From positions 2,108,001 through 2,172,000 of the forward strand of contig NC_008571.1 of the NCBI RefSeq assembly GCF_000060345.1: a stretch of DNA of 64,000 bases, in the 5' to 3' direction. Positions within the stretch are counted from its first letter, which is position 1. Each line of letters opens with the position of its first letter. The DNA comes from Christiangramia forsetii KT0803 (GTDB taxonomy: Bacteria > Bacteroidota > Bacteroidia > Flavobacteriales > Flavobacteriaceae). The notes beneath the pieces are model-generated. The model was not told where the DNA came from. It did not search any database and saw only the letters and a list, made by a program, of their open reading frames with translations. A program made the position numbers and the translations under genes. Positions 1 to 64,000 of the stretch are shown in pieces.

Positions 1-1
1 T

Positions 2-202
2 ATTCCCCAAACAAGAATAAGTGAAATCATTAAAAAGAAAAGAAGAATAACTGCAGATACAGCGCTCCGACTTTCAAAATATTTTGGAACAACTGCTAAA
101 TTCTGGTTGGGTTTACAAGATGATTACGATTTAGAAGAAGAAAAATCTTTAAAGGAGAAAGAATTCAATAACATAAAACCGTTAGAAAATAACGCAGCCT
201 AA
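2..202 (+). CDS. higA: HigA-type antitoxin, C-terminal part
   Basis: The reading frame is open from the window edge to a TAA at 200-202 and shows 66 residues. It starts inside the XRE helix-turn-helix region: residues 1-8 read IPQTRISE and residues 33-39 read KFWLGLQ, both typical of the HigA/VapI antidote family. An acidic, lysine-rich tail follows. HigA antitoxins bind and neutralise a HigB mRNase and repress their own promoter. The toxin gene would lie to the left of the window and is not visible. The stop codon lies inside an attC-like dyad. The family call is firm; the partner is inferred. Confidence 0.85.
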   Translation: MPQTRISEIIKKKRRITADTALRLSKYFGTTAKFWLGLQDDYDLEEEKSLKEKEFNNIKPLENNAA

Positions 203-329
203 CAACGGTTAATCGCCAATAGACGGTAGCGTTAGAAAGAAAATAATTAACTTGACCAACAAACTAATACTAAGCCGACAAATCCGCTTCCCCTACTCCG
301 CCAACTGGCGATAACCGAAACCGTTGAAT
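197..329. repeat. attC-like imperfect inverted repeat at the end of the higA gene
   Basis: GCCTAAC at 197-203 fits the inverse core RYYYAAC and GTTGAAT at 323-329 fits the core GTTRRRY. Between them CAACGGTT (203-210) pairs with AACCGTTG (319-326), and ATCGCCA (212-218) pairs with TGGCGAT (306-312), with a bulge between the two stems. The gene stop codon overlaps the left arm, as in integron cassettes. No integrase is present in the window. It may instead be a member of a dispersed flavobacterial repeat family that only resembles attC. Confidence 0.45.
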
Positions 330-748
330 CGTGAAACAAATTTTTTTGGAGCATTTTTCTGGGTAAGCGCTAGAATCATTATAGTGGATTACATTTTAAA
401 CATTAAAAATCCTAAAACAAGACCTAGAAATATTATAATACACCTAACTAGAATAGATTCTTCAAGAAAATCGAACTTATTAAAATGTAAGCATCACTTA
501 ATAATAAATGTCATTTCTATAAAAACATTTAATGTCTGTTATAATTTAGTGTCAATAGGCCGGATTACGGGAATTATCTTTCAGAATGACAACCTTTAGA
601 TTACTTACGTTGAGGAAAAATTTATTATCCAGGATGTGAATTAGGCCAATACTCCCTTGAAGTTTTATTTAAATCCCAGCAAAGCTTTAATTGAAAAACC
701 TTCTATTCTTAAAACTAGGAATAGAAGGTTTTGAAAATTTTATGTTAT
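330..748. other. intergenic stretch without a recognisable gene
   Basis: About 420 bases of AT-rich DNA between the attC-like dyad and the lipoprotein gene. A frame opening with TTG at 324 could encode about 91 residues, but its composition is isoleucine- and asparagine-rich noise and it begins inside the dyad, so I do not call it. The only structure seen is the hairpin at 695-732. Confidence 0.6.
695..732 (-). terminator. rho-independent terminator of the lipoprotein gene
   Basis: A perfect 14-base stem (695-708 with 719-732) encloses a 10-base loop. It lies just past the stop of the minus-strand lipoprotein gene. Read on the minus strand the stem ends in a T run, so it fits a terminator for that gene. 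It could also stop plus-strand transcription. Confidence 0.75.
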
Positions 749-1720
749 TTATTTCCCTATACTGGAATCTCCTGCACAGTCCATGATGAGTTCTTTTTCT
801 TCACCCGATATCAAATTATCTTTTTTCCACTGGTTTATAAGTTCGGTAACAGCTTTTACAAAATCGCCGTGGTTCTCTACCCCAACTTCAAGAGCTAAAA
901 TAGCATCTTCCATCTTTGTCCCATCCAGAAGAGTTTGATTCGGTACTCCTGTATCGCAACCTGTGATCACAATATTATCGCAGTGACCTTTCACAGTAAC
1001 CAAGGAATAATCTAAAGCCACTTCTTCTCCATTTTCTTTCACAGAAATATTAATTAAGCCATCATTTGCAAATGAAGCGGATTCACCTACAAATTTAAAA
1101 GTTTGAATAATTGGATACTGGCATCTGGAAATTCCATTTTGAACAAAATTCATCTCTTCTCCATCAATTTCTATAGTTATAGTTTGAACATCATCATTAA
1201 AATATTCTCTAATTCCAATTGTAACTTCCTCGGCTACAAAAGCAGAACAGAAGAGAGGGTCTGCTCTAAAATCATGTACCCAAGTCTTCTCCAAATCTAC
1301 AGATCCCCGTATTAATCGGTCAAAATTACCCACGTTATCCTCTGGAGTACTCAGATTATAATATTTACATGGAGGTCCCGCTGTTCCACCATAACCAAAA
1401 TTATCTCTATCTCCTACGAGGCTGGTAATGGTTGCTGAAATTTTATTCAAATCACTGTCTATAGCTTCTATTTTTTCTAAAGAGAATATCTGGAATGGCT
1501 GGTCGTAATAGTAATACCCATCGATTGATCCATTCTTATCAAAATGTGGAAGAATTTCAACTAATATATTTGGATCTTCGGGTAATTGCGGGTTTTTAAG
1601 ATAAATTCCTTCCAACTCATCTGTTACACTATCATCCCTAATTTCATCCTGAGTACAACTCAAAATAAATATAATACTGATGAGCATAAAAATTTTGGTG
1701 TAAAAATTAAATTTTTTCAT
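749..1720 (-). CDS. unknown lipoprotein
   Basis: The frame could open six codons earlier (1738), but the start at 1720 gives a clean lipoprotein signal: MKKF, a hydrophobic stretch, and a lipobox ending in Cys 22 (FILSC). The mature part is about 300 residues and begins acidic (TQDEIRDD), as expected for a lipoprotein sorted to the outer membrane. It contains several cysteines and alternating polar segments that suggest a beta-rich domain, but I recognise no family. It stands alone with its own terminator at 695-732. Function unknown. Confidence 0.7.
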   Translation of the reverse strand: MKKFNFYTKIFMLISIIFILSCTQDEIRDDSVTDELEGIYLKNPQLPEDPNILVEILPHFDKNGSIDGYYYYDQPFQIFSLEKIEAIDSDLNKISATITSLVGDRDNFGYGGTAGPPCKYYNLSTPEDNVGNFDRLIRGSVDLEKTWVHDFRADPLFCSAFVAEEVTIGIREYFNDDVQTITIEIDGEEMNFVQNGISRCQYPIIQTFKFVGESASFANDGLINISVKENGEEVALDYSLVTVKGHCDNIVITGCDTGVPNQTLLDGTKMEDAILALEVGVENHGDFVKAVTELINQWKKDNLISGEEKELIMDCAGDSSIGK

Positions 1721-1738
1721 AATAAAATCTATTAACAT

Positions 1739-2076
1739 GAATGCCTACTCTCCCCTGTTTTCGGCTAACCAGAGACTGAATTTCAGCCATTAAATATGTA
1801 TTAGACATAACATATAAATAGCCTGGTATTTGATTTACTTGAATCTTTAAACCGCAAAATGGTATAAGAAATAGCTAAGTATAACAAATGCCCTGACCAG
1901 AATAAAACTGGTTAAAATAAAATAGTTATAGATTTATGAGCAGAAATTAATAATTGGATCAAACTTATCCATAATTAATTACAATATAAAGATAGAATTA
2001 AATTTAGAAATAAAAAATACCCATTCATGGGTATTTTAGGATTGTTAAGATACAAAAATTTAGAAACAAGTCAGAT
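1739..2076. other. intergenic stretch between lipoprotein gene and IS3 element
   Basis: About 340 bases of AT-rich DNA. It should hold the lipoprotein promoter; CAAACTTA at 1960-1967 (TAAGTTTG on the minus strand) is the only exact -7 box I found and it is 240 bases from the start codon, so it is weak. The other feature is the hairpin at 2014-2037. Confidence 0.5.
2014..2037. terminator. bidirectional hairpin terminator beside the IS3 copy
   Basis: AAAATACCCAT (2014-2024) and ATGGGTATTTT (2027-2037) form a perfect 11-base stem with a two-base loop, flanked by A and T runs that suit termination in both directions. It lies about 40 bases outside the left end of the IS3 element, so it may have ended the glycan operon before the insertion. 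Confidence 0.55.
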
Positions 2077-2136
2077 TGAAGTACCCCCATTTATTAGGAC
2101 AGCTTAGCTGCTAAATTAAGTTCTATTTTTCATTTA

Positions 2137-2967
2137 TTAGGCAGCTTTTCTTTCTTGTTCTAAATATCGGTTAAGGGGTATTTCATTTTCTATTCCCTGA
2201 TGTCTTCTTCGATGGTTATAAAAATCAAAATAGTTTTCTAGTTGTTTGTAAAGATCTACTCCAGATTCTGGCGGATTGAGATAGATGCTTTCATATTTCA
2301 CACTTCTCCAGAGGCGTTCTATAAACACATTATCTATAGCCCTTCCTTTGCCATCCATACTGAGTTTAATGTTCTTAGAGAGTACACTATGAGTAAAAAC
2401 CTCCGAGGTGAACTGACTTCCCTGATCAGTATTGAGTATCTCAGGCTTGCCATGTACGTCAATGGCTTCTTCTAAAGTTTCTTTACACCACTGGGCATCC
2501 ATGGAATTGGATACCGACCAGTTGAGTACATAGCGGCTATGCAGGTCGATGATCGCTACCAGGTACATAAAACCTTTCCGCATCGGTATGTAAGTAATAT
2601 CGATTGCCCAAACTTGATTGGGACGATCTACCTTCAAGTTCCGCAACAAGTAAGGATATACCTTATGTTCTTTATTGCGTCTGGAGGTATGCTTCCCAGG
2701 CATAATGGCCTGAAGCCCCATCACTCTGGAATATAAACGCTCAATACGTTTTTTATTGATCGTATATCCTTTATCCATCGTAAGCCAGGTATGCATCCGC
2801 CTGGCACCTTTAAAGGGATGATCGGTATAATGTTCATCCATCAGGCGCATCAGTTCTAAATTGAGCGTGCTTTCTCCGCGGGGTTTATAATAAATTCCGC
2901 TGCGGTGGATTTGCAATAGCCTGCATTGTCGCTGTAGGCTGAGTTTTGAATGATCCTTGCTTATCAT
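2137..2967 (-). CDS. IS3-family transposase OrfB (DDE catalytic subunit)
   Basis: A 276-residue integrase-like transposase with an N-terminal HTH_21 region and an rve core. The DDE triad is visible as AIDITYI, NTDQGSQF and IERLWRSVKYE, with Glu seven residues before the RSVKYE Tyr-Glu pair. The C-terminus (YNHRRRHQG) is diagnostic of IS3 OrfB. It starts with ATG, but the frame is also open upstream so that a -1 slip in orfA yields the fused OrfAB transposase. It appears intact and could act in trans on the deleted second copy. Confidence 0.95.
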   Translation of the reverse strand: MISKDHSKLSLQRQCRLLQIHRSGIYYKPRGESTLNLELMRLMDEHYTDHPFKGARRMHTWLTMDKGYTINKKRIERLYSRVMGLQAIMPGKHTSRRNKEHKVYPYLLRNLKVDRPNQVWAIDITYIPMRKGFMYLVAIIDLHSRYVLNWSVSNSMDAQWCKETLEEAIDVHGKPEILNTDQGSQFTSEVFTHSVLSKNIKLSMDGKGRAIDNVFIERLWRSVKYESIYLNPPESGVDLYKQLENYFDFYNHRRRHQGIENEIPLNRYLEQERKAA

Positions 2968-2990
2968 TGTTCTACGCTCCTTTAAAGGTT

Positions 2991-3266
2991 TTATCGCAAG
3001 GCGTTTTTTAAAAAATCATTTTCCACTTTTAGCTCCCCAATTACTTTAAGGAGTTGGTCTTTCTTTTCCTCTTCTTCTGATTTCTTAGACTTACTTCCTT
3101 TAGAAAAGACCGCATCAGCATCTTTTAAAAATTCTCGTTTCCAGGTACTGATTTGTTGCGGAGTGATTTCAAATTTTTGTGCGAGTTCCTGAGTCGTTTG
3201 ACGCTCTTTTAGCGATTCAAGGACTACTTTCGTTTTGAACTTTGAGGTGAATTTTCTTCGTGTCAT
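2991..3266 (-). CDS. IS3-family transposase OrfA (helix-turn-helix subunit)
   Basis: A 91-residue protein with the HTH_Tnp_1 region (FKTKVVLESLKE, then ITPQQISTWKREFL) followed by a charged coiled coil and a leucine-zipper-like end (VIGELKVENDFLKNALR). It binds the element ends in IS3-family transposition. Its last codons carry the slippery heptamer at 3003-3009 that feeds ribosomes into orfB. It differs from the copy at 18742-19017 by only two residues. Confidence 0.95.
   Translation of the reverse strand: MTRRKFTSKFKTKVVLESLKERQTTQELAQKFEITPQQISTWKREFLKDADAVFSKGSKSKKSEEEEKKDQLLKVIGELKVENDFLKNALR
3003..3009 (-). promoter_or_regulatory. programmed -1 frameshift heptamer A AAA AAC
   Basis: On the minus strand the last orfA codons are TTA AAA AAC GCC. 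A AAA AAC has the X XXY YYZ form used for -1 slippage. After slipping, the frame reads RLAIKPLKERRT and runs without a stop into the orfB ATG, which gives an OrfAB fusion as in other IS3 elements. The motif is seen directly; use in vivo is inferred from the family. Confidence 0.75.
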
Positions 3267-3330
3267 AATACAGTAAAATTAAAGTTATTTTTGAACTTAA
3301 CTTACTGTCCTAATTTTAGGGGGATGATCA

Positions 3331-3603
3331 AATTAACAAGTAATTATGAGACGCTAATAGATCACAAAGCAAACAGAAACTTATATAGGCTTTTTAATAT
3401 AAAAAAATACGGTTTTTCTGAAAAATGAAAAAATATGGGTTTTTAAGTTTCAGGAGGAGTGACTGAATCCTTTTTCTAAATCAATGTGCATAAGTTTAAC
3501 CGCAAGTATACGCATCATAATATTCTCTGTCTAGAATTCGTGAGACTTTCATAGTCTAGCTGTATGTTACTATTCGGAATCTATATAATCATTTATCTCA
3601 GGT
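3331..3603. other. intergenic stretch between IS3 copy and asnB
   Basis: About 270 bases, AT-rich. Two similar runs (AAAAAATACGGTTTTT near 3400 and AAAAAATATGGGTTTTT near 3427) lie close together. I see no gene and no strong terminator for the upstream minus-strand operon. Confidence 0.4.
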
Positions 3604-5505
3604 TTAAAAATTTAGATACGTCTCTTTATACCATTTTTGAAAACAGAAAAATGCCCATACTTTGAAGGTATTGTCTTGTTTTCCTGATAGGTGATAACCT
3701 ACGAGCTTCTGTATAAATTCTTTATGAAATAAATTCTGTCTCTCCAAAAAATCTTCTTCCGCATATGACTCTAGTTCAGATTTCAAATATCCCCTTAGCC
3801 AATCTCCCACGGGCACACCAAATCCCTTTTTTGATTTATTCAAAAATTGTTTGGGGAAATAATCTTTAAATGCTTCTTTCAGAATAAATTTTTTATCCCA
3901 ACCTTTCATTAAATAACTTTCCGGCAGCTGACTTGTAAAATCCCATAGTTTTTTATTTAAAAATGGTGCTCTTGACTCCAGAGAGGTTAGCATACTCGTT
4001 CGATCCACTTTTACAAGCATATCACCCTCAAGACTTAAAATTTTATCAATTCTTCTAAAGTCTGTTAAGCTACTTGCTTTATCATGCGTCTTAGTTTTAT
4101 AAGGATTAAAAATTTCAGATTTTAACCATTTTGCTTTCAGCAATTGAGACAAATCTTCATTTTGAAAAGCAAGAGAGATAATATTGTAATAAAAATCTCC
4201 CTCATAATTAACCGCATTAATGAGTTTTCTCGCTTTAAATCGGTTTCCCCGCCTATCATCTTTGGTGCTTAAAATTTTATTTGCAATCTTTTTAAGATTA
4301 TCATGTAAGCTTTTTGAAATTATAGCTGAGTATTGCTCATTCATTTTTCCGATATAATATTTATTATATCCGCCAAAAATCTCGTCCCCTCCGTCTCCCG
4401 TCAGAGCTACTTTTACATGCTGTCTGGTTTTGTTTGCTACAAGATAAGTGGGCAACGAAGAGGAATCTGCAAAAGGCTCATCAAAATTGAGCAATATCTC
4501 ATCTAAATTTTCCTTTAAATCACTTGCAGATATAATAAATTCATGATGATTACTATTAATAAGATTTGCAACTGTGCGCGATTTATCGGTTTCATCAAAT
4601 GATTTTTTTTCAAAACCTACGGAGAAAGTATCAATTTTACCCTGTACTTGTTGAGATAAGGCCAAAGAAACTACTGAAGAATCAACTCCTCCAGAAAGAA
4701 AGGTTCCCAGAGGTACATCTGCTATAGATCTGCTTTTAACACTATCAAACACCAAATCGTGTGTTTTTGATTTAGCTTCTTTGAATGAAATACCTTTATC
4801 GACGCTTATGCTCTGTTTATTTTGAATAGGAAATATTTCCTGCTGAAAAGTATCAAGTGTAAGTTCGATATAATGATTAGCCTCGAGCTTATAGATTTTT
4901 TCATAAATGGAGTATGGTGCAGGAATATAGGTTAACCTAAAATATAGATTCAAACCTTCCTTTGAAATCTGAGGCTTCCAATCAATTTTTTGCACTATAG
5001 ATTTTAGTTCTGAACCCCAAATTATTTGATTGCCAGTTTTAGAATAGTATAGTGGTTTTTCGCCAAAATAATCTCTTGCAATAAAAACTTTGTTTTTAGT
5101 TTTATCGTAAATGCTAAAAGCAAACATTCCATCTAACATCCCAAAACTTTCCGTCCCCCATTCTTCATAAGCTTTTAAGATCACTTCCGTATCTGAAGTG
5201 GTCTTAAAGATGTGATTTTTTTGTTGCAGAGTATTTTTTAGCTCCAGATAATTATAAATTTCGCCATTAAAGAAAATAAGAATTTCTCCGGTTTTATTAA
5301 ATATTGGTTGAGTTCCAGTTCCTAAATCAATAATAGAAAGCCTTCGCATTGCCATTGCAACTGAAAAATTCTGATTCGATTCAATGAAAAACCCATCCTG
5401 ATCTGGTCCGCGATGAATAATTTTATTATTCATTCCTTCAAGATGCTCTCTTAAATCTTCCGAACTAATTTTTCCTTTAGTAATAAAACCGTTAATTCCG
5501 CACAT
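3604..5505 (-). CDS. asnB: AsnB/WbpS-type glutamine-dependent amidotransferase
   Basis: A 633-residue class II glutamine amidotransferase of the asparagine synthase family. Cys 2 after the cleaved Met is the nucleophile (MCGINGF); RGPDQDGFF (32-40), NGEIYNY (80-86) and FGEKPLYY (147-154) belong to the glutaminase domain; SGGVDSS (271-277) is the ATP-pyrophosphatase loop. Both halves look active. Free asparagine synthesis is possible, but in glycan loci such enzymes (WbpS) amidate hexuronic acids. Genes for UDP-GlcA and UDP-GalNAcA lie at 43971-48476, so uronamide formation is the likelier role. The start is fixed by the essential N-terminal Cys. Confidence 0.85.
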   Translation of the reverse strand: MCGINGFITKGKISSEDLREHLEGMNNKIIHRGPDQDGFFIESNQNFSVAMAMRRLSIIDLGTGTQPIFNKTGEILIFFNGEIYNYLELKNTLQQKNHIFKTTSDTEVILKAYEEWGTESFGMLDGMFAFSIYDKTKNKVFIARDYFGEKPLYYSKTGNQIIWGSELKSIVQKIDWKPQISKEGLNLYFRLTYIPAPYSIYEKIYKLEANHYIELTLDTFQQEIFPIQNKQSISVDKGISFKEAKSKTHDLVFDSVKSRSIADVPLGTFLSGGVDSSVVSLALSQQVQGKIDTFSVGFEKKSFDETDKSRTVANLINSNHHEFIISASDLKENLDEILLNFDEPFADSSSLPTYLVANKTRQHVKVALTGDGGDEIFGGYNKYYIGKMNEQYSAIISKSLHDNLKKIANKILSTKDDRRGNRFKARKLINAVNYEGDFYYNIISLAFQNEDLSQLLKAKWLKSEIFNPYKTKTHDKASSLTDFRRIDKILSLEGDMLVKVDRTSMLTSLESRAPFLNKKLWDFTSQLPESYLMKGWDKKFILKEAFKDYFPKQFLNKSKKGFGVPVGDWLRGYLKSELESYAEEDFLERQNLFHKEFIQKLVGYHLSGKQDNTFKVWAFFCFQKWYKETYLNF

Positions 5506-5524
5506 ACATCAATATTAAAGCCTG

Positions 5525-5532
5525 CAAATATA
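5525..5532 (-). promoter_or_regulatory. candidate -7 promoter box for asnB
   Basis: CAAATATA on the plus strand reads TATATTTG on the minus strand, an exact match to the Bacteroidota -7 consensus TAnnTTTG, 20 bases before the asnB ATG. No clear -33 box was found. Confidence 0.5.
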
Positions 5533-5555
5533 TAAGTATAAAGCTGAAAATCTTT

Positions 5556-6521
5556 TCAATCCGCAATAAGCTTTCCCGTTTCTACCATATTGAGAGATAA
5601 ATAGCCATATTTTTTTCTTAAAATATCGAAATGGATTAGAAGCTGCTCTAAATTATTCAAACTTTCTTTCGGATGATTCCCAAAATTATGTGGATGCCAC
5701 CACAAGTGATAAATTTCATTAGCCAGGGCAGCTTTAGTCATTTCTTCCTTAATCCTATACAATTTTAAATTGTTGAGTTTCTTATTGCTTGAATATGGCC
5801 TTAATAATCTAGAAGCTTTTTGAGAAAGAGGAAGATCACCCGCTACAGATTTTTCAGAAAATTTATAAGACTTATTATTAAGACCTATATAAGCATCACC
5901 AGTTCTAAAAATTTTATCTAATAAAGAGTTACTTTCTGTATTCCTCCAATACCAGTCAGTAGGATTAGAGCGTACATTTTGAATTCCGAATTTTTTACAA
6001 ATTATTATATACTCTTCGTTGAATTGATTTCGTGGAAAAACTAAGGATTTCAAATCTACTCCAAATATTTTAGCCATTTTAATTGATTGTTGTAAGTCAG
6101 CTTCAAAACTTTTAATAGACTGGCCTTTTTCAAGGCAGTAATAATGGGAATAGGTATGCGTAGCTATTTCTTGTTTCGGTGTATCTTTTATTTGTGTAAT
6201 AAGATTGGGGGCAAAGCAAAAAGCTAGATTATCTTTAGATTGAATTTTTCGTCCATAACTATAACATGATAGGGCCGAATTGTCGTAATCTGGTAATATT
6301 TTAGGTATATTGGAATTCCAATCATCCCAGTCATAATTAAAAAGCATTCCTACTGTAGCCCAGGTACAAGCTATATTGTATTCTTTAAAAAGTTCAAGAA
6401 TTTCAGGTATAAGCTTTCGAGTATTCAGAAAGTATTCTTTTTTCTCTATCCAATTAACCTTATCGAAAACACCCCACAACAACTCAAAATCTAGGGAAAT
6501 TACCAAAGCTCCATTATTCAT
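5556..6521 (-). CDS. polysaccharide deacetylase-family protein
   Basis: A 321-residue NodB-fold protein without a signal peptide or membrane segment, so probably cytoplasmic. Motif 1 is the variant SLDFELLWG with Asp 11; motif 2 is HTYSH (122-126), giving the two zinc-binding His. A YWRNTES segment and an HPHN motif near the C-terminus complete the family pattern. Such enzymes remove N-acetyl groups from sugars, but the substrate is unknown. It is one of two deacetylase genes in this block (the other at 13489); the two are only distantly related. Confidence 0.78.
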   Translation of the reverse strand: MNNGALVISLDFELLWGVFDKVNWIEKKEYFLNTRKLIPEILELFKEYNIACTWATVGMLFNYDWDDWNSNIPKILPDYDNSALSCYSYGRKIQSKDNLAFCFAPNLITQIKDTPKQEIATHTYSHYYCLEKGQSIKSFEADLQQSIKMAKIFGVDLKSLVFPRNQFNEEYIIICKKFGIQNVRSNPTDWYWRNTESNSLLDKIFRTGDAYIGLNNKSYKFSEKSVAGDLPLSQKASRLLRPYSSNKKLNNLKLYRIKEEMTKAALANEIYHLWWHPHNFGNHPKESLNNLEQLLIHFDILRKKYGYLSLNMVETGKLIAD

Positions 6522-6736
6522 ATTATCATTAAATTTTAAACACCATTATTATATACCGCCATATATAGAAACGTCTATAGTTAGTTATTTAACTACTTTT
6601 CAACAAATAAAACCTTAACCCAAAAATATAGGAGCAGATATACAAACCATTTATTTATATATTAAAAAAACCTGGTATCTTTTAAAATTTTAGCTAGTTA
6701 GCAAATCAACAAATATTCACTGAATAAGGTGAAATC

Positions 6737-7939
6737 TCAAACTGGCGATATCACATTTTCCTTTCTTTTCGCTTTACGCCGTCGTATCTTGAGTATTCTG
6801 TCATATTTCTTCTGAGCCAAATAATAGTAGATGACAAAGAAAATATAATACATTACCATTGACTTCTGTCTCATTATAATACCTAGATTAGACATTACAA
6901 AGGTCATGGCCAGGGAGGTTGTAAAGAAAATTACCAAACTCATCTTTACCACCGCAGGAGATTTCTTGATAAATTTAATAAAGTCCTTTTTTAGAATTTT
7001 AAAAAATAGTAAAAGATAAATAAGATTCTCTGCTGAAACTATCAAACCAAGAACATTGGGAGCATCAATAAAAAGAGGCCTAAACCAAAAAGTAAATAAT
7101 TTGAGGGGTAAAGGATAGGAGGACATATCTACACCGGAACCGGCATCACTAAGATCTTCTGAGCGTTCTTCAGATTGAGTTTGAAAATCTTCGATTAAAT
7201 TCTCAGAGCCTTGCAAACCCATAACTGCTAATATTTGGTCTTGTACCAAAATTAATGTTCCAATTAAAGATACAAACACCAATGTCTTCTGCCAAAAAGG
7301 AATTTTCTCTTTACCACTCATATATCCTGCTACCGCTCCCACAGCCACGAACATGAATACATGTGGTCTAATATGATAAATTATAAAAGAACTTAAAATT
7401 AACAGCAATATTCTTGAACCTGGCTTTACGATTCCATATGTAAACAACATTAATCCAAAGAATATAGTGGATCCCTTCCCTAATGAAGCAGTCCAAAAAT
7501 GCATATTTGGTAAAAAAAGAATAAGAGTAAGCAAGTCAATAGACTTAAAAACTTTTATTTTAACAGGAATCTTTTCTCTAAAAAATAAATAAGCATAAAA
7601 AAAACCTAGGTACCCCAACCAGGCAAATGCGAGCATTAGCATTTCATAACTAAAACCTATTGTTCTAAGCGGATAAGCTAAAAAATCTATAAAATCAGTG
7701 TCAGTTCCAAATAATTCAAACCAAGATCCAGTGTGAATATTAATGTTATTGTAATAGCCCTTTGAATCTGAAGGGTTATTGTAAGCATACCATAAATAAA
7801 CACCAAAGAAAATTAAATGATATAGATAAAGGAGATTCATTTTCCTCTTATCTAAGAACTTATGTTTTTTCTGGTAAACATTGAAAATTACCTGATTAAC
7901 AAGAAAAAATAATATTATTAAAAAAAGAACTCCTATCAT
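6737..7939 (-). CDS. EpsG/Wzy-like membrane protein, probable polysaccharide polymerase
   Basis: A 400-residue integral membrane protein with roughly ten hydrophobic segments spread along its length. It has a conserved-looking cytosolic or periplasmic loop around NMHFWTASLGKGS and IYHIRPHVF, patterns seen in EpsG and related Wzy-type polymerases, and ends in a very basic tail (KIRRRKAKRKE). Wzy-class proteins join repeat units in the periplasm. One base separates it from the upstream GNAT gene, so they are co-transcribed. The fold is a confident membrane call; polymerase activity is inferred from context and weak motif likeness. Confidence 0.6.
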   Translation of the reverse strand: MIGVLFLIILFFLVNQVIFNVYQKKHKFLDKRKMNLLYLYHLIFFGVYLWYAYNNPSDSKGYYNNINIHTGSWFELFGTDTDFIDFLAYPLRTIGFSYEMLMLAFAWLGYLGFFYAYLFFREKIPVKIKVFKSIDLLTLILFLPNMHFWTASLGKGSTIFFGLMLFTYGIVKPGSRILLLILSSFIIYHIRPHVFMFVAVGAVAGYMSGKEKIPFWQKTLVFVSLIGTLILVQDQILAVMGLQGSENLIEDFQTQSEERSEDLSDAGSGVDMSSYPLPLKLFTFWFRPLFIDAPNVLGLIVSAENLIYLLLFFKILKKDFIKFIKKSPAVVKMSLVIFFTTSLAMTFVMSNLGIIMRQKSMVMYYIFFVIYYYLAQKKYDRILKIRRRKAKRKENVISPV

Positions 7940-7940
7940 A

Positions 7941-8882
7941 TTAAAACAATTCTAAATCCCCTAAGCTATTATTCCAGTTATCTATTTCTAAAAAGTAGTC
8001 TTTTTCCTTATCACTTATATTTAATGCATTAAAAGTAAGTACCGGCCCGAAATGGCCTTTTTTTCCACTTAACCTTAGCAAGTTTGGAGCATAACTAATT
8101 ATATGGCAGCTAAAATTATTTACTATATTATTTATAATATTACTGAGTTCTTTTGATGAAAGTAATTGTTCATCATAAATAAACTCAGCGATTCTAAATT
8201 CCTTAAACTTACCTCTTTTTTTTAGGTACGCTGCTAGGTAAAAACCTTGGCCTGCTATAACTTCATACTTTTGCAAGGGATTATTTTCATAACGCCATTT
8301 AAGTATTTCCGGAGATTTAGGATTAAACAATCCCAGTTTATCTTCTAGTCTTTTATTCCATTTAGTACATAATTCTTTTATTTCAGAATTAGAAATATTT
8401 TTATTTATCTTATAAAATTTTTGTTTTTTTTTAAATTTCAAAAAAGACAAAGATGGTCTCAGTCCAACTTGTATATTACCAACCTGCTCCCATCCCATTT
8501 TCAAATAACCAGGTCTGCTTTGTTCATTAGGTGTGTTGAAAATAAAATTATCATCGTTTGACCTTGAGAAGTCAACAGCTCTTAAGGTTAATTTTTTAAA
8601 TATTCCTTTCCCTTGATGATTTGGATGTGTGGCTGTATCTACAGCCCTTAGAGCATGATACTTCTTATCTCCATGTTGCCATTGCCAACGCATAAAGGCT
8701 CGTACACCTACAATTTTGTTGTCTTCTTTAGCTATTAATATAACAGAACTTCCAAAAGGATTGTCAATATGTTTGTACCTCCATACTTTTTCTGATAGCT
8801 CTAGTTGTTCTTCTCCCAGACTAGCTTTTAAGACCTCTACAATTTCAGGAATGTCGTTTAAATCAGCTTCCTTAATTTCCAT
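7941..8882 (-). CDS. GNAT-family N-acetyltransferase, glycan locus
   Basis: A 313-residue protein with one GNAT domain in the first 150 residues; the acetyl-CoA loop is THPNHQGKGIFKKLT (85-99). The C-terminal half is less conserved. It is paralogous to the protein at 12609-13484: both share NPFG-S after residue 40, VDT-THP, GKGIFKKLTL, and FNTPN-S-PGY-KMGW. A sugar amine made by the nearby deacetylases is a plausible acceptor, but no substrate is shown. It is coupled to the polymerase-like gene by a one-base gap. Confidence 0.75.
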   Translation of the reverse strand: MEIKEADLNDIPEIVEVLKASLGEEQLELSEKVWRYKHIDNPFGSSVILIAKEDNKIVGVRAFMRWQWQHGDKKYHALRAVDTATHPNHQGKGIFKKLTLRAVDFSRSNDDNFIFNTPNEQSRPGYLKMGWEQVGNIQVGLRPSLSFLKFKKKQKFYKINKNISNSEIKELCTKWNKRLEDKLGLFNPKSPEILKWRYENNPLQKYEVIAGQGFYLAAYLKKRGKFKEFRIAEFIYDEQLLSSKELSNIINNIVNNFSCHIISYAPNLLRLSGKKGHFGPVLTFNALNISDKEKDYFLEIDNWNNSLGDLELF

Positions 8883-9093
8883 AAATAATGATTATTCTTT
8901 AATTTTTGTTATGCTAATTAAATATGTGAACTACTCAAATAGACTTGACATTAAAGAGTTAAATTGAAGATCTTTAGAGTTTTATTAGAATCATATTTTA
9001 ATCCAGAAATTTACTTTCATATATGAACATATGTCAGTATTTAAAGGCATGCACCTCTACAAATTTATTTAAACTTCACATATTTAAAGTAAA

Positions 9094-10218
9094 TTATCCC
9101 CTATTATGATTTATTAATTCAATATAACACTTCTCCAATTCATTAACCATATTTACCAGGCTAAAAGCGGTAATCACCCTTTCCCTCGCCGCTTCTTGTA
9201 GCCTCTTTCTTAAAACGGTTTTTTGTAATAATTCAATACAACTGTCCGCAAGCTTCTCTATATCCCCAATTTCACATAGTAAACCGTCTTTGCTATGTTT
9301 AATCACTTCAACGACGCCTCCTGCCTTGGTAGAAACAATAGCACAACCGATGCTCATGGCTTCCAGTAAAGCTATGGGCAAACCCTCAAACTGGGAACTC
9401 ATCATAAATATATCCATAGCAGATAAATAGGCTACAGTATTAGTCTGTAATCCCGGTAGAATAATTCTTCCTTCCAGGTTGTATGCTTTGATAAGCTCCT
9501 GAATTTCATCTTTTTTTGGACCAGCACCAACTATTAAACCGTATACGTCCGGCATTGATTGATTAATGGTTTTAAAAGCTTTAACCCAGGAAATTAGATC
9601 CTTTTGTTCTCTAAAAACCGCTAAATTGCCAACTACTAATGCATTCTGGGGGATTTGATATTTCTTTTTTATTATACTTGCTTCTTTTTCATCTCTATTA
9701 AACTTCTGTGTATTCACTCCATTTAATAGGGTTTGTACTGAAATATCCGGGTTGATATTTTCCGATATAGATTTACTAACATCTGCAGAAACACCTATAG
9801 CTCTACTTTGCCAATTAAACGTAAATGCATTTAATTTTTTAGTTGCTACGTGATAGCGTTCCTGTATATTATGTTCGGTATAAATAAGAGGTATGCCGGT
9901 TTTTTTATAAACAAGCCTCGAAAGAAAACCAGACCAGGGTAAATGAGAATGAATAAGGTCTATTTTATTATTCTTACAGTATTTAGCGACATCATTATAC
10001 TTTGAGAGTAAACTGAGATTATTATTTGCCGCTATACATATAACTTTCCCTCCCTGTTCCTTTATTTCCTCAACCATTTGGTTCTTCCAGGGAAGAAAAT
10101 ATACATAATGGAAGTCAAATTTTTCTTTATTATGAAGTCTTAGCGTTTCTGGCAACAACATCTCTGCTCCACCACGACCCAATGATTTGATAATGTGGAG
10201 TACTTTTATCTTTTTCAT
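9094..10218 (-). CDS. GT4-family glycosyltransferase
   Basis: A 374-residue GT-B retaining glycosyltransferase. The N-terminal glycine loop is GRGGAEM (14-20), and the EX7E motif is E278 to E286 (EGLPIALLE), followed by the nucleotide-sugar binding segment AGGVVEVI. Full family length and no membrane segment, so it acts at the inner face of the inner membrane on a lipid-linked acceptor. It is the last of three consecutive GT4 genes. Donor and linkage cannot be read from sequence. Confidence 0.9.
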   Translation of the reverse strand: MKKIKVLHIIKSLGRGGAEMLLPETLRLHNKEKFDFHYVYFLPWKNQMVEEIKEQGGKVICIAANNNLSLLSKYNDVAKYCKNNKIDLIHSHLPWSGFLSRLVYKKTGIPLIYTEHNIQERYHVATKKLNAFTFNWQSRAIGVSADVSKSISENINPDISVQTLLNGVNTQKFNRDEKEASIIKKKYQIPQNALVVGNLAVFREQKDLISWVKAFKTINQSMPDVYGLIVGAGPKKDEIQELIKAYNLEGRIILPGLQTNTVAYLSAMDIFMMSSQFEGLPIALLEAMSIGCAIVSTKAGGVVEVIKHSKDGLLCEIGDIEKLADSCIELLQKTVLRKRLQEAARERVITAFSLVNMVNELEKCYIELINHNRG

Positions 10219-10336
10219 TCAATAGAAATTGGCTGTTTATTTGAAACCCAGCTTCAAAATTAATTATTAATAAAAAGAGTCCAGCGTAAAACCAGAGATT
10301 TGATAAGACTTTAACATCTCCCAGAAACCTCCAAAA

Positions 10337-11458
10337 TTAAGAATGAGCCACATTAGAACCGCTCATTAAATTTCTATATAGATCTTCAAATTTTATGGCG
10401 TTTTTAACCGGATCAAAATCCTTCTCAACCATTTTTTTAGCATTAGAACCAAGTTTTAACTGCAAAGCTTCATTAGTTAAAATTTCTATTACTTTCTCAG
10501 CAAATTTTTCTCTATTAAAATCATTAATAATAAAACCGGTATGATCATTAATTAAAACTTCTTTTACACCACCCACATTGGTGGCTACCGCAGGAACTTT
10601 TTGAGCGGCTGCCTCAAGAATTACTCCCGGCACCCCTTCTACTTTGCTGGATAAAACAAAACAATGAGCAGCGGCAAGAATTTCTGGAATATCATTTCTA
10701 AAACCTGTCACAAATACAGTTTCCTGGAGATTAAATTCTTTTATACTGTTCTTAATTTTTTCAAAAAGCACCCCATTTCCCACCAATACCAATTTTAAGT
10801 GATTATTGATTTTTTTGATTTCTCCAAATACCTCCAATAAAAACTCATGGTTTTTCTCTATACTAAAATTGCCAATATGAACGGCAAACCTATCTTCAGA
10901 TTTCATTCCAAAATCCTCTTTTATAGAGGCTCTACTGGAATGCTCAATTTTTTTTTGAGGTATCCCCCTTCGTATTACTGAAATCTGTTCCCTAGGATAT
11001 TGCAATGCTACTGCAAAATCTTCAGCCGCTTCCGTCCCTACAGAAGTTACATGGTCTATGCGTTTAAACATCTTTCTATAAATAAAGGTTTTTAAAGAGC
11101 CGTTCAACCAGGCACTTATCATACTTATATTTCGATATGTAATAGGAATAGAGGAAGTAAAAAAAGAAGCTGCAACCATAAATTTCAATGTATCTGAACC
11201 ATTACACTGTATAACATCTGGGCGTTCTCTCTTAATCAATTTTACGAGATTCTTAATCAAAGTAGTCGAAAATGTTTTTTCTGCTTTAACCAAATCTTCA
11301 TGCTGAGCGCCTGGAACCTCCAATATATTGCTGTCATTTCGGTATAAGCCAACAAAAATTATATCATGTCCCAGTAAAAGCAATTCTTTACTCAGGTTAG
11401 CAGCAAATACTTCAGCGCCACGATACTGTCTTTTTGTTACCAACTGCAGTATTTTCAT
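10337..11458 (-). CDS. GT4-family glycosyltransferase
   Basis: A 373-residue GT-B enzyme with KRQYRGAEVF near the N-terminus and EX7E at E274 to E282 (EGVPGVILE), then ATNVGGVKEVL. Its start overlaps the stop of the upstream GT4 gene by four bases (ATGA), so the two are translationally coupled. The 118-base gap to the next gene downstream is larger than usual in this block. Substrate unknown. Confidence 0.9.
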   Translation of the reverse strand: MKILQLVTKRQYRGAEVFAANLSKELLLLGHDIIFVGLYRNDSNILEVPGAQHEDLVKAEKTFSTTLIKNLVKLIKRERPDVIQCNGSDTLKFMVAASFFTSSIPITYRNISMISAWLNGSLKTFIYRKMFKRIDHVTSVGTEAAEDFAVALQYPREQISVIRRGIPQKKIEHSSRASIKEDFGMKSEDRFAVHIGNFSIEKNHEFLLEVFGEIKKINNHLKLVLVGNGVLFEKIKNSIKEFNLQETVFVTGFRNDIPEILAAAHCFVLSSKVEGVPGVILEAAAQKVPAVATNVGGVKEVLINDHTGFIINDFNREKFAEKVIEILTNEALQLKLGSNAKKMVEKDFDPVKNAIKFEDLYRNLMSGSNVAHS

Positions 11459-12582
11459 TTTGATTTTATTAAATCCCTATACATTTGTAACATTTCAGTA
11501 TTGATTTTTTCTAACTTATATCTTTTTTCAAAATTTGCATAAGAATAGTCACTGAGCTCTTTTCTTAGCTTTTCATCTTTATATAATTGATAAATATTAT
11601 CTCCAAGCTTCTGATAATCGCCTGGACTACAAAATAGCGCACCTTTTTCGTTCCCCACCACCTCTTTTAATACAGGTATGTTTGAACAAACACAGGGGAG
11701 TTTTGCAGCAAAAGCTTCAATAAGCGCTCCGCCAAGACCCTCATAATAGGAAGGGAAAACGAATACATCAGCTTTCACTAATCTTTCTTCCACATTTTTT
11801 ACAAATCCCAGGATTTCTACCTGATCGTCCAAATCATTTTCCGTAATAAACTCATTTATCTTTTTTGTATAATGGCCGGGTCTACCCAGCAATTGAAACT
11901 TTATATCTGTTAACTGATATTTACTGCGTAAATACTTGAGAGCTTTTAATATGTCTATTTGAGCTTTGGCAAACTCCTGTCTTCCAGCATTTATAAGAGT
12001 GAAACTTTTATTTTCTGATTTTACTCCCAAAAATTTATTTTCATACCTACCCCTATATATTACCCTAAAATTATTCTTTATCCGATATATAGGAATATAA
12101 TGGTTTAAAACTTCCTTAGTAATTGAATGATAAAAAATGTCAGGAATCATTCTTGCCGTCCATTTATCCAATTGTTTTGCTAATAAAAATTTATGCCAGG
12201 GCAGTTTATTATCTTTCTTACGTTCGTGGGAATAAGGCGTATTTACCAGACTCTGCACTACACTACCACTTTTATAAAATAGCCGCGCAAAGCGTAGAAC
12301 AATATTCGAGTCTACCAAAACAGAATGAATGATATCCGGTCTTTCTGATTTTAGAATTCTGAGGAGAAATTGACTTTTTGATTTATACCCCTTCTTACCA
12401 TTATAGTATAGTGTTCTTATTCCAGAATCCTCAACTTCTTCTTCCAAGCCAATTTTACGTCGCTCTAAGCATACAAACGATACTGAAATATCTGGCTTGT
12501 CATGAAGAAATTTGGCAAATTCAACCATAGACCTTTCAGCTCCTCCTGCACCTAACGAATTCATTAGTAGTAAAACTTTCAT
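11455..12582 (-). CDS. GT4-family glycosyltransferase
   Basis: A 375-residue GT-B enzyme. SLGAGGAERS (9-18) is the glycine loop and EGLGGALIE (281-289) the EX7E motif. Among the three neighbouring GT4 proteins this one has a long insertion-like stretch around residues 110-160. It is separated by 26 bases from the GNAT gene upstream and overlaps the next GT4 gene by four bases. It probably adds one sugar to the repeat unit. Confidence 0.9.
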   Translation of the reverse strand: MKVLLLMNSLGAGGAERSMVEFAKFLHDKPDISVSFVCLERRKIGLEEEVEDSGIRTLYYNGKKGYKSKSQFLLRILKSERPDIIHSVLVDSNIVLRFARLFYKSGSVVQSLVNTPYSHERKKDNKLPWHKFLLAKQLDKWTARMIPDIFYHSITKEVLNHYIPIYRIKNNFRVIYRGRYENKFLGVKSENKSFTLINAGRQEFAKAQIDILKALKYLRSKYQLTDIKFQLLGRPGHYTKKINEFITENDLDDQVEILGFVKNVEERLVKADVFVFPSYYEGLGGALIEAFAAKLPCVCSNIPVLKEVVGNEKGALFCSPGDYQKLGDNIYQLYKDEKLRKELSDYSYANFEKRYKLEKINTEMLQMYRDLIKSK

Positions 12583-12608
12583 ACGATATTGTTTTTTGAT
12601 CTTATAAA

Positions 12609-13484
12609 TTACAGTCTTCCCTCCAAATCCCCAGCGGAGAAACTTAAAGATGCAGGTATTTTTTCTTTATCACCCTTAATAACTACAATCGAATTCTGCC
12701 TTCTTTTCGAAATATAAAAATTAAGGTTCAGCAATGGCGTATTTAGATAAAAAACAATATACACGTTGATGTAAGCTGCTAAGGACGTTACCGCAGATTT
12801 ATGCATTTGGTAGTCTCCAAGAATATCTTGTATAATTAAAGCTTTCACACCTTTAACCTTCTCTAATTTGTAAAACAATAATAACTGTATAGAATCTTTT
12901 TCAAATTTAGCCACCTTATATACTTCATCCAGATAGCGCCATCGCAGATAGTTACTGGAGAAATTAGTCCTGAAATATGGGGATGATAGATCTATATTTT
13001 GCAACTCAAACTCTTTCTGACCCAAAAGTTTTATCGATCCTTTTCTTTTCAGATTAATCGTTAATGCAATTTTAAAAAATAAATATCTATCGTATTTGTT
13101 CCAACCCATTTTAATATAACCGGGAAAGCTATTAGTATTAGGTGTATTGAATACAAAATCATATTCTCCCTTACAGTCTTCAAGCCCCTGTAAGGTCAAT
13201 TTTTTAAAAATTCCTTTTCCTCTATATTCTGGATGCGTGATAGTATCTACAGGACGTATTGCTCTTAATATTATGTTCGCTTGACGAAATTCCCAGAACA
13301 TAAACATCCTTGCTCCAACAATTTTTTGCTTATCCCACGCTAATAAACCATAGGATTTTCCAAAAGGGTTATTGTAATGCTTCCAGATAAAATTTTCCGT
13401 AGTATGGTTATCACTTAAACTGGTGCGGAGAAGTGCAACTATTTCAGGAACATTATTTGAATAATTAATCGGGCTTAAATTCAT
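12609..13484 (-). CDS. GNAT-family N-acetyltransferase, glycan locus
   Basis: A 291-residue paralogue of the protein at 7941-8882. The acetyl-CoA loop is THPEYRGKGIFKKLT (83-97). Both proteins begin with a short acidic helix region and share NPFGKS and the PGYIKMGW segment. It lies four bases after the deacetylase stop, so this GNAT and deacetylase are coupled. A deacetylation then re-acylation role on a hexosamine is an inference from pairing. Confidence 0.75.
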   Translation of the reverse strand: MNLSPINYSNNVPEIVALLRTSLSDNHTTENFIWKHYNNPFGKSYGLLAWDKQKIVGARMFMFWEFRQANIILRAIRPVDTITHPEYRGKGIFKKLTLQGLEDCKGEYDFVFNTPNTNSFPGYIKMGWNKYDRYLFFKIALTINLKRKGSIKLLGQKEFELQNIDLSSPYFRTNFSSNYLRWRYLDEVYKVAKFEKDSIQLLLFYKLEKVKGVKALIIQDILGDYQMHKSAVTSLAAYINVYIVFYLNTPLLNLNFYISKRRQNSIVVIKGDKEKIPASLSFSAGDLEGRL

Positions 13485-13488
13485 AAGT

Positions 13489-14364
13489 TCAAGTAGATAA
13501 GGATTTTTTTAAGGACAATACCCTGGAATGAAGACCTGATACTTTCACTTTAAATTCTGGTAAATCATCATCTGTATTAACTGCTATACGAGAAATCCTT
13601 AAAGGGTTTAAACTCTTTTTATTTAATTGATGATCAAATAGAAAAGCTACTGAAATACCTTTGCTTTGAATTAATTTTTCAGTACGATGATCCCAGTTGC
13701 CATTAGGATATGCAAACACATTAAAATAAGCAAACGTCAACTTTTCAAATCTCGTTTGGACTTGGTTTAATTCTTCTTCTATCTCCTCATTAGAACAGTT
13801 ATTCAACATAGGATGAGTATGGGTATGATTAGCGATTGCAACTCTGTTAACACTTAGTTCTTCAAGTTCTTCCGTGCTCAATTGGCGATATTCTACGGGA
13901 GGGATTTTACTGAGGTATTTCTGCCTTTCTCTTTCCGGAACTTGTTTTAATGAATTAACCTTCTTACGAGCTTCCAAATAAGTCTTTCCTTGGTCTTGGT
14001 AGTGTTTCTCTATCTGTTTCCACCAAAAATTTTCTTGAGTATTTATCAAATCAGTAATAATAAAGAGAATGGCCGGTAATTGATATTTTTTCAATACTGG
14101 CAGTCCCTTCTTGTAAACTGAAAAATCACCATCATCAAATGTAATTATTAGAGGTTTTTCTGGCAATTGTGTCTTTCCATTTAAAACCAATTGCAAAGTA
14201 TCAATACTAATAATATTATATTCTGAAATCAGAAACTGAATCTGTTCTTCAAATTTCACATTGTCAGGGACAGTATGATATGCCAGAACTCTAAGTTTTG
14301 ATGAATGACGTTTGAGATAAATAGATGAAAAATGATCTAGAAAATTGTAAAGTGTTGATCTCAT
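13489..14364 (-). CDS. polysaccharide deacetylase-family protein
   Basis: A 291-residue NodB-fold deacetylase with the classic motif 1 TFDDGD (75-80) and motif 2 HTHTH (180-184), which hold the metal-binding Asp and His residues; FAYPNGNWD is motif 3. It begins with LRVLAYHTV, as in the xylanase/chitin deacetylase group. No signal peptide is evident. It heads the minus-strand GT4 operon and is coupled to the GNAT gene at 12609. Confidence 0.85.
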   Translation of the reverse strand: MRSTLYNFLDHFSSIYLKRHSSKLRVLAYHTVPDNVKFEEQIQFLISEYNIISIDTLQLVLNGKTQLPEKPLIITFDDGDFSVYKKGLPVLKKYQLPAILFIITDLINTQENFWWKQIEKHYQDQGKTYLEARKKVNSLKQVPERERQKYLSKIPPVEYRQLSTEELEELSVNRVAIANHTHTHPMLNNCSNEEIEEELNQVQTRFEKLTFAYFNVFAYPNGNWDHRTEKLIQSKGISVAFLFDHQLNKKSLNPLRISRIAVNTDDDLPEFKVKVSGLHSRVLSLKKSLST

Positions 14365-14425
14365 AAATTTGTTACAAACAAATAATAATTAACCTTCATA
14401 TAGGGAGAGGTTATTTATGCTAGCT

Positions 14426-14433
14426 TATCTTTG
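14426..14433 (+). promoter_or_regulatory. candidate -7 box for the AsnB-like pair
   Basis: TATCTTTG matches TAnnTTTG exactly on the plus strand, 157 bases before the first AsnB-like gene. It sits two bases from the opposing box at 14436-14443, so the two promoters would overlap. Confidence 0.4.
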
Positions 14434-14435
14434 GG

Positions 14436-14443
14436 CAAATATA
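14436..14443 (-). promoter_or_regulatory. candidate -7 box for the deacetylase-GT4 operon
   Basis: CAAATATA here reads TATATTTG on the minus strand, an exact -7 consensus match 71 bases before the deacetylase ATG at 14364. Confidence 0.45.
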
Positions 14444-14590
14444 TTAAATTGCACCCAATCCCCTAGCTAGGAGAAAATATTAACAGATATATTAGGAGCT
14501 AAGCATAATTAAATTTTCCCAGACGGTTACTGAAGGGCTGCTAATCTAAAACTCTAGCATAGTAAAGATATCAACAACGAAACCTGAATA

Positions 14591-16303
14591 ATGTCAAAAA
14601 TATTATACATCACTTATCGCAATAAAGAGATCCCACATGATTCATCAGAAAAGGTAAAGCAAATAACTTCTGAACTTAATCCTGATAATATTCATGCCAA
14701 TCCATCCTATTGCTCCCAGAATGGGAGAACAATTTGCAGTTTATCAAATCCTTTAAGTGTGATAAAAACTGAAGGCACTAATGTGCTTTTAGGAAATATT
14801 CTAAATAAAGAAAAAAACTGGACAAATCCATTGAAATATTTTCCAGACGGAAATTATGCTATTTTTAGAAGTAATAATGAGCTTACAGAAGTTTTTACAG
14901 ATAAATTAAGTTCAAGAACTATATGGTATTATTATGATGATGAGATTCTAATTTGTGCAACTTCTCAAAGAGCAATAATCAAATTTCTTTCAAATTTTGA
15001 ATTTGATGAAAGAGTAATTCCTTGGATTATTTCCACTGGATCATTAGGCCCATTATATAGCTGGGACTCAAGAATAAAAAGGATTCCACCGGCTACTAGC
15101 TTGATTCTAAAAATATCTGACTGGAAATTAGAACTTCAACCGGTAAATTATGATCTAGGAGAAAATCTTAAATCAATGGATTTAAGTGAAAAAATTTATA
15201 ATGCCGTAGACAATCAAAATCTTGACTCTAATAAATGGGCTTTATCTTTATCTGGTGGATATGACTCAAGATTAATATTATTGTTATTAAATAAATTTAA
15301 ATCTAAAAAGGAGAAAATAAGAACTATCACTTGGGGAATCAAAAATACAGAAGAAGAAAAAGGCAGCGATGCAAATATTGCTAAAAATCTAGCTCTAAAT
15401 TATCAAACAGATCATTCATTTTTCTCTACTAAAATCTCCCACGAGCCTATAGATTTGCTTCTAGAACGCTTTTTAAAGAATGGTGAGGGAAGAATAGATC
15501 ATATTTCATCTTATATGAATGGTTTTGATATTTGGAAATATTTATTTGAAAACAATTATGAAGGTATTCTTAGGGGAAATCAATTATTTAGTGGGCTCAA
15601 ACCCGCATCAGAATTAGACATCCGTCGCTTTATGGGGCTTTCACTAATTTCTGATTTTGAGAATTTAAAAAAACTCAATTTTCTAAATTCTTTAGAACAA
15701 TTTATTCCAGAAGAACTAGAAAGAAAAACTGCAGAGAACCTTCACCAGTATAGAGACCGCATATTGGCAGATTATAGAATTCCAATAATTCAGGCAGCTC
15801 TATCAGATCTTAAATTCCCCTATGTTGAACAGTATGATCCATTACTGGCCAATTCTATTGTTGAAGAAATTAGAAATTATCCAGATAAATTTCGAAATGA
15901 AAAAAAAATTATAAAGAAAATACTCATTTCCCTGGGCAATCAAGAAGAATTTGCAAAAGTTGGAGCCACCAGACCCAAAGAAGAGTTGTTTAAACAAGAA
16001 AATATGACTGAGGAAATTTTAAAAGAATTAAATTCTAAGGATGCTGAAAATATTTTTCCAGTGACTTTTCTAAATGAAGTTATAACTACCTTAAAAAAGC
16101 CTACCACATCGCAATCCAAAACCCCAAAACAATGGATAAAAAAATATCTATCTAAAGCTCTTCCCTTACGAATTAAGAAAATGTTGAGCAAAGCATTTCA
16201 AGCTTCTACCCTGGATATTTCCACTTTAGGTTTCCGATTGATGGTAATCATAAAAATGATAAGAATTCTTCAGGAAGATTCGGTTAGAAATAAGTCTCAT
16301 TAA
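14591..16303 (+). CDS. asparagine synthase-like protein with degenerate glutaminase domain (copy 1)
   Basis: A 570-residue protein. Residues 220-230 (LSGGYDSRLIL) hold the PP-loop of the ATP-pyrophosphatase domain, as in AsnB. The N-terminal third aligns in outline with a class II glutaminase (PDGNYAIF at 85-92, TSQRAII at 124-130) but begins MSKILYI, with no Cys 2, so it cannot hydrolyse glutamine the usual way. It may use ammonia or another amine, or ligate a different substrate. It and the next gene are tandem paralogues, the only plus-strand genes in the IS-bounded block. The ATG at 14591 is preceded by no strong ribosome site. Confidence 0.75.
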   Translation: MSKILYITYRNKEIPHDSSEKVKQITSELNPDNIHANPSYCSQNGRTICSLSNPLSVIKTEGTNVLLGNILNKEKNWTNPLKYFPDGNYAIFRSNNELTEVFTDKLSSRTIWYYYDDEILICATSQRAIIKFLSNFEFDERVIPWIISTGSLGPLYSWDSRIKRIPPATSLILKISDWKLELQPVNYDLGENLKSMDLSEKIYNAVDNQNLDSNKWALSLSGGYDSRLILLLLNKFKSKKEKIRTITWGIKNTEEEKGSDANIAKNLALNYQTDHSFFSTKISHEPIDLLLERFLKNGEGRIDHISSYMNGFDIWKYLFENNYEGILRGNQLFSGLKPASELDIRRFMGLSLISDFENLKKLNFLNSLEQFIPEELERKTAENLHQYRDRILADYRIPIIQAALSDLKFPYVEQYDPLLANSIVEEIRNYPDKFRNEKKIIKKILISLGNQEEFAKVGATRPKEELFKQENMTEEILKELNSKDAENIFPVTFLNEVITTLKKPTTSQSKTPKQWIKKYLSKALPLRIKKMLSKAFQASTLDISTLGFRLMVIIKMIRILQEDSVRNKSH

Positions 16304-16381
16304 GCCTACCATAAAATTTGTACCATTGCAAAGTCTATATTCCCTTTAACACCAAATTATAACTTATCAAATCTATCATCT

Positions 16382-18106
16382 ATGTCAAAAATATTATATG
16401 TATACTTTAGAAATCCCTGCGAAGATTCTTCTCAAAATAGAAAGATTAAAAGTATATGCGATAATTTTAATCCCGATGATATTAATCTAGCTCCTACGCT
16501 CCTTTTTACTTCTGAAAAAAATTTCTATGGAGTAAGTAATCCCACAAAAAATTTAAAGACCGACGGAGCTAATATTTTATTAGGTAAGCTTTTTGATAAA
16601 ACTGAAAATTGGGATAAACCTGTATTAGAATATCCGGATGGGAATTATGCTATTTTTAGGTCAGATGGTGATAAAATAGAAGTTGTATGTGATAATCTTG
16701 GTACTAGGTGTGTATGGTATTATTTTAATAATGAAATATTTATTGCATCTACTTCACAAAGAGGTATTATAGAGTTTCTTGGGGATTTTCAATTTGATAA
16801 ATCTGTAATACCGTGGATTATTTCCACTGGCTCCTTAGGACCATCTAGCTCTTGGGACAAAAGAATCAAGAAAGTTCCTGCAGATGGATCTGTAATTATT
16901 GACAAAACTAAATGGGAGCTATACTCTAAAGTGAATCCTGTAAAATTCGAGCCTCAAAAATTAGCTTACAAAGAACAAAAAAATAAGCTATTAGATGCAT
17001 TAGCAAGTACATTTAAATCTATAAAAGACATTGATAATTGGAATATAACACTGTCTGGAGGCCACGACAGCCGGGCTATTTTACTTCTTTTAAAAAAATT
17101 TAGCAGATCCAATCGAGACAAATTTAAAACGATTACATGGGGAGAGAAAAATGCGATCAATGATGAAATGGGTGATGTATTAATTGCTCAAAAAGTAGCC
17201 CGTAAGCTAAATACAAGACACCTATTTTTCCCTACTGAACTAACTAATGAAAATGTAAATGAAATAGTAGAAAAATTTCTGAAAAATGGTGAGGGGAGAA
17301 TCGATCACATAGCTGGTTATTTAGATGGATTTTTAATTTGGAAAAACCTTTATGAAAATGGAGTTGAGGGAATTATTCGAGGCGATGAAGTATTTGGATA
17401 TAATAAGATTTTTTCCCCATTGATCGTAAACAGTTTTATGGGCCTAACTTTATGCTCTGAATTTTCAAATCTAAAAAAATATGATTTTATCCAAAATCTG
17501 GAGCAGGAAAAGCCAAATTATTTATTGCAACAGAACAATGAATCAATTCATACTTGGAGAGATCGAATATTTCATCAATATAGAATACCTTACATCCAAA
17601 GTGCTTTAGCAGATTTAAAGTTTGCATATGTTGAGCAAATAAATCCATTTCTATCCAGAAAGATCGTTAATGTAATGAGAGCATTACCTGACGACCTGCG
17701 TACAAATAAAAAATTGTTTAAGCAAATTATGACCCAACTAGATATTGACGTACCATATGCCAAGCGTGACTCTAACGGATTGGTAGTTAATATTGTAAAG
17801 CAAAAAAATATGGTAGATTTGATTAAGAAGGAGCTTTCTTCCCATTATGCCAAAACTATTTTTCCCGAAGGTTTTCTAACCCAGGTTATCAAAAATTTAA
17901 AGGTTGAAAATGGAAAAGAAAAAATTAGGAACAAGAATATTTTAAAATTAATTAAGCAATCTCTACCTATCAATTTTAAAAAATTTCTTTCAAGAAATAG
18001 AACCTCACTTATTTTAGATGAGAATGTTTTAGGTTTTAGAATTTTAATTATTTGTAAAATGCATAAGAAATTAAATAAATTGAAAGACGAGCGAGTTTCT
18101 AATTAA
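16382..18106 (+). CDS. asparagine synthase-like protein with degenerate glutaminase domain (copy 2)
   Basis: A 574-residue tandem paralogue of the preceding protein, sharing the opening MSKILY, PDGNYAIF (85-92), VIPWIISTGSLGP (142-154), KNGEGRIDHI and a PP-loop SGGHDSR (225-231). It too lacks the N-terminal catalytic Cys. The loop residue after SGG is His here and Tyr in copy 1, against Val in AsnB. The 78-base gap suggests one transcript with copy 1. A role as an amide- or peptide-bond-forming ligase in glycan decoration is inferred from context only. Confidence 0.75.
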   Translation: MSKILYVYFRNPCEDSSQNRKIKSICDNFNPDDINLAPTLLFTSEKNFYGVSNPTKNLKTDGANILLGKLFDKTENWDKPVLEYPDGNYAIFRSDGDKIEVVCDNLGTRCVWYYFNNEIFIASTSQRGIIEFLGDFQFDKSVIPWIISTGSLGPSSSWDKRIKKVPADGSVIIDKTKWELYSKVNPVKFEPQKLAYKEQKNKLLDALASTFKSIKDIDNWNITLSGGHDSRAILLLLKKFSRSNRDKFKTITWGEKNAINDEMGDVLIAQKVARKLNTRHLFFPTELTNENVNEIVEKFLKNGEGRIDHIAGYLDGFLIWKNLYENGVEGIIRGDEVFGYNKIFSPLIVNSFMGLTLCSEFSNLKKYDFIQNLEQEKPNYLLQQNNESIHTWRDRIFHQYRIPYIQSALADLKFAYVEQINPFLSRKIVNVMRALPDDLRTNKKLFKQIMTQLDIDVPYAKRDSNGLVVNIVKQKNMVDLIKKELSSHYAKTIFPEGFLTQVIKNLKVENGKEKIRNKNILKLIKQSLPINFKKFLSRNRTSLILDENVLGFRILIICKMHKKLNKLKDERVSN

Positions 18107-18404
18107 CCTAAATGCTTCAGAAATCAACAAACACTAAATAATCAATTCTATCTATTTAAATTTTAACTGGTGAGGAATGAATTCAGCTTGCCCAGCGTAA
18201 CAATTGCTTATTCCAATCACATTGCGGGTACTTAAAGAATCTAAATCTTAGTACTCAAAAAATTATATATTGAAATATGTATATTATTGGTTTATCTCAT
18301 ATTTGAGAAAGTGTTTAATAAATATATCCACACATACAAAATAAAAATCTAATATTCTTAGGTGTCATTTGAGAAATTGATTAGATATATAATTAGGGTT
18401 TCTA
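18107..18404. other. intergenic stretch before the deleted IS3 copy
   Basis: About 300 bases. A slightly GC-richer patch near 18170-18235 differs from its AT-rich surroundings and could be a leftover of another gene, but I cannot identify one in any frame. The truncated IS orfB frame runs out of the element into this stretch and stops at 18365. Confidence 0.4.
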
Positions 18405-18718
18405 TGAAGTACCTTATGTTCTTTATTGCGTCTGGAGGTATGCTTCCCAGGCATAATGGCCTGAAGCCCCATCACTCTGGAATATAAACGCTCAATACGT
18501 TTTTTATTGATCATATATCCTTTATCCATCGTAAACCAGGTATGCATCCGCCTGGCACCTTTAAAGGGATGATCGGTATAATGTTCATCCATCAGGCGCA
18601 TCAGTTCTAAATTGAGCGTGCTTTCTCCGCGGGGTTTATAATAAATTCCGCTGCGGTGGATTTGCAATAGCCTGCATTGTCGCTGTAGGCTGAGTTTTGA
18701 ATGATCCTTGCTTATCAT
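18365..18718 (-). pseudogene. truncated IS3 transposase orfB
   Basis: The first 103 or so residues match orfB at 2137-2967 with two substitutions, then the 577-bp internal deletion (not a multiple of three) shifts the frame and the reading frame ends outside the element with unrelated residues. All three catalytic acidic residues are lost, so it is inactive. Confidence 0.93.
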
Positions 18719-19081
18719 TGTTCTACGCTCCTTTAAAGGTTTTATCGCAAGGCGTTTTTTAAAAAATCATTTTCCACTTTTAGCTCCCCAATTACTTTAA
18801 GGAGTTGGTCTTTCTTTTCCTCTTCTTCTGATTTCTTAGACTTACTTCCTTTAGAAAAGACCGCATCAGCATCTTTTAAAAATTCTCGTTTCCAGGCACT
18901 GATTTGTTGCGGAGTGATTTCAAATTTTTGTGCGAGTTCCTGAGTCGTTTGACGCTCTTTTAGCGATTCAAGGACTACTTTCGTTTTGAACTTTGGGGTG
19001 AATTTTCTTCGTGTCATAATACAGTAAAATTAAAGTTGTTTTTGAACTTAACTTACTGTCCTAATTTTAGGGGGATGATCA
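18405..19081 (-). mobile_element. IS3-family element, internally deleted copy (677 bp)
   Basis: Both ends match the complete copy at 2077-3330: TGAAGTACC at the left, GGGGGATGATCA at the right. The first nine bases run directly into sequence equivalent to 2663 onward. The join falls on TACC, which occurs at 2082-2085 and at 2659-2662 of the complete copy, so exactly 577 bp was lost between short direct repeats (1254 minus 577 is 677). Both termini survive, so it could move if transposase is supplied. No target duplication is seen. Confidence 0.92.
18742..19017 (-). CDS. IS3-family transposase OrfA in the deleted copy
   Basis: A 91-residue intact OrfA, identical to the one at 2991-3266 except for two residues (Pro for Ser near residue 8, Ala for Thr near residue 41). 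Because orfB is truncated, this copy could make only the DNA-binding OrfA, which in IS3 elements tends to repress transposition. The slippery A6C heptamer is retained. Confidence 0.92.
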   Translation of the reverse strand: MTRRKFTPKFKTKVVLESLKERQTTQELAQKFEITPQQISAWKREFLKDADAVFSKGSKSKKSEEEEKKDQLLKVIGELKVENDFLKNALR

Positions 19082-19368
19082 GGCTTCCAATATAGTGAAT
19101 ACATACATTTCCACCTGGTGCTTAGAAAGAATTTACTTACCCAATTCACTTTCATATCCTACTAGATATTAGCTCAATAAATCCTGTATGACCAATTAAT
19201 TAGTGAGATAAATGAAGAAAGCCTAGATTAGTATCTTTTGTATCTCAAACTGCAACTTATCGACAATTAATACCATTCAACGAATATCTATGTTAATTAT
19301 TTCGAAAACAGAACTTTAAATGATATTTCTCACTTATTTTTGATGCTCGTAATCTAAATATTTATACT
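19082..19368. other. intergenic stretch upstream of the repeat lipoprotein
   Basis: About 290 bases with no gene. The only signal I support is the -7 box at 19335-19342. Confidence 0.5.
19335..19342 (+). promoter_or_regulatory. candidate -7 box for the repeat lipoprotein
   Basis: TATTTTTG matches TAnnTTTG exactly, 26 bases before the ATG at 19369. Confidence 0.5.
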
Positions 19369-20322
19369 ATGAAAAAATTAATACTAATGGCCTTTTTAGG
19401 CGCTACTATGCTATCCTGCTCTACAGAGAGCCTGGAATTGAACGATCAACAGGTTGAAGAGGTAAATGCAACTACAGATGCTTGCTCCAATCTTGCTGGA
19501 CCAGATAATTCGATTGATTTAACTCCTGCTCAAATCGAAGCTAATTACAATAGTGTTTCACGATTGAAAATATTATATAACAACTTATTAGCTAAAAATG
19601 TTAGAGGCACAGGTGAATTCTTTCCTTCTATCCAAGATCTAGCTGTACGCTATGTTAATTCTGCTGATAAATTTGGTGCTTATACCTCAACCTATACCGT
19701 AAGTAATGGAGACTGCACAGATTCTGCAGAGATAACCGTTAATGTAGTACCTGTATGTAATATAAATGCAGGTTCTGATAACACATCTACTGTTCTTACA
19801 ATTTCTGAGGTCAACAACAATTACAACTCTATTTCAAGATTGAAAGTTTTATATAAAAGTCTAGTTGCCAGCGGCGTAAATACCGACGGAACTTTCAACC
19901 CTACCATTGAAGAGATTGCAGCACGCTATACTAATGCTCAGGATAAAACCGGATATTATTCAACTACCTATACAGTTGGTTCTGGAAACTGTACTGATAG
20001 TGCTGAATTGGCTGTAACTGTGGTAGAGGATGAAGTTACTGATCCTGTTTGTACTGTAAATGCTGGACCTGATAATTCAATTAATCTAACTACCTCTCAA
20101 ATCTCATCAAATTACAATAGTGTTTCGAGATTAAAAGTTCTTTATGGTAAACTTTTAGGGAATGGGGTTAGTAGACAAGGAACTTGGAGTCCTTCAATTG
20201 AAGAACTTGCGAAAAGATATGTAAACGCAAATGATAAAACTGGAATATACACCAGTACTTATACATTAACTGAAGGTGATTGTTCAGATTCTGCTGATAT
20301 TTCGATCATTGTTACGGAATAA
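19369..20322 (+). CDS. lipoprotein with three tandem 90-residue repeats
   Basis: A 317-residue protein with a lipoprotein signal ending at Cys 17 (TMLSC). After a short acidic linker come three homologous repeats of about 90 residues starting at Cys 39, Cys 130 and Cys 228. Each shows C-x2-3-AGxDN, NYNS(V/I)SRLK(I/V)LY, a P(S/T)I-E/Q-LA-RY segment, then TYT and a second Cys near the end (116, 208, 305) followed by SAE/D. Paired Cys suggest one disulfide per repeat, with an alpha-beta or Ig-like fold on the cell surface. No known family is recognised. It has its own promoter box and terminator. Confidence 0.75.
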   Translation: MKKLILMAFLGATMLSCSTESLELNDQQVEEVNATTDACSNLAGPDNSIDLTPAQIEANYNSVSRLKILYNNLLAKNVRGTGEFFPSIQDLAVRYVNSADKFGAYTSTYTVSNGDCTDSAEITVNVVPVCNINAGSDNTSTVLTISEVNNNYNSISRLKVLYKSLVASGVNTDGTFNPTIEEIAARYTNAQDKTGYYSTTYTVGSGNCTDSAELAVTVVEDEVTDPVCTVNAGPDNSINLTTSQISSNYNSVSRLKVLYGKLLGNGVSRQGTWSPSIEELAKRYVNANDKTGIYTSTYTLTEGDCSDSADISIIVTE

Positions 20323-20370
20323 TTATTAGTTATTTTAAAGAGTCTAGAAATATTTTCAGATTCTATTTCA

Positions 20371-20396
20371 AAAGCAGAGGTTTCAACCTCTGCTTT
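20371..20396 (+). terminator. rho-independent terminator of the repeat lipoprotein gene
   Basis: A perfect 12-base stem (20371-20382 with 20385-20396) with a two-base loop, GC-rich at its core and followed by TTT, 49 bases past the stop codon. Confidence 0.9.
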
Positions 20397-20675
20397 TTTA
20401 TGTCTTAATTATATGGAAAACATAAAAGGATATGAATCATTTCATTCAAAGATTTATTAAATCATATTGTTTCAGTTTTAATTACGCAACTTAAATAAGT
20501 CTCATATGAGTAATAAAGTATTGCCGAGAAGTAGGATGATTTTTTAGATTTATGAAGACTATTATGTCTTGCGAAATATATCACATATGTTTCTGGAATA
20601 ATGAAGCTGAACATTTGAGTAGAATTAGGATGCCTAAATTAGAGCCTTATGAAGGATCAAGCCTAATTGTTGTGT

Positions 20676-21656
20676 TTATGCAAAAATATTGGTTAGTCTA
20701 TAGAGGAAGAACTCTACATTTCTAACTCCTCTAAACTGTGCTCTAAAGGCTTTTATCTTTGCATTGAAAGATTCTGCTGAAGCATTTGTGCTTCTATTGA
20801 TAAAATAGTTCAAGATGGATCTGTAGTTGAGCGTTATCGTGTTTGCAATTGTATTGAATGCTTTAAACCCTGTTTCTTCTACATCTTTGTACCAGTGGGC
20901 AAGTTCTGTATACGCTGTTTCTATTGACTTTGCTTTATTAAATATATCCCTTAGCCTTTGCACAAGGGTAAATGCCAGTGCTATATCGGGGTAAAGTTCA
21001 AATAATATCTTACTTCGCCCGTACTGGTTTTCTGTCCAGTTTGAAGGTGCTTTGTAAAGGAGGTACCTACTGCGGGCGAGTAGTTGTTTTCTGGTGTCTC
21101 CGTTGTCGAAGGTTTCTGGAGTGAAGGGCTGCTATTTAAACCTTGCTTGTTTTATCTGCTCATTCTCCAGTTCTATGGCATCCTAGCGGTGCTTGATCCT
21201 AATATCTTGTAAAGCTTCCAATGTAAGTTTTTGTACGTGAAAACGATCTGTAACCTGTATGGCCTTAGGGAAACACTTTCTGGCAATGGTTTTCATGGAG
21301 TTGGCCATATCCAGTGTGATTTCCTTGACCTGTCCTCGTTTGGAAGCTGGTATTTTGAGCAACTGTTCTATGATGGGTTCGACCTTGGCACCTATCCCCA
21401 CGATACTGCCCTTCTTGCCCCTGGCCTTTTTGTTAGTGATGATCTTGTAGAGTTCTCCTTTGGAGAGTGCCGTCTCATCAATGGACAACTTAGAGGTAAT
21501 GTTCTCGGGGAAGATCAGCCACTGCTTTGCATGGGGTTTATGCTTCCATTCCTTGAAGTCACTCAGGTAGTCTTTGTACTGGCGTTGGAGCTTCTTTCCT
21601 CTTACCCCGTAACATCCACCAATAGTATGGCAGTCGGAGGCTTTAGTACTGACCAA
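20676..21656 (-). pseudogene. ISAon1-type transposase orfB with two in-frame stops
   Basis: The frame that starts at 21656 (TTG) is intact for 157 residues, with SIDETALSKGELY and ITLDMANSMK carrying the first two catalytic acidic residues of the ISL3 DDE domain. It then meets a TAG at 21183-21185 and another TAG 17 codons later. Beyond them the same frame continues (QPFTPETFDNG, then the 95-residue end with STNASAESFNAKIKAFR holding the last Glu) to 20676. No indel is needed: two point mutations created the stops, probably from Trp (TGG) and from Gln or Lys. Confidence 0.88.
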
Positions 21657-21996
21657 GTGCTTTTAAAAAAGCAGCGAACTCGGCGGTCATACGGGTTCCC
21701 TGCGCTACTAAGTTCCAATCTCTTTGGACAACCTGTTTGCTTTGCTTGTTCAGCCACCGACGGCGCTTTATATGCAAAAATACCTTTTTACCACGAACAG
21801 GAAAATCCTGGATTGTTATTTCCTTATGGAATCCATAGGCGATGATCAAGCTTGAGGAAAACTCTCTGGGAGTATTTAACTTTTCTTCAAAATGCAGGTG
21901 TAAGGTATCTCCATCTGTACGATGACCGGTAAGGTCAAAATGCGTGATCAGTAGTTCGGGCAATAAAATCTTGAGTAGGTCAATATATGAATCCAA
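21643..21996 (-). CDS. ISAon1-type transposase N-terminal region protein (orfA)
   Basis: A 117-residue protein typical of the short first frame of ISAon1 elements (LLPELLITHFDLTGH at 11-25, then a basic RRRWLNKQ region). It overlaps orfB by 14 bases in another frame. The indicated start is TTG at 21996-21994, which lies within the candidate terminal repeat; the true start is uncertain. Confidence 0.75.
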   Translation of the reverse strand: MDSYIDLLKILLPELLITHFDLTGHRTDGDTLHLHFEEKLNTPREFSSSLIIAYGFHKEITIQDFPVRGKKVFLHIKRRRWLNKQSKQVVQRDWNLVAQGTRMTAEFAAFLKALGQY

Positions 21997-22372
21997 GGCT
22001 TCCTATTTAAAAAACAAAAATCAAACTATTAATTCAATTCACACACAACTTCTGAGATTGATCTTATAAACCTATAAAGCCAACAAAAATTTGAATTGAT
22101 TAATAAACCTAATATCTCCGACAGCGCAGAAGCTTGTGAAATTTAAATAAAAATTAACTAAACTAATTACGGTCAAATTAATGAGTTGCATAAATAGCAA
22201 AAATTATATCTTCTTAAAGATATTAGCCCCCCTAATGATATGACTATCAGCAAATAAGCTCTTACTAGCTATTTCATAATCTATATTCAACGTTAGATAA
22301 ATGTATTGTATCCATATTTAACTTGAAAACTAATTCATCTTGGATCTCATTATACTTCTTATCTCCCATTAG

Positions 22373-22402
22373 AAAAAAAAGAAGCCCAAACCTCTTTTTT
22401 TT
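22373..22402 (-). terminator. candidate terminator of the pse operon
   Basis: An A-rich arm ending AAGCCC pairs with CCTCTTTTTT with one mismatch in ten; on the minus strand it ends in a long T run. It is about 165 bases beyond the last gene of the pse operon (22566). Bidirectional use is possible. Confidence 0.5.
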
Positions 22403-22411
22403 GTTATTAGG

Positions 22412-22431
22412 CTGAAAATCAGGATTTTCAG
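22412..22431. terminator. perfect palindromic hairpin downstream of the pse operon
   Basis: CTGAAAATC (22412-22420) and GATTTTCAG (22423-22431) form a perfect nine-base stem with a two-base loop. There is no adjacent T run, so it may stabilise the transcript end or be an operator rather than a terminator. Confidence 0.35.
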
Positions 22432-22565
22432 TAGTGAAAATTATCTAAAGTAAAAACCCTCATAAATTGATGGATATTCAATTAGTTTATAATATGAACA
22501 CTAAATTGAAACAATACTTTTTAACCAGTTTACAAAATTGAAAAATACTCGTCTTCTAAGTTCAG

Positions 22566-23750
22566 TCAGGATACATTTCGTTGCAAATCCTTTCTTATTT
22601 TTTCAATTGCATAATAATATGAATTTTCCTGAATAGTACTATCTTTTAAAAACTTACGGATGTAATTGTTATATTTCACCTCATCGATTTGAAAAGGTTT
22701 TTCTGGCAATTCGAAAATTTTATCCATGTAAATTTGTTTGAAACCTAATGCGTTTTCGAAGAATAAAGTGAATTTTTTAATAAGGTCAAAATCTTTCATT
22801 AAAAATTCATCCTTCAATAGAATTACCGGTTTCTTATAAAAAACTGCAAAACCCAAGGCTGTGCTACTATGCCCAAAGACTATATCAGCATTACTTATAA
22901 GTTCGTTTGTTGAACCTATCATGGTTTCAAATCCATCAAATTTATCTGCCAATTCTTTCTCGAGTTTAACTGCATCTGGATGGAGCGCTATAACCACCCT
23001 ATCTAGCTTCAAGCTTTGTTTTAATTCTGATAAAGTATTCTCCAGATTTGTGTAATATTTTTTAATATAATTTGAAGGAATTGGGGGGGTGATTTTTGGA
23101 TGTAGACGATCCTGAAATGGAAGAACCTGATCCAAGAATACACCAGTTTTCAAATTTTTTGGAACCGTTGAAGATGCATCGTTAATAGTATTATTGATAT
23201 CATCTGCATGTACGACAATTCTATTATCCTTTTTGATAGTTAAAAATGCCTTGGTTGGAATTACGTAATTGGTACTACATAGATAATAATCCGGAATGAA
23301 AATTTTATATCTCCATCTATAGATAGGTGCAAAGAAATGAAGCGGTAATATTTTATCTATTTTCTTAACAACATTGTCAAATAAAATTCTGAACTTATTA
23401 GTAGGAAATTGAGCTGTAGAAAATCTTTTAGTGTGATATGAAAGAACCTTATCCTGTTTCCTTACAAGAGTTCGAAGTATAGGAGCCGCAAAATTCATAT
23501 ACTGATCGAAGGCTACATACAATACTGAATCTTTGCCTAAACTTTCCTTGAAATTATAAAAATCTTCTTCATTTGAACATTCAACCTTATTATTTAGAAT
23601 TATAGCTTCTGTAGCGGTCGATTGGTTTCCATAAAATTTTGTTGCATCAAGCATAACAATATCATATCCTTCCTTAACAAGTCGATCTAATTGAAATATA
23701 TGTCTATGAGCGTCCCTTAGGATATTAGGACAGAAGAAAATAACTTTCAT
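22566..23750 (-). CDS. probable CMP-nonulosonate (pseudaminic acid) transferase, GT-B
   Basis: A 394-residue soluble protein, last gene of the pse operon, nine bases after pseI. It carries the pattern of bacterial sialyl- and polysialyltransferases: an acidic segment GVFLDQ (203-208), an HP motif in IALHPDA (254-260) and an SS motif in FGHSSTALG (292-300). These motifs bind CMP-sugars in GT38, GT52 and related GT-B families. With CMP-pseudaminate synthetase in the same operon, transfer of the nonulosonic acid to a glycan or protein glycan is the best guess. CDP-glycerol-type transferases share a similar SS region and remain an alternative. Confidence 0.6.
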   Translation of the reverse strand: MKVIFFCPNILRDAHRHIFQLDRLVKEGYDIVMLDATKFYGNQSTATEAIILNNKVECSNEEDFYNFKESLGKDSVLYVAFDQYMNFAAPILRTLVRKQDKVLSYHTKRFSTAQFPTNKFRILFDNVVKKIDKILPLHFFAPIYRWRYKIFIPDYYLCSTNYVIPTKAFLTIKKDNRIVVHADDINNTINDASSTVPKNLKTGVFLDQVLPFQDRLHPKITPPIPSNYIKKYYTNLENTLSELKQSLKLDRVVIALHPDAVKLEKELADKFDGFETMIGSTNELISNADIVFGHSSTALGFAVFYKKPVILLKDEFLMKDFDLIKKFTLFFENALGFKQIYMDKIFELPEKPFQIDEVKYNNYIRKFLKDSTIQENSYYYAIEKIRKDLQRNVS

Positions 23751-23759
23751 ATTGTAGTT

Positions 23760-24800
23760 CTAAGCAAGATGATTTAATGATAACGCAGTTCCTCTTTCAA
23801 GATCTTCATTAGCTGATTTCCCAAGAACATCATTATAATGCTTGGGATGTAAACCGTATCCAGGTCTTATCGCTCTTATATTCTCTCTAGTTATTTTTTC
23901 GCCCTTTTTAATATTCTCAGTAACATATATAGATCGGGCAAATTCTCGGCCTTTTTTTTGTTTTGCCGTTAAACTATAATCTACTTTACCAATTGCAGAT
24001 TCAGCTTCTCTTACAGCTTTCACCATTTCTGTAAATTCAGCTTCATCCATAGAAAAGGAGGCATCAGGCCCACCTATACTTTTATCTAAAATAAAATGTT
24101 TTTCAATTACTTTAGCTCCCATTACGGTAGATACTATAGGTACAGTAGCTCCTATAGTATGATCTGATAAACCAGAAATAACATTATAACGTTCCGCTAG
24201 ATCTCTTACCATTATCATATTGGCTTCTTCTATAGGAGCCGGGTAAGAGGAGGTACATTTTAATAGAACTATCTCATCGTTCCCCATTCTTTTACAAGCC
24301 CCCAGGGCCAACTCGATGTCTTCAGAATCCGCTATCCCTGTGGAAATAATAATGGGTTTCCCTTTTGAGGCTACAAGTTCTATTAATGGAATATCCGTGA
24401 TCTCAAATGAAGCAATTTTATAGGCTGGAACATTTAAGTCTTCAAGCAGTTGCACAGCTGTAGAATCGAATGGTGATGAAAAGCAGATTAAACCTTCTTC
24501 CTCAGCAACTTCAAATAAACGTTTATGCCATTCCCAAGGAGTATAAGCTTCTTTATAAAGATCATGAAGATATTTACCATCCCAGATAGTTCCCTGGCTT
24601 AACATAAAATCTGGTTTATGTACATCGAGGGTCATAGTATCTGCTGTATATGTTTGAAGTTTTATTGCATTAGCACCCGTTCTTTTTGCAGCTCTTATGG
24701 TTTCTATAGCTGTATCCAGACTACCATTATGATTAGCAGATAGTTCTGCTATGATAAATACCGGACTATTATGATCAATATTGAAATTTTTAATCTTCAT
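23760..24800 (-). CDS. pseI: pseudaminic acid synthase
   Basis: A 346-residue NeuB-family TIM barrel that condenses the six-carbon 2,4-diacetamido-trideoxy-altrose with phosphoenolpyruvate to give the nine-carbon acid. FIIAELSANHNGS (15-27), AIKLQTYTADTMT and KCTSSYPAP match PseI more closely than sialic acid synthase. Residues about 285-346 form the SAF (antifreeze-like) domain (ARSIYVTENIKKGE, IRPGYGLHP). Family length. It belongs to the minus-strand pse operon. Confidence 0.9.
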   Translation of the reverse strand: MKIKNFNIDHNSPVFIIAELSANHNGSLDTAIETIRAAKRTGANAIKLQTYTADTMTLDVHKPDFMLSQGTIWDGKYLHDLYKEAYTPWEWHKRLFEVAEEEGLICFSSPFDSTAVQLLEDLNVPAYKIASFEITDIPLIELVASKGKPIIISTGIADSEDIELALGACKRMGNDEIVLLKCTSSYPAPIEEANMIMVRDLAERYNVISGLSDHTIGATVPIVSTVMGAKVIEKHFILDKSIGGPDASFSMDEAEFTEMVKAVREAESAIGKVDYSLTAKQKKGREFARSIYVTENIKKGEKITRENIRAIRPGYGLHPKHYNDVLGKSANEDLERGTALSLNHLA

Positions 24801-24849
24801 GTTCTATATTTTAATAGGAAATTTTTTCTGGAAATGGATTCAGTCTAAT

Positions 24850-25560
24850 TTAATTAATTACTCTTACAATTGAAAAAGCTTCAGCGAATTCTTTACCTGC
24901 TACGATACCCCAACGTTGAGCCTGAATTTTTAGAGCCTCAGGAGATCTTGGATGAGGGTATTTTCTTTTTTCAAATTCATAGCTTTCCATCCCTTTTATT
25001 TTGGCTTGCAGATTACTCTCTGAGACTTCGATGAAGAAATTAGGAATAAAGTGTTTTGGATCTGTAGCTGCTCTCCATTCTGTACCAGAAGGTGTTTCAA
25101 ACGAAATCAGCGTATGAACATTTTCTTCTTTAAGAGGTCTTATTGCCGTTAAAACTGCTTCAAAGGTTTTTTGATGATCAATGTTTACATCTCCTAGATG
25201 ATGAGTAAATATAACTTCCGGTTGAAAATCCATTTTTTCTTTTTCTACCACCTTAATTATATCCAATAAAGCCACCGTATCAAACCGATTGTCGGGAAAA
25301 TCATAAACCCCTACTGATGCGTAACCTATGACGGAACGGGCACTCTCGATATTATCTCTATGAATTTTCAATTCTTCCGACCACTTCTCAGTATCTCTAT
25401 TATCCGATCTCGAGGTAATACCCTCTCCCAAAATAACCGCTCTAACTTTACAACCATATTCATGAATTAGCTTATGCATGGTTGCTCCAACACCTAATAA
25501 TTCGTCATCTGGATGAGCGACAAAAACTAATATTCTTTTATTTCTTAATGATTCTAACAT
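24850..25560 (-). CDS. PIG-L family sugar deacetylase
   Basis: A 236-residue LmbE/PIG-L protein. The zinc site is seen as HPDDE (16-20) and HHLGDVNIDH (120-129). The family removes N-acetyl groups from sugars such as GlcNAc. Its start overlaps the end of the formyltransferase gene by 23 bases, so the two are translationally coupled. In a pse operon, deacetylation followed by formylation or other acylation of an amino group is the simplest reading; the exact intermediate is not known. Confidence 0.85.
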   Translation of the reverse strand: MLESLRNKRILVFVAHPDDELLGVGATMHKLIHEYGCKVRAVILGEGITSRSDNRDTEKWSEELKIHRDNIESARSVIGYASVGVYDFPDNRFDTVALLDIIKVVEKEKMDFQPEVIFTHHLGDVNIDHQKTFEAVLTAIRPLKEENVHTLISFETPSGTEWRAATDPKHFIPNFFIEVSESNLQAKIKGMESYEFEKRKYPHPRSPEALKIQAQRWGIVAGKEFAEAFSIVRVIN

Positions 25561-26218
25561 CTGCTATAATTTCTTTTTTGGATTGTAATGAAGCTCGTGA
25601 AAATTCAAAGCGAAAATGTTCAGATTCGATATATGCAAGAGGATATCCATCGCAATCAAGCATCCTTATATGATCATAAATTTCTAAAACCTGTTGGAGA
25701 TCCGCCATATTCCCGTCTTTGGGTTTACGCCGCTTGAATTCCACTATTTCACCATCTTGCTTTATTGGACTTAAATCATTCTCTATAATTTCACCAATCA
25801 TTTTTTCCACAATAGTGGTAGTTCTTATAAAAATTTCCTGAGCGGTACCTAATAATTGTAAATCCTTTTTCAAATATATAGGACCTGTATCAAGTCCTTC
25901 TTCAACTTTCAAAGCAGAAATCTTTGTATGGGTATGCCCTCTAACTATTAAGTTCTGAAGAGGACTTCCGCCTCTGCCATATGGAAGATCTGTCATATGG
26001 AAAACTACACACTCAAAATTTTCAAAAATCTTAGCCGGAATGATATATGACCAATGCGGTATAAATATTTTTTCAGGTTCTAATTTCTTTAACTCTTCGT
26101 AGGAAAAGTCATTTCTCTCTTTAATTAAAGTCCATTTAAATTCCGGAAAATTGTTTTTTAGTTTAAAATAAATTTCTTCATGCCAAACTTTTTCAGAAAG
26201 AACAATGTAATTTTTCAT
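25538..26218 (-). CDS. formyltransferase-fold protein of the pse operon
   Basis: A 226-residue protein of the methionyl-tRNA formyltransferase superfamily. VVFHMTDLPYGRGGSP (71-86) holds the catalytic His, and EEGLDTGPIY (106-115) the conserved Asp. The Asn normally two residues before that His is Val here. It is shorter than Fmt and has no tRNA-binding domain, so a sugar amine is the expected acceptor, with N10-formyl-tetrahydrofolate as donor. It is coupled to the PIG-L gene by a 23-base overlap and to the GNAT gene by four bases. Loss of Asn leaves the activity open. Confidence 0.7.
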   Translation of the reverse strand: MKNYIVLSEKVWHEEIYFKLKNNFPEFKWTLIKERNDFSYEELKKLEPEKIFIPHWSYIIPAKIFENFECVVFHMTDLPYGRGGSPLQNLIVRGHTHTKISALKVEEGLDTGPIYLKKDLQLLGTAQEIFIRTTTIVEKMIGEIIENDLSPIKQDGEIVEFKRRKPKDGNMADLQQVLEIYDHIRMLDCDGYPLAYIESEHFRFEFSRASLQSKKEIIADVRIIKK

Positions 26219-26649
26219 TTGTAAAGGAATTCAATTATTTCATCATTTTTTTTGTCCATCTCAAATCCCAACTTTTCAAAAACCTTACAGGATGCAATAT
26301 TTTTTCGTTGTACCACCGCCCTCTTCACACCTGATACACTACTTAAACTTAATTCAACCATTCTTTTACCGAAACCCAAGCCTCTATATTCTTTATCAAT
26401 TGAATAATCTATGTCCCAAATTCCATTGGTATTTTTATCGTATCGAATTTGTCCAACAGGTAAATTATCATTTTCAAAGATAAAAATTTCACAACGTGAA
26501 CTATTAAGTTTATTATTAAACCATAATTTATGCTCCTCCCATTTTATTTTTTGACTATCTAATGAGTTCTTTCGGACTTCTTCGTCATTCACCCATTTGA
26601 ATAACAAAGTGCAATCCTGATCATTTATCGACCTTAAGTTTTGTAACAT
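26215..26649 (-). CDS. GNAT-family N-acyltransferase of the pse operon
   Basis: A 144-residue single-domain GNAT (RimJ/RimL-like). The CoA loop is YRGLGFGKRMVE, and NIASCKVFEKLGF closes the fold. It is distinct from the PseH-like GNAT at 27094, so the operon has two acyltransferases. It overlaps the formyltransferase gene by four bases (ATGA). A non-acetyl acyl group, perhaps made with help from the MaoC hydratase next door, is possible but not shown. Confidence 0.75.
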   Translation of the reverse strand: MLQNLRSINDQDCTLLFKWVNDEEVRKNSLDSQKIKWEEHKLWFNNKLNSSRCEIFIFENDNLPVGQIRYDKNTNGIWDIDYSIDKEYRGLGFGKRMVELSLSSVSGVKRAVVQRKNIASCKVFEKLGFEMDKKNDEIIEFLYK

Positions 26650-26665
26650 TTATCTAATGAGCAAT

Positions 26666-27073
26666 TTATTTAATCTCCTTTAAAAAAAAAGCAACAGCTT
26701 TTCCCTCTATCACAATATCTTTTTCATCGTTCTCCACCCAGGTCCTCAATGTTATTATAGGTTTATCCTCTCTGATATGAATCACTTCCACCCATGCAGT
26801 TACTTTTTGGTCTATAAACACAGGTTGTTTAAACGATGTCTCCTGGCTCAAATAGATGGTTCCTGGCCCTGGAAGTTTGCTGCCCAGTATTCCCCCAACA
26901 AGAGAAATCACCATAGGCCCCTGCACAATTCTCTGCCCAAATCTACTTTTTGAGGCATAATTTTCATCAAAGTGTATTGGGTTCTCATCCCCAGAGGTAG
27001 ATGAAAAACTCAAAACATCATGTTCTGAAAATCTTTTAGATAAAGAGGCTCTGTCCCCGACTTTAAATTCCAT
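26666..27073 (-). CDS. MaoC-like (R)-specific enoyl-CoA hydratase
   Basis: A 135-residue single hot-dog domain. SGDENPIHFD (27-36) carries the hydratase motif with catalytic Asp 29 and His 34 as in PhaJ and MaoC. IVQGPMVISLVGGILG is the central helix. PhaJ-type enzymes hydrate crotonyl-CoA to (R)-3-hydroxybutyryl-CoA. Its place between two GNAT genes inside a pse operon suggests it supplies a hydroxyacyl-CoA for N-acylation, as N-3-hydroxybutyryl groups are known on nonulosonic acids. The enzyme class is firm; the role is inferred. Confidence 0.8.
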   Translation of the reverse strand: MEFKVGDRASLSKRFSEHDVLSFSSTSGDENPIHFDENYASKSRFGQRIVQGPMVISLVGGILGSKLPGPGTIYLSQETSFKQPVFIDQKVTAWVEVIHIREDKPIITLRTWVENDEKDIVIEGKAVAFFLKEIK

Positions 27074-27093
27074 ATTAATATTTTTTACTCATA

Positions 27094-27642
27094 TCATACC
27101 GTTTGATAAATTTTGCGGTAGATCTCATCTTTAATATCCCTCCATTCATCTTTTAAAAGGCCAATAGTTATTACGTCTACAAATTCACCATTTTTTTTAA
27201 CATGTTGTTTTAGAAGCCCTTCTTTTTTAAAACCAAACTTGGAATGCATTTCAAGAACTCTAATATTAAAACTGAGCACTTCTCCGCACAGTTTATTCAA
27301 TTTTAAGTCTTCAAATACATAATTAAGCAGGTTAAATTCTACTTTTTTACCAATTCCTTCACCCCTTATTGAAGTATCTCCAAGATAAAAACCCCAAAAA
27401 CATTTACTATTATATGTATCAATATCAATAATATATACCAATCCAAGTTTTCTTCCCTGATACTCAATTATCCAGTACCTACTATTTTTTTCTAGAGATA
27501 TCTTTTTAAACCAACTCTCTTGCTGGTCTGAGGATATTAGATTATCAGTATACATATATTTACTTACCTCAGAGGAATTTCTCCACGTTCTGATTGTTTC
27601 AAGGTCGTCTTCATTTATTTCAATAAAATTTACATCATTCAT
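27094..27642 (-). CDS. pseH: PseH-type N-acetyltransferase
   Basis: A 182-residue GNAT with RTWRNSSEVSKYMYT (19-33) and RGEGIGKKVE as CoA loop, matching PseH, which acetylates the 4-amino group of UDP-4-amino-4,6-dideoxy-AltNAc. KHVKKNGEFVDV near the end is typical. It overlaps pseG by eight bases. PseH in some species accepts other acyl groups, so together with the second GNAT at 26215 two different N-acyl substituents are feasible. Confidence 0.85.
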   Translation of the reverse strand: MNDVNFIEINEDDLETIRTWRNSSEVSKYMYTDNLISSDQQESWFKKISLEKNSRYWIIEYQGRKLGLVYIIDIDTYNSKCFWGFYLGDTSIRGEGIGKKVEFNLLNYVFEDLKLNKLCGEVLSFNIRVLEMHSKFGFKKEGLLKQHVKKNGEFVDVITIGLLKDEWRDIKDEIYRKIYQTV

Positions 27643-28630
27643 TGACCAATTTTTTAAATTTTTTTAAATTGTTCTTAGCAGCATTTCTTAATTCCTTACG
27701 AAATGGTATTTCTTCTATTTTAATTTTATTGTTTTGGATGTCTGCTATGACAGTACTCAATTCTTTTCCATCGAATTTATTAGCATCAAACGACGGCAAC
27801 AAATCTCTATACTTGAAATAATTAAATAATCTTTGTTGATTTTCGGCATAATAACAAATTAACGGAATCGCGCCTCCTGCAAGAACTTCAAGTAATATAC
27901 CGCTGGAAGGTATAATGGCGAGATCTGCTTTCTTAATTTCAGAAAGCATTTCATTCTCATTCAATGAAGATGAAATTTTAATTTTAGGGTTCTTTTTTTC
28001 TATATCGTTCAATGATTCATGGTGAGTATAAGCAGAGCCTAATATTACCGAGATTCTTTCCATCATATCATTTTCAGCTACTATTTCCAAAACAGATTTT
28101 GTGAGATTTTTAAAATCTGAACCCCCAAAGCAAATTAATACATGCTTGATTTCATCGATTTTTTTATTATCCTTGGTAGCCTCGAGAAAAGCTGGTCGTA
28201 GCAAGGCATACCCGGGGCCTAATGCAAATTTCGTGTATGGCTGTGCTAGATAATCTTTTGGAGAAATACCTGGTGAATGATTGATTATTAAATCTGCAAA
28301 AAATACTTTGTCATGCAGGTCATCTATACAAACCAATTTACTTCCAATTTCTTTTACTCTCTTTTGATAAGTAGAATCTAATTCGTAGTGATCTAGCACT
28401 ACAATTTCATCACCGTTCAGAAAATTGAAAAATTCTTCTTCTTCTGAAATTCTTGACACTGAAAATCCTTCAACTACGAAAGTGGTCTCGATAATTTTTG
28501 GAATGGATCTCGTAACGAAATGTATATTAAAAGAGCCTTTGAGCATTTTGGCCAATGCAAAGCACCTGATAATGTGACCTAAGCCAATTTCCGGACTTCC
28601 ATCTGCTCTTATATATATTTTATCTTTCAT
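27635..28630 (-). CDS. pseG: UDP-2,4-diacetamido-2,4,6-trideoxy-beta-L-altropyranose hydrolase
   Basis: A 331-residue GT-B fold UDP-sugar hydrolase. YIRADGSPEIGLGHIIRC (6-23) contains the conserved RxD and the catalytic His 19 of PseG; FGGSD at about 168 and SSGILLEVLAGG correspond to the nucleotide-binding half. It cuts UDP from the altrose sugar before the PseI step. Overlaps of 11 bases with pseF upstream and eight with pseH downstream keep it tightly in the operon. Confidence 0.9.
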   Translation of the reverse strand: MKDKIYIRADGSPEIGLGHIIRCFALAKMLKGSFNIHFVTRSIPKIIETTFVVEGFSVSRISEEEEFFNFLNGDEIVVLDHYELDSTYQKRVKEIGSKLVCIDDLHDKVFFADLIINHSPGISPKDYLAQPYTKFALGPGYALLRPAFLEATKDNKKIDEIKHVLICFGGSDFKNLTKSVLEIVAENDMMERISVILGSAYTHHESLNDIEKKNPKIKISSSLNENEMLSEIKKADLAIIPSSGILLEVLAGGAIPLICYYAENQQRLFNYFKYRDLLPSFDANKFDGKELSTVIADIQNNKIKIEEIPFRKELRNAAKNNLKKFKKLVNE

Positions 28631-29333
28631 TCAGATTCAAAAAATATTCTGCCATTTCCAAATCCTCATACTCATCTATATCAATTGCTTTTTTCCAATG
28701 CATGGGATAGAAGCTGTATTCCGGACCATAAAAACTATTTGTTTCAAAAAGACTATCTCGATTAGCAATCCAAATCGCCCCGGTAGGACAATAAAGGTCT
28801 GGCTGATCCTGTGATCTTTTTATTCTTTCTTCGCTATCAAATATGGGGGTTGCAATATTATTTGCATCCAAATTATGAGCCCACCATGGATTCATCCATC
28901 CATACTTAAAACAACTGATCTGATATTCCTTGCCTTTCTTAATGAAAATTTCAATTGCCTCATCTATGTCCGCACTATCTCTTAAAGGGCAATTCGCCAT
29001 TAATTGAACTACAATTTCTGGTTTTCCATAACTTCCTTCTTCCCACTGGCTCACCGCCCTAATAGTTGCAAGGCTTATAGGAGAGTGATCATCTGAATTA
29101 GAATCTCGTAAAAACGGCACATCGGCACCATATTTCTTTGCTACTTCAGCGATTTCTACATCGTCTGTACTTACGAGTACACGATCAATATATTTAGATT
29201 TCAGGGCCGCTTCTATAGTCCAGGCAATCATTGGTTTGCCGCCAATGTCTATAATATTCTTTTTAGGTATTCTTTTAGAACCTCCCCTTGCCGGTATTAC
29301 AGCAATAATTCTTCTATTTACCAAATTGTCCAT
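28620..29333 (-). CDS. pseF: pseudaminic acid cytidylyltransferase
   Basis: A 237-residue CMP-nonulosonate synthetase of the NeuA/PseF family. IPARGGSKRIPKKNI is the nucleotide-binding loop; QLMANCPLRDSADID is the metal-binding part. The order in a pse operon points to PseF rather than NeuA, although the two are hard to separate by eye. It overlaps the SDR gene by 16 bases upstream. The product CMP-nonulosonate is the donor for the GT-B enzyme at 22566. Confidence 0.85.
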   Translation of the reverse strand: MDNLVNRRIIAVIPARGGSKRIPKKNIIDIGGKPMIAWTIEAALKSKYIDRVLVSTDDVEIAEVAKKYGADVPFLRDSNSDDHSPISLATIRAVSQWEEGSYGKPEIVVQLMANCPLRDSADIDEAIEIFIKKGKEYQISCFKYGWMNPWWAHNLDANNIATPIFDSEERIKRSQDQPDLYCPTGAIWIANRDSLFETNSFYGPEYSFYPMHWKKAIDIDEYEDLEMAEYFLNLNER

Positions 29334-30076
29334 CCTCCGTCAACTTTTATATTTTGCCCGGTCATATTATTGGAATTATCAGAAACCAAAAAATCAACAG
29401 GTCCTATTACATCTTCCTCCTCCAGCATCTTTTGCTGTGGTGTTAAATTTTTGTAGCGGCTTTCAAAATCCTTATCCGTCCTACCTTTTATCCCTCCAAA
29501 ACTAACACAATTAACCCTAATTTCGGGAGCTAAACGAACTGCCAATTCTTTGGTTAGGTGAATTTGGGCTGCTTTAGAAACCCCGTAATGCACAGCAGAT
29601 GATTCTTCAAAATTATCATACAAGGATGGGGTGGGAGCAACTACGCCATACATGGACGATATAAAAATTATATTCTCAATTTTATGAGACGCATTATTAA
29701 TCAATTCCATAGATAGCCGATATGGAAAAACAACATCCATAAATAATTCTCCGGAAAAATTTTCCGCAGAAATAGTTTTATCGTTTTCTAATTTTAAGAA
29801 CCTAAGTGATCGGGCATTATGGATGACATGTGTTAAGACTATTTTGTTGGATTGAATAAATGTTCTAATTAAATTTAAAGCGCTGTTCTCTGAAAAGTCA
29901 ACTTCAATCACTTTAAAATTCTCGAGGTTATATCCCGATAATTCTGAATGTTTTTTATCTAAAAAACGTTCTCGGTTAGTAGATGTAGTGATCACCTTGT
30001 ACCCATTGCCCAAAAAATGCCTGACAAGTTGAAAACCTACTTTACCACTCCCCCCCGTAATTAAAATATTTTTCAT
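29318..30076 (-). CDS. short-chain dehydrogenase/reductase in the pse operon
   Basis: A 252-residue classical SDR. GGSGKVGFQLVRH is the NAD(P) loop, and YGVSKAA gives the catalytic Tyr and Lys. The C-terminal VDGGW is the usual SDR end. It is joined to pseF by a 16-base overlap and to the Gfo/Idh gene by four bases. It is one of three extra oxidoreductases inserted between pseC and pseF. A role in making a variant nonulosonic acid or an acyl donor is likely but unidentified. Confidence 0.85.
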   Translation of the reverse strand: MKNILITGGSGKVGFQLVRHFLGNGYKVITTSTNRERFLDKKHSELSGYNLENFKVIEVDFSENSALNLIRTFIQSNKIVLTHVIHNARSLRFLKLENDKTISAENFSGELFMDVVFPYRLSMELINNASHKIENIIFISSMYGVVAPTPSLYDNFEESSAVHYGVSKAAQIHLTKELAVRLAPEIRVNCVSFGGIKGRTDKDFESRYKNLTPQQKMLEEEDVIGPVDFLVSDNSNNMTGQNIKVDGGWTIW

Positions 30077-30969
30077 CTTTTACCTTTTTCTAAAATTTGA
30101 ATTATTTCGAGTGTCTCCTCCCTGTTGATATTACTCTCAATTCCATTTACTAAGTTCACAAATTTCTTAAGCGAACTTTTAAAACATGCATAAGAGTCCC
30201 TAAAATCTTTTTCTATCACACCCTTTAAGCCATAAAATGACAATTTTATAGGAATTGGTATATTACCGGTAACTTTAATATACGCAGTAGTATTTTTCCA
30301 TTCAATCATACAACTGGAAAGATGTTGATTATGGATACTCTTAACATTAAGTAGTTCGCCTCTTTCAGGCAGACGGGAAACAATCGGTTCTATTAAATGT
30401 ATAGCGTAGGTATCCCATTTTTTTGGTATAGCTGCTTCTACATGAACTATTTCTCCAATACTGTCCTTTTCCTGGTCTGTCAAATTTAGTTCCTCAGCAA
30501 AGCGAATAGAAGAACAGGAAAAAACCTGATCTTCAAACTGCTGTACATCTAAAATTTTGTTAGCTTCAAATACAGATAAAGCCAAAGGCTTATCAATGAA
30601 AATAGGAATTCCGGATTTCAAAAATGGCAAAGCCATTTTATAGTGATTTTCGGCATCATCCCTGGCTAATAGAACAGCATCTACTTCCCCGACCATATCC
30701 TCAAGATTTTCTACTACAATTTCAATTTTCGCAGCTGCCGCAATATGTTTTGAAGTGGCTATATCCTGAGTCCAAATATGGGTGACTTTACCGAAGTTCC
30801 CCAAACTAGCTTCTGGAAATTTTTGTTTCGCTAAATATTCAGGAATTGCAGGAAAAGGGCAATCCTCCATTTTTTCTTTATCAAAGCCATTAAATATGGC
30901 GCTCCAGGAATAAGGATGCCCATTCCCATCGCTCATACCAACAACGCCTATTTTTAGTTTTTTGGCCAT
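30073..30969 (-). CDS. Gfo/Idh/MocA-family oxidoreductase in the pse operon
   Basis: A 298-residue protein with an N-terminal Rossmann domain; the loop is an unusual GVVGMSDGNGHPYSW, with extra residues before the usual Gly-rich turn. IDKPLALS corresponds to the EKP motif that carries the catalytic Lys. The C-terminal half is shorter than in typical family members (about 330-390). It overlaps the AKR gene by 16 bases. The substrate is unknown; a nucleotide sugar or keto-sugar is expected. Confidence 0.75.
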   Translation of the reverse strand: MAKKLKIGVVGMSDGNGHPYSWSAIFNGFDKEKMEDCPFPAIPEYLAKQKFPEASLGNFGKVTHIWTQDIATSKHIAAAAKIEIVVENLEDMVGEVDAVLLARDDAENHYKMALPFLKSGIPIFIDKPLALSVFEANKILDVQQFEDQVFSCSSIRFAEELNLTDQEKDSIGEIVHVEAAIPKKWDTYAIHLIEPIVSRLPERGELLNVKSIHNQHLSSCMIEWKNTTAYIKVTGNIPIPIKLSFYGLKGVIEKDFRDSYACFKSSLKKFVNLVNGIESNINREETLEIIQILEKGKR

Positions 30970-31787
30970 CGGGATGGAATTAAAATATTATCATTTATTT
31001 TATATTGTAACTCTGGAAGTTGTGAAGCTAATTCCAAGTTTGTTAGATTTTCAATTAACTGCTTATTAGTCTCAACACCAATGATAATTTTATCTATAAA
31101 TGGTTGTTGCACGGCAAATTTTAAGAGAGCTCCATTTAAAAATTCTTTTTTTTGTAACTGGCTTAAGGGCCGCTTTACTTCATCAAAAAAATTGTCTAAC
31201 TTATTTGGATTCATGAAAAATAAGCCTTGTAAAAAAGCTGATCGCGTATGAATTTCGCAACCTTCTTTTTTAAGATCTTTTAAAAGAATTTCAAATCTCC
31301 TGTCAAAATAATTATACGGAACCTGAACAAGATCTGGTATAAAGCCTTTATCAATTAGGAGTACCAGCTCCTTTGGTTCGTTTAAAGAGAACCCAATTTT
31401 ATCCACTTTAGATTTACTTTTGAATTCCAATAATTCATCCCATTGTGAAGGGTTTTCCAAGAAATCCATTGGGCGGTGAGCAAGGTACCCATGTAACTTT
31501 TCAAGTCCGAGTTTTTCTAAGCTTGTCTCGAGTTGTATGGAAATAGATTCCATACTGGCTGGCATAAATTTGGATACCATTTGAAATGGAGATAAATCAT
31601 TTTGACCCAAAACATTTTCGGAATTTCCATAAGCACTCGCCGAATCCAAAACTTCTATATTATAAGCTTTAGCTGTATTTAAAATCTCTTTGACTTCCAT
31701 AGAGCTGGTTTGTCCGGTTTTATTAGAAATACCATAAGGAAGTCCAAACTGAACTGTTCCTAAACCTAGCTTTTTAATCAACTTCAT
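30954..31787 (-). CDS. aldo/keto reductase in the pse operon
   Basis: A 277-residue aldo/keto reductase TIM barrel. VLDSASAYGNSEN contains the catalytic Asp and Tyr, VSKFMP the Lys and LAHRP the His. The NADPH-binding end (IIIGVETNKQLIENL) is present. It overlaps pseC by 14 bases and the Gfo/Idh gene by 16. Its presence in a pse operon points to an extra keto reduction in a modified pathway; substrate unknown. Confidence 0.85.
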   Translation of the reverse strand: MKLIKKLGLGTVQFGLPYGISNKTGQTSSMEVKEILNTAKAYNIEVLDSASAYGNSENVLGQNDLSPFQMVSKFMPASMESISIQLETSLEKLGLEKLHGYLAHRPMDFLENPSQWDELLEFKSKSKVDKIGFSLNEPKELVLLIDKGFIPDLVQVPYNYFDRRFEILLKDLKKEGCEIHTRSAFLQGLFFMNPNKLDNFFDEVKRPLSQLQKKEFLNGALLKFAVQQPFIDKIIIGVETNKQLIENLTNLELASQLPELQYKINDNILIPSRWPKN

Positions 31788-32982
31788 AAAAATTGTTAAT
31801 GTGATCTATCACAAAATCCTGTTCATTCTTTTCCAGAGTTGGATACATAGGTAAACTTATACAATTACGATAATACTCTTCCGATTGTGCCAAATCTCCT
31901 TCTCGCCAACCCAGTTCACGATAGTAAGGCATTAAATGACATGGGATATAGTGAATCTGCGCAAAAATCTTATTTTCCCGCAAGTAATTATATAAGCCCA
32001 GCCTATCATCTACTTCGAGCACGTACAAATGATATGCATGTCCCTCAATAACTCCAGACTGCCCCTTCGCAAATTTTTTGTCAGCAAAGGCTTGATCATA
32101 TCTTGCAGCGAGCATTCTTCGTTTCTCAAGTCCCTCGTCAGCTCTTTTTAATTGGCTAGTTCCCAAAGCTGCCTGAAAATCTGTTAATCTATAATTATAT
32201 CCCAATTCCTGCATTTCCATATACCAATTTGGAAATGTACTATTCCCGGAAGCCCCTCCTGCGAATTCTATAGAATTCTCAAAAATTTCTTCACTTTTGG
32301 TAATCCCGTGGGTTCGTAATTTCAGAAGTTTCTCATAGAGCTTTTTGTCATTGGTGGTAATCATGCCGCCTTCTCCGCATGCAATATGTTTTACAGGATG
32401 AAATGAAAAAATAGCTAAATCTGCAAATTGCCCATTACCACATAATTGTTTATTGCCATTAGAATCTACAAAGTATCCTCCAGGTGCATGACATGAATCT
32501 TCAATAATCCATAAATTATATTCTTCAGCAAGATTTCTAAATTCTTCTAGATTTACCGCTCTACCCGCGAAGTCTACAGGTATTAGACCTTTATAAGTTC
32601 CCTTCGGGGCACTTTCTAATAAATCTCTCACTTTATCAATATCTAATAGATAAGTCTCTGGGTTTATATCTGCAAATACCACCTCTCCTCCACAATATCT
32701 TATGCAATTTGCCGAAGCAGCGAATGTTATTGGTGTAGTTATAACTTTATCCCCTGATTGTATATTTAAAGACATCGCACAAAGGTGAAGTGCTGCAGTA
32801 CCATTGGAGACCGCTACCGCATATCTGCTGTCTACATAAGCAGCAAAAGATTCCTCAAATTCTGCTATTTTTGGACCTTGAGTAAGATAATCTGATTTCA
32901 GAGTTTCAATTACAACTTCAATATCTTCTTCTGTGATATTTTGGCGGCCGTATGGAATTGGTTGATTCATATTATACTTCAA
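31774..32982 (-). CDS. pseC: UDP-4-amino-4,6-dideoxy-N-acetyl-beta-L-altrosamine transaminase
   Basis: A 402-residue DegT-type PLP aminotransferase. PLP binds through Lys 198 (FSFHPVKHIACGEGGM region) with Asp 162 in EDSCHAPGG; NGTAALHL and TTPITFAAS are PseC hallmarks. It aminates C4 of the PseB product using glutamate. The frame starts at 32982, but Met 5 (32970) would begin just after the pseB stop and precedes the conserved NQPIPYGRQ, so it may be the real start. Confidence 0.92.
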   Translation of the reverse strand: MKYNMNQPIPYGRQNITEEDIEVVIETLKSDYLTQGPKIAEFEESFAAYVDSRYAVAVSNGTAALHLCAMSLNIQSGDKVITTPITFAASANCIRYCGGEVVFADINPETYLLDIDKVRDLLESAPKGTYKGLIPVDFAGRAVNLEEFRNLAEEYNLWIIEDSCHAPGGYFVDSNGNKQLCGNGQFADLAIFSFHPVKHIACGEGGMITTNDKKLYEKLLKLRTHGITKSEEIFENSIEFAGGASGNSTFPNWYMEMQELGYNYRLTDFQAALGTSQLKRADEGLEKRRMLAARYDQAFADKKFAKGQSGVIEGHAYHLYVLEVDDRLGLYNYLRENKIFAQIHYIPCHLMPYYRELGWREGDLAQSEEYYRNCISLPMYPTLEKNEQDFVIDHINNFYEVD

Positions 32983-33988
32983 ATGTTGGGTCTACATGTT
33001 CTTTTATTAAATCTCTGAGATCCTCTACGGATTCCCATTCATCATTTTCTCCCGAATTATATTGAAAACCTGGTGCTACTTTCTTCGCATTGAATTTCTC
33101 GATAAAATCCTCTAATTTCCACTTATGAGTAGCCGGAAGAATTGTGTAATATTTACCTAAATCATATGTGTAATAAGAATCGGAATCGGTTATCATTTCT
33201 TCGTGAATTTTCTCTCCCGGACGAATACCTACAACCGGTTTATCACAATCTGGACCTATAGCTTCGGCAATATCAGTAATTTTATAAGAAGGAATTTTCG
33301 GAACAAAAATTTCACCACCCCAGGCATGTTCCAATGCATGCATTACCATATCCACTCCACCCTGAAGTGAAATATTGAATCTGGTCATTGTAGGATCAGT
33401 AATTGGTAATACACCCTCATTTCTTTTTTTGAGAAAAAACGGGATTACTGAACCATTAGATCCCATTACATTACCATATCGTACAACTGAAAATTTAATG
33501 GGATTCCAGCCTGTTATATTATTGGCAGCTACAAACAATTTATCTGAAGCTAATTTAGTAGCACCATATAAATTAATAGGTGCCGCAGCTTTATCTGTTG
33601 AAAGTGCTACTACACGTTCGACACTGGTTTCCAGAGATGCATTGATTATGTTTTCAGCTCCCATAATATTTGTCTTAACACATTCCATAGGATTGTATTC
33701 AGCTATGGGCACATGTTTCATAGCAGCTGCATGAATCACATAATCAATACCTTTTAAAGCCCTATTAACCCTGGCTTCATCTCTAACATCACCTATAAAA
33801 AATCTTATTTGCGGATACTTTTCAACAGGATAATCCTGTGCCATCTCAAATTGTTTTTGTTCATCGCGAGAAAAAATAACTAGCTTTTTGAGATTCGAAT
33901 GTTTGCCAAGAATATGAGCGGTTAAGGCTTTTCCTAAGGATCCTGTTCCGCCGGTTATTAAAATAGATTTACCAGTTAAATCAAACAT
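32972..33988 (-). CDS. pseB: UDP-N-acetylglucosamine 4,6-dehydratase (5-inverting)
   Basis: A 338-residue extended SDR. GGTGSLGKAL (14-23) is the NAD(P) loop; YGATKLASDKLF supplies the catalytic Tyr and Lys. The protein has the PseB/FlaA1 length and the MKHVPIAEYNP motif. It opens the pseudaminic acid route from UDP-GlcNAc. It heads the operon, 25 bases after a -7 box, and a 213-base gap separates it from the ABC transporter gene. Confidence 0.93.
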   Translation of the reverse strand: MFDLTGKSILITGGTGSLGKALTAHILGKHSNLKKLVIFSRDEQKQFEMAQDYPVEKYPQIRFFIGDVRDEARVNRALKGIDYVIHAAAMKHVPIAEYNPMECVKTNIMGAENIINASLETSVERVVALSTDKAAAPINLYGATKLASDKLFVAANNITGWNPIKFSVVRYGNVMGSNGSVIPFFLKKRNEGVLPITDPTMTRFNISLQGGVDMVMHALEHAWGGEIFVPKIPSYKITDIAEAIGPDCDKPVVGIRPGEKIHEEMITDSDSYYTYDLGKYYTILPATHKWKLEDFIEKFNAKKVAPGFQYNSGENDEWESVEDLRDLIKEHVDPTFEV

Positions 33989-34012
33989 ATTTTTAATTAT
34001 TTTTTAAACTTC

Positions 34013-34020
34013 AAAAGTAA
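34013..34020 (-). promoter_or_regulatory. candidate -7 box for the pse operon
   Basis: CAAAAGTA reads TACTTTTG on the minus strand, an exact match to TAnnTTTG, 24 bases before the pseB ATG. This is the only sizeable gap upstream of the operon, so it supports pseB as its first gene. No clear -33 box. Confidence 0.55.
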
Positions 34021-34201
34021 AGAGATTAAAACGGTTATAAGTTATCTAGGTTTTTTTTTAATTAATTTTAACAGTGACAATATCCTGTAACCAAACAACC
34101 TATTTGACCAATACATTAAGAAACTAGCATGGGAATAAAGGAAAAATTATATTTAAATTTAATGCCATTAAGGTTTTTTGAAATTAATTTAAAATAAGCA
34201 T

Positions 34202-35998
34202 TTAAATTTCTTGCAGTTCAACCAATTTCTTGAAATAAGGAGATTCGTCAATTAGATTGGAAAATGTATTTACATTTGATATTTTCCCTTTCTTCATTAC
34301 TACGATTCGATCTGCATTTTTAATTGTCGCTATTCTATGAGCTACGATTAAAATAGTATAGTCTCCTTTAAGTTCATCAATATTTTCCTGAATAGCTTTT
34401 TCAGTTTCTGAATCTAATGCTGAAGTAGCTTCATCCAATATTAAAATTTCAACATTCTTGTATAATTCACGAGCGATTGAAATTCTTTGACGTTGCCCAC
34501 CACTAAGATTAACCCCGTTATTTTCCAATATAGTATTCTCCCCATCTGGAAGTTCGTTAATAAAATTTAGGATAGATGCTTGTTTTACAGCCAGCCAAAA
34601 ACGTTCTTTATTAGACTTATTATCATCATCCCAAAAGCTAATATTGTTAAAGACAGTATCATTGAAGATTACAGGATCCTGGGTAATATATCCAACTTTT
34701 TTCTGGATACTTCGATTATCAATTTTTTCCATGTCTTCACCATTAAGGATATATTTCCCACTATCTATAGGCAGCAATCCTGCGATTATATTGACCAGCG
34801 TTGTTTTCCCGCTACCGCTTTCTCCTACAAAAGCAATACTTTCATGCTTTTTTATGTTTAATGAGATATCCCTTAAAATGGGAGTGTTTTTATAGTGAAA
34901 ATCTACATTAGACAATTCCATTTTCTCAATGGGTGGCTCAAGCTTGAGTGCTCCTCTCCTTTCTTTGTTTCCTTTAAGTTCTTCTCCAAATGCTGTCATA
35001 TTTTCCAGGGATCCTGAAACGGCTAAAAACTTGTTCCACCTTGTCTGCATTTGCATCAAATTGGTTAATGCTCTGTAAAAAAATATTAAACTAATTAAAA
35101 TAGGCCCAAGATCTGATCCAAAAAAAGAGGTTTGAATGTAAATTACAGTAACTAAGACGAATATTAAAATCGGCTCTTTTCCGGCAAATAACAATGCATC
35201 CAATTTTCCAATCTGCTTATTACTCTTTTTAATTTTATTTACAGACTCTCTCAATTTATTACCATAAGATTCCAGAGAACCTGTAGCCTTCAAATATTTA
35301 TAGTTCGCTACATTCTGGATCACCAGGCTCTGAAATACATTATTTTCACCGGTAAGGGTCCTGGAAATATTTTTTGTGTTCTTATATAAGGATTTATATA
35401 GAAAATTAGTTAAAACACCTCCTACCGTAACCAAAATCGCAAATTGGGAATCAATTCTAAAAGCAAAGGCCATGTATACAAACACTAAAACTCCAAACTC
35501 CAAAGCCTTAAAATAATTGAAATAGGAAGCTGCTACTCTGTCTACTTCTCCAGTCAAAGTATTCTGGATTCTACCAACATCAGACATTACAAAATATTTG
35601 TAACGTAAGTTATTCAACCAAGTAATATTATTTAATCTTAGATTTTTTATAAACCATTCTCGAACATTTACTGAATAAATACCAGAAGCATACTGAACCA
35701 AACCTTTCGCCAAAAAGAAAATTGCCATAAAAGCTAGTATAGAAACCAGATTTAGATCAAAACCAATATCGTTGATAAAATCAACTATGAATTGTAGTTT
35801 TCCTAAAGCTTCAGGATCTACTTCAGAAGAATTATTAACCATTTGAAGCAGAGGAAGGAACATAGTCAAACCAAAACCATCTAAAATACCTACGAATATG
35901 CTTAGCCCAACTAAGATAAAAACCCTATATCCCAAATAGGAATAAAAATATGCGAAACTGGTAAAATACTTCCTAATAATTTTTTTTATCAAAACCAC
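34202..35998 (-). CDS. ABC transporter, fused membrane and ATPase domains, PglK-like flippase
   Basis: A 598-residue half transporter. Six membrane segments occupy residues 1-320; the ATPase has Walker A GESGSGKTT, signature NLSGGQRQR and Walker B ILILDEATSALD. Fused proteins of this type in glycan loci resemble PglK, which flips lipid-linked oligosaccharide to the periplasm, or MsbA, which flips lipid A. No Wzx flippase occurs in the window, so a PglK-like role fits, but a lipid or drug substrate cannot be excluded. About 60 bases separate it from the upstream GT2 gene. Confidence 0.8.
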   Translation of the reverse strand: MVLIKKIIRKYFTSFAYFYSYLGYRVFILVGLSIFVGILDGFGLTMFLPLLQMVNNSSEVDPEALGKLQFIVDFINDIGFDLNLVSILAFMAIFFLAKGLVQYASGIYSVNVREWFIKNLRLNNITWLNNLRYKYFVMSDVGRIQNTLTGEVDRVAASYFNYFKALEFGVLVFVYMAFAFRIDSQFAILVTVGGVLTNFLYKSLYKNTKNISRTLTGENNVFQSLVIQNVANYKYLKATGSLESYGNKLRESVNKIKKSNKQIGKLDALLFAGKEPILIFVLVTVIYIQTSFFGSDLGPILISLIFFYRALTNLMQMQTRWNKFLAVSGSLENMTAFGEELKGNKERRGALKLEPPIEKMELSNVDFHYKNTPILRDISLNIKKHESIAFVGESGSGKTTLVNIIAGLLPIDSGKYILNGEDMEKIDNRSIQKKVGYITQDPVIFNDTVFNNISFWDDDNKSNKERFWLAVKQASILNFINELPDGENTILENNGVNLSGGQRQRISIARELYKNVEILILDEATSALDSETEKAIQENIDELKGDYTILIVAHRIATIKNADRIVVMKKGKISNVNTFSNLIDESPYFKKLVELQEI

Positions 35999-36062
35999 TT
36001 TATTTAATCATTTTATAAACCGTATCTGCATCATATAAGATTTGAGAAAGCATATTAACAGT

Positions 36063-36878
36063 CTAATAATACTGTCCTGAAACTGGATCCACTTTTTTTC
36101 CTAGCTTTCGCTGAATCCCATCTTTAGTACCACGAAAAAACATTTTCAACTTTTCATTTTTGTTATTTTCCTTTAAAAGGATACTACCCAATAGCTTCAT
36201 CCAACTTTTTACCAGTTTTAATGATCTTCTCATGGTTATCTCCCTCTCAAACAAACGCATATATAGCATATTTCTGGTTTCGTAATAAAATTTCCAAGGA
36301 GGCCGATGATTTGTTTCTCGCTTAGTAAAATGTACTCCTTTAGCAGCAGATACCCACTTAGCTTTGTATTTATACTGGCCTCTTATTCTATGTAAAAGAT
36401 ATTCAGAATCCTCAGTCCAGAAGAATAATTCTTTCATGGGATAGCCTACTTTTTTTATTATTGAAATTGGAATAAGGACTCCCCACCATCCAGGATCTCT
36501 TCTGGATATAAAATCTTTTTCTCTTATATAAGGAAAAACCATGGTATTAGTATCTACTGAAGTAACTAAAGTTTCGAGACATGATTTAAATGGAAAAAAA
36601 TCATCATCCATCAACCATACATATTTCACATCAGATTTTTCTGTGAAATATTTAATACCCTCGTAAAATCCACCTGCAGGCCCCATATTTTCTGTCAATA
36701 GTAACTTACTGACCTTACTCAGCGAATCTAAATAATCTCTAGTACCATCTGTTGAGTTATTGTCCACTACAAGAACTTCCGTATTATTAAAAGTTTGTGC
36801 CAGCACCTTACATAAGGTGATCTTAAGCAGATTCAAACGATTGTAGGTTACAATGACAACTCCAACATCCGGTTTCAT
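36063..36878 (-). CDS. GT2-family glycosyltransferase
   Basis: A 271-residue GT-A enzyme. VVIVTYNRLNLLK (7-19) is the nucleotide-binding strand, VVDNNSTDGTRDYL follows, and LMDDDFFP carries the DXD. The C-terminal end is basic (KLGKKVD). It transfers a sugar from a nucleotide donor in the cytoplasm. It is separated by 56 bases from another GT2 gene upstream. Confidence 0.9.
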   Translation of the reverse strand: MKPDVGVVIVTYNRLNLLKITLCKVLAQTFNNTEVLVVDNNSTDGTRDYLDSLSKVSKLLLTENMGPAGGFYEGIKYFTEKSDVKYVWLMDDDFFPFKSCLETLVTSVDTNTMVFPYIREKDFISRRDPGWWGVLIPISIIKKVGYPMKELFFWTEDSEYLLHRIRGQYKYKAKWVSAAKGVHFTKRETNHRPPWKFYYETRNMLYMRLFEREITMRRSLKLVKSWMKLLGSILLKENNKNEKLKMFFRGTKDGIQRKLGKKVDPVSGQYY

Positions 36879-36934
36879 AATTTTGTTTATATTGATTCCA
36901 ATCGTAGATTAGTAAAAGAATTATACAAAAGATA

Positions 36935-37792
36935 TTAGTAAAGGAAATAAGACTTTACCAATTTTTTATTCTCTAGAAGTGCATTATAAAAATCTTTTCG
37001 GCCTAATAAGGATTTCCATGTATAATGAAAAATAATTTTCAGTCCATAATTTTTGATAATATTTTTTTTAGTTGGAAAATTTTCTATCATAAGAATCCTA
37101 TCTTCTAACTTATTTTTTAAAGTGTTAATTCTATTCCTACCAGAAGTTGCTCCCGCTGAATGAATGTTATATTGTGCAGTCACACTCTCCAAATTATAAC
37201 CTTTTCCATATCGAAGTAAACTGCACCATATAGGCCAATCTACTGTAAAGAAATCATTAAAGTTCTCCCATGGAGGCAAATCCAGGGCTGATTTTTTAAC
37301 AACGGCTGAGCAAGTAGTAAATTGATTTTTTCTTAAAACCTGATCCAAGTTTATTTCCCCATATATTTTTCCTTCACTTTCTTTTCGAACCTTCGACTCA
37401 TTTAAACTTTGCACTTTAGATCCACATATTGTATAATCTTCATTTTCCAATAGTAATTTCAACTGCTTTTCCAACTTGTGACTATCCGTCCAAAAATCAT
37501 CACCCTCACACAGCGCTATATAATCACCCTCACATTCCTTCAAGGTTGAAAGCCAATTACCCACCATCCCTAGATTTTGATCTCGCTCAATAACTTTTAT
37601 AAGATCAGGATATTTACGTTCATATTTTTTGCAAATAGCTAGTGTATTATCCGTAGACTTATCTTCTCCAATTATAATCTCGTAATCAAAGTCCAATTTC
37701 TGACCAATGGCCGATTCCAGACATTTTTCTAAAAATTTCTCGTGATTATAGGTAATAATACACGCTGAAACTTTAATCCTTTTCTTTTTCAT
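36935..37792 (-). CDS. GT2-family glycosyltransferase
   Basis: A 285-residue GT-A enzyme with ACIITYNHEKFLEKCL (10-25), IIGEDKSTDNTL and CEGDDFWTD, which carries the acidic metal-binding pair. It is of the WaaE/KdtX-like or capsule GT2 type. Its start overlaps the end of the N-formyltransferase gene by 20 bases, suggesting that it handles a sugar made by this dTDP pathway, but that is inference. Confidence 0.88.
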   Translation of the reverse strand: MKKKRIKVSACIITYNHEKFLEKCLESAIGQKLDFDYEIIIGEDKSTDNTLAICKKYERKYPDLIKVIERDQNLGMVGNWLSTLKECEGDYIALCEGDDFWTDSHKLEKQLKLLLENEDYTICGSKVQSLNESKVRKESEGKIYGEINLDQVLRKNQFTTCSAVVKKSALDLPPWENFNDFFTVDWPIWCSLLRYGKGYNLESVTAQYNIHSAGATSGRNRINTLKNKLEDRILMIENFPTKKNIIKNYGLKIIFHYTWKSLLGRKDFYNALLENKKLVKSYFLY

Positions 37793-38522
37793 CCTCAGGA
37801 ATTAAAGATAAATTGACATAAACTTTTCTACCAGATTCAGGATCAGTATAATACATATTCTTGTAACTGCCATGGGTTAAAGCTCGAAGCCTATTTATAA
37901 TATTTCTATAAGTATCAGTCTCATCCATATTTATTTCCAGCAGTTCCTTAAAATCACGCTTAGAAAAGAAATTACCGCCAGTTTCCGGTTTTTTAGTCAA
38001 ATAATTACCATCGAATATTTTATCAAAATTTTCTTGTAACAATTCCATTTCAGCATTTAAAACACGATTATATAAAGTAAGAGAGGTATCCCAAGAAAAT
38101 TTTTCTACAAATTTTCGAGATATAATGGGACCATTATCTAACTTTTCATCCATTTCGTGAATAGTAGCTCCTATCTGGAGATCATTGATGATAGAAAATA
38201 CCTGTGGATACCACCCACGATTAACAGGATTATACCCAGGATGAATATTTATACAACGAATTCCGTTAACTAATTTAGCAGGAAAGAATTGATAGCAGTG
38301 TACTGATACAACCATATGGAAATTTTCCAAAATCCAATCAGTCTTTTGGTTGACATCTAAAATTTTATTTTGATTTTTAAAATCTATATGATCCCAAATA
38401 TCAGTTGGAACATTACTATGATAAAAATCGAAATTTAAATTTGCTCTATTTTTCTTATTAATTAAAGATTGGATCTTTTCATATTGCTGAAGATTATCTA
38501 TAATAACCAATATCCTTTTCAT
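37773..38522 (-). CDS. dTDP-4-amino-sugar N-formyltransferase (VioF/WlaRD-like)
   Basis: A 249-residue formyltransferase fold protein. INIHPGYNPVNRGWYPQVF (91-109) has the Asn-Ile-His-Pro catalytic signature of dTDP-4-amino sugar N-formyltransferases, followed by the Asp in HEMDEKLDNGPI. The C-terminal part beyond residue 200 is an extension seen in VioF and WlaRD. It would formylate the 4-amino group made by the aminotransferase at 38527 using N10-formyl-THF. It lies four bases after that gene. Confidence 0.82.
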   Translation of the reverse strand: MKRILVIIDNLQQYEKIQSLINKKNRANLNFDFYHSNVPTDIWDHIDFKNQNKILDVNQKTDWILENFHMVVSVHCYQFFPAKLVNGIRCINIHPGYNPVNRGWYPQVFSIINDLQIGATIHEMDEKLDNGPIISRKFVEKFSWDTSLTLYNRVLNAEMELLQENFDKIFDGNYLTKKPETGGNFFSKRDFKELLEINMDETDTYRNIINRLRALTHGSYKNMYYTDPESGRKVYVNLSLIPEDEKEKD

Positions 38523-38526
38523 CTAT

Positions 38527-39627
38527 CTAATGTTCAAGTTTTTCTAGAATAATTTTTGCAATGTACTCTATCTCTAATGGGGTTAAATTATAAAAAAGAG
38601 GAAGACACATTATTCTTTTAGAAATATCTTCTGATATGGGAGTAGGTTGATGATTTAAAATTTTCGAATATGTATTAACGGAAGGATAAAAATAACGTCT
38701 GGGAAAAATCTCGTTCTTATTCAAAGCCTTTTCCACCTTAAGAAGTTCTTCTTCAGATGAAAATATTACTGGAAAATAAGAATAATTGGTTTCGTTCTCT
38801 TTTATTTTTTGAAAATTCAGTTTTTCTGATTTACCTAGAAGATCTAGATACATTAAATACTTCTCTTTCCTATCTTTCAATACATCATCAAAATATTTTA
38901 AATTGGCAATCCCCAGAGCGGCGTGAATTTCTGTCATTTTTCCATTAAATCCATCCTCTACTACTTCCTTTTCTTCATTATGCCCAAAAAACCGAATTCT
39001 CTCCACCTTTTTCCTTAAGCTACTACTGGTTGTGATACAGGCCCCTCCTTCGCCAGTATTATAAAGTTTTGTAGCATGTAAACTTGTCGCAGAAATATCT
39101 CCATATTGAAGTAAACTATTTCCTTTGTAGGAACTTCCAATAGCATGTGCGGCATCATAAATCACCTTTAAATTATGTTTTTTAGCGATCTTCTCAATTT
39201 TTTCTACGTTACAGGCTGTCCCAAAAACATGGACCGGCATTATTGCTACAGTATCTTTGGTTATTAAACCTTCAATTTTTTCTTCATCTATATTTAATGT
39301 ATCTGGATCAATATCACAAAAAACAGGACTACAACCTTCCCATTTGATCGCACTAATAGTAGCTACCCAAGTGAATGGCGTAGTAATAATATCGCCTTTA
39401 AGCTCTAAAGCTTTTATTGCCATTTGCAATGCTACAGTGCCATTCAGAACCAAAGTAAAATTGGGAATATTCAATTTGTTCTCTAAATCCTTTTCCAATT
39501 TTCGAACCTTTGGACCATTATGAGTTAAAATTCCCGATTTCCAAACTTCTTCTAATAAATCGGTATATTCCTCTAAGGGAGCCAAGGAAGGTTGAGTAAC
39601 AAAAATTGATTTTCTTTTACTATTCAT
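38527..39627 (-). CDS. DegT-type dTDP-4-keto-6-deoxyhexose 4-aminotransferase (VioA-like)
   Basis: A 366-residue PLP enzyme. Lys 187 (HATKLYNTGEGG) binds PLP, with Asp 158 in IYDAAHA. TPFTWVATISAIKWEG and VFCDIDPDTLNID match the VioA/DegT group acting on dTDP-4-keto-6-deoxyglucose. The next genes upstream encode a 3-ketoreductase and a 2,3-dehydratase, so here the substrate is probably dTDP-4-keto-2,6-dideoxyhexose. Its end is four bases from the N-formyltransferase gene, and its start overlaps the reductase gene by eight. Confidence 0.82.
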   Translation of the reverse strand: MNSKRKSIFVTQPSLAPLEEYTDLLEEVWKSGILTHNGPKVRKLEKDLENKLNIPNFTLVLNGTVALQMAIKALELKGDIITTPFTWVATISAIKWEGCSPVFCDIDPDTLNIDEEKIEGLITKDTVAIMPVHVFGTACNVEKIEKIAKKHNLKVIYDAAHAIGSSYKGNSLLQYGDISATSLHATKLYNTGEGGACITTSSSLRKKVERIRFFGHNEEKEVVEDGFNGKMTEIHAALGIANLKYFDDVLKDRKEKYLMYLDLLGKSEKLNFQKIKENETNYSYFPVIFSSEEELLKVEKALNKNEIFPRRYFYPSVNTYSKILNHQPTPISEDISKRIMCLPLFYNLTPLEIEYIAKIILEKLEH

Positions 39628-40606
39628 TAGACTTTGATTTAAATTCCTCTAATAGACGAGCTTGATTGATATTTTGCGAATATTCAATATTTTTATCTTT
39701 AATACCTGTTACCAACTCATAAAAATAAATCAGCATATTCCTGAAGTGATTATCAGACTCTAACTCAATTTCTCTCATGCCATCTTTATTTGTTTCTAGA
39801 ATAATCTTTGGTTTGAAAGATTCTTTAGCTGTGAAAATTCTATTGGTATACATTTTACCTTTTGAACCTACAACCTCCAAATTGCACTGGTAAAAATTAT
39901 CAAATCCAAAAGAAAATTGCGAAAATAACTTACCATTTTTCTGTTGCAACGTACCCCCTCCCCAAATATCTACATCAAAATTACTATTAGAATTACTCTT
40001 AGCAGAAGTAATATAAAGTTCGGGCCCCATGAGTATTTGAGATAATTTTATGGTATAGGCCCCCGCATCCAATAATGCACCCCCTCCAAGTTCTTTTTTA
40101 TATCGAATATTATCTGAATCTGTAAATGGAGGGAAACAGAAGGTACTTCTAATAATTCTTATATCACCAATTACGCCATTATTAATGATTTTTTTTATTT
40201 CAGATAATTGGGAATGAAATCTAAACTGAAAATTTTCGACGAGAGCTAAATTGGATTCTTTAGCAATTTCATTAAGTTCTTTAACCTCTTCATATTCACA
40301 AGCCAAAGATTTCTCAACTAATACATGCAAACCTTTCTTTAAAGCTTTCTTTACCCAAGTGTAATGCAGTGAGTTGGGTAGAGGAATATAAACTGCATCT
40401 AGTATATTTTGTTCTAGAATTGATTCATATCCTTCGTACAAAGTGTAGGCATAAGAAGTTTCCTCCATATTTTTGGGGTGCCTTGATGCTAAACCAACAA
40501 ATTCAAATTTGTCGGACAGATTCTGGATCTCGGGTATTAAAGACCGCATTGCAATATTAGCAGCACCCAAAACTCCGACTCTTATCTTCGAACTACTTTT
40601 TAACAT
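39620..40606 (-). CDS. Gfo/Idh/MocA reductase, probable dTDP-3,4-diketo-2,6-dideoxyhexose 3-ketoreductase
   Basis: A 328-residue Gfo/Idh/MocA protein. VGVLGAANIAMRSLIPE is the Rossmann loop, and VLVEKSLACEY is the EKP-like catalytic segment. In deoxysugar routes (KijD10, TylCII and relatives) a member of this family reduces the 3-keto group right after the 2,3-dehydratase. The pair overlaps by seven bases here. The enzyme class is certain; the exact step is inferred from pairing with 40600-42021. Confidence 0.7.
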   Translation of the reverse strand: MLKSSSKIRVGVLGAANIAMRSLIPEIQNLSDKFEFVGLASRHPKNMEETSYAYTLYEGYESILEQNILDAVYIPLPNSLHYTWVKKALKKGLHVLVEKSLACEYEEVKELNEIAKESNLALVENFQFRFHSQLSEIKKIINNGVIGDIRIIRSTFCFPPFTDSDNIRYKKELGGGALLDAGAYTIKLSQILMGPELYITSAKSNSNSNFDVDIWGGGTLQQKNGKLFSQFSFGFDNFYQCNLEVVGSKGKMYTNRIFTAKESFKPKIILETNKDGMREIELESDNHFRNMLIYFYELVTGIKDKNIEYSQNINQARLLEEFKSKSNE

Positions 40607-42021
40607 AAATTAAAGGATAATGCAGCCATAAGACTTCTGGCCTGAATGTTTATATAATTATTATGTTTTATAAATGTTTGTAATTGGCTATATGTCATCC
40701 AGATAAAATTATCCGGAATCTCTTCGGCGAAACCGCTATCAGCAAAAACTATCATATTTCTATTTTGCTCTCGATAAAACCTACCTCCTTCTTCAGACTG
40801 CAATGTGTCAAATAAAATTTTATCTTCTGTAGCTTCAAGTACATAATTCAAATAGGGAATAGGATTTTCAGATTTCGCAGTAAATTTTTCTGTCAAAGAT
40901 TGTACTGTAGGTGCCAGTTCAATTATATCAAAATTTCCACATTCTAATTTTGCCTGAACCAGAAAATGTAAAACACCATTGATGTTTTTGCAAATAAAAG
41001 CGCAGATTCCGTCCTGTGCTGGTTTAACCATTGGTTGGGTCCAATTAATAACTTCTCTATTGCTAATCTTAATTTTGGCAGCGATAATTTCGAAATACTT
41101 ATGATCTATGTGATGAATGCTAGTATTGTCAATAACCCAATCATTTAAGGCAGATAAAGGAATTTTGGTTACATCTAACTCAAAATTACACTTATGATTT
41201 GTAATAAAGAGAATTACATCATTTAAAGTATTTATACCCTTAGCATCATTCGCACAGGATTTTAAAAGACCTTTATTGAATTCGTGGGAAGAAATTTCAG
41301 AAATAGAACTTACTAGACTCAGACTTTCGTATTCAAAATTACCCAATGGTATTCCCGAGATAACTGTCCTGGTGTCCATGTTAACAATATTATCTATTAG
41401 CATCAACTCTTTTATTTGAGCTAAGCTTAACCACATAAAGTTCTCTAAAACTTCGAGTTCTTCTTTTACATTGATTATAATATTTCTATTCCTTTTTTTT
41501 AGAAACCTACCACCTTGTTCTGATTGCAGTTGATCCAATAGAATATTTTCTCGGGTTGCCTTTTGAAAATATTCTAAATAAGCTGGTGCCTTTCCCTTAT
41601 GTACCCTTGAATAATTACTTTTTGTTGCTTGTAATGTTGGTGATAATTGTACATAGTTGATATTACCCGGTTCAACTTTAGCTTGCATTAGGAAATGTAG
41701 AACGCCATTAAACTCTTTGGTGATAAAACCGAGGTATCCTATTTCAGGCTGATTAATTATTGGTTGATTCCATTGGTGTTTCCCCCCATAATTAGTGGTT
41801 ACAGAAAGTCCATCGATGGAAAAAAATTTTCCTGAATGATGACTTAAAGAAGAATCGTTAAATCCCCAACTCTCTAATTCTGAAAAAGCAATTTGTTCAA
41901 CCTCAACTTTTATAATTGAATTCTGCCTCTTAATCCACTTAAGAGCTTCTTCAGTTGTAACAATTGAATTTTCCTTTTCTAAAAGACTTTTTAAAAATAT
42001 TTTGTTCAATCTTCTCTCCAT
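40600..42021 (-). CDS. NDP-hexose 2,3-dehydratase
   Basis: A 473-residue protein of two internally homologous halves, the fold of the NDP-hexose 2,3-dehydratase family (TylX3, SpnO, KijB). The first repeat (about 40-180) shows WNQPIINQPEIGYLGF, GVLHFLMQAKVEPGN, and QSEQGGRF; the second (about 280-450) shows WTQPMVKPAQDG, GVLHFLVQAKLECGN, and QSEEGGRF. The enzyme removes the C2 hydroxyl from dTDP-4-keto-6-deoxyglucose. It lies between rmlA (18 bases) and the 3-ketoreductase. This family is mostly known from antibiotic and O-antigen pathways. Confidence 0.9.
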   Translation of the reverse strand: MERRLNKIFLKSLLEKENSIVTTEEALKWIKRQNSIIKVEVEQIAFSELESWGFNDSSLSHHSGKFFSIDGLSVTTNYGGKHQWNQPIINQPEIGYLGFITKEFNGVLHFLMQAKVEPGNINYVQLSPTLQATKSNYSRVHKGKAPAYLEYFQKATRENILLDQLQSEQGGRFLKKRNRNIIINVKEELEVLENFMWLSLAQIKELMLIDNIVNMDTRTVISGIPLGNFEYESLSLVSSISEISSHEFNKGLLKSCANDAKGINTLNDVILFITNHKCNFELDVTKIPLSALNDWVIDNTSIHHIDHKYFEIIAAKIKISNREVINWTQPMVKPAQDGICAFICKNINGVLHFLVQAKLECGNFDIIELAPTVQSLTEKFTAKSENPIPYLNYVLEATEDKILFDTLQSEEGGRFYREQNRNMIVFADSGFAEEIPDNFIWMTYSQLQTFIKHNNYINIQARSLMAALSFNLC

Positions 42022-42039
42022 CCGGATATTATTCAGAAA

Positions 42040-42912
42040 TTACTGCAAAATAGTTTCACCCATTTCTTTTAGATATTCACCATACTTAGATTTACCATAT
42101 TGCTTGTAAAGTTTGGCCAGTGAACCTTTATCAATAAACTTACTTAAATAAGCTACTTCCTCTATGCAGCCAATCATAGTACTCTGCCGATTCTGAAGCA
42201 CTCTAATAAATTCTGTAGCATCATCTAAAGATTCTACGGTGCCCGTATCAAACCAACTCATACCCCTGGTCATAACTCCTACTTCAAGGGCATCATTTTG
42301 CAAATACATTTGATTAATGCTACTAATTTCCTTTTCACCGCGATCGGAGGGAGTCACCTTCTTAGCATATTCAACTACGTTGTTATCATAAAAATATAAT
42401 CCAGGTACGGCATACTTTGATTTCGGGGAACTTGGCTTTTCTTCAATGCTTTTGACTTTTTTATCCTTATCAAATTCCACAACGCCATATCTTTGAGGAT
42501 CCTTTACAGGGTACGCAAAAATCGAAGCACCACTGACATCTGTTTTACTTCTTAATAAGTTAACAAGACCATTCCCATGAAAAATGTTATCACCTAATGC
42601 CAAGGCTACCTTTTCATTACCAATAAACTTCTCACCTATAATAAATGCTTCAGCCAGTCCATTGGGTTCCTCCTGTACTGAATATTCAAAATTACAGCCC
42701 AAATGGGTACCATCACCCAATAACTTCTTGAACGCTTCCTGATCATTAGGAGTTGTAATAAAGAGAATATCTTTTATCCCTGCCAACATTAAGACCGATA
42801 AAGGATAATAAATCATAGGTTTATCATAGACTGGCAGTAATTGCTTACTTACAGCTATCGTAATAGGGTATAATCTAGTACCACTCCCCCCTGCTAAAAT
42901 AATTCCTTTCAT
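42040..42912 (-). CDS. rmlA: glucose-1-phosphate thymidylyltransferase
   Basis: A 290-residue nucleotidyltransferase. GGSGTRLYPITIAVSKQLL carries the dTTP-binding loop with the catalytic Arg and Lys; EKPSSPKSKYAVPGLYFYD and GDNIFHGNG are RmlA signatures. It makes dTDP-glucose from glucose-1-phosphate. It is five bases after rmlB. rmlC and rmlD are not in the window, so the product here feeds a non-rhamnose sugar. Confidence 0.95.
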   Translation of the reverse strand: MKGIILAGGSGTRLYPITIAVSKQLLPVYDKPMIYYPLSVLMLAGIKDILFITTPNDQEAFKKLLGDGTHLGCNFEYSVQEEPNGLAEAFIIGEKFIGNEKVALALGDNIFHGNGLVNLLRSKTDVSGASIFAYPVKDPQRYGVVEFDKDKKVKSIEEKPSSPKSKYAVPGLYFYDNNVVEYAKKVTPSDRGEKEISSINQMYLQNDALEVGVMTRGMSWFDTGTVESLDDATEFIRVLQNRQSTMIGCIEEVAYLSKFIDKGSLAKLYKQYGKSKYGEYLKEMGETILQ

Positions 42913-42917
42913 AGATT

Positions 42918-43961
42918 TTATTTATATTGTTTATTATAGTATTCCCTATATTTTCCTTTGGTTACATTATCTAACCACTCTTCATGCGATAAGTACCAAT
43001 CGATCGTTTTTTCCAAGCCTTCTTCAAAAGTCACAGAAGGCTTCCATCCAAGCTCTTCATTAATTTTACTTGCATCAATAGCGTAACGTTTATCATGGCC
43101 AGGCCTGTCTTTAACGTAAGTAATTAATTTAGCAGAGTCACCATCTGTTCTATTCAATTTTCTATCCATTATTTTACAGAGCAGCTGAACCAGTTCAATA
43201 TTTTTCCATTCATTAAATCCTCCAATATTGTATGTTTCTTTAATTTTTCCTTGGTGCAGTAAAAGATCAATCGCAATAGCATGATCTTTTACATAAAGCC
43301 AATCCCTTGTATAATTACCATCTCCGTATACAGGTAACGCCTTCTTTTTAACTATGTTATTAATAAATAGTGGAATCAATTTCTCTGGAAATTGATTTGG
43401 TCCATAGTTATTCGAACAGTTAGAAATAATATAAGGTAGTCCATAAGTTTCGCCATATGCTCTTACAAAATGATCTGAACTTGCTTTTGAAGCTGAATAT
43501 GGAGAGTTTGGATCATAAGCTGTAGTTTCGGTAAATAATCCTGTATCTCCTAGCGTACCATATACTTCATCAGTGCTAATATGATAAAAAAGCTTATCCT
43601 TAAAATCATTTTTCCAATTTTCTAATGCAGCATTTAAAAGGTTCATGGTGCCTATAACATTTGTTTTCACAAAAATTAAAGGATCAGATATCGAACGATC
43701 AACATGTGATTCTGCTGCGAGGTGTATTACCTTAGTAAATTTATATTTCTTGAACAAATCACTAATTTCCTGAGCGTTATTGATATCAGCCTTCAAAAAA
43801 GTATAATTCCTTTCTGATTCTATGTCCTTTAAATTTTCAAGATTGCCAGCGTAAGTTAACGCATCAAGATTAAATATGCTGTATTCTGGATATTCATTAA
43901 CCAGCAATCGCACTACATGTGAACCTATAAATCCTGCACCACCTGTAATTAAAATGTTCAT
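42918..43961 (-). CDS. rmlB: dTDP-glucose 4,6-dehydratase
   Basis: A 347-residue extended SDR. ITGGAGFIGSHVVR (5-18) binds NAD; STDEVYG and YSASKASSDHF carry the catalytic Thr/Asp/Glu and the Tyr-Lys pair typical of RmlB. Its product dTDP-4-keto-6-deoxyglucose is the shared precursor for the deoxysugar genes downstream. A truncated relative of this gene is seen at 48964-49065. Confidence 0.95.
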   Translation of the reverse strand: MNILITGGAGFIGSHVVRLLVNEYPEYSIFNLDALTYAGNLENLKDIESERNYTFLKADINNAQEISDLFKKYKFTKVIHLAAESHVDRSISDPLIFVKTNVIGTMNLLNAALENWKNDFKDKLFYHISTDEVYGTLGDTGLFTETTAYDPNSPYSASKASSDHFVRAYGETYGLPYIISNCSNNYGPNQFPEKLIPLFINNIVKKKALPVYGDGNYTRDWLYVKDHAIAIDLLLHQGKIKETYNIGGFNEWKNIELVQLLCKIMDRKLNRTDGDSAKLITYVKDRPGHDKRYAIDASKINEELGWKPSVTFEEGLEKTIDWYLSHEEWLDNVTKGKYREYYNKQYK

Positions 43962-43970
43962 AATGATAAA

Positions 43971-45365
43971 TTAATTTCCTATTGCATAAAATTCGAAACC
44001 TATATCCTCTTTGGTTTTTCTTTTCAATAATCTTCTGCCATCAAATAAAAAAGCAGGTTTAAGCATTTTGTCATAAATCATTTGCCAGTTAAGATCTTTA
44101 AATTCATCCCACTCTGTTAATAAAGCTACGGCATGAGCCTCCTTTGTTGCTTCATATGGAGTATTTACCACCTTCACTTTGGTACGGTTTTCCTCGGAAG
44201 AACGAGTATTCAAGTAATCAAGGTCAGCATAAATCTGTTCTTTTTTTACTTTTGGATCATATATAACAATCTCTGCTTGTTCATTCAGTAAATAATCTGC
44301 GACATAAATCGCTGCCGATTCACGGGTGTCATTAGTATCTTTCTTAAATGCCCAACCTAGAATGGCTATTTTTTTACCTGAAACGGTATTGAATAGCGTT
44401 TGAACAATTTTATAAGCGAAACGTTTTTTTTGGTAATCGTTCATAATTATTACCTGCTCCCAATAATCGGCTACCTGGTGTAATCCAAAAGATTTCGAAA
44501 TGTATACTAAGTTTAAAATATCTTTTTGAAAACAAGAACCTCCAAAACCAACTGAAGATTTTAAGAATTTTGACCCAATCCTTGTATCCATTCCTACGGC
44601 CTTAGAAACCTCATTTACATCTGCTCCCGTCTTTTCGCATAATTCACTCATAGCATTTATACTTGAAACCCTTTGAGCCAGAAATGCATTTGCCGTAAGT
44701 TTAGATAATTCAGAAGACCAGACGTTGGTAGTTAATATACGTTCCTTTGGAATCCAATGTGCATAAATATCAACTAAAGACCTCACAGCTTCTTTTCCTT
44801 TTGGAGAATCTAAATCTCCTCCTATCAAAACCCGATCTGGATTCATCAAGTCATCTACCGCCGTTCCTTCTGCAAGAAATTCAGGGTTTGATAAAATTTG
44901 ATAATTTACTCCATTCCCGGTATTCTCAAGGATGTTTTTCAATGCTTCAGCCGTGCGAACTGGCAAGGTAGACTTCTCTACAACAATTTTATCGTTCTTG
45001 GCAACTTTTGCTATTTGGCGAGCACAAAGTTCAATAAATTTAAGATCGGCCGCCATTCCTTTTCCTATCCCGTATGTTTTCGTTGGAGTATTTACGGAAA
45101 TAAAGATCATATCTGCCTTATCTATTGCTTCATCCACATCTGTTGAAAAAAATAGATTTCTCCCCCTAGCCTCCAATACTACCGCCGATAATCCTGGCTC
45201 ATAAATTGGGATATTCTCAACATCATCATCATTCCAGGCCGCTATTCTTTCTTTATTAATATCAACCACGGTGACGTTGATTTCTGGACACTTTTGAGCA
45301 ATTACAGCCATAGTAGGTCCGCCAACATAACCAGCACCGATACAACAGATATTTTTAATTTTCAT
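43971..45365 (-). CDS. ugd: UDP-glucose 6-dehydrogenase
   Basis: A 464-residue UDP-glucose dehydrogenase. [17 protein letters not shown] (7-23) is the NAD loop and [14 protein letters not shown] has the catalytic Cys. The N-terminus and length fit the eukaryote-type UGDH group better than the shorter bacterial type. It makes UDP-glucuronic acid, which could be a glycan component or a substrate for the AsnB-type amidotransferase. A 76-base gap separates it from the next upstream gene. Confidence 0.93.
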
Positions 45366-45441
45366 TTTAATATATTCAATAATTTATATTGAGAATTTAA
45401 CAACTCATTTCTAACTCTTACAATAATATTACTTGAGATGT

Positions 45442-46728
45442 CTATAACTTTCTATCACATCTATCTCCCAATACACCTTTAACATCATAAACTACAGAAA
45501 CTAGCTGTTTTAAATCATCAAAATTCAGGCTAATGAATTCCTTATGCGCCACTGTTAACAATATCGCATCAAATTTTGAATCTGGTTGATTTTTTGTTGT
45601 TTCTAACCCATACTCGTGCATTACTTCAGCAGGATTAGCAAGAGGATCATATATAGTAATATCTACGCCATATTCTTTTAGACTTTTAATTACATCAACG
45701 ACCTTAGTATTGCGAACATCAGGACAGTTTTCTTTGAAGGTGATACCTAGTACTAAAATTTTTGAGTTTTTGACCTTAATATCATTTTGCAGCATTAACT
45801 TCACTAGTTCAGAAGCGACATATTGCCCCATGGAATCATTCATCCTTCTACCTGCAAGGATAATTTCAGGGTGATATCCAATTTCCTGTGCTTTTTGAGC
45901 AAGATAATAAGGATCTACACCGATACAATGTCCACCGACTAATCCTGGTCGAAATGGCAGAAAATTCCACTTAGTACCAGCAGCTTCCAGTACATCCTGA
46001 GTATCAATCCCCATCATATTGAAAATCTTTGCTAATTCATTAACAAATGCAATATTAATATCACGCTGAGAATTTTCAATTACTTTGGCGGCTTCTGCTA
46101 CTTTGATCGTCGGAGCTAAATGAGTTCCAGCAGTTATCACTTCAGCATATAAATCGTTAACTTCTTTTCCAATTTCCGGGGTAGATCCTGCTGTAACTTT
46201 TAAAATTTTTTCAACCGTATGCTCTTTGTCTCCCGGATTTATTCTTTCAGGTGAATATCCTACAAAAAAATCCTGATTAAATTCTAGTCCAGAATGTTTT
46301 TCAAGAACAGGAACACATTCATCCTCTGTTACTCCGGGATAGACTGTGGATTCGTAAATCACTACGTCTCCTTTTTTCAAAACCTTTGCTACAGTTTCAC
46401 TACTTTTATAGAGAGGTGTAAGGTCTGGACGATTATTTTTATCTACCGGTGTGGGAACTGTTATAATATAAAAATTACAGTCAGAAATATCGATAAGATC
46501 GTAAGAACAAAATAAACCCTTAGTATTTTTTAAATCAGCCTTTTTTATTAGCGCAGACTGCAGTAAATCATCCTCTACTTCCATCGTTGAATCATGACCG
46601 TTCATCAATTCTTCTACCCTAGCTTTATTGATATCGAATCCTACAACGGTATATTTAGTGGCAAACAATCTTGCAAGAGGTAATCCTACATATCCTAACC
46701 CTATAACTGCTATTTTTTTTTCTTTCAT
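45442..46728 (-). CDS. wbpO: UDP-N-acetylhexosamine dehydrogenase (WbpO/TviB type)
   Basis: A nucleotide-sugar dehydrogenase of about 428 residues. An in-frame start at 46788 exists but reaches into the GNAT gene; the start at 46728 (MKEKKIAVIGLGYVGLPLA) removes this overlap. GGHCIGVDPYYL holds the catalytic Cys, and NSQRDINIAFVNEL is the conserved helix. Together with the epimerase at 47478 it should convert UDP-GlcNAc to UDP-GalNAcA. Its exact 2-acetamido specificity is inferred from this pairing. Confidence 0.85.
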   Translation of the reverse strand: MKEKKIAVIGLGYVGLPLARLFATKYTVVGFDINKARVEELMNGHDSTMEVEDDLLQSALIKKADLKNTKGLFCSYDLIDISDCNFYIITVPTPVDKNNRPDLTPLYKSSETVAKVLKKGDVVIYESTVYPGVTEDECVPVLEKHSGLEFNQDFFVGYSPERINPGDKEHTVEKILKVTAGSTPEIGKEVNDLYAEVITAGTHLAPTIKVAEAAKVIENSQRDINIAFVNELAKIFNMMGIDTQDVLEAAGTKWNFLPFRPGLVGGHCIGVDPYYLAQKAQEIGYHPEIILAGRRMNDSMGQYVASELVKLMLQNDIKVKNSKILVLGITFKENCPDVRNTKVVDVIKSLKEYGVDITIYDPLANPAEVMHEYGLETTKNQPDSKFDAILLTVAHKEFISLNFDDLKQLVSVVYDVKGVLGDRCDRKL

Positions 46729-46729
46729 T

Positions 46730-47449
46730 CTATAATTTTTTATTCCAAAAGTGATAAATAAACTCAGGTTTCTGCGGAACCAAACCATATCTTTTGTAGA
46801 CCTTGAGTGCTTTTTCGTTCAATTTTTGAGTGCCACCTACTACGATTGGACAGCCCTCTCTTTTTAAAACTGATTCCATAGCTCTCATTAAAGCAAATGA
46901 AATACCTTTACCTTCATATTCCCTCTTAACAGCAAATAGAGGTGTTCTTCCCTTTCCGTCTTTTATATCAATTGTCGCAAAACCTACAATTTCTGAATTC
47001 TCTTTATAAACTAAAGTGTGGGTAGCTAGCTTCTTATTAACTGAATTTATAATCCAATTTTTAAATATCTCGTCACAAACTTCCGGAGCTATTTTTGGAT
47101 CTAAACCAAATCTGCCTTGCCGGCCTGCTAATTGAGCTAATTCGATTAATGAATTGTCCGGATAGTCTTCTTCATAAAAGCTAATTTTTCGATGAATCGG
47201 AAACTCATCAATAATCTTCCTTTCTAACGGTACTCTATGTATGATTAAGTCTACATCAAAATCTGGAGATAATTCTAATTCTAACTTTTTTTCCGAACTA
47301 TAATAGGCTAATTTTATTTCCTCACGAACCATGGATTCAAGAATATTTTGTCTTGAGCTGGTATCGCTTAGAATATTCTTTTTAATTTCTGCAACATTGA
47401 AATTAAAAAAGTCCGTATCCCATTCTAAAATTTTATATGGTTTTTCCAT
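46730..47449 (-). CDS. WecD-like GNAT acyltransferase
   Basis: A 239-residue GNAT of the WecD/RffC type, which acetylates dTDP-4-amino-4,6-dideoxygalactose. WDTDFFNFNVAEI (9-21) is the characteristic N-terminal stretch; REYEGKGISFALMRAM is the CoA loop, and KVYKRYGL ends the fold. The acceptor might be an amino sugar of this locus, but the formyltransferase at 37773 already covers the dTDP-4-amino group, so the real substrate is open. It lies one base from the dehydrogenase start. Confidence 0.75.
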   Translation of the reverse strand: MEKPYKILEWDTDFFNFNVAEIKKNILSDTSSRQNILESMVREEIKLAYYSSEKKLELELSPDFDVDLIIHRVPLERKIIDEFPIHRKISFYEEDYPDNSLIELAQLAGRQGRFGLDPKIAPEVCDEIFKNWIINSVNKKLATHTLVYKENSEIVGFATIDIKDGKGRTPLFAVKREYEGKGISFALMRAMESVLKREGCPIVVGGTQKLNEKALKVYKRYGLVPQKPEFIYHFWNKKL

Positions 47450-47477
47450 TTAATCTAAAATAATTATAGAATAGAAA

Positions 47478-48476
47478 CTACAAATTTTCCCAATACCATT
47501 TAACAGCCTCATTTAATCCTTCATCAATGGCGTGAGTTGGCTTATAATCAAGTAAATTTTTAGCTTTATCTACGGAAGCAAGTGAATGTGGTATATCCCC
47601 CGCCCGATTAGGACCATGTTTTACTTCTATATTTTTTATTTCAGGATCAAACTCTGAAAGATGCTTTTTAAGAATTTGTGTAAGCTCAACTAAATCTGTC
47701 CTATCCCCTACTGCCGTATTATAAACCTCGTTGACAGCTTCTGGATTACCCGTAACTATCGCAAGAAGGTTCATTTGGATCACATTGTCTATATAGGTAA
47801 AATCGCGGGAATAAGTTCCATCGCCATTAATTACCGGACTCTCATGTTTCATAAATTGCATTACGAATTTAGGAATTACCGCGGCGTAAGCTCCATTAGG
47901 GTCCTGCTTTCTTCCAAACACATTAAAATACCGTAATCCTATGGAATCAACTCCATATGATTTATGAAATATATCTGCATAAAGCTCATTCACATATTTA
48001 GTTATGGCGTAAGGCGATAATGGTTTTCCTATTTCATCTTCAATTTTCGGTAATTTTTCTGAATCGCCATAAGTAGAAGAACTGGCAGCATACACAAACC
48101 TTTTTACTTCCGATTCCTTAACAGCAATAAGCATATTTAAAAAACCTGATACATTTACGTCATTACTTGTTTTAGGATCTTTCAGAGATCTAGGAACAGA
48201 TCCCAAAGCAGCCTCATGCAAGACGTAGTCAATCCCTTCACATGCCATTTTACAGGTATCTATATCTCTTATATCTCCTTCTATCAATTCAAAAGATGAA
48301 TTTTCGATAATAGGATCGAGGTTTTTTCTATGGCCAGTGGCAAAATTATCGAGACATCGAACTTTCGCTCCCAAACCAATTAAGGTTTCACAAAGGTTAG
48401 ACCCAATAAAGCCGGCTCCGCCAGTAACTAAAATTTTTGAAGCTGAAATTTTTTCTTTCTGAGATTCAGTAATCAA
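47478..48476 (-). CDS. wbpP: UDP-N-acetylglucosamine 4-epimerase (WbpP-type)
   Basis: A 332-residue extended SDR. ILVTGGAGFIGSNLCETL (14-31) and the YAITKYVNELYAD Tyr-Lys pair are seen, along with HEAALGSVPRSLKDP, a hallmark of the WbpP/Gne group that prefers N-acetylated substrates. It interconverts UDP-GlcNAc and UDP-GalNAc, feeding the dehydrogenase at 45442. First gene of the glycan transcription unit, 30 bases after a -7 box. Confidence 0.88.
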   Translation of the reverse strand: MITESQKEKISASKILVTGGAGFIGSNLCETLIGLGAKVRCLDNFATGHRKNLDPIIENSSFELIEGDIRDIDTCKMACEGIDYVLHEAALGSVPRSLKDPKTSNDVNVSGFLNMLIAVKESEVKRFVYAASSSTYGDSEKLPKIEDEIGKPLSPYAITKYVNELYADIFHKSYGVDSIGLRYFNVFGRKQDPNGAYAAVIPKFVMQFMKHESPVINGDGTYSRDFTYIDNVIQMNLLAIVTGNPEAVNEVYNTAVGDRTDLVELTQILKKHLSEFDPEIKNIEVKHGPNRAGDIPHSLASVDKAKNLLDYKPTHAIDEGLNEAVKWYWENL

Positions 48477-48505
48477 TACGTTAAGTTTTAACAGTTTTCA
48501 GTGGG

Positions 48506-48513
48506 CAAATATA
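48506..48513 (-). promoter_or_regulatory. candidate -7 box of the main glycan operon
   Basis: CAAATATA on the plus strand is TATATTTG on the minus strand, an exact -7 match 29 bases before the wbpP ATG. The unit downstream continues with small gaps or overlaps to about 34202. Confidence 0.5.
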
Positions 48514-48963
48514 AAATTTCTCAATGAAGTAAGCTTAATGTCCACCCTAAAGAATTGCCAAAATAACAATGTTTTATATACTAAAACACTAACGTGAGTA
48601 TTTCCATTGCGTTAACTGGGAAAAAAAATTATATAACTATTTTCAGAAAATAGGCCAGAACCGAAGCCTATTTCATTCGAACGGGCATTCTCAAACCTCG
48701 ACATTTGCCAATTGTTTAAAGAGAAATGAATATTAGAAATAATTATTTCCAATTCTAAATGGTTCTTCTCTAATTGGTGAAAATTTTATAATGCGATATA
48801 TTGTGCTTCATCAATAAGATAGATTTTTTGTTCAAAATAAACGTACTCGATAAAATATTTTTCTATACATAATAGTAATACTCGCATTTATAAACAATGA
48901 TCTAAAAACTCTAAAGTTCTATCCTATTTCAAGACTACGAATGTATGCAAGACTGTACAAATT
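48514..48963. other. intergenic stretch between wbpP and the rmlB remnant
   Basis: About 450 bases without a gene in any frame. The sequence is AT-rich and otherwise featureless; I see no insertion-sequence end that would explain the truncation of the remnant at 48964-49065. Confidence 0.5.
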
Positions 48964-49065
48964 TTAAATTTTAGAATCAGGATATTTTTTAACAAAATGC
49001 CTAACCAAATGAGAACCAATAAAACCAGCCCCTCCGGTTATTAATATTGCATTTTCTTTTTCCAT
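48964..49065 (-). pseudogene. 5' remnant of an rmlB-type (NAD-dependent dehydratase/epimerase) gene
   Basis: The ATG at 49065-49063 begins four bases after the LacI gene stop. The frame reads 33 residues, with ILITGGAGFIGSHLVRHF as a Rossmann NAD loop, and ends at a TAA (48966-48964) after KKYPDSKI. The complete rmlB here has the matching GSHVVRLLVNEYPEY at the same point. The frame then dissolves into unrelated DNA. This is a truncated gene, left where the glycan cluster was replaced or deleted. Confidence 0.82.
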
Positions 49066-49069
49066 TATT

Positions 49070-50077
49070 TTAGAACTTTGTAGACTCCAAATGTATCAGA
49101 GTGGTTGCTATTATTTTTTCTTCAAATTTCCCTGATTCATATTTGCCATCCAGACGATTATTTAAGATTTCAATAGCATTGGAACCTAATTCTTGTGGAT
49201 GCTGTTCAATATAACTTAGTGAGGGAGTCAAAAACTCAGCTATTTCTCTACTTATATACCCTATAAGCTTTAAGTCTTCAGGAATATTTATTTTCTCTTC
49301 GTAGGCTATTCTGGTCGCCATGATTGCACTTTCAAAATCTGTACAAAGCAAAGCTTCTATTTTCTTTTCAGTAATAAGATCCCTTATTTTTTTCTTTAAA
49401 TCATCAGGTTTTGTACTGGTGGCCATCATCGCAGCACCTTCATCCTTTAAAGCTTTTTTATAACCTTTTATTCTAAGCTGACCTATTCCCACATGATGAA
49501 TTGCAGAGGCCAGACCTATTTTTTCAAGACCTTTTGCCCTGAAAAATTTAGTTGCATCAAAAAAGCTCTTTTCATCATCAACACCAATCTTATCAGCAGG
49601 TAGCCCTAAATTTATCCTATCATAAATTACGACTGGAATGTCATAGTCCAAAAGCGCGAATAAATGATCATACTGCTGCTTTTTCTGCGTCTCTTCAGAA
49701 ACCGCAATTAAAACGCCATCAACCATACCGGAGGTTAGCATATCACAGATTTGCTTTTCCCGCTCAAAAGACTCATTAGAAATATAAGTGATTATTTGCT
49801 GATCATGCTTTTGTGCCTCTGCTTCCATCCCAGAAAGCACTCTCGCAAAAAAACTATTAGAAATATTAGGGATCACTACCCCAATTGTACCCGTCCTGCT
49901 CTTTTTTAGATTTACTGCAACAGGATTAGGCCTGTAATTGTGTAAACTTGCAAGTTCTTTAACCCGTTTAGCAGTTTTCGGACTTATTTCGGAACTGTCA
50001 TGTAAAGCTTTAGAAACTGTAGAAATACTTACATTTAGTAGTTTTGCCAGTTCTTTTAAAGTTATTTTACTTTTCAT
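49070..50077 (-). CDS. LacI-family transcriptional regulator
   Basis: A 335-residue LacI/GalR-type regulator. ITLKELAKLLNVSISTVSKAL (4-24) is the helix-turn-helix, NYRPNPVAVNLKKS the hinge helix, and residues 60-330 the sugar-binding-protein-like sensor (GTIGVVIPNISNSFF, DGVLIAV). It normally represses sugar-use genes and is induced by a sugar or phosphosugar. It sits beside the glycan locus and may once have been co-transcribed with the lost rmlB-type gene. Its target cannot be read here. Confidence 0.9.
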   Translation of the reverse strand: MKSKITLKELAKLLNVSISTVSKALHDSSEISPKTAKRVKELASLHNYRPNPVAVNLKKSRTGTIGVVIPNISNSFFARVLSGMEAEAQKHDQQIITYISNESFEREKQICDMLTSGMVDGVLIAVSEETQKKQQYDHLFALLDYDIPVVIYDRINLGLPADKIGVDDEKSFFDATKFFRAKGLEKIGLASAIHHVGIGQLRIKGYKKALKDEGAAMMATSTKPDDLKKKIRDLITEKKIEALLCTDFESAIMATRIAYEEKINIPEDLKLIGYISREIAEFLTPSLSYIEQHPQELGSNAIEILNNRLDGKYESGKFEEKIIATTLIHLESTKF

Positions 50078-50195
50078 AAGCTATAGGGAAATTGAGTATA
50101 AAGGTTAAAAAAAATCCTGAATTGGCACAAATAAAGATTTTCGATTTGACTTCAACACTTATTTTTCAGTCCTTTACTAGTAAAAGAATTTAGAT

Positions 50196-50660
50196 TTGTT
50201 CGAAAAGATTGAAATTACTGAAAATCCGCCACCTAAAAATATATTAATTTGGGATGGTGATTGTGGTTTTTGTAAATTCTGGAAAACCAGGTGGCAGGAG
50301 AAAACAAAAGGAAAAATTGTTTTTAAAACCTTTCAAGATTACGCCAGTCATTTTCCTGATATTCCAATAAAAGAATTCAAGAAAGCCAGCAGACTTATTG
50401 AAACCGATGGAAAAATTTACGGCGGGCCAGATTCGGCTTATCGTAGTTTATGGCACTCAGGCAATAAGGTATGGCACCAATTATACAACTCAAATTCTAT
50501 ATTTAGATCTTTGAGTAATCATGGATACAACCATATTGCGAAGAATAGATCATTCTACTTTAAGCTAACTAAACTTTTATTCGGAAAAGACCCCTTAAAT
50601 TTAAAACCTTACTGGTTATTGTACTTAATCTTTTTGGTTGTAATAATCATTATAATATGA
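50196..50660 (+). CDS. DCC-family thiol-disulfide oxidoreductase-like protein (DUF393)
   Basis: A 154-residue protein with WDGDCGFCKFW (19-29), the DxxCxxC motif of the DUF393/DCC family, and a hydrophobic C-terminal segment (LYLIFLVVIIIII) that may anchor it to the membrane. The only possible start in frame is TTG at 50196. The box TAGATTTG (50191-50198), an exact -7 match, overlaps this TTG, so either the start codon or the box assignment is wrong. Function unknown. Confidence 0.75.
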   Translation: MFEKIEITENPPPKNILIWDGDCGFCKFWKTRWQEKTKGKIVFKTFQDYASHFPDIPIKEFKKASRLIETDGKIYGGPDSAYRSLWHSGNKVWHQLYNSNSIFRSLSNHGYNHIAKNRSFYFKLTKLLFGKDPLNLKPYWLLYLIFLVVIIIII

Positions 50661-50794
50661 AGTTACCAAAATCATACTGGTTTTACATATTTGCGGCTGT
50701 TATCACCATTATTGGATATATTACAGGTTGGTATTTCTTTTTATTACTGGTATTTCCATTAGGCATATTCACCTCTAATCGAAATGAGAAATAG
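50657..50794 (+). CDS. small two-helix membrane protein (45 residues)
   Basis: The ATG overlaps the stop of the DCC protein gene as ATGA, so the two are translationally coupled. The 45-residue product is almost entirely hydrophobic: WFYIFAAVITIIGYITG then WYFFLLLVFPLGIF, with a basic start (MKLPKSY) and a charged tail (SNRNEK), consistent with two membrane helices. No family is recognised. Coupling suggests it works with the DCC protein. Confidence 0.65.
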   Translation: MKLPKSYWFYIFAAVITIIGYITGWYFFLLLVFPLGIFTSNRNEK

Positions 50795-50903
50795 GCAGTT
50801 TTTCCACTGTAAATACGGAGTTAAACTTATCCTAAATCCATTGTAGTGTTTGCTTAAATGCTGCTTTCAGTGTAATTTGATTTTAAATAAAATTCAATTT
50901 AAA

Positions 50904-51224
50904 ATGAAAGATTACGGGACATTATCGCAAGCAATAAATAAGCTTAAACTTGAAGAAGGATACGAAGAAGACTTTAATTTACTTGATGAAGAAATTCAAA
51001 TTAAATCTAAAGAACAAACTTTTGGAACTGAAGAATTTGAAGTGGATAAAGTTTTACGTTTTGAAGGTATGAGTAATCCTGATGATAATGCTATACTTTA
51101 TGCCATTACAACTTCAGATAATCATAAAGGACTCCTCGTAGATGGATATGGTATTTCGAGTGGGCAGATTTCAAAAAAAATGATGAAAAAGTTAGACCTA
51201 AAGGATCATCGCGAACTTGATTAG
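50904..51224 (+). CDS. small conserved protein of unknown function
   Basis: A longer frame opens at 50850, but the start at 50904 (MKDYGTLSQAINKLK) is better: the preceding residues are cysteine-rich and low in similarity, while this start matches relatives in other flavobacteria. The 106-residue protein is acidic with VDKVLRFEGMSNPDD and KGLLVDGYGISSG. Database relatives are often labelled phosphoribosylpyrophosphate synthetase, but there is no PRPP or ATP binding motif here and that label should not be used. Function unknown. Confidence 0.65.
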   Translation: MKDYGTLSQAINKLKLEEGYEEDFNLLDEEIQIKSKEQTFGTEEFEVDKVLRFEGMSNPDDNAILYAITTSDNHKGLLVDGYGISSGQISKKMMKKLDLKDHRELD

Positions 51225-51251
51225 CCAAAGTTAAACTTCTATTAAAACGTT

Positions 51252-51276
51252 CATGATGATTGGGCAAATCATCATG
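51252..51276. promoter_or_regulatory. palindrome upstream of dps
   Basis: CATGATGATT (51252-51261) and AATCATCATG (51267-51276) are perfect ten-base inverted repeats, seven bases upstream of a -7 box (51283-51290). It may be an operator for dps or a terminator for the upstream gene; it lacks a T run directly after the stem, so I favour an operator. Confidence 0.4.
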
Positions 51277-51282
51277 TCATCG

Positions 51283-51290
51283 TATTTTTG
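51283..51290 (+). promoter_or_regulatory. candidate -7 box for dps
   Basis: TATTTTTG matches TAnnTTTG exactly, 32 bases before the dps ATG. Confidence 0.5.
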
Positions 51291-51322
51291 AATAGAAATT
51301 AAAAAAACAATAAATAAAAACT

Positions 51323-51820
51323 ATGAATTATTTAGGTTTAGATTCAGATAAAACAAAAACAACTGTTGAAGAACTCAACGTACTTTTAGCCGATTATCAT
51401 ATATATTATCAAAAACTTAGAAATTTCCACTGGAATGTTATCGGAAAGAATTTCTTCGATCTTCATGAGAAATTTGAAGAACTTTACGATGATGCAAAAT
51501 TGAAAGTTGATGAAATTGCTGAAAGAATTCTTACATTACGCTACCAACCAACCAGTAATATGAGTGATTATCTGAAAGACTCTAACTTAAAGGAGTCTCC
51601 ATCAGATATTTCTGATAGTAAAATGATTGAATTATTACTGAATGATCACGGTCTTCTTTTAAAACAAATGCGGAAAGTGGTAGAAGTTGCAGATACCGGA
51701 GGTGATGAAGGTACTATAGACCTTATAGGAGCTTACATTCGTGAACTGGAAAAAACCAGTTGGATGCTGGATGCATGGAAGATGAAAACAAGTGAACAAC
51801 ATAAACCCGTTAAAAAATAA
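51323..51820 (+). CDS. dps: Dps-family DNA-binding ferritin-like protein
   Basis: A 165-residue Dps. LRNFHWNVIG (32-41) and DLHEKFEELYDDA with His 36, and DEIAERI with Asp 63 and Glu 67, match the ferroxidase residues shared between subunits. It forms a 12-subunit shell that oxidises and stores iron and protects DNA against peroxide. The basic tail (MKTSEQHKPVKK) could bind DNA. It is 12 bases from the downstream mechanosensitive-channel gene. Confidence 0.92.
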   Translation: MNYLGLDSDKTKTTVEELNVLLADYHIYYQKLRNFHWNVIGKNFFDLHEKFEELYDDAKLKVDEIAERILTLRYQPTSNMSDYLKDSNLKESPSDISDSKMIELLLNDHGLLLKQMRKVVEVADTGGDEGTIDLIGAYIRELEKTSWMLDAWKMKTSEQHKPVKK

Positions 51821-51832
51821 CTACTATTATTT

Positions 51833-52714
51833 ATGCAGGATTTCAACATTCAAGATTCAATTAAAGGTATATGGGATAAGTTAGAAGGTTGGATGGACAC
51901 TATAATTTTAGGTCTTCCAAACTTCCTATTAGCCATTCTGGTTTTCGTCATATTTATATTTATTGCCAAATATGCCGGGAAGATATTTGATAGAATTTTC
52001 CATAAAAGTATTAAGCAGGATTCCATCCGTCAAATGGCGGTCAAGGTTATTAAAGCTATAATAATACTGATTGGATTTTTTATCGCCTTAGGCTTATTGA
52101 ATCTTGATACCGTATTAACTTCTGTTTTAGGAGCGGCTGGTGTTGTTGGTTTAGCTATTGGACTTGCCCTTCAGGGAACTTTAAACAATACGTTCTCTGG
52201 TTTGATCTTAAGCTTTTTACCTGAGCTTCAAATTGGGGATTGGGTAGAAACTAACGGTTTTGCAGGTTCTGTGATGGAGATTAATCTTAGAAATATTGTT
52301 ATAAAGCAATCAGACAATAATTATGTAGTGATTCCTAACGGTAAAATCATTGATGAGCCTTTTAAGAATTTCACTAGAACATCACGCTCCCGAGTATTTG
52401 TAAACTGTGGAGTTGGCTATTCTTCAGATCTTGAAATGGTTCGAGATCTTACCATTAAAACTATTGAAGATATTTTTCCACAAAGAGGAAATGAAGAAGT
52501 GGAATTAATGTTTCAGGAGTTTGGTGATAGCTCTATCAATTATGTTTTGAGGTTCTGGACAGATGTAAGTAAGAATAGAGATATTTTAGTTGCTCAAAAC
52601 ACGGCAATTATAGCTATTAAGAAAGCTTACGATGCGAAAGGTATTAATATTCCATTCCCAATTAGAACAATTGATTTCACTAATAAACTTTCACTTAATA
52701 AGAATGGGGATTAA
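51833..52714 (+). CDS. MscS-type mechanosensitive channel
   Basis: A 293-residue small-conductance mechanosensitive channel. Three membrane segments lie near residues 20-50, 63-85 and 90-125; the third has the glycine-alanine-rich pore helix (LGAAGVVGLAIGLALQG). IGDWVE begins the beta domain, and VVIPNGKI lies within it. Short version, like E. coli MscS. It releases solutes on osmotic downshock. Its gene ends near the terminator at 52738. Confidence 0.92.
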   Translation: MQDFNIQDSIKGIWDKLEGWMDTIILGLPNFLLAILVFVIFIFIAKYAGKIFDRIFHKSIKQDSIRQMAVKVIKAIIILIGFFIALGLLNLDTVLTSVLGAAGVVGLAIGLALQGTLNNTFSGLILSFLPELQIGDWVETNGFAGSVMEINLRNIVIKQSDNNYVVIPNGKIIDEPFKNFTRTSRSRVFVNCGVGYSSDLEMVRDLTIKTIEDIFPQRGNEEVELMFQEFGDSSINYVLRFWTDVSKNRDILVAQNTAIIAIKKAYDAKGINIPFPIRTIDFTNKLSLNKNGD

Positions 52715-52737
52715 TTAAGATCCTATTTAAAAACAAG

Positions 52738-52764
52738 AAAGCCTGTTCTATTGGAACAGGCTTT
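52738..52764 (+). terminator. rho-independent terminator after the mscS gene
   Basis: AAAGCCTGTTC (52738-52748) pairs perfectly with GAACAGGCTTT (52754-52764) over an 11-base stem with a five-base loop, followed by TTTT. Confidence 0.92.
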
Positions 52765-52909
52765 TTTATTGCACTTATTATCTAGTAAAATTCACTTCTT
52801 AGGTTTTGTTTTTATAACGGCAGAACATATAAAATTTATGTGAAATTCTTCCACTCAAGACCCGCGAAGCGTTTTAAGATTTTTTTATCTGCAAAGTATT
52901 ATTAATAGT

Positions 52910-52990
52910 GTCATTCTAAACTAGTTTCAGAATTTCATAAACTAAGATTCAATAAGCTACTTTGATACCCTGAAATAAATTTAGGGTGAC
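52910..52990. repeat. imperfect palindromic repeat
   Basis: The arms 52910-52930 and 52970-52990 match as an inverted repeat at 16 of 21 positions, with conserved GTCA and TTTCAG blocks, and enclose a 39-base loop. This is the layout of flavobacterial dispersed repeats built on GTCATTCTGAA-like arms. Confidence 0.6.
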
Positions 52991-53190
52991 GAAACAACTA
53001 TAAAATAAAGACTGATATACAATTAGAGTACGTTATCAAACTTTGAAAATTTAAGACCCCCAGTAAAGCTTTAGAGGGTTTACCCTTATAGAATAAAAGT
53101 GAGCCCCTAAGAAAAGTCAGTTTTAGGTTAAGCTCAACTTATTTACTTTTATCAACTTCTAAATTAAATTGATTACCAAGGCTATAAAAA

Positions 53191-53214
53191 GATTCTGAAA
53201 TAAATTCAGAATGA
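53191..53214. repeat. short palindrome related to the 52910 repeat
   Basis: ATTCTGAA (53192-53199) and TTCAGAAT (53205-53212) are inverted eight-base arms around TAAAT-like bases. The right half resembles the CTGAAATAAATT arm at 52970, so it is probably a decayed member of the same repeat group. Confidence 0.45.
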
Positions 53215-53323
53215 ACTTTCTTTTGCTTTTCAAATAGTCCCTTTTTGGTATATTCTTATGCTACACTTCGGATAAAAAACTCATCAGATCAGTAAACATG
53301 AGCATTCCTCGTTTTCTCACTTC

Positions 53324-56300
53324 TTAAAACTTTAAACCTAGCGTAAATTGGAATCGTGCTCCCTCGCTTCCGGCAAATATGCTAAATTTCCCCTGAATAG
53401 CATCTGCACTATTAATCCAAAGGCCTCCACCATAGCTATCATGCCAAACCTTACTGTTTCCTTCTTCCGTCCATACTCTACCTAGATCATAACCTCCATA
53501 AACTCCCAATTGAAAGGGAAGAAAGCTTGTTTTTACGGTGTTAAAGGAATATCGTAAATCGGCACCTGTACCAAATGAACTTTTACCTGAATACCTCTCC
53601 AGTCTATAACCTCTCAAACCACTTTCTGCCCCTAATTGAGCAGATTGGTAAAATTCATATTCCTGGCCAATATTTATATGGGCTTCAGCTCTTGTTTTTA
53701 TTACCAGTTTTCTATTACGCGTTAGTGCATTGTAGAATCCCATGTACGGCTTAAAGTATCCATACTGTCGGTCAGGTTCAGCTGTATTCATTTTTGCTCC
53801 AAGATTCAATTCAAAAAGCATCCCCCTGGTTGGATTTAGAAGATCATCATAACTCTCATACCTGTACATCGCGTCTAATCCAGCAAAGTATTTTCTTCCG
53901 AATAAATCTGGAGCTGCACTTACAAAATCTTCGGTTACATATCTTCCTTCATCATCCTGTACCTCTATCGCTTCAAAACTTGCCGTAAATCCGAAGAAAC
54001 TACCAAAAGGTGTTTTATTCACTAAAGCTGCTTTGGCTGCATATTCATTTAAACCAACCCTATTATAATCTAAATCCAACTCATCTTCAAAATTCCTGGT
54101 TTCGTTTCCAAAACCAAAAAAGTTCTCTGAATATTTAGGACTCGTATAGTTTACCCCCAGTAATAAATTATAATTTCCAACAATACTAGCAAATTCAGCC
54201 TCATAAGCCAATTCAAAACCATTGGTGGCTGAGTGATATTCTCCAAAGAAAGTATACTGTGAAGTAAAAGGATTTCTTTTAAATTTATTTACAGATTTAA
54301 CGTATTCAAGACCAAATGAAAATCCCTCGTCAGGATTATAACTTAGATCTGGAAGAATAGAACCTGATGAAAAGGTCTTTTTATCCTTATCATAGGTATT
54401 GATCTCATAATTATCTGTAAATCTAAGCTTTGCGTTATTTAGCTCATTTACGGTATTAGGTAATGATTTATGATCATAAAGCTTTAGGTTACCTCCATTT
54501 TCTACCGTATAACTATCATTATTCTGTCCGCCAATTACCCGAACAAAAATTTTGGAAGGTCCCGTACCTTTTACAAAGATTTTATCATCGTCATCCAATC
54601 CATAAACCCAAATCTCTTTTGTTTCATCAAATTTATAAATCTTATCACTCAGGTTTTCTGCCCGCTCCCCTTCTTTATTTCTAGTTATTGTAACCCGTGT
54701 ATTTCCATCTTCCATACGAATCACATCAATGAAGTCGTCTTTATCTGTACCTGTAACAATGGCTAACGTGGATAATTGGTCATAATATCGTTCAGCAATA
54801 TCTACAATATTATTACGACGCCCTTTTACATTCTCTATAAGCTCCTGAGTAGTCTCGCCCATTGTTTCCTTCGGAAGCTTTGAAAAGGCTTCAGCGATGA
54901 CTTCATCTGAGATATTATCCTGAATATATTGAGCCTGTTTCATCCACGTTTCTTTTCCTGTATTCTGAAGAAGAGATCTATCGAGGCCCATGGCGGCAAT
55001 ATTAAACCACTCAACATCTTTAATATCATCTCCATAGACCGCAAATTGATTGGCAAATCCTGTAAGTGCTCTTAAAGTTCCGAAAAAAGCACCATCGAAA
55101 TTTGAAAATACCTGGTCACGATCTCTGGGTATTGGTTCAAAATAATGTCTTCCTTCAGCATCTTCAATTTCAGCCCAGCGCCACTGATCCTGGTGCCGAT
55201 CCCAGTCACCAATTAACATATCAAAAACCCTCGCTCTAACATAGGCCGATTCGTCAAGAATATACTTTTCATCCCTTCTTAATCTTTCCAACATATCTGA
55301 AGTACTTACAATATCATGGTCTGGATTTCCAAAATATTCATATCCCTTCCAACCTTCTTCAGGTCTTTCTACAATCATGTAAATATCATCTCCATGTACC
55401 GAATTATATTTTCCTAATGCCTCCTGCTTGGGCAGATAAAATACTTTTGGGTTCGTATGATACACACCAGCCGCACTACTTAGGTCTGGAATAGCCAGGA
55501 AACCATAGGGATGAGCAGCCGTATAGAAATCGGTTAAAAGATTTTCAGCAACTGTATTTTCCAGCTTATTTTCAACAGCTTGATTTTTAAAGGCTACATT
55601 TTGAAGAAATAATAATGCATCTTTTCGCACTCTTCTAATATTATACTCTCTACCTAAACTATCTTTTACTCTTAAAGAAACCGTTTGGTGGCCTCCGCCC
55701 TCGCGAACAACCTTCAGCCCTCCATAAAGCGTATCTAAATCAGCCACTTTTAAAGTAACATCAGTCCCGTAAAGCTCACGATATCTTTCCCCCCAGACTG
55801 TCTCATGTACCGGGCTTTTATCGGTATCCTCTTCTTCCTTATATATAGACGTTGTAATTGTCTGCGGAAAACTATCAGGATATTCTTTAAATTCAAATGG
55901 AACCGGGGTTTCTAAAATTTCCTTTTGAAAAAGTAGCTTTGGCTTATTCTCTTTATTCCCATAAAAACTCACCCATGAAGAACCATCTTTAAAAATATCC
56001 AGAACAGCAAAACCCTGTCCGTTATATGCAAAAACGCCATCATTACTCAAAGTCGCATAAGATGCTTTAGAACCCGAACCGGAAACGATCTGCTTTACAC
56101 TATCATGCTCTATATACTGTAAAGAATGTTCATGTCCAGAGGCAAAAATCACCCTTTCTGATCCCTGAGCGATTATAGATAACCTGTTGGCGAGAGATTT
56201 ATAACGATTGTTCTGAGCATCCTGAATGGAGACTCCTCCAGTAGTTCTAATTAAAGTAGCCAATGAGCCTAGAATAGGTAAAGGGATCTTCTTTTGAGAA

Positions 56301-57046
56301 GGATAAATGTGCCTATCTATTGTATACTGACCCCCGTGCACACCATTGGTATAAACCGGGTGATGCAAAGCAATTAAAACTGTTTTATTCTGATTCTTTT
56401 TGATCTCTGACTCTAACTCCAAGAACATAGCCTCCCTGGTCTTTATCTGAGCGCAATTATCATTAATCTTTGGGTTTTTATCCCAATCTTCCAGATACCA
56501 TTGAGAATCAATTACAATAAGCTGAATGTTTTCTGAAATTTCTAAAGATTCTAATCCGCAACCAATTTCCGGACTCCAAAGTAAAATATCATCAAACTTG
56601 CTTTTAAGATAATCTCTTTGTCTCTCTAAGCCGTTTAGTTTTTCATTGTACCAGTCATGGTTTCCGGGGATCACCACTACTTTACCTTCATAATTTTCTA
56701 TGGCATCAAGTTGGGCGTCCAGACGATATTCTGCAGCTTCACGACCTGATGCTCCTTCCGGTGGCATTCCATCCGGATAAATATTATCTCCGAGAAATAG
56801 GGTGTAATTTTCAGTTTTGTTAACCGAATCTAAAAATGTTTTAAAAGCGATCAGTCCCAGGGATGTCCCCCCAGGAGGAGAATAACCACCGTCTCCAAGT
56901 AGATAAAATGATTTTTCAATTTCTTTATTATCAGGATATCCAAAATCAGACTTTGGCTCGCCATCTCTATATTTAGGTTCCACCGTGGCACAGGAAAAAA
57001 CAAGGGACAAGATGAAAAACGGGGCTAAAAGTTTAACTTTTTTCAT
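53324..57046 (-). CDS. lipoprotein fusing a metallophosphoesterase to a BamA-like barrel
   Basis: A 1240-residue protein. The signal ends at Cys 19 (LVFSC). Residues 45-370 are a calcineurin-like phosphoesterase: GDGGY, GDNIYPDG, GNHDWYN, HHPVYTNG and SGHEHSLQY form the metal site. The middle region (400-850) has no family I can name. The last 300-350 residues are rich in alternating aromatic strands and end in a Phe (LGLKF), with GLRGYRLERYSG as the signature of BamA/TamA-type 16-strand barrels. It would sit in the outer membrane, but the hydrolase substrate is unknown. Confidence 0.82.
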   Translation of the reverse strand: MKKVKLLAPFFILSLVFSCATVEPKYRDGEPKSDFGYPDNKEIEKSFYLLGDGGYSPPGGTSLGLIAFKTFLDSVNKTENYTLFLGDNIYPDGMPPEGASGREAAEYRLDAQLDAIENYEGKVVVIPGNHDWYNEKLNGLERQRDYLKSKFDDILLWSPEIGCGLESLEISENIQLIVIDSQWYLEDWDKNPKINDNCAQIKTREAMFLELESEIKKNQNKTVLIALHHPVYTNGVHGGQYTIDRHIYPSQKKIPLPILGSLATLIRTTGGVSIQDAQNNRYKSLANRLSIIAQGSERVIFASGHEHSLQYIEHDSVKQIVSGSGSKASYATLSNDGVFAYNGQGFAVLDIFKDGSSWVSFYGNKENKPKLLFQKEILETPVPFEFKEYPDSFPQTITTSIYKEEEDTDKSPVHETVWGERYRELYGTDVTLKVADLDTLYGGLKVVREGGGHQTVSLRVKDSLGREYNIRRVRKDALLFLQNVAFKNQAVENKLENTVAENLLTDFYTAAHPYGFLAIPDLSSAAGVYHTNPKVFYLPKQEALGKYNSVHGDDIYMIVERPEEGWKGYEYFGNPDHDIVSTSDMLERLRRDEKYILDESAYVRARVFDMLIGDWDRHQDQWRWAEIEDAEGRHYFEPIPRDRDQVFSNFDGAFFGTLRALTGFANQFAVYGDDIKDVEWFNIAAMGLDRSLLQNTGKETWMKQAQYIQDNISDEVIAEAFSKLPKETMGETTQELIENVKGRRNNIVDIAERYYDQLSTLAIVTGTDKDDFIDVIRMEDGNTRVTITRNKEGERAENLSDKIYKFDETKEIWVYGLDDDDKIFVKGTGPSKIFVRVIGGQNNDSYTVENGGNLKLYDHKSLPNTVNELNNAKLRFTDNYEINTYDKDKKTFSSGSILPDLSYNPDEGFSFGLEYVKSVNKFKRNPFTSQYTFFGEYHSATNGFELAYEAEFASIVGNYNLLLGVNYTSPKYSENFFGFGNETRNFEDELDLDYNRVGLNEYAAKAALVNKTPFGSFFGFTASFEAIEVQDDEGRYVTEDFVSAAPDLFGRKYFAGLDAMYRYESYDDLLNPTRGMLFELNLGAKMNTAEPDRQYGYFKPYMGFYNALTRNRKLVIKTRAEAHINIGQEYEFYQSAQLGAESGLRGYRLERYSGKSSFGTGADLRYSFNTVKTSFLPFQLGVYGGYDLGRVWTEEGNSKVWHDSYGGGLWINSADAIQGKFSIFAGSEGARFQFTLGLKF

Positions 57047-57102
57047 AGAAAATAATGGTCAATTTTTTTTGTAATTTGGTCGATGCATTTAAGAATATAT
57101 GT

Positions 57103-58287
57103 ATGAACAATCTCATAGAGAAAGCTGATAAATTTGTTGAAGAATTATTTAAAGAAAAATTACCAAACACCTTTATTTATCATAACTACCAGCACACAGA
57201 GCGGGTGGTTAAAAGTACTAAAGAATTAATCGATAATTCTGAAATTAATGTTAAAGAGGAAGAGGCTCTAATACTGGCGGCCTGGTTGCATGATACGGGG
57301 TACATTCATACGTATAAAGGGCATGAAGAAAAAAGTGTTGAAATTGCCGAATCTTTTCTTAAAGACAACAATGCCACTGAAGACCTTATTGCGAATGTTA
57401 AGCAATATATCTTAGCTACCAGATTCTCTAACACACCTAAATGCCTGGAAGAAAAAATAATAAGGGATGCAGATTCTTCTCATTTTGGAAAAGATTATTT
57501 TGAAGAAACCAGCGAATTTCTGAGACAGGAGCTGGAAATGCATAATATCAAGAATTTCACGAATGCCGAATGGTTGGAAGAAAACATCCTGGTGTTTACT
57601 GAAAAACATCAATTTTATACAGACCATGCTCTTGCTGAATGGAAGCCTAAGAAAGAAGACAATCTTCTAGAGCTGATAGAAAGTAAAAATAAACAGGAGA
57701 AAAAATTAACAAAGGAAGAACACAAGGCCAGGATGAAGGCGAAATATAAGAATGAGAATCCTGAAAGAAGTATTCAAACTCTTTTTCGCGTCACCTTAAG
57801 AAATCACATAAAATTAAGTGATATAGCAGATACCAAGGCAAACATTTTACTCTCTGTAAACGCTATCATTATCTCACTAGCTCTCGCAAATCTAATTCCA
57901 AAACTGGAAGCTGAATCAAATAAGCATTTACTTATTCCCAGCCTTATTTTAGTTCTTTTTAGCGTTGCGTCAATAATTCTCTCAATCTTATCTACGCGCC
58001 CAAACGTTACTAGTGGGGAATTCACAAAGGAACAGGTTAAGAATAGAAACGTAAACCTATTATTCTTCGGAAATTATCATAAAATGCCATTTGAACAATT
58101 TAAATGGGGCATGAACAAGCTTTTGAAAGATAAAGATTATGTTTATGAGATGCTTATGCTGGACCTGCACTTACTCGGTAAAGTATTGCATAGAAAATAT
58201 TTTCTATTACGTCTTACGTACACTGTTTTTATGACAGGGATCATCGTTTCTGTAATCGCATTTATTTTTGCATTTTACTCACTGTAA
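57103..58287 (+). CDS. HD-domain protein with a PycTM (DUF5706) membrane module
   Basis: The frame opens at 57055, but the start at 57103 (MNNLIEKAD) is better, as upstream residues are uncharged noise. The product is 394 residues. Residues 20-190 are an HD hydrolase: HNYQH (27-31), LHD (62-64) and RDAD (121-124) bind metal. Residues about 230-394 hold SDIADTKANILLSVNA, the mark of the Pycsar effector TM module, with three membrane segments. Pycsar effectors sense cyclic UMP or CMP and damage the membrane in phage defence. No cyclase gene is nearby. Relatives are widespread in flavobacteria, perhaps as housekeeping proteins. Confidence 0.78.
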   Translation: MNNLIEKADKFVEELFKEKLPNTFIYHNYQHTERVVKSTKELIDNSEINVKEEEALILAAWLHDTGYIHTYKGHEEKSVEIAESFLKDNNATEDLIANVKQYILATRFSNTPKCLEEKIIRDADSSHFGKDYFEETSEFLRQELEMHNIKNFTNAEWLEENILVFTEKHQFYTDHALAEWKPKKEDNLLELIESKNKQEKKLTKEEHKARMKAKYKNENPERSIQTLFRVTLRNHIKLSDIADTKANILLSVNAIIISLALANLIPKLEAESNKHLLIPSLILVLFSVASIILSILSTRPNVTSGEFTKEQVKNRNVNLLFFGNYHKMPFEQFKWGMNKLLKDKDYVYEMLMLDLHLLGKVLHRKYFLLRLTYTVFMTGIIVSVIAFIFAFYSL

Positions 58288-60645
58288 TTCCTCCATGAGG
58301 TCTTCATAATTAAAAACGTTTTCGGGATGGTTGCGATCTGGGGAATATAAAACATTTACTCTAATTGCCTTTAATCCAACCACTCCCTGAACATCTTCCA
58401 GATCCAGTAATTCAATGTCTTCCCCAAAGTAATTTTTAGCCTGAAGATATTGTACATATTGAAGATATTCCCTTTCATCGCTACTTTGCGAGTACACAAT
58501 TGTCATTTTTCCCTTCTGGGTAACACGCTCTTCTGTACCTTTCACAAAGGCTTTATCTATACGTTTTTTAATGATCTCATAACGCGCATTATAAGTGCCA
58601 TCAACATCAAATTTCTTTTCATCCATTCTGTATCGAATAGACATCGTGCTGTTATAAACCAGGATAAGAGATGCAGCCTCCAATTTAATTGGTGTATTTT
58701 CCTGTAATTGATAGAAACGGTTTTCCATTTCGCACATTGTACTAAGCTGCCACAACCTTAGATTAAATAAATAGACTTTATTAAAAGGTCTTTTATTAGC
58801 CATCGAAGCTCCAATATACATATTGTGGTCTACCCCATCTGTCTTATATCTTTCAAAATAATGTGGGTAGATTCCCTGTGCCTGAACCTGTTTTTTATCT
58901 ATATATCTGGACATGGTTCTATTAATTTGCTGCACCGTTTCATCATACTTCTTACGATGATTATAAACCAGACCGGTTTCAGGGTTCAACATTTCCGTAT
59001 ATTCCTCAACGAGCTCTCGAATATCTTTAGATTGCTTTTTTAAATGACTCATTAAAGGATTCACTTCTTTCTTAAGAAGGTTAAAAACCTTTTGTTCACT
59101 ACTGGCATTAAGTTTATTCTGAAGTTCTTCCTTAAAATCTGAAATTCTATACTTTACCTGGTCATAAATTGGTAATTCTTCAATATCATAGGCTTTTCTA
59201 ATAATATCAAGAATAATTTCTAATTGATCTAATAGATCTTTCTTGATTGCATCATTTCTAGCTTCCGAAGAAGCCACGATATCTATCTGACCATATAAAG
59301 GGTAGACATCTTTAAAAGAAATATCTTTAAAAGAAGCCAATCCGTCTTTATCAAGATCTTTTATAAATTTTTTAGCCTCCTTCTCAAATACCCATAAAAC
59401 GCTGGGATGAATAGAGGTACATTCGCTTTGAATAACCGCTTTCACTCTATTTTCAAAATCGTTTCTATTTCTTTCTACTGTAGTTATTATATAAGGAAGA
59501 ATGTCATCTAGCTTGATGGCGTTAATACTATTCAACTCATTCTTTCTTTCTGAAGCAAGCTCCAGTATTCCCAGTAATTTCCCGTTTTTTGCTATAGGAG
59601 CCAACAAACAACTCTTTACACTGTTCTTCTTTAGATTTTTCGCAAGAAGATTGTTGTTATCCTTTATATAATTATCCACATTAGAGATGGTGAAATATGA
59701 ATTATCATCAATCAATTTTTGGAAACCTTGTTCACAAATCCCGGTATCGCAATCATTCACCATTTTTTCATCAAGGATAAAACTTTTTGCAGATTCGTTT
59801 TCCATACGTTCAAAAACCATATCTCGCCGATTGAAGACTGTGAAGCCTACCTGCAAATCTGAAATCTTATAAATAGATCTAAAAATCTCCTGTAGTTTCT
59901 GAAGTTCTTCTGCTTCATTAACCTCTTCAAATAGTAACGTTGTTTTTAATTCTGAAATAGCATCATCTATAGTAACATCGGTTAGATTTACGATGGTGAA
60001 ACCTTTGAAAATATAGCTGTTTGGCGGAATTTTTTCTTTCCACAATTCTAGATCATCAACATTTTGAAGGAGAACATCTACATCTTTTTGAGTGATCTCA
60101 GGCGCATCATCTTTCTTGAATATCTCAACAAAATCGGCATTCATGGCTATTCTATAATGCCTTTTTATCCCCTCTTTATCCGGAATATCATAATACATTG
60201 GCCTGGAAATATCTACCTCATAATTATAATATTGTCTAAGAATCTGAATGCAAGCAAAAATATAAATAAGCTCTTCATTCATATTTCTGAATGAAATTTC
60301 AAAATTATCACCGGCATTCTCCAAAATTTGGGTTAACCTTTTTGAAGAATTGAAAAGAATATTGTGAAAGGGAACAGCAGCTGCCTTTATTTCATTATTG
60401 GTCAAAATACTGGGAAATAGATCATCCAGCAGAATTTTGATAGGCTCCTTAAATTTCTTTAAGAGCTTAGGATCTTCAAATCCTTCGGTTAATTCAGGAT
60501 AGTCAGAAATATATTTAAGCATATTCTCCATGTACTCTTTGGAAATACTACTTTCAATCTCTTTAACTTCCTTTTCATATTGCTCAATGACCTTATGAAA
60601 ACTTATATGTATATCGAAAGGAAAATCTTTTAACTGCTTCATCAT
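58279..60645 (-). CDS. GAF-domain protein of unknown function
   Basis: A 788-residue soluble protein with no membrane segment. A GAF-like region lies near 270-400 (FTVFNRRDMVFER, LAPIAKNGKLLGILEL). The N-terminal third is helical, and the last 350 residues have conserved-looking blocks (NRTMSRYIDKK, YFERYKTDGVDHNMYIG) but no family I can name. It may bind a small ligand. It runs convergent with the HD-PycTM gene and overlaps its end by nine bases. The start could also be Met 2 at 60642. Confidence 0.65.
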   Translation of the reverse strand: MMKQLKDFPFDIHISFHKVIEQYEKEVKEIESSISKEYMENMLKYISDYPELTEGFEDPKLLKKFKEPIKILLDDLFPSILTNNEIKAAAVPFHNILFNSSKRLTQILENAGDNFEISFRNMNEELIYIFACIQILRQYYNYEVDISRPMYYDIPDKEGIKRHYRIAMNADFVEIFKKDDAPEITQKDVDVLLQNVDDLELWKEKIPPNSYIFKGFTIVNLTDVTIDDAISELKTTLLFEEVNEAEELQKLQEIFRSIYKISDLQVGFTVFNRRDMVFERMENESAKSFILDEKMVNDCDTGICEQGFQKLIDDNSYFTISNVDNYIKDNNNLLAKNLKKNSVKSCLLAPIAKNGKLLGILELASERKNELNSINAIKLDDILPYIITTVERNRNDFENRVKAVIQSECTSIHPSVLWVFEKEAKKFIKDLDKDGLASFKDISFKDVYPLYGQIDIVASSEARNDAIKKDLLDQLEIILDIIRKAYDIEELPIYDQVKYRISDFKEELQNKLNASSEQKVFNLLKKEVNPLMSHLKKQSKDIRELVEEYTEMLNPETGLVYNHRKKYDETVQQINRTMSRYIDKKQVQAQGIYPHYFERYKTDGVDHNMYIGASMANKRPFNKVYLFNLRLWQLSTMCEMENRFYQLQENTPIKLEAASLILVYNSTMSIRYRMDEKKFDVDGTYNARYEIIKKRIDKAFVKGTEERVTQKGKMTIVYSQSSDEREYLQYVQYLQAKNYFGEDIELLDLEDVQGVVGLKAIRVNVLYSPDRNHPENVFNYEDLMEELQ

Positions 60646-60755
60646 AACCGGATAATTTAAGGTAAAATTAAAAGTTATTGAAGCCTCAGTACGGGAAGCT
60701 TGTTTAAATTAACAATAATTTATAAATATTGAACATCTATGAAAGTTGAGTTCTT

Positions 60756-60763
60756 TATTTTTG
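60756..60763 (+). promoter_or_regulatory. candidate -7 box for the TlpA-like gene
   Basis: TATTTTTG matches TAnnTTTG exactly, 18 bases before the ATG at 60782. Confidence 0.5.
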
Positions 60764-60781
60764 CTTAAAATCTAACTTATA

Positions 60782-61903
60782 ATGAAAAAAATATCGATAC
60801 TTTTTGTGGCATTAGCGCTTGTGTTAGTGGGATGCGAAGAGGATAAAGGTTACTTCCTGAGTGGAAACATTTCAGGATTGGAAGATGGCAAACAGGTTTA
60901 TATAGCAGAATATGATGCATCTACCAATTCTACAAAAGCTCTTGATACTACAACAGTACAAGAAGGGAAATTCGAAATTGATATGGGGGAACAAGATCTC
61001 CCTAAACTCAGCTTTCTGAGATTTGAAGGAGTAAATGGTAATGTCATTTTCATTTCAGAAAATCAAAAAATTAATTTTGAAATTAATAAGGATAGCCTTA
61101 GAAACACCAGAATCAAAGGTGGAAAAGAAAACAAAGCCCTTTCTGAATACTTAGACCATTTAAACGAACTAAATCGGAAAATGGGAAGTATGCAGCAGGA
61201 TATGAGACAGGCAATGACCTCGAGAGATACTGCTAAACTTAGCAGCATGCGTAAAACTCAGCTTGAATTACGTGATAACGACGAAAATTTCAAAAAGGAA
61301 TTATTCAACAGGAATAAGGATTCTTATTTATCTGTAATGCTGTTAACAGATATGCTAAAAATGAGATCACTTTCTTCGGCAGAAGTCAGGGAAATGTACG
61401 CTGAAGTGTCAGACCGTATTAAGGAGACTCCTATGGCACAAAACCTTAAGGAAGCATTGGAGCAATCCAAGGCTGCTGAAATTGGCAGTAAAGCTCCTGA
61501 ATTTTCAGGTCCTACACCAGATGGTGGAGAATTAGCGCTAAGTGAGAGCCTGGGAAAAGTAACCATCGTAGATTTTTGGGCTGCCTGGTGTAAACCATGT
61601 AGGGTAGAAAATCCTAATCTTGTTAGGACTTACAATAAATATAAAGATCAGGGGCTTAATATTATCAGCGTTTCTTTAGATAGACCAGGCCAAAAAGAAC
61701 GATGGCTTAAGGCTATTGAAGAAGATAAGCTTGAGCAATGGAATCATGTTTCTAATCTTCAATTCTGGAATGATCCAATAGCCAAGAAGTATAAAGTAAC
61801 TGCTATTCCAGCCATGTTTGTTCTTGATGAAAATGGGGTAATCGTTGCTAAGAACTTAAGAGGTGATGCTTTGGCAAACAAAATTGGAGAACTTATTCAA
61901 TAA
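60782..61903 (+). CDS. TlpA/ResA-type thioredoxin lipoprotein with DUF4369
   Basis: A 373-residue lipoprotein with a lipobox ending at Cys 18 (LVLVGC). Residues 25-120 form the DUF4369 domain (YFLSGNISGLEDG, then FEIDMGEQD), followed by a charged coiled coil around 125-190. The C-terminal 140 residues are an AhpC/TSA-type thioredoxin with WAAWCKPC and the cis-Pro segment AIPAMF. Proteins of this kind maintain thiol redox in the periplasm, often for cytochrome c maturation. It stands alone with its own promoter box. Confidence 0.88.
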   Translation: MKKISILFVALALVLVGCEEDKGYFLSGNISGLEDGKQVYIAEYDASTNSTKALDTTTVQEGKFEIDMGEQDLPKLSFLRFEGVNGNVIFISENQKINFEINKDSLRNTRIKGGKENKALSEYLDHLNELNRKMGSMQQDMRQAMTSRDTAKLSSMRKTQLELRDNDENFKKELFNRNKDSYLSVMLLTDMLKMRSLSSAEVREMYAEVSDRIKETPMAQNLKEALEQSKAAEIGSKAPEFSGPTPDGGELALSESLGKVTIVDFWAAWCKPCRVENPNLVRTYNKYKDQGLNIISVSLDRPGQKERWLKAIEEDKLEQWNHVSNLQFWNDPIAKKYKVTAIPAMFVLDENGVIVAKNLRGDALANKIGELIQ

Positions 61904-61927
61904 GGAATAATTTCATGTAAAATAAAG

Positions 61928-62038
61928 AGGCTGTCTAAAAAGTGAAGGTAATGTTATTTTGAGCGAAGTCGAAAAATCTATATTTAAGATTTTCTCCGAT
62001 TCTTCATTTCATTCAGAATGACACTTTTTAGACAGCCT
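61928..62038. terminator. bidirectional terminator with a nested palindromic repeat
   Basis: AGGCTGTCTAAAAAGTG (61928-61944) and CACTTTTTAGACAGCCT (62022-62038) are perfect 17-base inverted repeats, followed by TTTTTT. It lies between the convergent TlpA-like and SIMPL genes. The loop itself holds a second imperfect palindrome (61953-62021) of the flavobacterial GTCATTCTGAGCGAAGTCGAA type. Confidence 0.85.
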
Positions 62039-62045
62039 TTTTTTA

Positions 62046-62732
62046 TTAGTTCAGCTCAAAACCGACATTTACCTTTATTTTGATTTCCAGTTCTCCGGGT
62101 GCGATTGTTTGCTGACTGCCCTTTGAAGCGCTCATTTCTACTGCTGCATCCATTCTGTAAACAGGTTGGAAACTATTATAATCCATTTCACTTATTGACT
62201 TTGCTTTACCTATATTTTGACCTAAAGGTTCTGCTAATTCCCGCGCTCTATTCTGGGCATCCAAAACCGCTAATTTCCTTGCTTCTTTTTCATATTTCTC
62301 CATTTCTGAAGATTTAAACTGAATACCATCGATTCTATTAAGACCGTTCTCTAAAAGACCTTTCATCACTTTTTCATAGTCTTTAAGATCTCGCAATCTG
62401 ATTGAAATTGCCTGATTCGCAACGTAACTATAAGTTTTGTCATTATAGTCATATTGCTTATTCAAATTTATATATTCAGTTTTAATGTCTTTCTCATCAA
62501 TATCCTGGGATTTGAGATATTTAATCACCTTATCTACCACGTCATCATTTTGCTTCTTTACAGCAGCTGCCGATGGACCTTCATGTTCAATTCTAGATTT
62601 TATGAGCACTTCATCCGGCTCCACTTTTACGATACCTTCTCCTGTAACACTCACCATTCCCTTTTCAAGATTTTCCTGGGCGAAAATTGAGGTGGAGGCA
62701 ATTATAGCCATTACAAAAAATAACTTTTTCAT
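62046..62732 (-). CDS. SIMPL-domain (DUF541) periplasmic protein
   Basis: A 228-residue protein with a Sec signal (MKKLFFVMAIIASTSIFAQ) and a single SIMPL domain: VSVTGEGIVKVEPDEV at 27-42, IRLRDLKDYEKVMKGLL mid-way, and ARKLAVLDAQNRARELAEPLG. The family has been linked to oxidative stress and membrane channels but its biochemical role is not settled. It ends at the shared terminator (61928-62038). Confidence 0.92.
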   Translation of the reverse strand: MKKLFFVMAIIASTSIFAQENLEKGMVSVTGEGIVKVEPDEVLIKSRIEHEGPSAAAVKKQNDDVVDKVIKYLKSQDIDEKDIKTEYINLNKQYDYNDKTYSYVANQAISIRLRDLKDYEKVMKGLLENGLNRIDGIQFKSSEMEKYEKEARKLAVLDAQNRARELAEPLGQNIGKAKSISEMDYNSFQPVYRMDAAVEMSASKGSQQTIAPGELEIKIKVNVGFELN

Positions 62733-62781
62733 TTTAGATAGTTTTTAGTTTCGGTTGAATATAACCAAGAAGAATACCAAA

Positions 62782-63429
62782 CTATATATAGCCCGTTCTT
62801 TGTAGTAAAAATAATATTACAATTGGAATCGCAAGAAGAGCAACCATAAGAAGATGACTCTCAAAAACCCAGGGAGCGAGCAACATAGTAAGAAAATATC
62901 CTCCTGTCGCTCCTCCAAAATGGGCATCATGTCCGATATTATCAGTTCTTCGTTTCATTCCATAAATAGTATAGAATAGGTAGCCTATTCCAAAAACATA
63001 GGCAGGAACGGGAATAACAAAAAACAGTCCTAAAGTCATATCTGGTTGCAGTAATATGGCGGAATATAAAATTCCCATTACCGCACCGCTGGCACCAACA
63101 GCGGTATATTGATAATCTTTTTTATGAAAAAAATATGAGACCAGGTTCCCAAATAGCAGGCTTCCAATATAGATTAGTAAAAAAGCGGTAGTTCCGATCC
63201 CATAGATCACCACATTAGCGAAAAAATAAAGGGTAAGCATATTCACAAACAAGTGACTGGTATCCACGTGGAGAAAACCGGAAGTTAAAATCTGATATTT
63301 CGCACCACCCTTAATATCAGCTACATTAAATTTATATTTATTAAAAAAAGCCTGATCACTAAAACCTTTAAAAGAAATTAAAACATTCACTCCTATGATT
63401 ACGAGCATTGCTAAGCTCAATTCTCCCAT
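62782..63429 (-). CDS. rhomboid-family intramembrane serine protease
   Basis: A 215-residue protein with about six membrane segments. The catalytic Ser 114 is in GASGAVMG (112-119) and His 170 in GHDAHFGGATGG. HLFVNM (59-64) is the conserved HxxxN of loop 1. Family length for a small rhomboid. It cleaves membrane proteins within the bilayer; its target is unknown. It is 49 bases upstream of the SIMPL gene on the same strand. Confidence 0.9.
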   Translation of the reverse strand: MGELSLAMLVIIGVNVLISFKGFSDQAFFNKYKFNVADIKGGAKYQILTSGFLHVDTSHLFVNMLTLYFFANVVIYGIGTTAFLLIYIGSLLFGNLVSYFFHKKDYQYTAVGASGAVMGILYSAILLQPDMTLGLFFVIPVPAYVFGIGYLFYTIYGMKRRTDNIGHDAHFGGATGGYFLTMLLAPWVFESHLLMVALLAIPIVILFLLQRTGYI

Positions 63430-63459
63430 ATTTCCTTAAGTTTAATTTCAAATATACCA

Positions 63460-63467
63460 TATATTTG
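63460..63467 (+). promoter_or_regulatory. candidate -7 box for the acyltransferase gene
   Basis: TATATTTG is an exact TAnnTTTG match, 14 bases before the ATG at 63482, which implies a very short leader. Confidence 0.5.
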
Positions 63468-63481
63468 CGGAAAGAATTTTT

Positions 63482-64000
63482 ATGCAAGGATTAGTTTTTT
63501 GGTTGATCTACCCTATCCTCTGGCTTATTTCCATCTTACCTTTTCGAATCTTTTACATAGTATCAGACATGGTATTTATATTAGTCTATCACGTAATTGG
63601 TTATAGAAGAAAAACGGTTCGTGATAACTTAGAATTGGTCTTTCCTGAAAAGTCAGAATCAGAGATAAAGCAGATTCGGAAAAAATTCTATAGGCACATG
63701 TGCGACATGTTTCTGGAGATGATAAAAAGTATTAGTATTTCTGAAAAGGAAATAGAGAAACGTTTCACCTTTACTAACGTAGAATATTTAAGAAAACTTG
63801 AAAGTCTGGATAAGAGTTTAGTAGTGATGCTAGGTCATTATGCGAGCTATGAATGGATAAATGCCCTACAGCTCTACGGTCTGAAATATAGAACTTACGG
63901 GATATACAAGAAAATCAAGAATAAGCAATTTGATGACCTTGCAAAAAGGATCAGAGGCAGATTTGGCGGTACATTGATAACTACCAATAAAACCACCGAA
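63482..64000 (+). CDS. LpxL/HtrB-type lysophospholipid acyltransferase, N-terminal part
   Basis: The first 173 residues of a lipid A late acyltransferase. A membrane segment (YPILWLISILPFRIFYIVSD) begins it, followed by RRKTVRDNLELVFPEKS, a signature of the LpxL family; the GHYASYEW stretch near residue 120 is the HX4D/E motif region (His followed by Glu). The gene runs off the window edge, so the remaining roughly 110-120 residues are unseen. It attaches a secondary acyl chain to lipid A at the inner membrane. Confidence 0.88.
   Translation, partial: MQGLVFWLIYPILWLISILPFRIFYIVSDMVFILVYHVIGYRRKTVRDNLELVFPEKSESEIKQIRKKFYRHMCDMFLEMIKSISISEKEIEKRFTFTNVEYLRKLESLDKSLVVMLGHYASYEWINALQLYGLKYRTYGIYKKIKNKQFDDLAKRIRGRFGGTLITTNKTTE

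Follow-up and report, generated by a model that had tools for sequence, protein, structure and literature searches.

A gene cassette in Christiangramia forsetii predicted to make a formylated 2,4,6-trideoxy sugar

Gene content and order of the cassette

The window analysed here is the whole 64,000-nucleotide stretch of Christiangramia forsetii KT0803 (contig NC_008571.1, positions 2,108,001 to 2,172,000). Six genes, all with open reading frames in the ORF check of the window, lie together on its minus strand, with the transcription order RmlB, RmlA, 2,3-dehydratase, 3-ketoreductase, aminotransferase and formyltransferase. The intergenic gaps in this order are 5, 18, -7, -8 and 4 bp (maximum 18 bp), the dehydratase and reductase frames overlapping, as do those of the reductase and the DegT aminotransferase. 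The initial annotation had described six adjacent genes in order, and this was correct. The interval it gave, 37773-42912, holds RmlA through the formyltransferase, but RmlB (42918-43961) falls 5 bp past its upper edge. Two other species in the genus, L099 and L100, carry these six genes in the same order, and the arrangement is therefore not due to chance.

The first two enzymes would supply dTDP-4-keto-6-deoxyglucose. RmlB, a dTDP-glucose 4,6-dehydratase (42918..43961, minus strand), scores 465.1 bits against TIGR01181 (cutoff 365.1), and RmlA, a glucose-1-phosphate thymidylyltransferase (42040..42912, minus strand), scores 437.9 bits against TIGR01207 (cutoff 360.65). Each is the sole match above cutoff in the genome (among 15 matches for RmlB and 2 for RmlA), which rules out that they are copies dedicated to the cassette. 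As they are the only such copies, and RmlC and RmlD genes are paired some 1.3 Mb from the cassette, RmlA and RmlB probably feed rhamnose synthesis as well. The cassette encodes no 5-epimerase, the genome's single RmlC match being that beside RmlD at 3.446 Mb, and a survey of ORFs and domains found no C4 reductase gene in the cassette.

The third gene (40600..42021, minus strand) encodes a dehydratase with PF03559 in tandem, its two stretches scoring 501.4 bits in all. Both halves align with EvaA (4j7g, E 5.2e-100), the one solved dehydratase relative found, and by this homology the enzyme would strip the 2-hydroxyl from dTDP-4-keto-6-deoxyglucose to give a 3,4-diketo-2,6-dideoxy sugar. In a gap-free part of the alignment, E117 and E168 match the pocket A residues E139 and E190 of EvaA, and mutation at either of these is described as abolishing EvaA activity in the accessible part of a review (PMC8987622). 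Glutamate is present at both pocket A and both pocket B positions in 73 of 76 aligned dehydratases (rows shorter than 380 aa and L010, L012 and L013 were left out), including 16 of the 17 from Actinomycetota, so two intact pockets are not a special trait of the window's enzyme.

Reduction at C3 would follow, carried out by a Gfo/Idh enzyme (39620..40606, minus strand). Its nearest solved relative is 3rbv (E 1.4e-52; the first chain of another protein follows at 2e-25), which is labelled 'Sugar 3-ketoreductase' and which we take to be KijD10. Residues K99 and Y184 align with a Lys and a Tyr of 3rbv that presumably have a catalytic role; the variant chains 3rcb and 3rc9 carry a change at the Lys, and 3rc7 at the Tyr.

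Predicted amination and formylation

The aminotransferase (38527..39627, minus strand) belongs to the DegT/DnrJ family (PF01041), and is predicted to act at C4. Its best NCBIfam model is the DesI equivalog TIGR04427, at 237.3 bits, well short of the 650-bit cutoff, and it is therefore called DesI-like here rather than DesI. The nearest PDB chain is 2po3 (E 5.9e-46). In a tree built with three PDB references, entered as fragments, in which DesI forms a long branch, it groups with DesI (100/97), apart from QdtB, which we take to be a 3-aminotransferase. K187, presumably the PLP lysine, sits in an SLHATK motif, and the protein has lysine where 3-dehydratases carry histidine. It is the one DegT protein in the window; the genome has four further DegT-family matches, at 29-35% identity. 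The enzyme assignments of the initial annotation are upheld by family and structure matches for all six genes, that of the DegT enzyme being the weakest.

In antibiotic sugars, amination at C3 commonly follows 2,3-dehydration. If the DegT enzyme added the amine at C3 of the 3,4-diketo sugar, with the reductase acting at C4 instead, the product would be a daunosamine-like dTDP-3-formamido-2,3,6-trideoxyhexose, and at one other locus (L043) the DegT protein beside the dehydratase does group with QdtB. The grouping of the window's own enzyme with DesI argues against this, as do the 3-ketoreductase label on the reductase's nearest solved relative and the naming of the formyltransferase family (NF005755) for a 4-amino sugar. 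The enzyme that replaces the formyltransferase in two relatives is nearest to VioB and a perosamine N-acetyltransferase, both of which presumably act on the 4-N. We regard C3 amination as highly improbable, and prefer amination at C4.

Formylation of the C4 amine would be carried out by a VioF-type N-formyltransferase (37773..38522, minus strand). It scores 414.3 bits against NF005755, 'dTDP-4-amino-4,6-dideoxyglucose formyltransferase' (cutoff 238), compared with 314.4 and 379.9 bits for its counterparts in L099 and L100, and 278.5 bits for that of another Flavobacteriaceae genome, L101. N92, H94 and D129, presumably the catalytic residues, are aligned with PDB matches including Rv3404c and VioF (4yfv). 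NF005755 takes its name from dTDP-Qui4N, a 2-hydroxylated substrate; action on the 4-amine of a 2-deoxy sugar is assumed. The gene begins 4 bp past the DegT gene, and is overlapped by 20 bp by a GT2 glycosyltransferase gene (36935..37792, minus strand; PF00535), whose product may transfer the finished sugar. Homologues of this glycosyltransferase adjoin the gene for the last, N-capping step in L100 (88%), L015 (38%) and L101 (41%), and a different gene is found there in L099 and L014. The window also holds a second, different formyltransferase gene, at 25538-26218.

We think it likely that this operon makes dTDP-4-formamido-2,4,6-trideoxyhexose for a surface glycan by one linear route through these enzymes, the reactions being assigned by homology. 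The families to which the aminotransferase and formyltransferase belong suggest that the 4-amine is equatorial, a reductase of the KijD10 type presumably leaves an equatorial 3-hydroxyl, and the cassette lacks a 5-epimerase; the most likely configuration is therefore D-gluco (D-arabino-hexose). The predicted product, with a hand-calculated neutral mass of 559.10 Da for C17H27N3O14P2, would be distinguishable by mass from one with the 2-hydroxyl kept (575.09 Da).

The cassette in relatives and exchange of the N-cap

Between the window and L100, the six genes show dN/dS values of 0.02-0.11, with dS values (0.61-2.06) that are partly near saturation. The formyltransferase, at 0.11, is under purifying selection. 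Of 24 species in the genus, four encode the dehydratase; three encode the formyltransferase (at E 1e-20 or better), and each of these three belongs to those four. The probability of this overlap, calculated by hand, is 4/2024 = 0.002 if species are treated as independent, though they are related. The 79 loci L010-L088 yielded no formyltransferase of the VioF type (E 1e-8 or better), and among the loci searched the window's genus is the only one in which this enzyme joins the cassette. The formyltransferase could serve another pathway, or the cassette be silent, leaving the final amine free or otherwise substituted, and the presence of the other formyltransferase gene in the window would fit this. 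Yet the cassette's gene sits 4 bp behind the DegT gene and overlaps the glycosyltransferase gene, its sequence is conserved by selection, and in the genus it is confined to genomes with the dehydratase. An unformylated or silent cassette is thus hard to credit, and we retain the formylated product.

A trio of dehydratase, reductase and window-type DegT genes recurs in five phyla. Of 74 loci, 7 encode a window-type DegT protein (at least 350 bits) no more than 4.5 kb from the dehydratase, and another 7 have a Flaviramulus-like SDR (at least 200 bits, the Flaviramulus record counted) near the dehydratase. The two were together in none of the 74, but chance alone would give no overlap about half the time, so the idea that they exclude each other was rejected; the pattern is weakly consistent with two ways of handling C4. 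In the remaining 60 loci neither lies near the dehydratase, in some owing to a contig end.

Such partial sets raise the possibility that the cassette makes two sugars from one pool, the DegT enzyme and formyltransferase giving dTDP-Qui4NFo directly, and the dehydratase and reductase a non-aminated 2,6-dideoxyhexose. In L101 the DegT and formyltransferase genes are paired and have neither a dehydratase nor a reductase gene next to them, NF005755 takes its name from dTDP-Qui4N, and elsewhere the dehydratase and reductase occur with an SDR and no DegT protein (L010), or with neither. Against two sugars, the window's cassette has no C4 reductase gene, its dehydratase, reductase and DegT genes overlap, and the three recur jointly across phyla. 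The lack of DegT-SDR co-occurrence points the same way, though weakly. Two separate products are in our judgement unlikely, and the single linear route proposed in the initial annotation is favoured by these comparisons, as well as by the relatives in which an acetyltransferase fills the formyltransferase slot.

The same annotation knew of no flavobacterial example of such a sugar. Given the L101 pair, the Flavobacteriaceae probably include other makers of formylated 4-amino sugars, and the rarity holds for the 2-deoxy version.

The last step would be an exchangeable cap. In Gramella sp. AN32 (L014) and Salegentibacter sp. 24 (L015) a VioB/PglD-type acetyltransferase stands in place of the formyltransferase, matching the NeuD/PglB/VioB family at 186.6 and 189.7 bits respectively (cutoff 160.8). 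The nearest structure to that of L014 is 7txp, labelled VioB, which we take to be the dTDP-Qui4N 4-N-acetyltransferase; a perosamine N-acetyltransferase is also among the nearest. Cap type conflicts with the dehydratase-ketoreductase tree (13 chosen rows, L036 and L013 being left out because of a broken reductase or dehydratase gene), which was tested after pairwise identities already pointed the same way. This disagreement indicates that caps have been exchanged. A maximum chi-square test placed a breakpoint in the DegT gene of L015 following column 285 of the alignment (p 0.002 by permutation); among the four other DegT triplets, that of L100 gave p 0.0036 and the others 0.27, 0.20 and 0.11 (five tests, raw p). 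For the two parts of DegT taken one at a time, AU tests gave p 0.23 and 0.11, neither significant, and the signal for recombination inside DegT is suggestive only. We tentatively propose, at somewhat below even chances, a modular system in which a dTDP-4-amino-2,4,6-trideoxyglucose core receives VioF-type or VioB-type caps exchanged by recombination that runs through the 3' portion of the DegT gene. This would give serotype-like switching of an undescribed envelope sugar within a flavobacterial genus, with a parallel galacto version in Aquimarina that draws on different enzyme families.

Comparison with known systems

In Providencia alcalifaciens O30, dTDP-Qui4NFo is made by a pathway ending in VioF. 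As in the window, an aminotransferase and an NF005755-family formyltransferase act on a dTDP-4-amino sugar, but that route retains the 2-hydroxyl, whereas the window adds the 2,3-dehydratase and 3-ketoreductase. L101 seems to offer a flavobacterial case of the dTDP-Qui4NFo route without these additions. The L014 and L015 cassettes, with their VioB/PglD-type last enzyme, resemble the dTDP-Qui4NAc/VioB pathway at the step where the window has its formyltransferase. At L018, from an uncultured Aquimarina, genes for a 2,3-dehydratase, reductase, formyltransferase and aminotransferase are adjacent, as in the window. Its aminotransferase is WecE-type (455.6 bits, cutoff 375) rather than DesI-like, so a galacto 4-amine would be expected, and its formyltransferase has Formyl_trans_N and _C domains with no NCBIfam match at E 1e-30 or better, in contrast to the NF005755 enzyme of the window.

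In spinosyn forosamine biosynthesis a 2,3-dehydratase (42% identity) and 3-ketoreductase (33%) likewise lie side by side; the Saccharopolyspora spinosa candidates (L046) are presumably SpnO and SpnN, assigned from organism and family. Forosamine also loses its 3-hydroxyl via the 3-dehydratase SpnQ (an enzyme named in the accessible part of PMC8987622), whereas the window's DegT protein keeps its lysine in place of the 3-dehydratase histidine. The same part of that review places the sugar 2,3-dehydratases known so far in antibiotic pathways (PMC8987622). We observed that these enzymes recur in Bacteroidota and other phyla, beside apparent glycan genes in the loci examined. If the proposed route is right, 2,3-dehydratases coupled to C4 amination and varied acyl caps would add to the range of sugars known from bacterial surfaces, and would offer natural enzyme pairs (formyl or acetyl cap; DesI-like or WecE-type amination) for the synthesis of rare dTDP sugars.

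Among the matches listed from a mostly open-access literature, there was no report of dTDP-4-formamido-2,4,6-trideoxyhexose. The closest scheme is that of vicenisamine, which has the D-ribo configuration where D-arabino is expected for the window's product. In the accessible part of its description (PMC11284099), the pathway comprises VinA and VinB (thymidylyltransferase and 4,6-dehydratase), the 2,3-dehydratase VinD, the 3-ketoreductase VinE, the aminotransferase VinF and, last, the N-methyltransferase VinG. Its five-enzyme logic is alike up to the 4-amino-2,4,6-trideoxy sugar, the window's counterparts being matched by family. There the sugar is N-methylated and belongs to an actinomycete macrolactam (PMC11284099), whereas in the window a formyltransferase comes last, within a flavobacterial glycan cluster. 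The window's route thus parallels that of vicenisamine as far as the amine, without belonging to the vicenisamine-type pathway. The scheme itself is known; the formyl cap, the expected configuration and the flavobacterial glycan setting are what differ.

A six-gene cassette and its predicted sugar

Six genes follow one another on the minus strand of the window, all with open reading frames and with spacings of 5, 18, -7, -8 and 4 bp. In transcription order these are RmlB (42918-43961), RmlA (42040-42912), a 2,3-dehydratase (40600-42021), a Gfo/Idh reductase (39620-40606), a DegT aminotransferase (38527-39627) and a formyltransferase (37773-38522). This bears out the adjacency and order described in the initial annotation; the interval it gave for the complete route, 37773-42912, contains five of the genes and leaves RmlB outside.

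RmlA, RmlB and the formyltransferase exceed their curated NCBIfam cutoffs (437.9 bits vs 360.65, 465.1 vs 365.1 and 414.3 vs 238, respectively), the last with the dTDP-4-amino-4,6-dideoxyglucose formyltransferase model. The dehydratase contains PF03559 twice, and the only solved relative found by structure search is EvaA (E 5.2e-100), in which mutation of E139 or E190 abolished activity (PMC8987622). E117 and E168 of the window protein align with these two residues. The best solved relatives of the reductase are the 3-ketoreductase chain 3rbv, which we take to be KijD10, and its variants. DegT is the least certain assignment among the six: DesI is its best NCBIfam model but the score is far under cutoff, and its best solved relative, 2po3, labelled a 4-dehydrase, is presumably DesI.

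The previously proposed six-enzyme route to a dTDP-4-formamido-2,4,6-trideoxyhexose is supported by gene content, gene order, conserved residues and phylogeny, and is probably the right reading. What each enzyme catalyses, in which sequence the steps run and how the sugar is configured are inferred. RmlB would dehydrate dTDP-glucose, the EvaA-type dehydratase would eliminate the 2-hydroxyl, the KijD10-type reductase would put the 3-hydroxyl back, DegT would place nitrogen onto C4 and the formyltransferase would cap the resulting amine. The nearest enzyme families, and the lack of a 5-epimerase gene in the window cassette, lead us to expect a D-series sugar with both 3-OH and 4-N equatorial.

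Genomic surroundings

A GT2 gene comes next after the formyltransferase, with a 20 bp overlap. Judging by the GT2 genes, ABC transporter with membrane domain, PseB, PseC and NeuB-family gene around the cassette, its sugar is more likely to end up in a surface glycan than in a secondary metabolite.

The nonulosonic acid cluster (22566-33988, minus strand) contains PseB and PseC, both over cutoff, the NeuB-family gene and, on the same strand, an aldo-keto reductase (30954-31787), a protein with a weak Gfo/Idh-like match (30073-30969), an SDR (29318-30076) and a MaoC-like protein (26666-27073). Visual comparison shows that L100, the locus of congeneric genome G699, shares the stretch running from PseB to the Gfo/Idh-like gene. 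Within this pseudaminic-acid-like cluster, a second, different formyltransferase (Formyl_trans_N) is directly followed by a PIG-L deacetylase (24850-26218, minus strand); a formyltransferase and PIG-L pair arranged in this order also lies upstream of the dehydratase in genome G664 (L012 5679-7330). Elsewhere in the window, two similar adjacent ORFs of 570 and 574 aa form a tandem (14591-18106, plus strand), asparagine-synthase-like by eye only.

Distribution and an exchangeable cap

PF03559 is rare near the window's own lineage, occurring in 2/299 family, 3/395 phylum (both sampled) and 4/24 genus genomes, the window genome counted each time. Three of the four genus members (window, G691 and G699) share the six-gene cassette; in the fourth, G680, the dehydratase gene matches that of Gramella sp. 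AN32 (L015) exactly. The formyltransferase is found in exactly those three of 24 genus genomes, and in three of 249 sampled family genomes: the window's, G148 (45% identity) and G026 (31%). Between the window and L100 the six proteins are 78-94% identical, with dN/dS of 0.02-0.11.

Scanning species genomes for two short peptide patterns yielded 75 loci, a sample and no census, of which 74 were counted after L088 was dropped (dehydratase ORF too short). A window-type DegT (at least 350 bits, within 4.5 kb of the dehydratase) was present in seven, from Bacteroidota, Kiritimatiellota, Ignavibacteriota, Planctomycetota and Verrucomicrobiota, and a Flaviramulus-like SDR in another seven, including Flaviramulus's own record; none had both and 60 had neither. 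With counts so small, this non-overlap says little for mutual exclusion and lends the route weak support, a minor point that leaves its likelihood unchanged. Because several contigs stop near the dehydratase, absences in scanned loci give lower bounds of presence. No VioF-type formyltransferase (E 1e-8) was found in the 79 loci L010-L088. In G664, the dehydratase gene is split across two contig ends (L012 and L013) and accompanied by the reductase and a window-type DegT (58%), after which comes a PhyH-like gene and no recognised cap gene.

Of greater interest than the route itself is its exchangeable cap. In L014 (Salegentibacter sp. 24) and L015 the gene after DegT is a NeuD/PglB/VioB-family acetyltransferase, over cutoff in both, and VioB is the nearest solved relative of the L014 protein. 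The 4-amine of dTDP-Qui4N is acetylated by VioB and formylated by VioF, so the swap between VioB-family and VioF-type caps supports a 4-amino sugar as the probable DegT product. On a 13-row dehydratase and reductase tree, L099 (G691, formyl) groups with L015 (acetyl), and the window and L100 (formyl) with L014 (acetyl), both at 100/100. Forcing the three formyl loci together was rejected (AU p 3.6e-73; pairwise identities were known before the test). By a hand count, this tree requires two or more changes of the predicted cap. The first two thirds of the L015 DegT are closer to L099 and the last third to L014 (breakpoint test p 0.002; AU tests on the two parts separately were not significant), a pattern suggestive of exchange via the 3' end of DegT. 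For the L100 DegT (9168-10268) against the window and L014, the maximum chi-square p is also low (0.0036), the break falling behind alignment column 264, close to where it falls in L015.

Comparison with other systems

Flavobacteriaceae locus L101 (G148) matches the window in DegT (47% identity), formyltransferase (44%) and GT2 (41%); no dehydratase or reductase was found in its 15 kb stretch, and it is predicted to be of the ordinary Qui4NFo type. In L018 (uncultured Aquimarina), the dehydratase is followed by a reductase, a Formyl_trans-domain formyltransferase and a WecE-type aminotransferase (10384-13387). Because that aminotransferase is over cutoff, a galacto epimer is predicted, from a cassette probably assembled separately. 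Nine aminotransferases were compared with the WecE cutoff and five exceeded it (L018, L021, L028, L060 and L062); below cutoff, the best model was DesI for L017, L063 and L067 and PseC for L043.

VioF-type formylation is known on a 2-hydroxylated sugar. Passages of a marine bacterial glycan review mention a 7-formamido nonulosonic acid, 2,4,6-trideoxy sugars with a 2-amino group, and formyl among the known N-acyl groups of amino-dideoxy-D-glucose (PMC3210612). The vicenisamine pathway (PMC11284099) uses the same enzyme series as the window up to the amine, which is then N-methylated, whereas the window cassette has a formyltransferase at this point. Among the literature matches listed, the combination of the 2,3-dehydratase, reductase and aminotransferase series with VioF-type formylation appears to be new.
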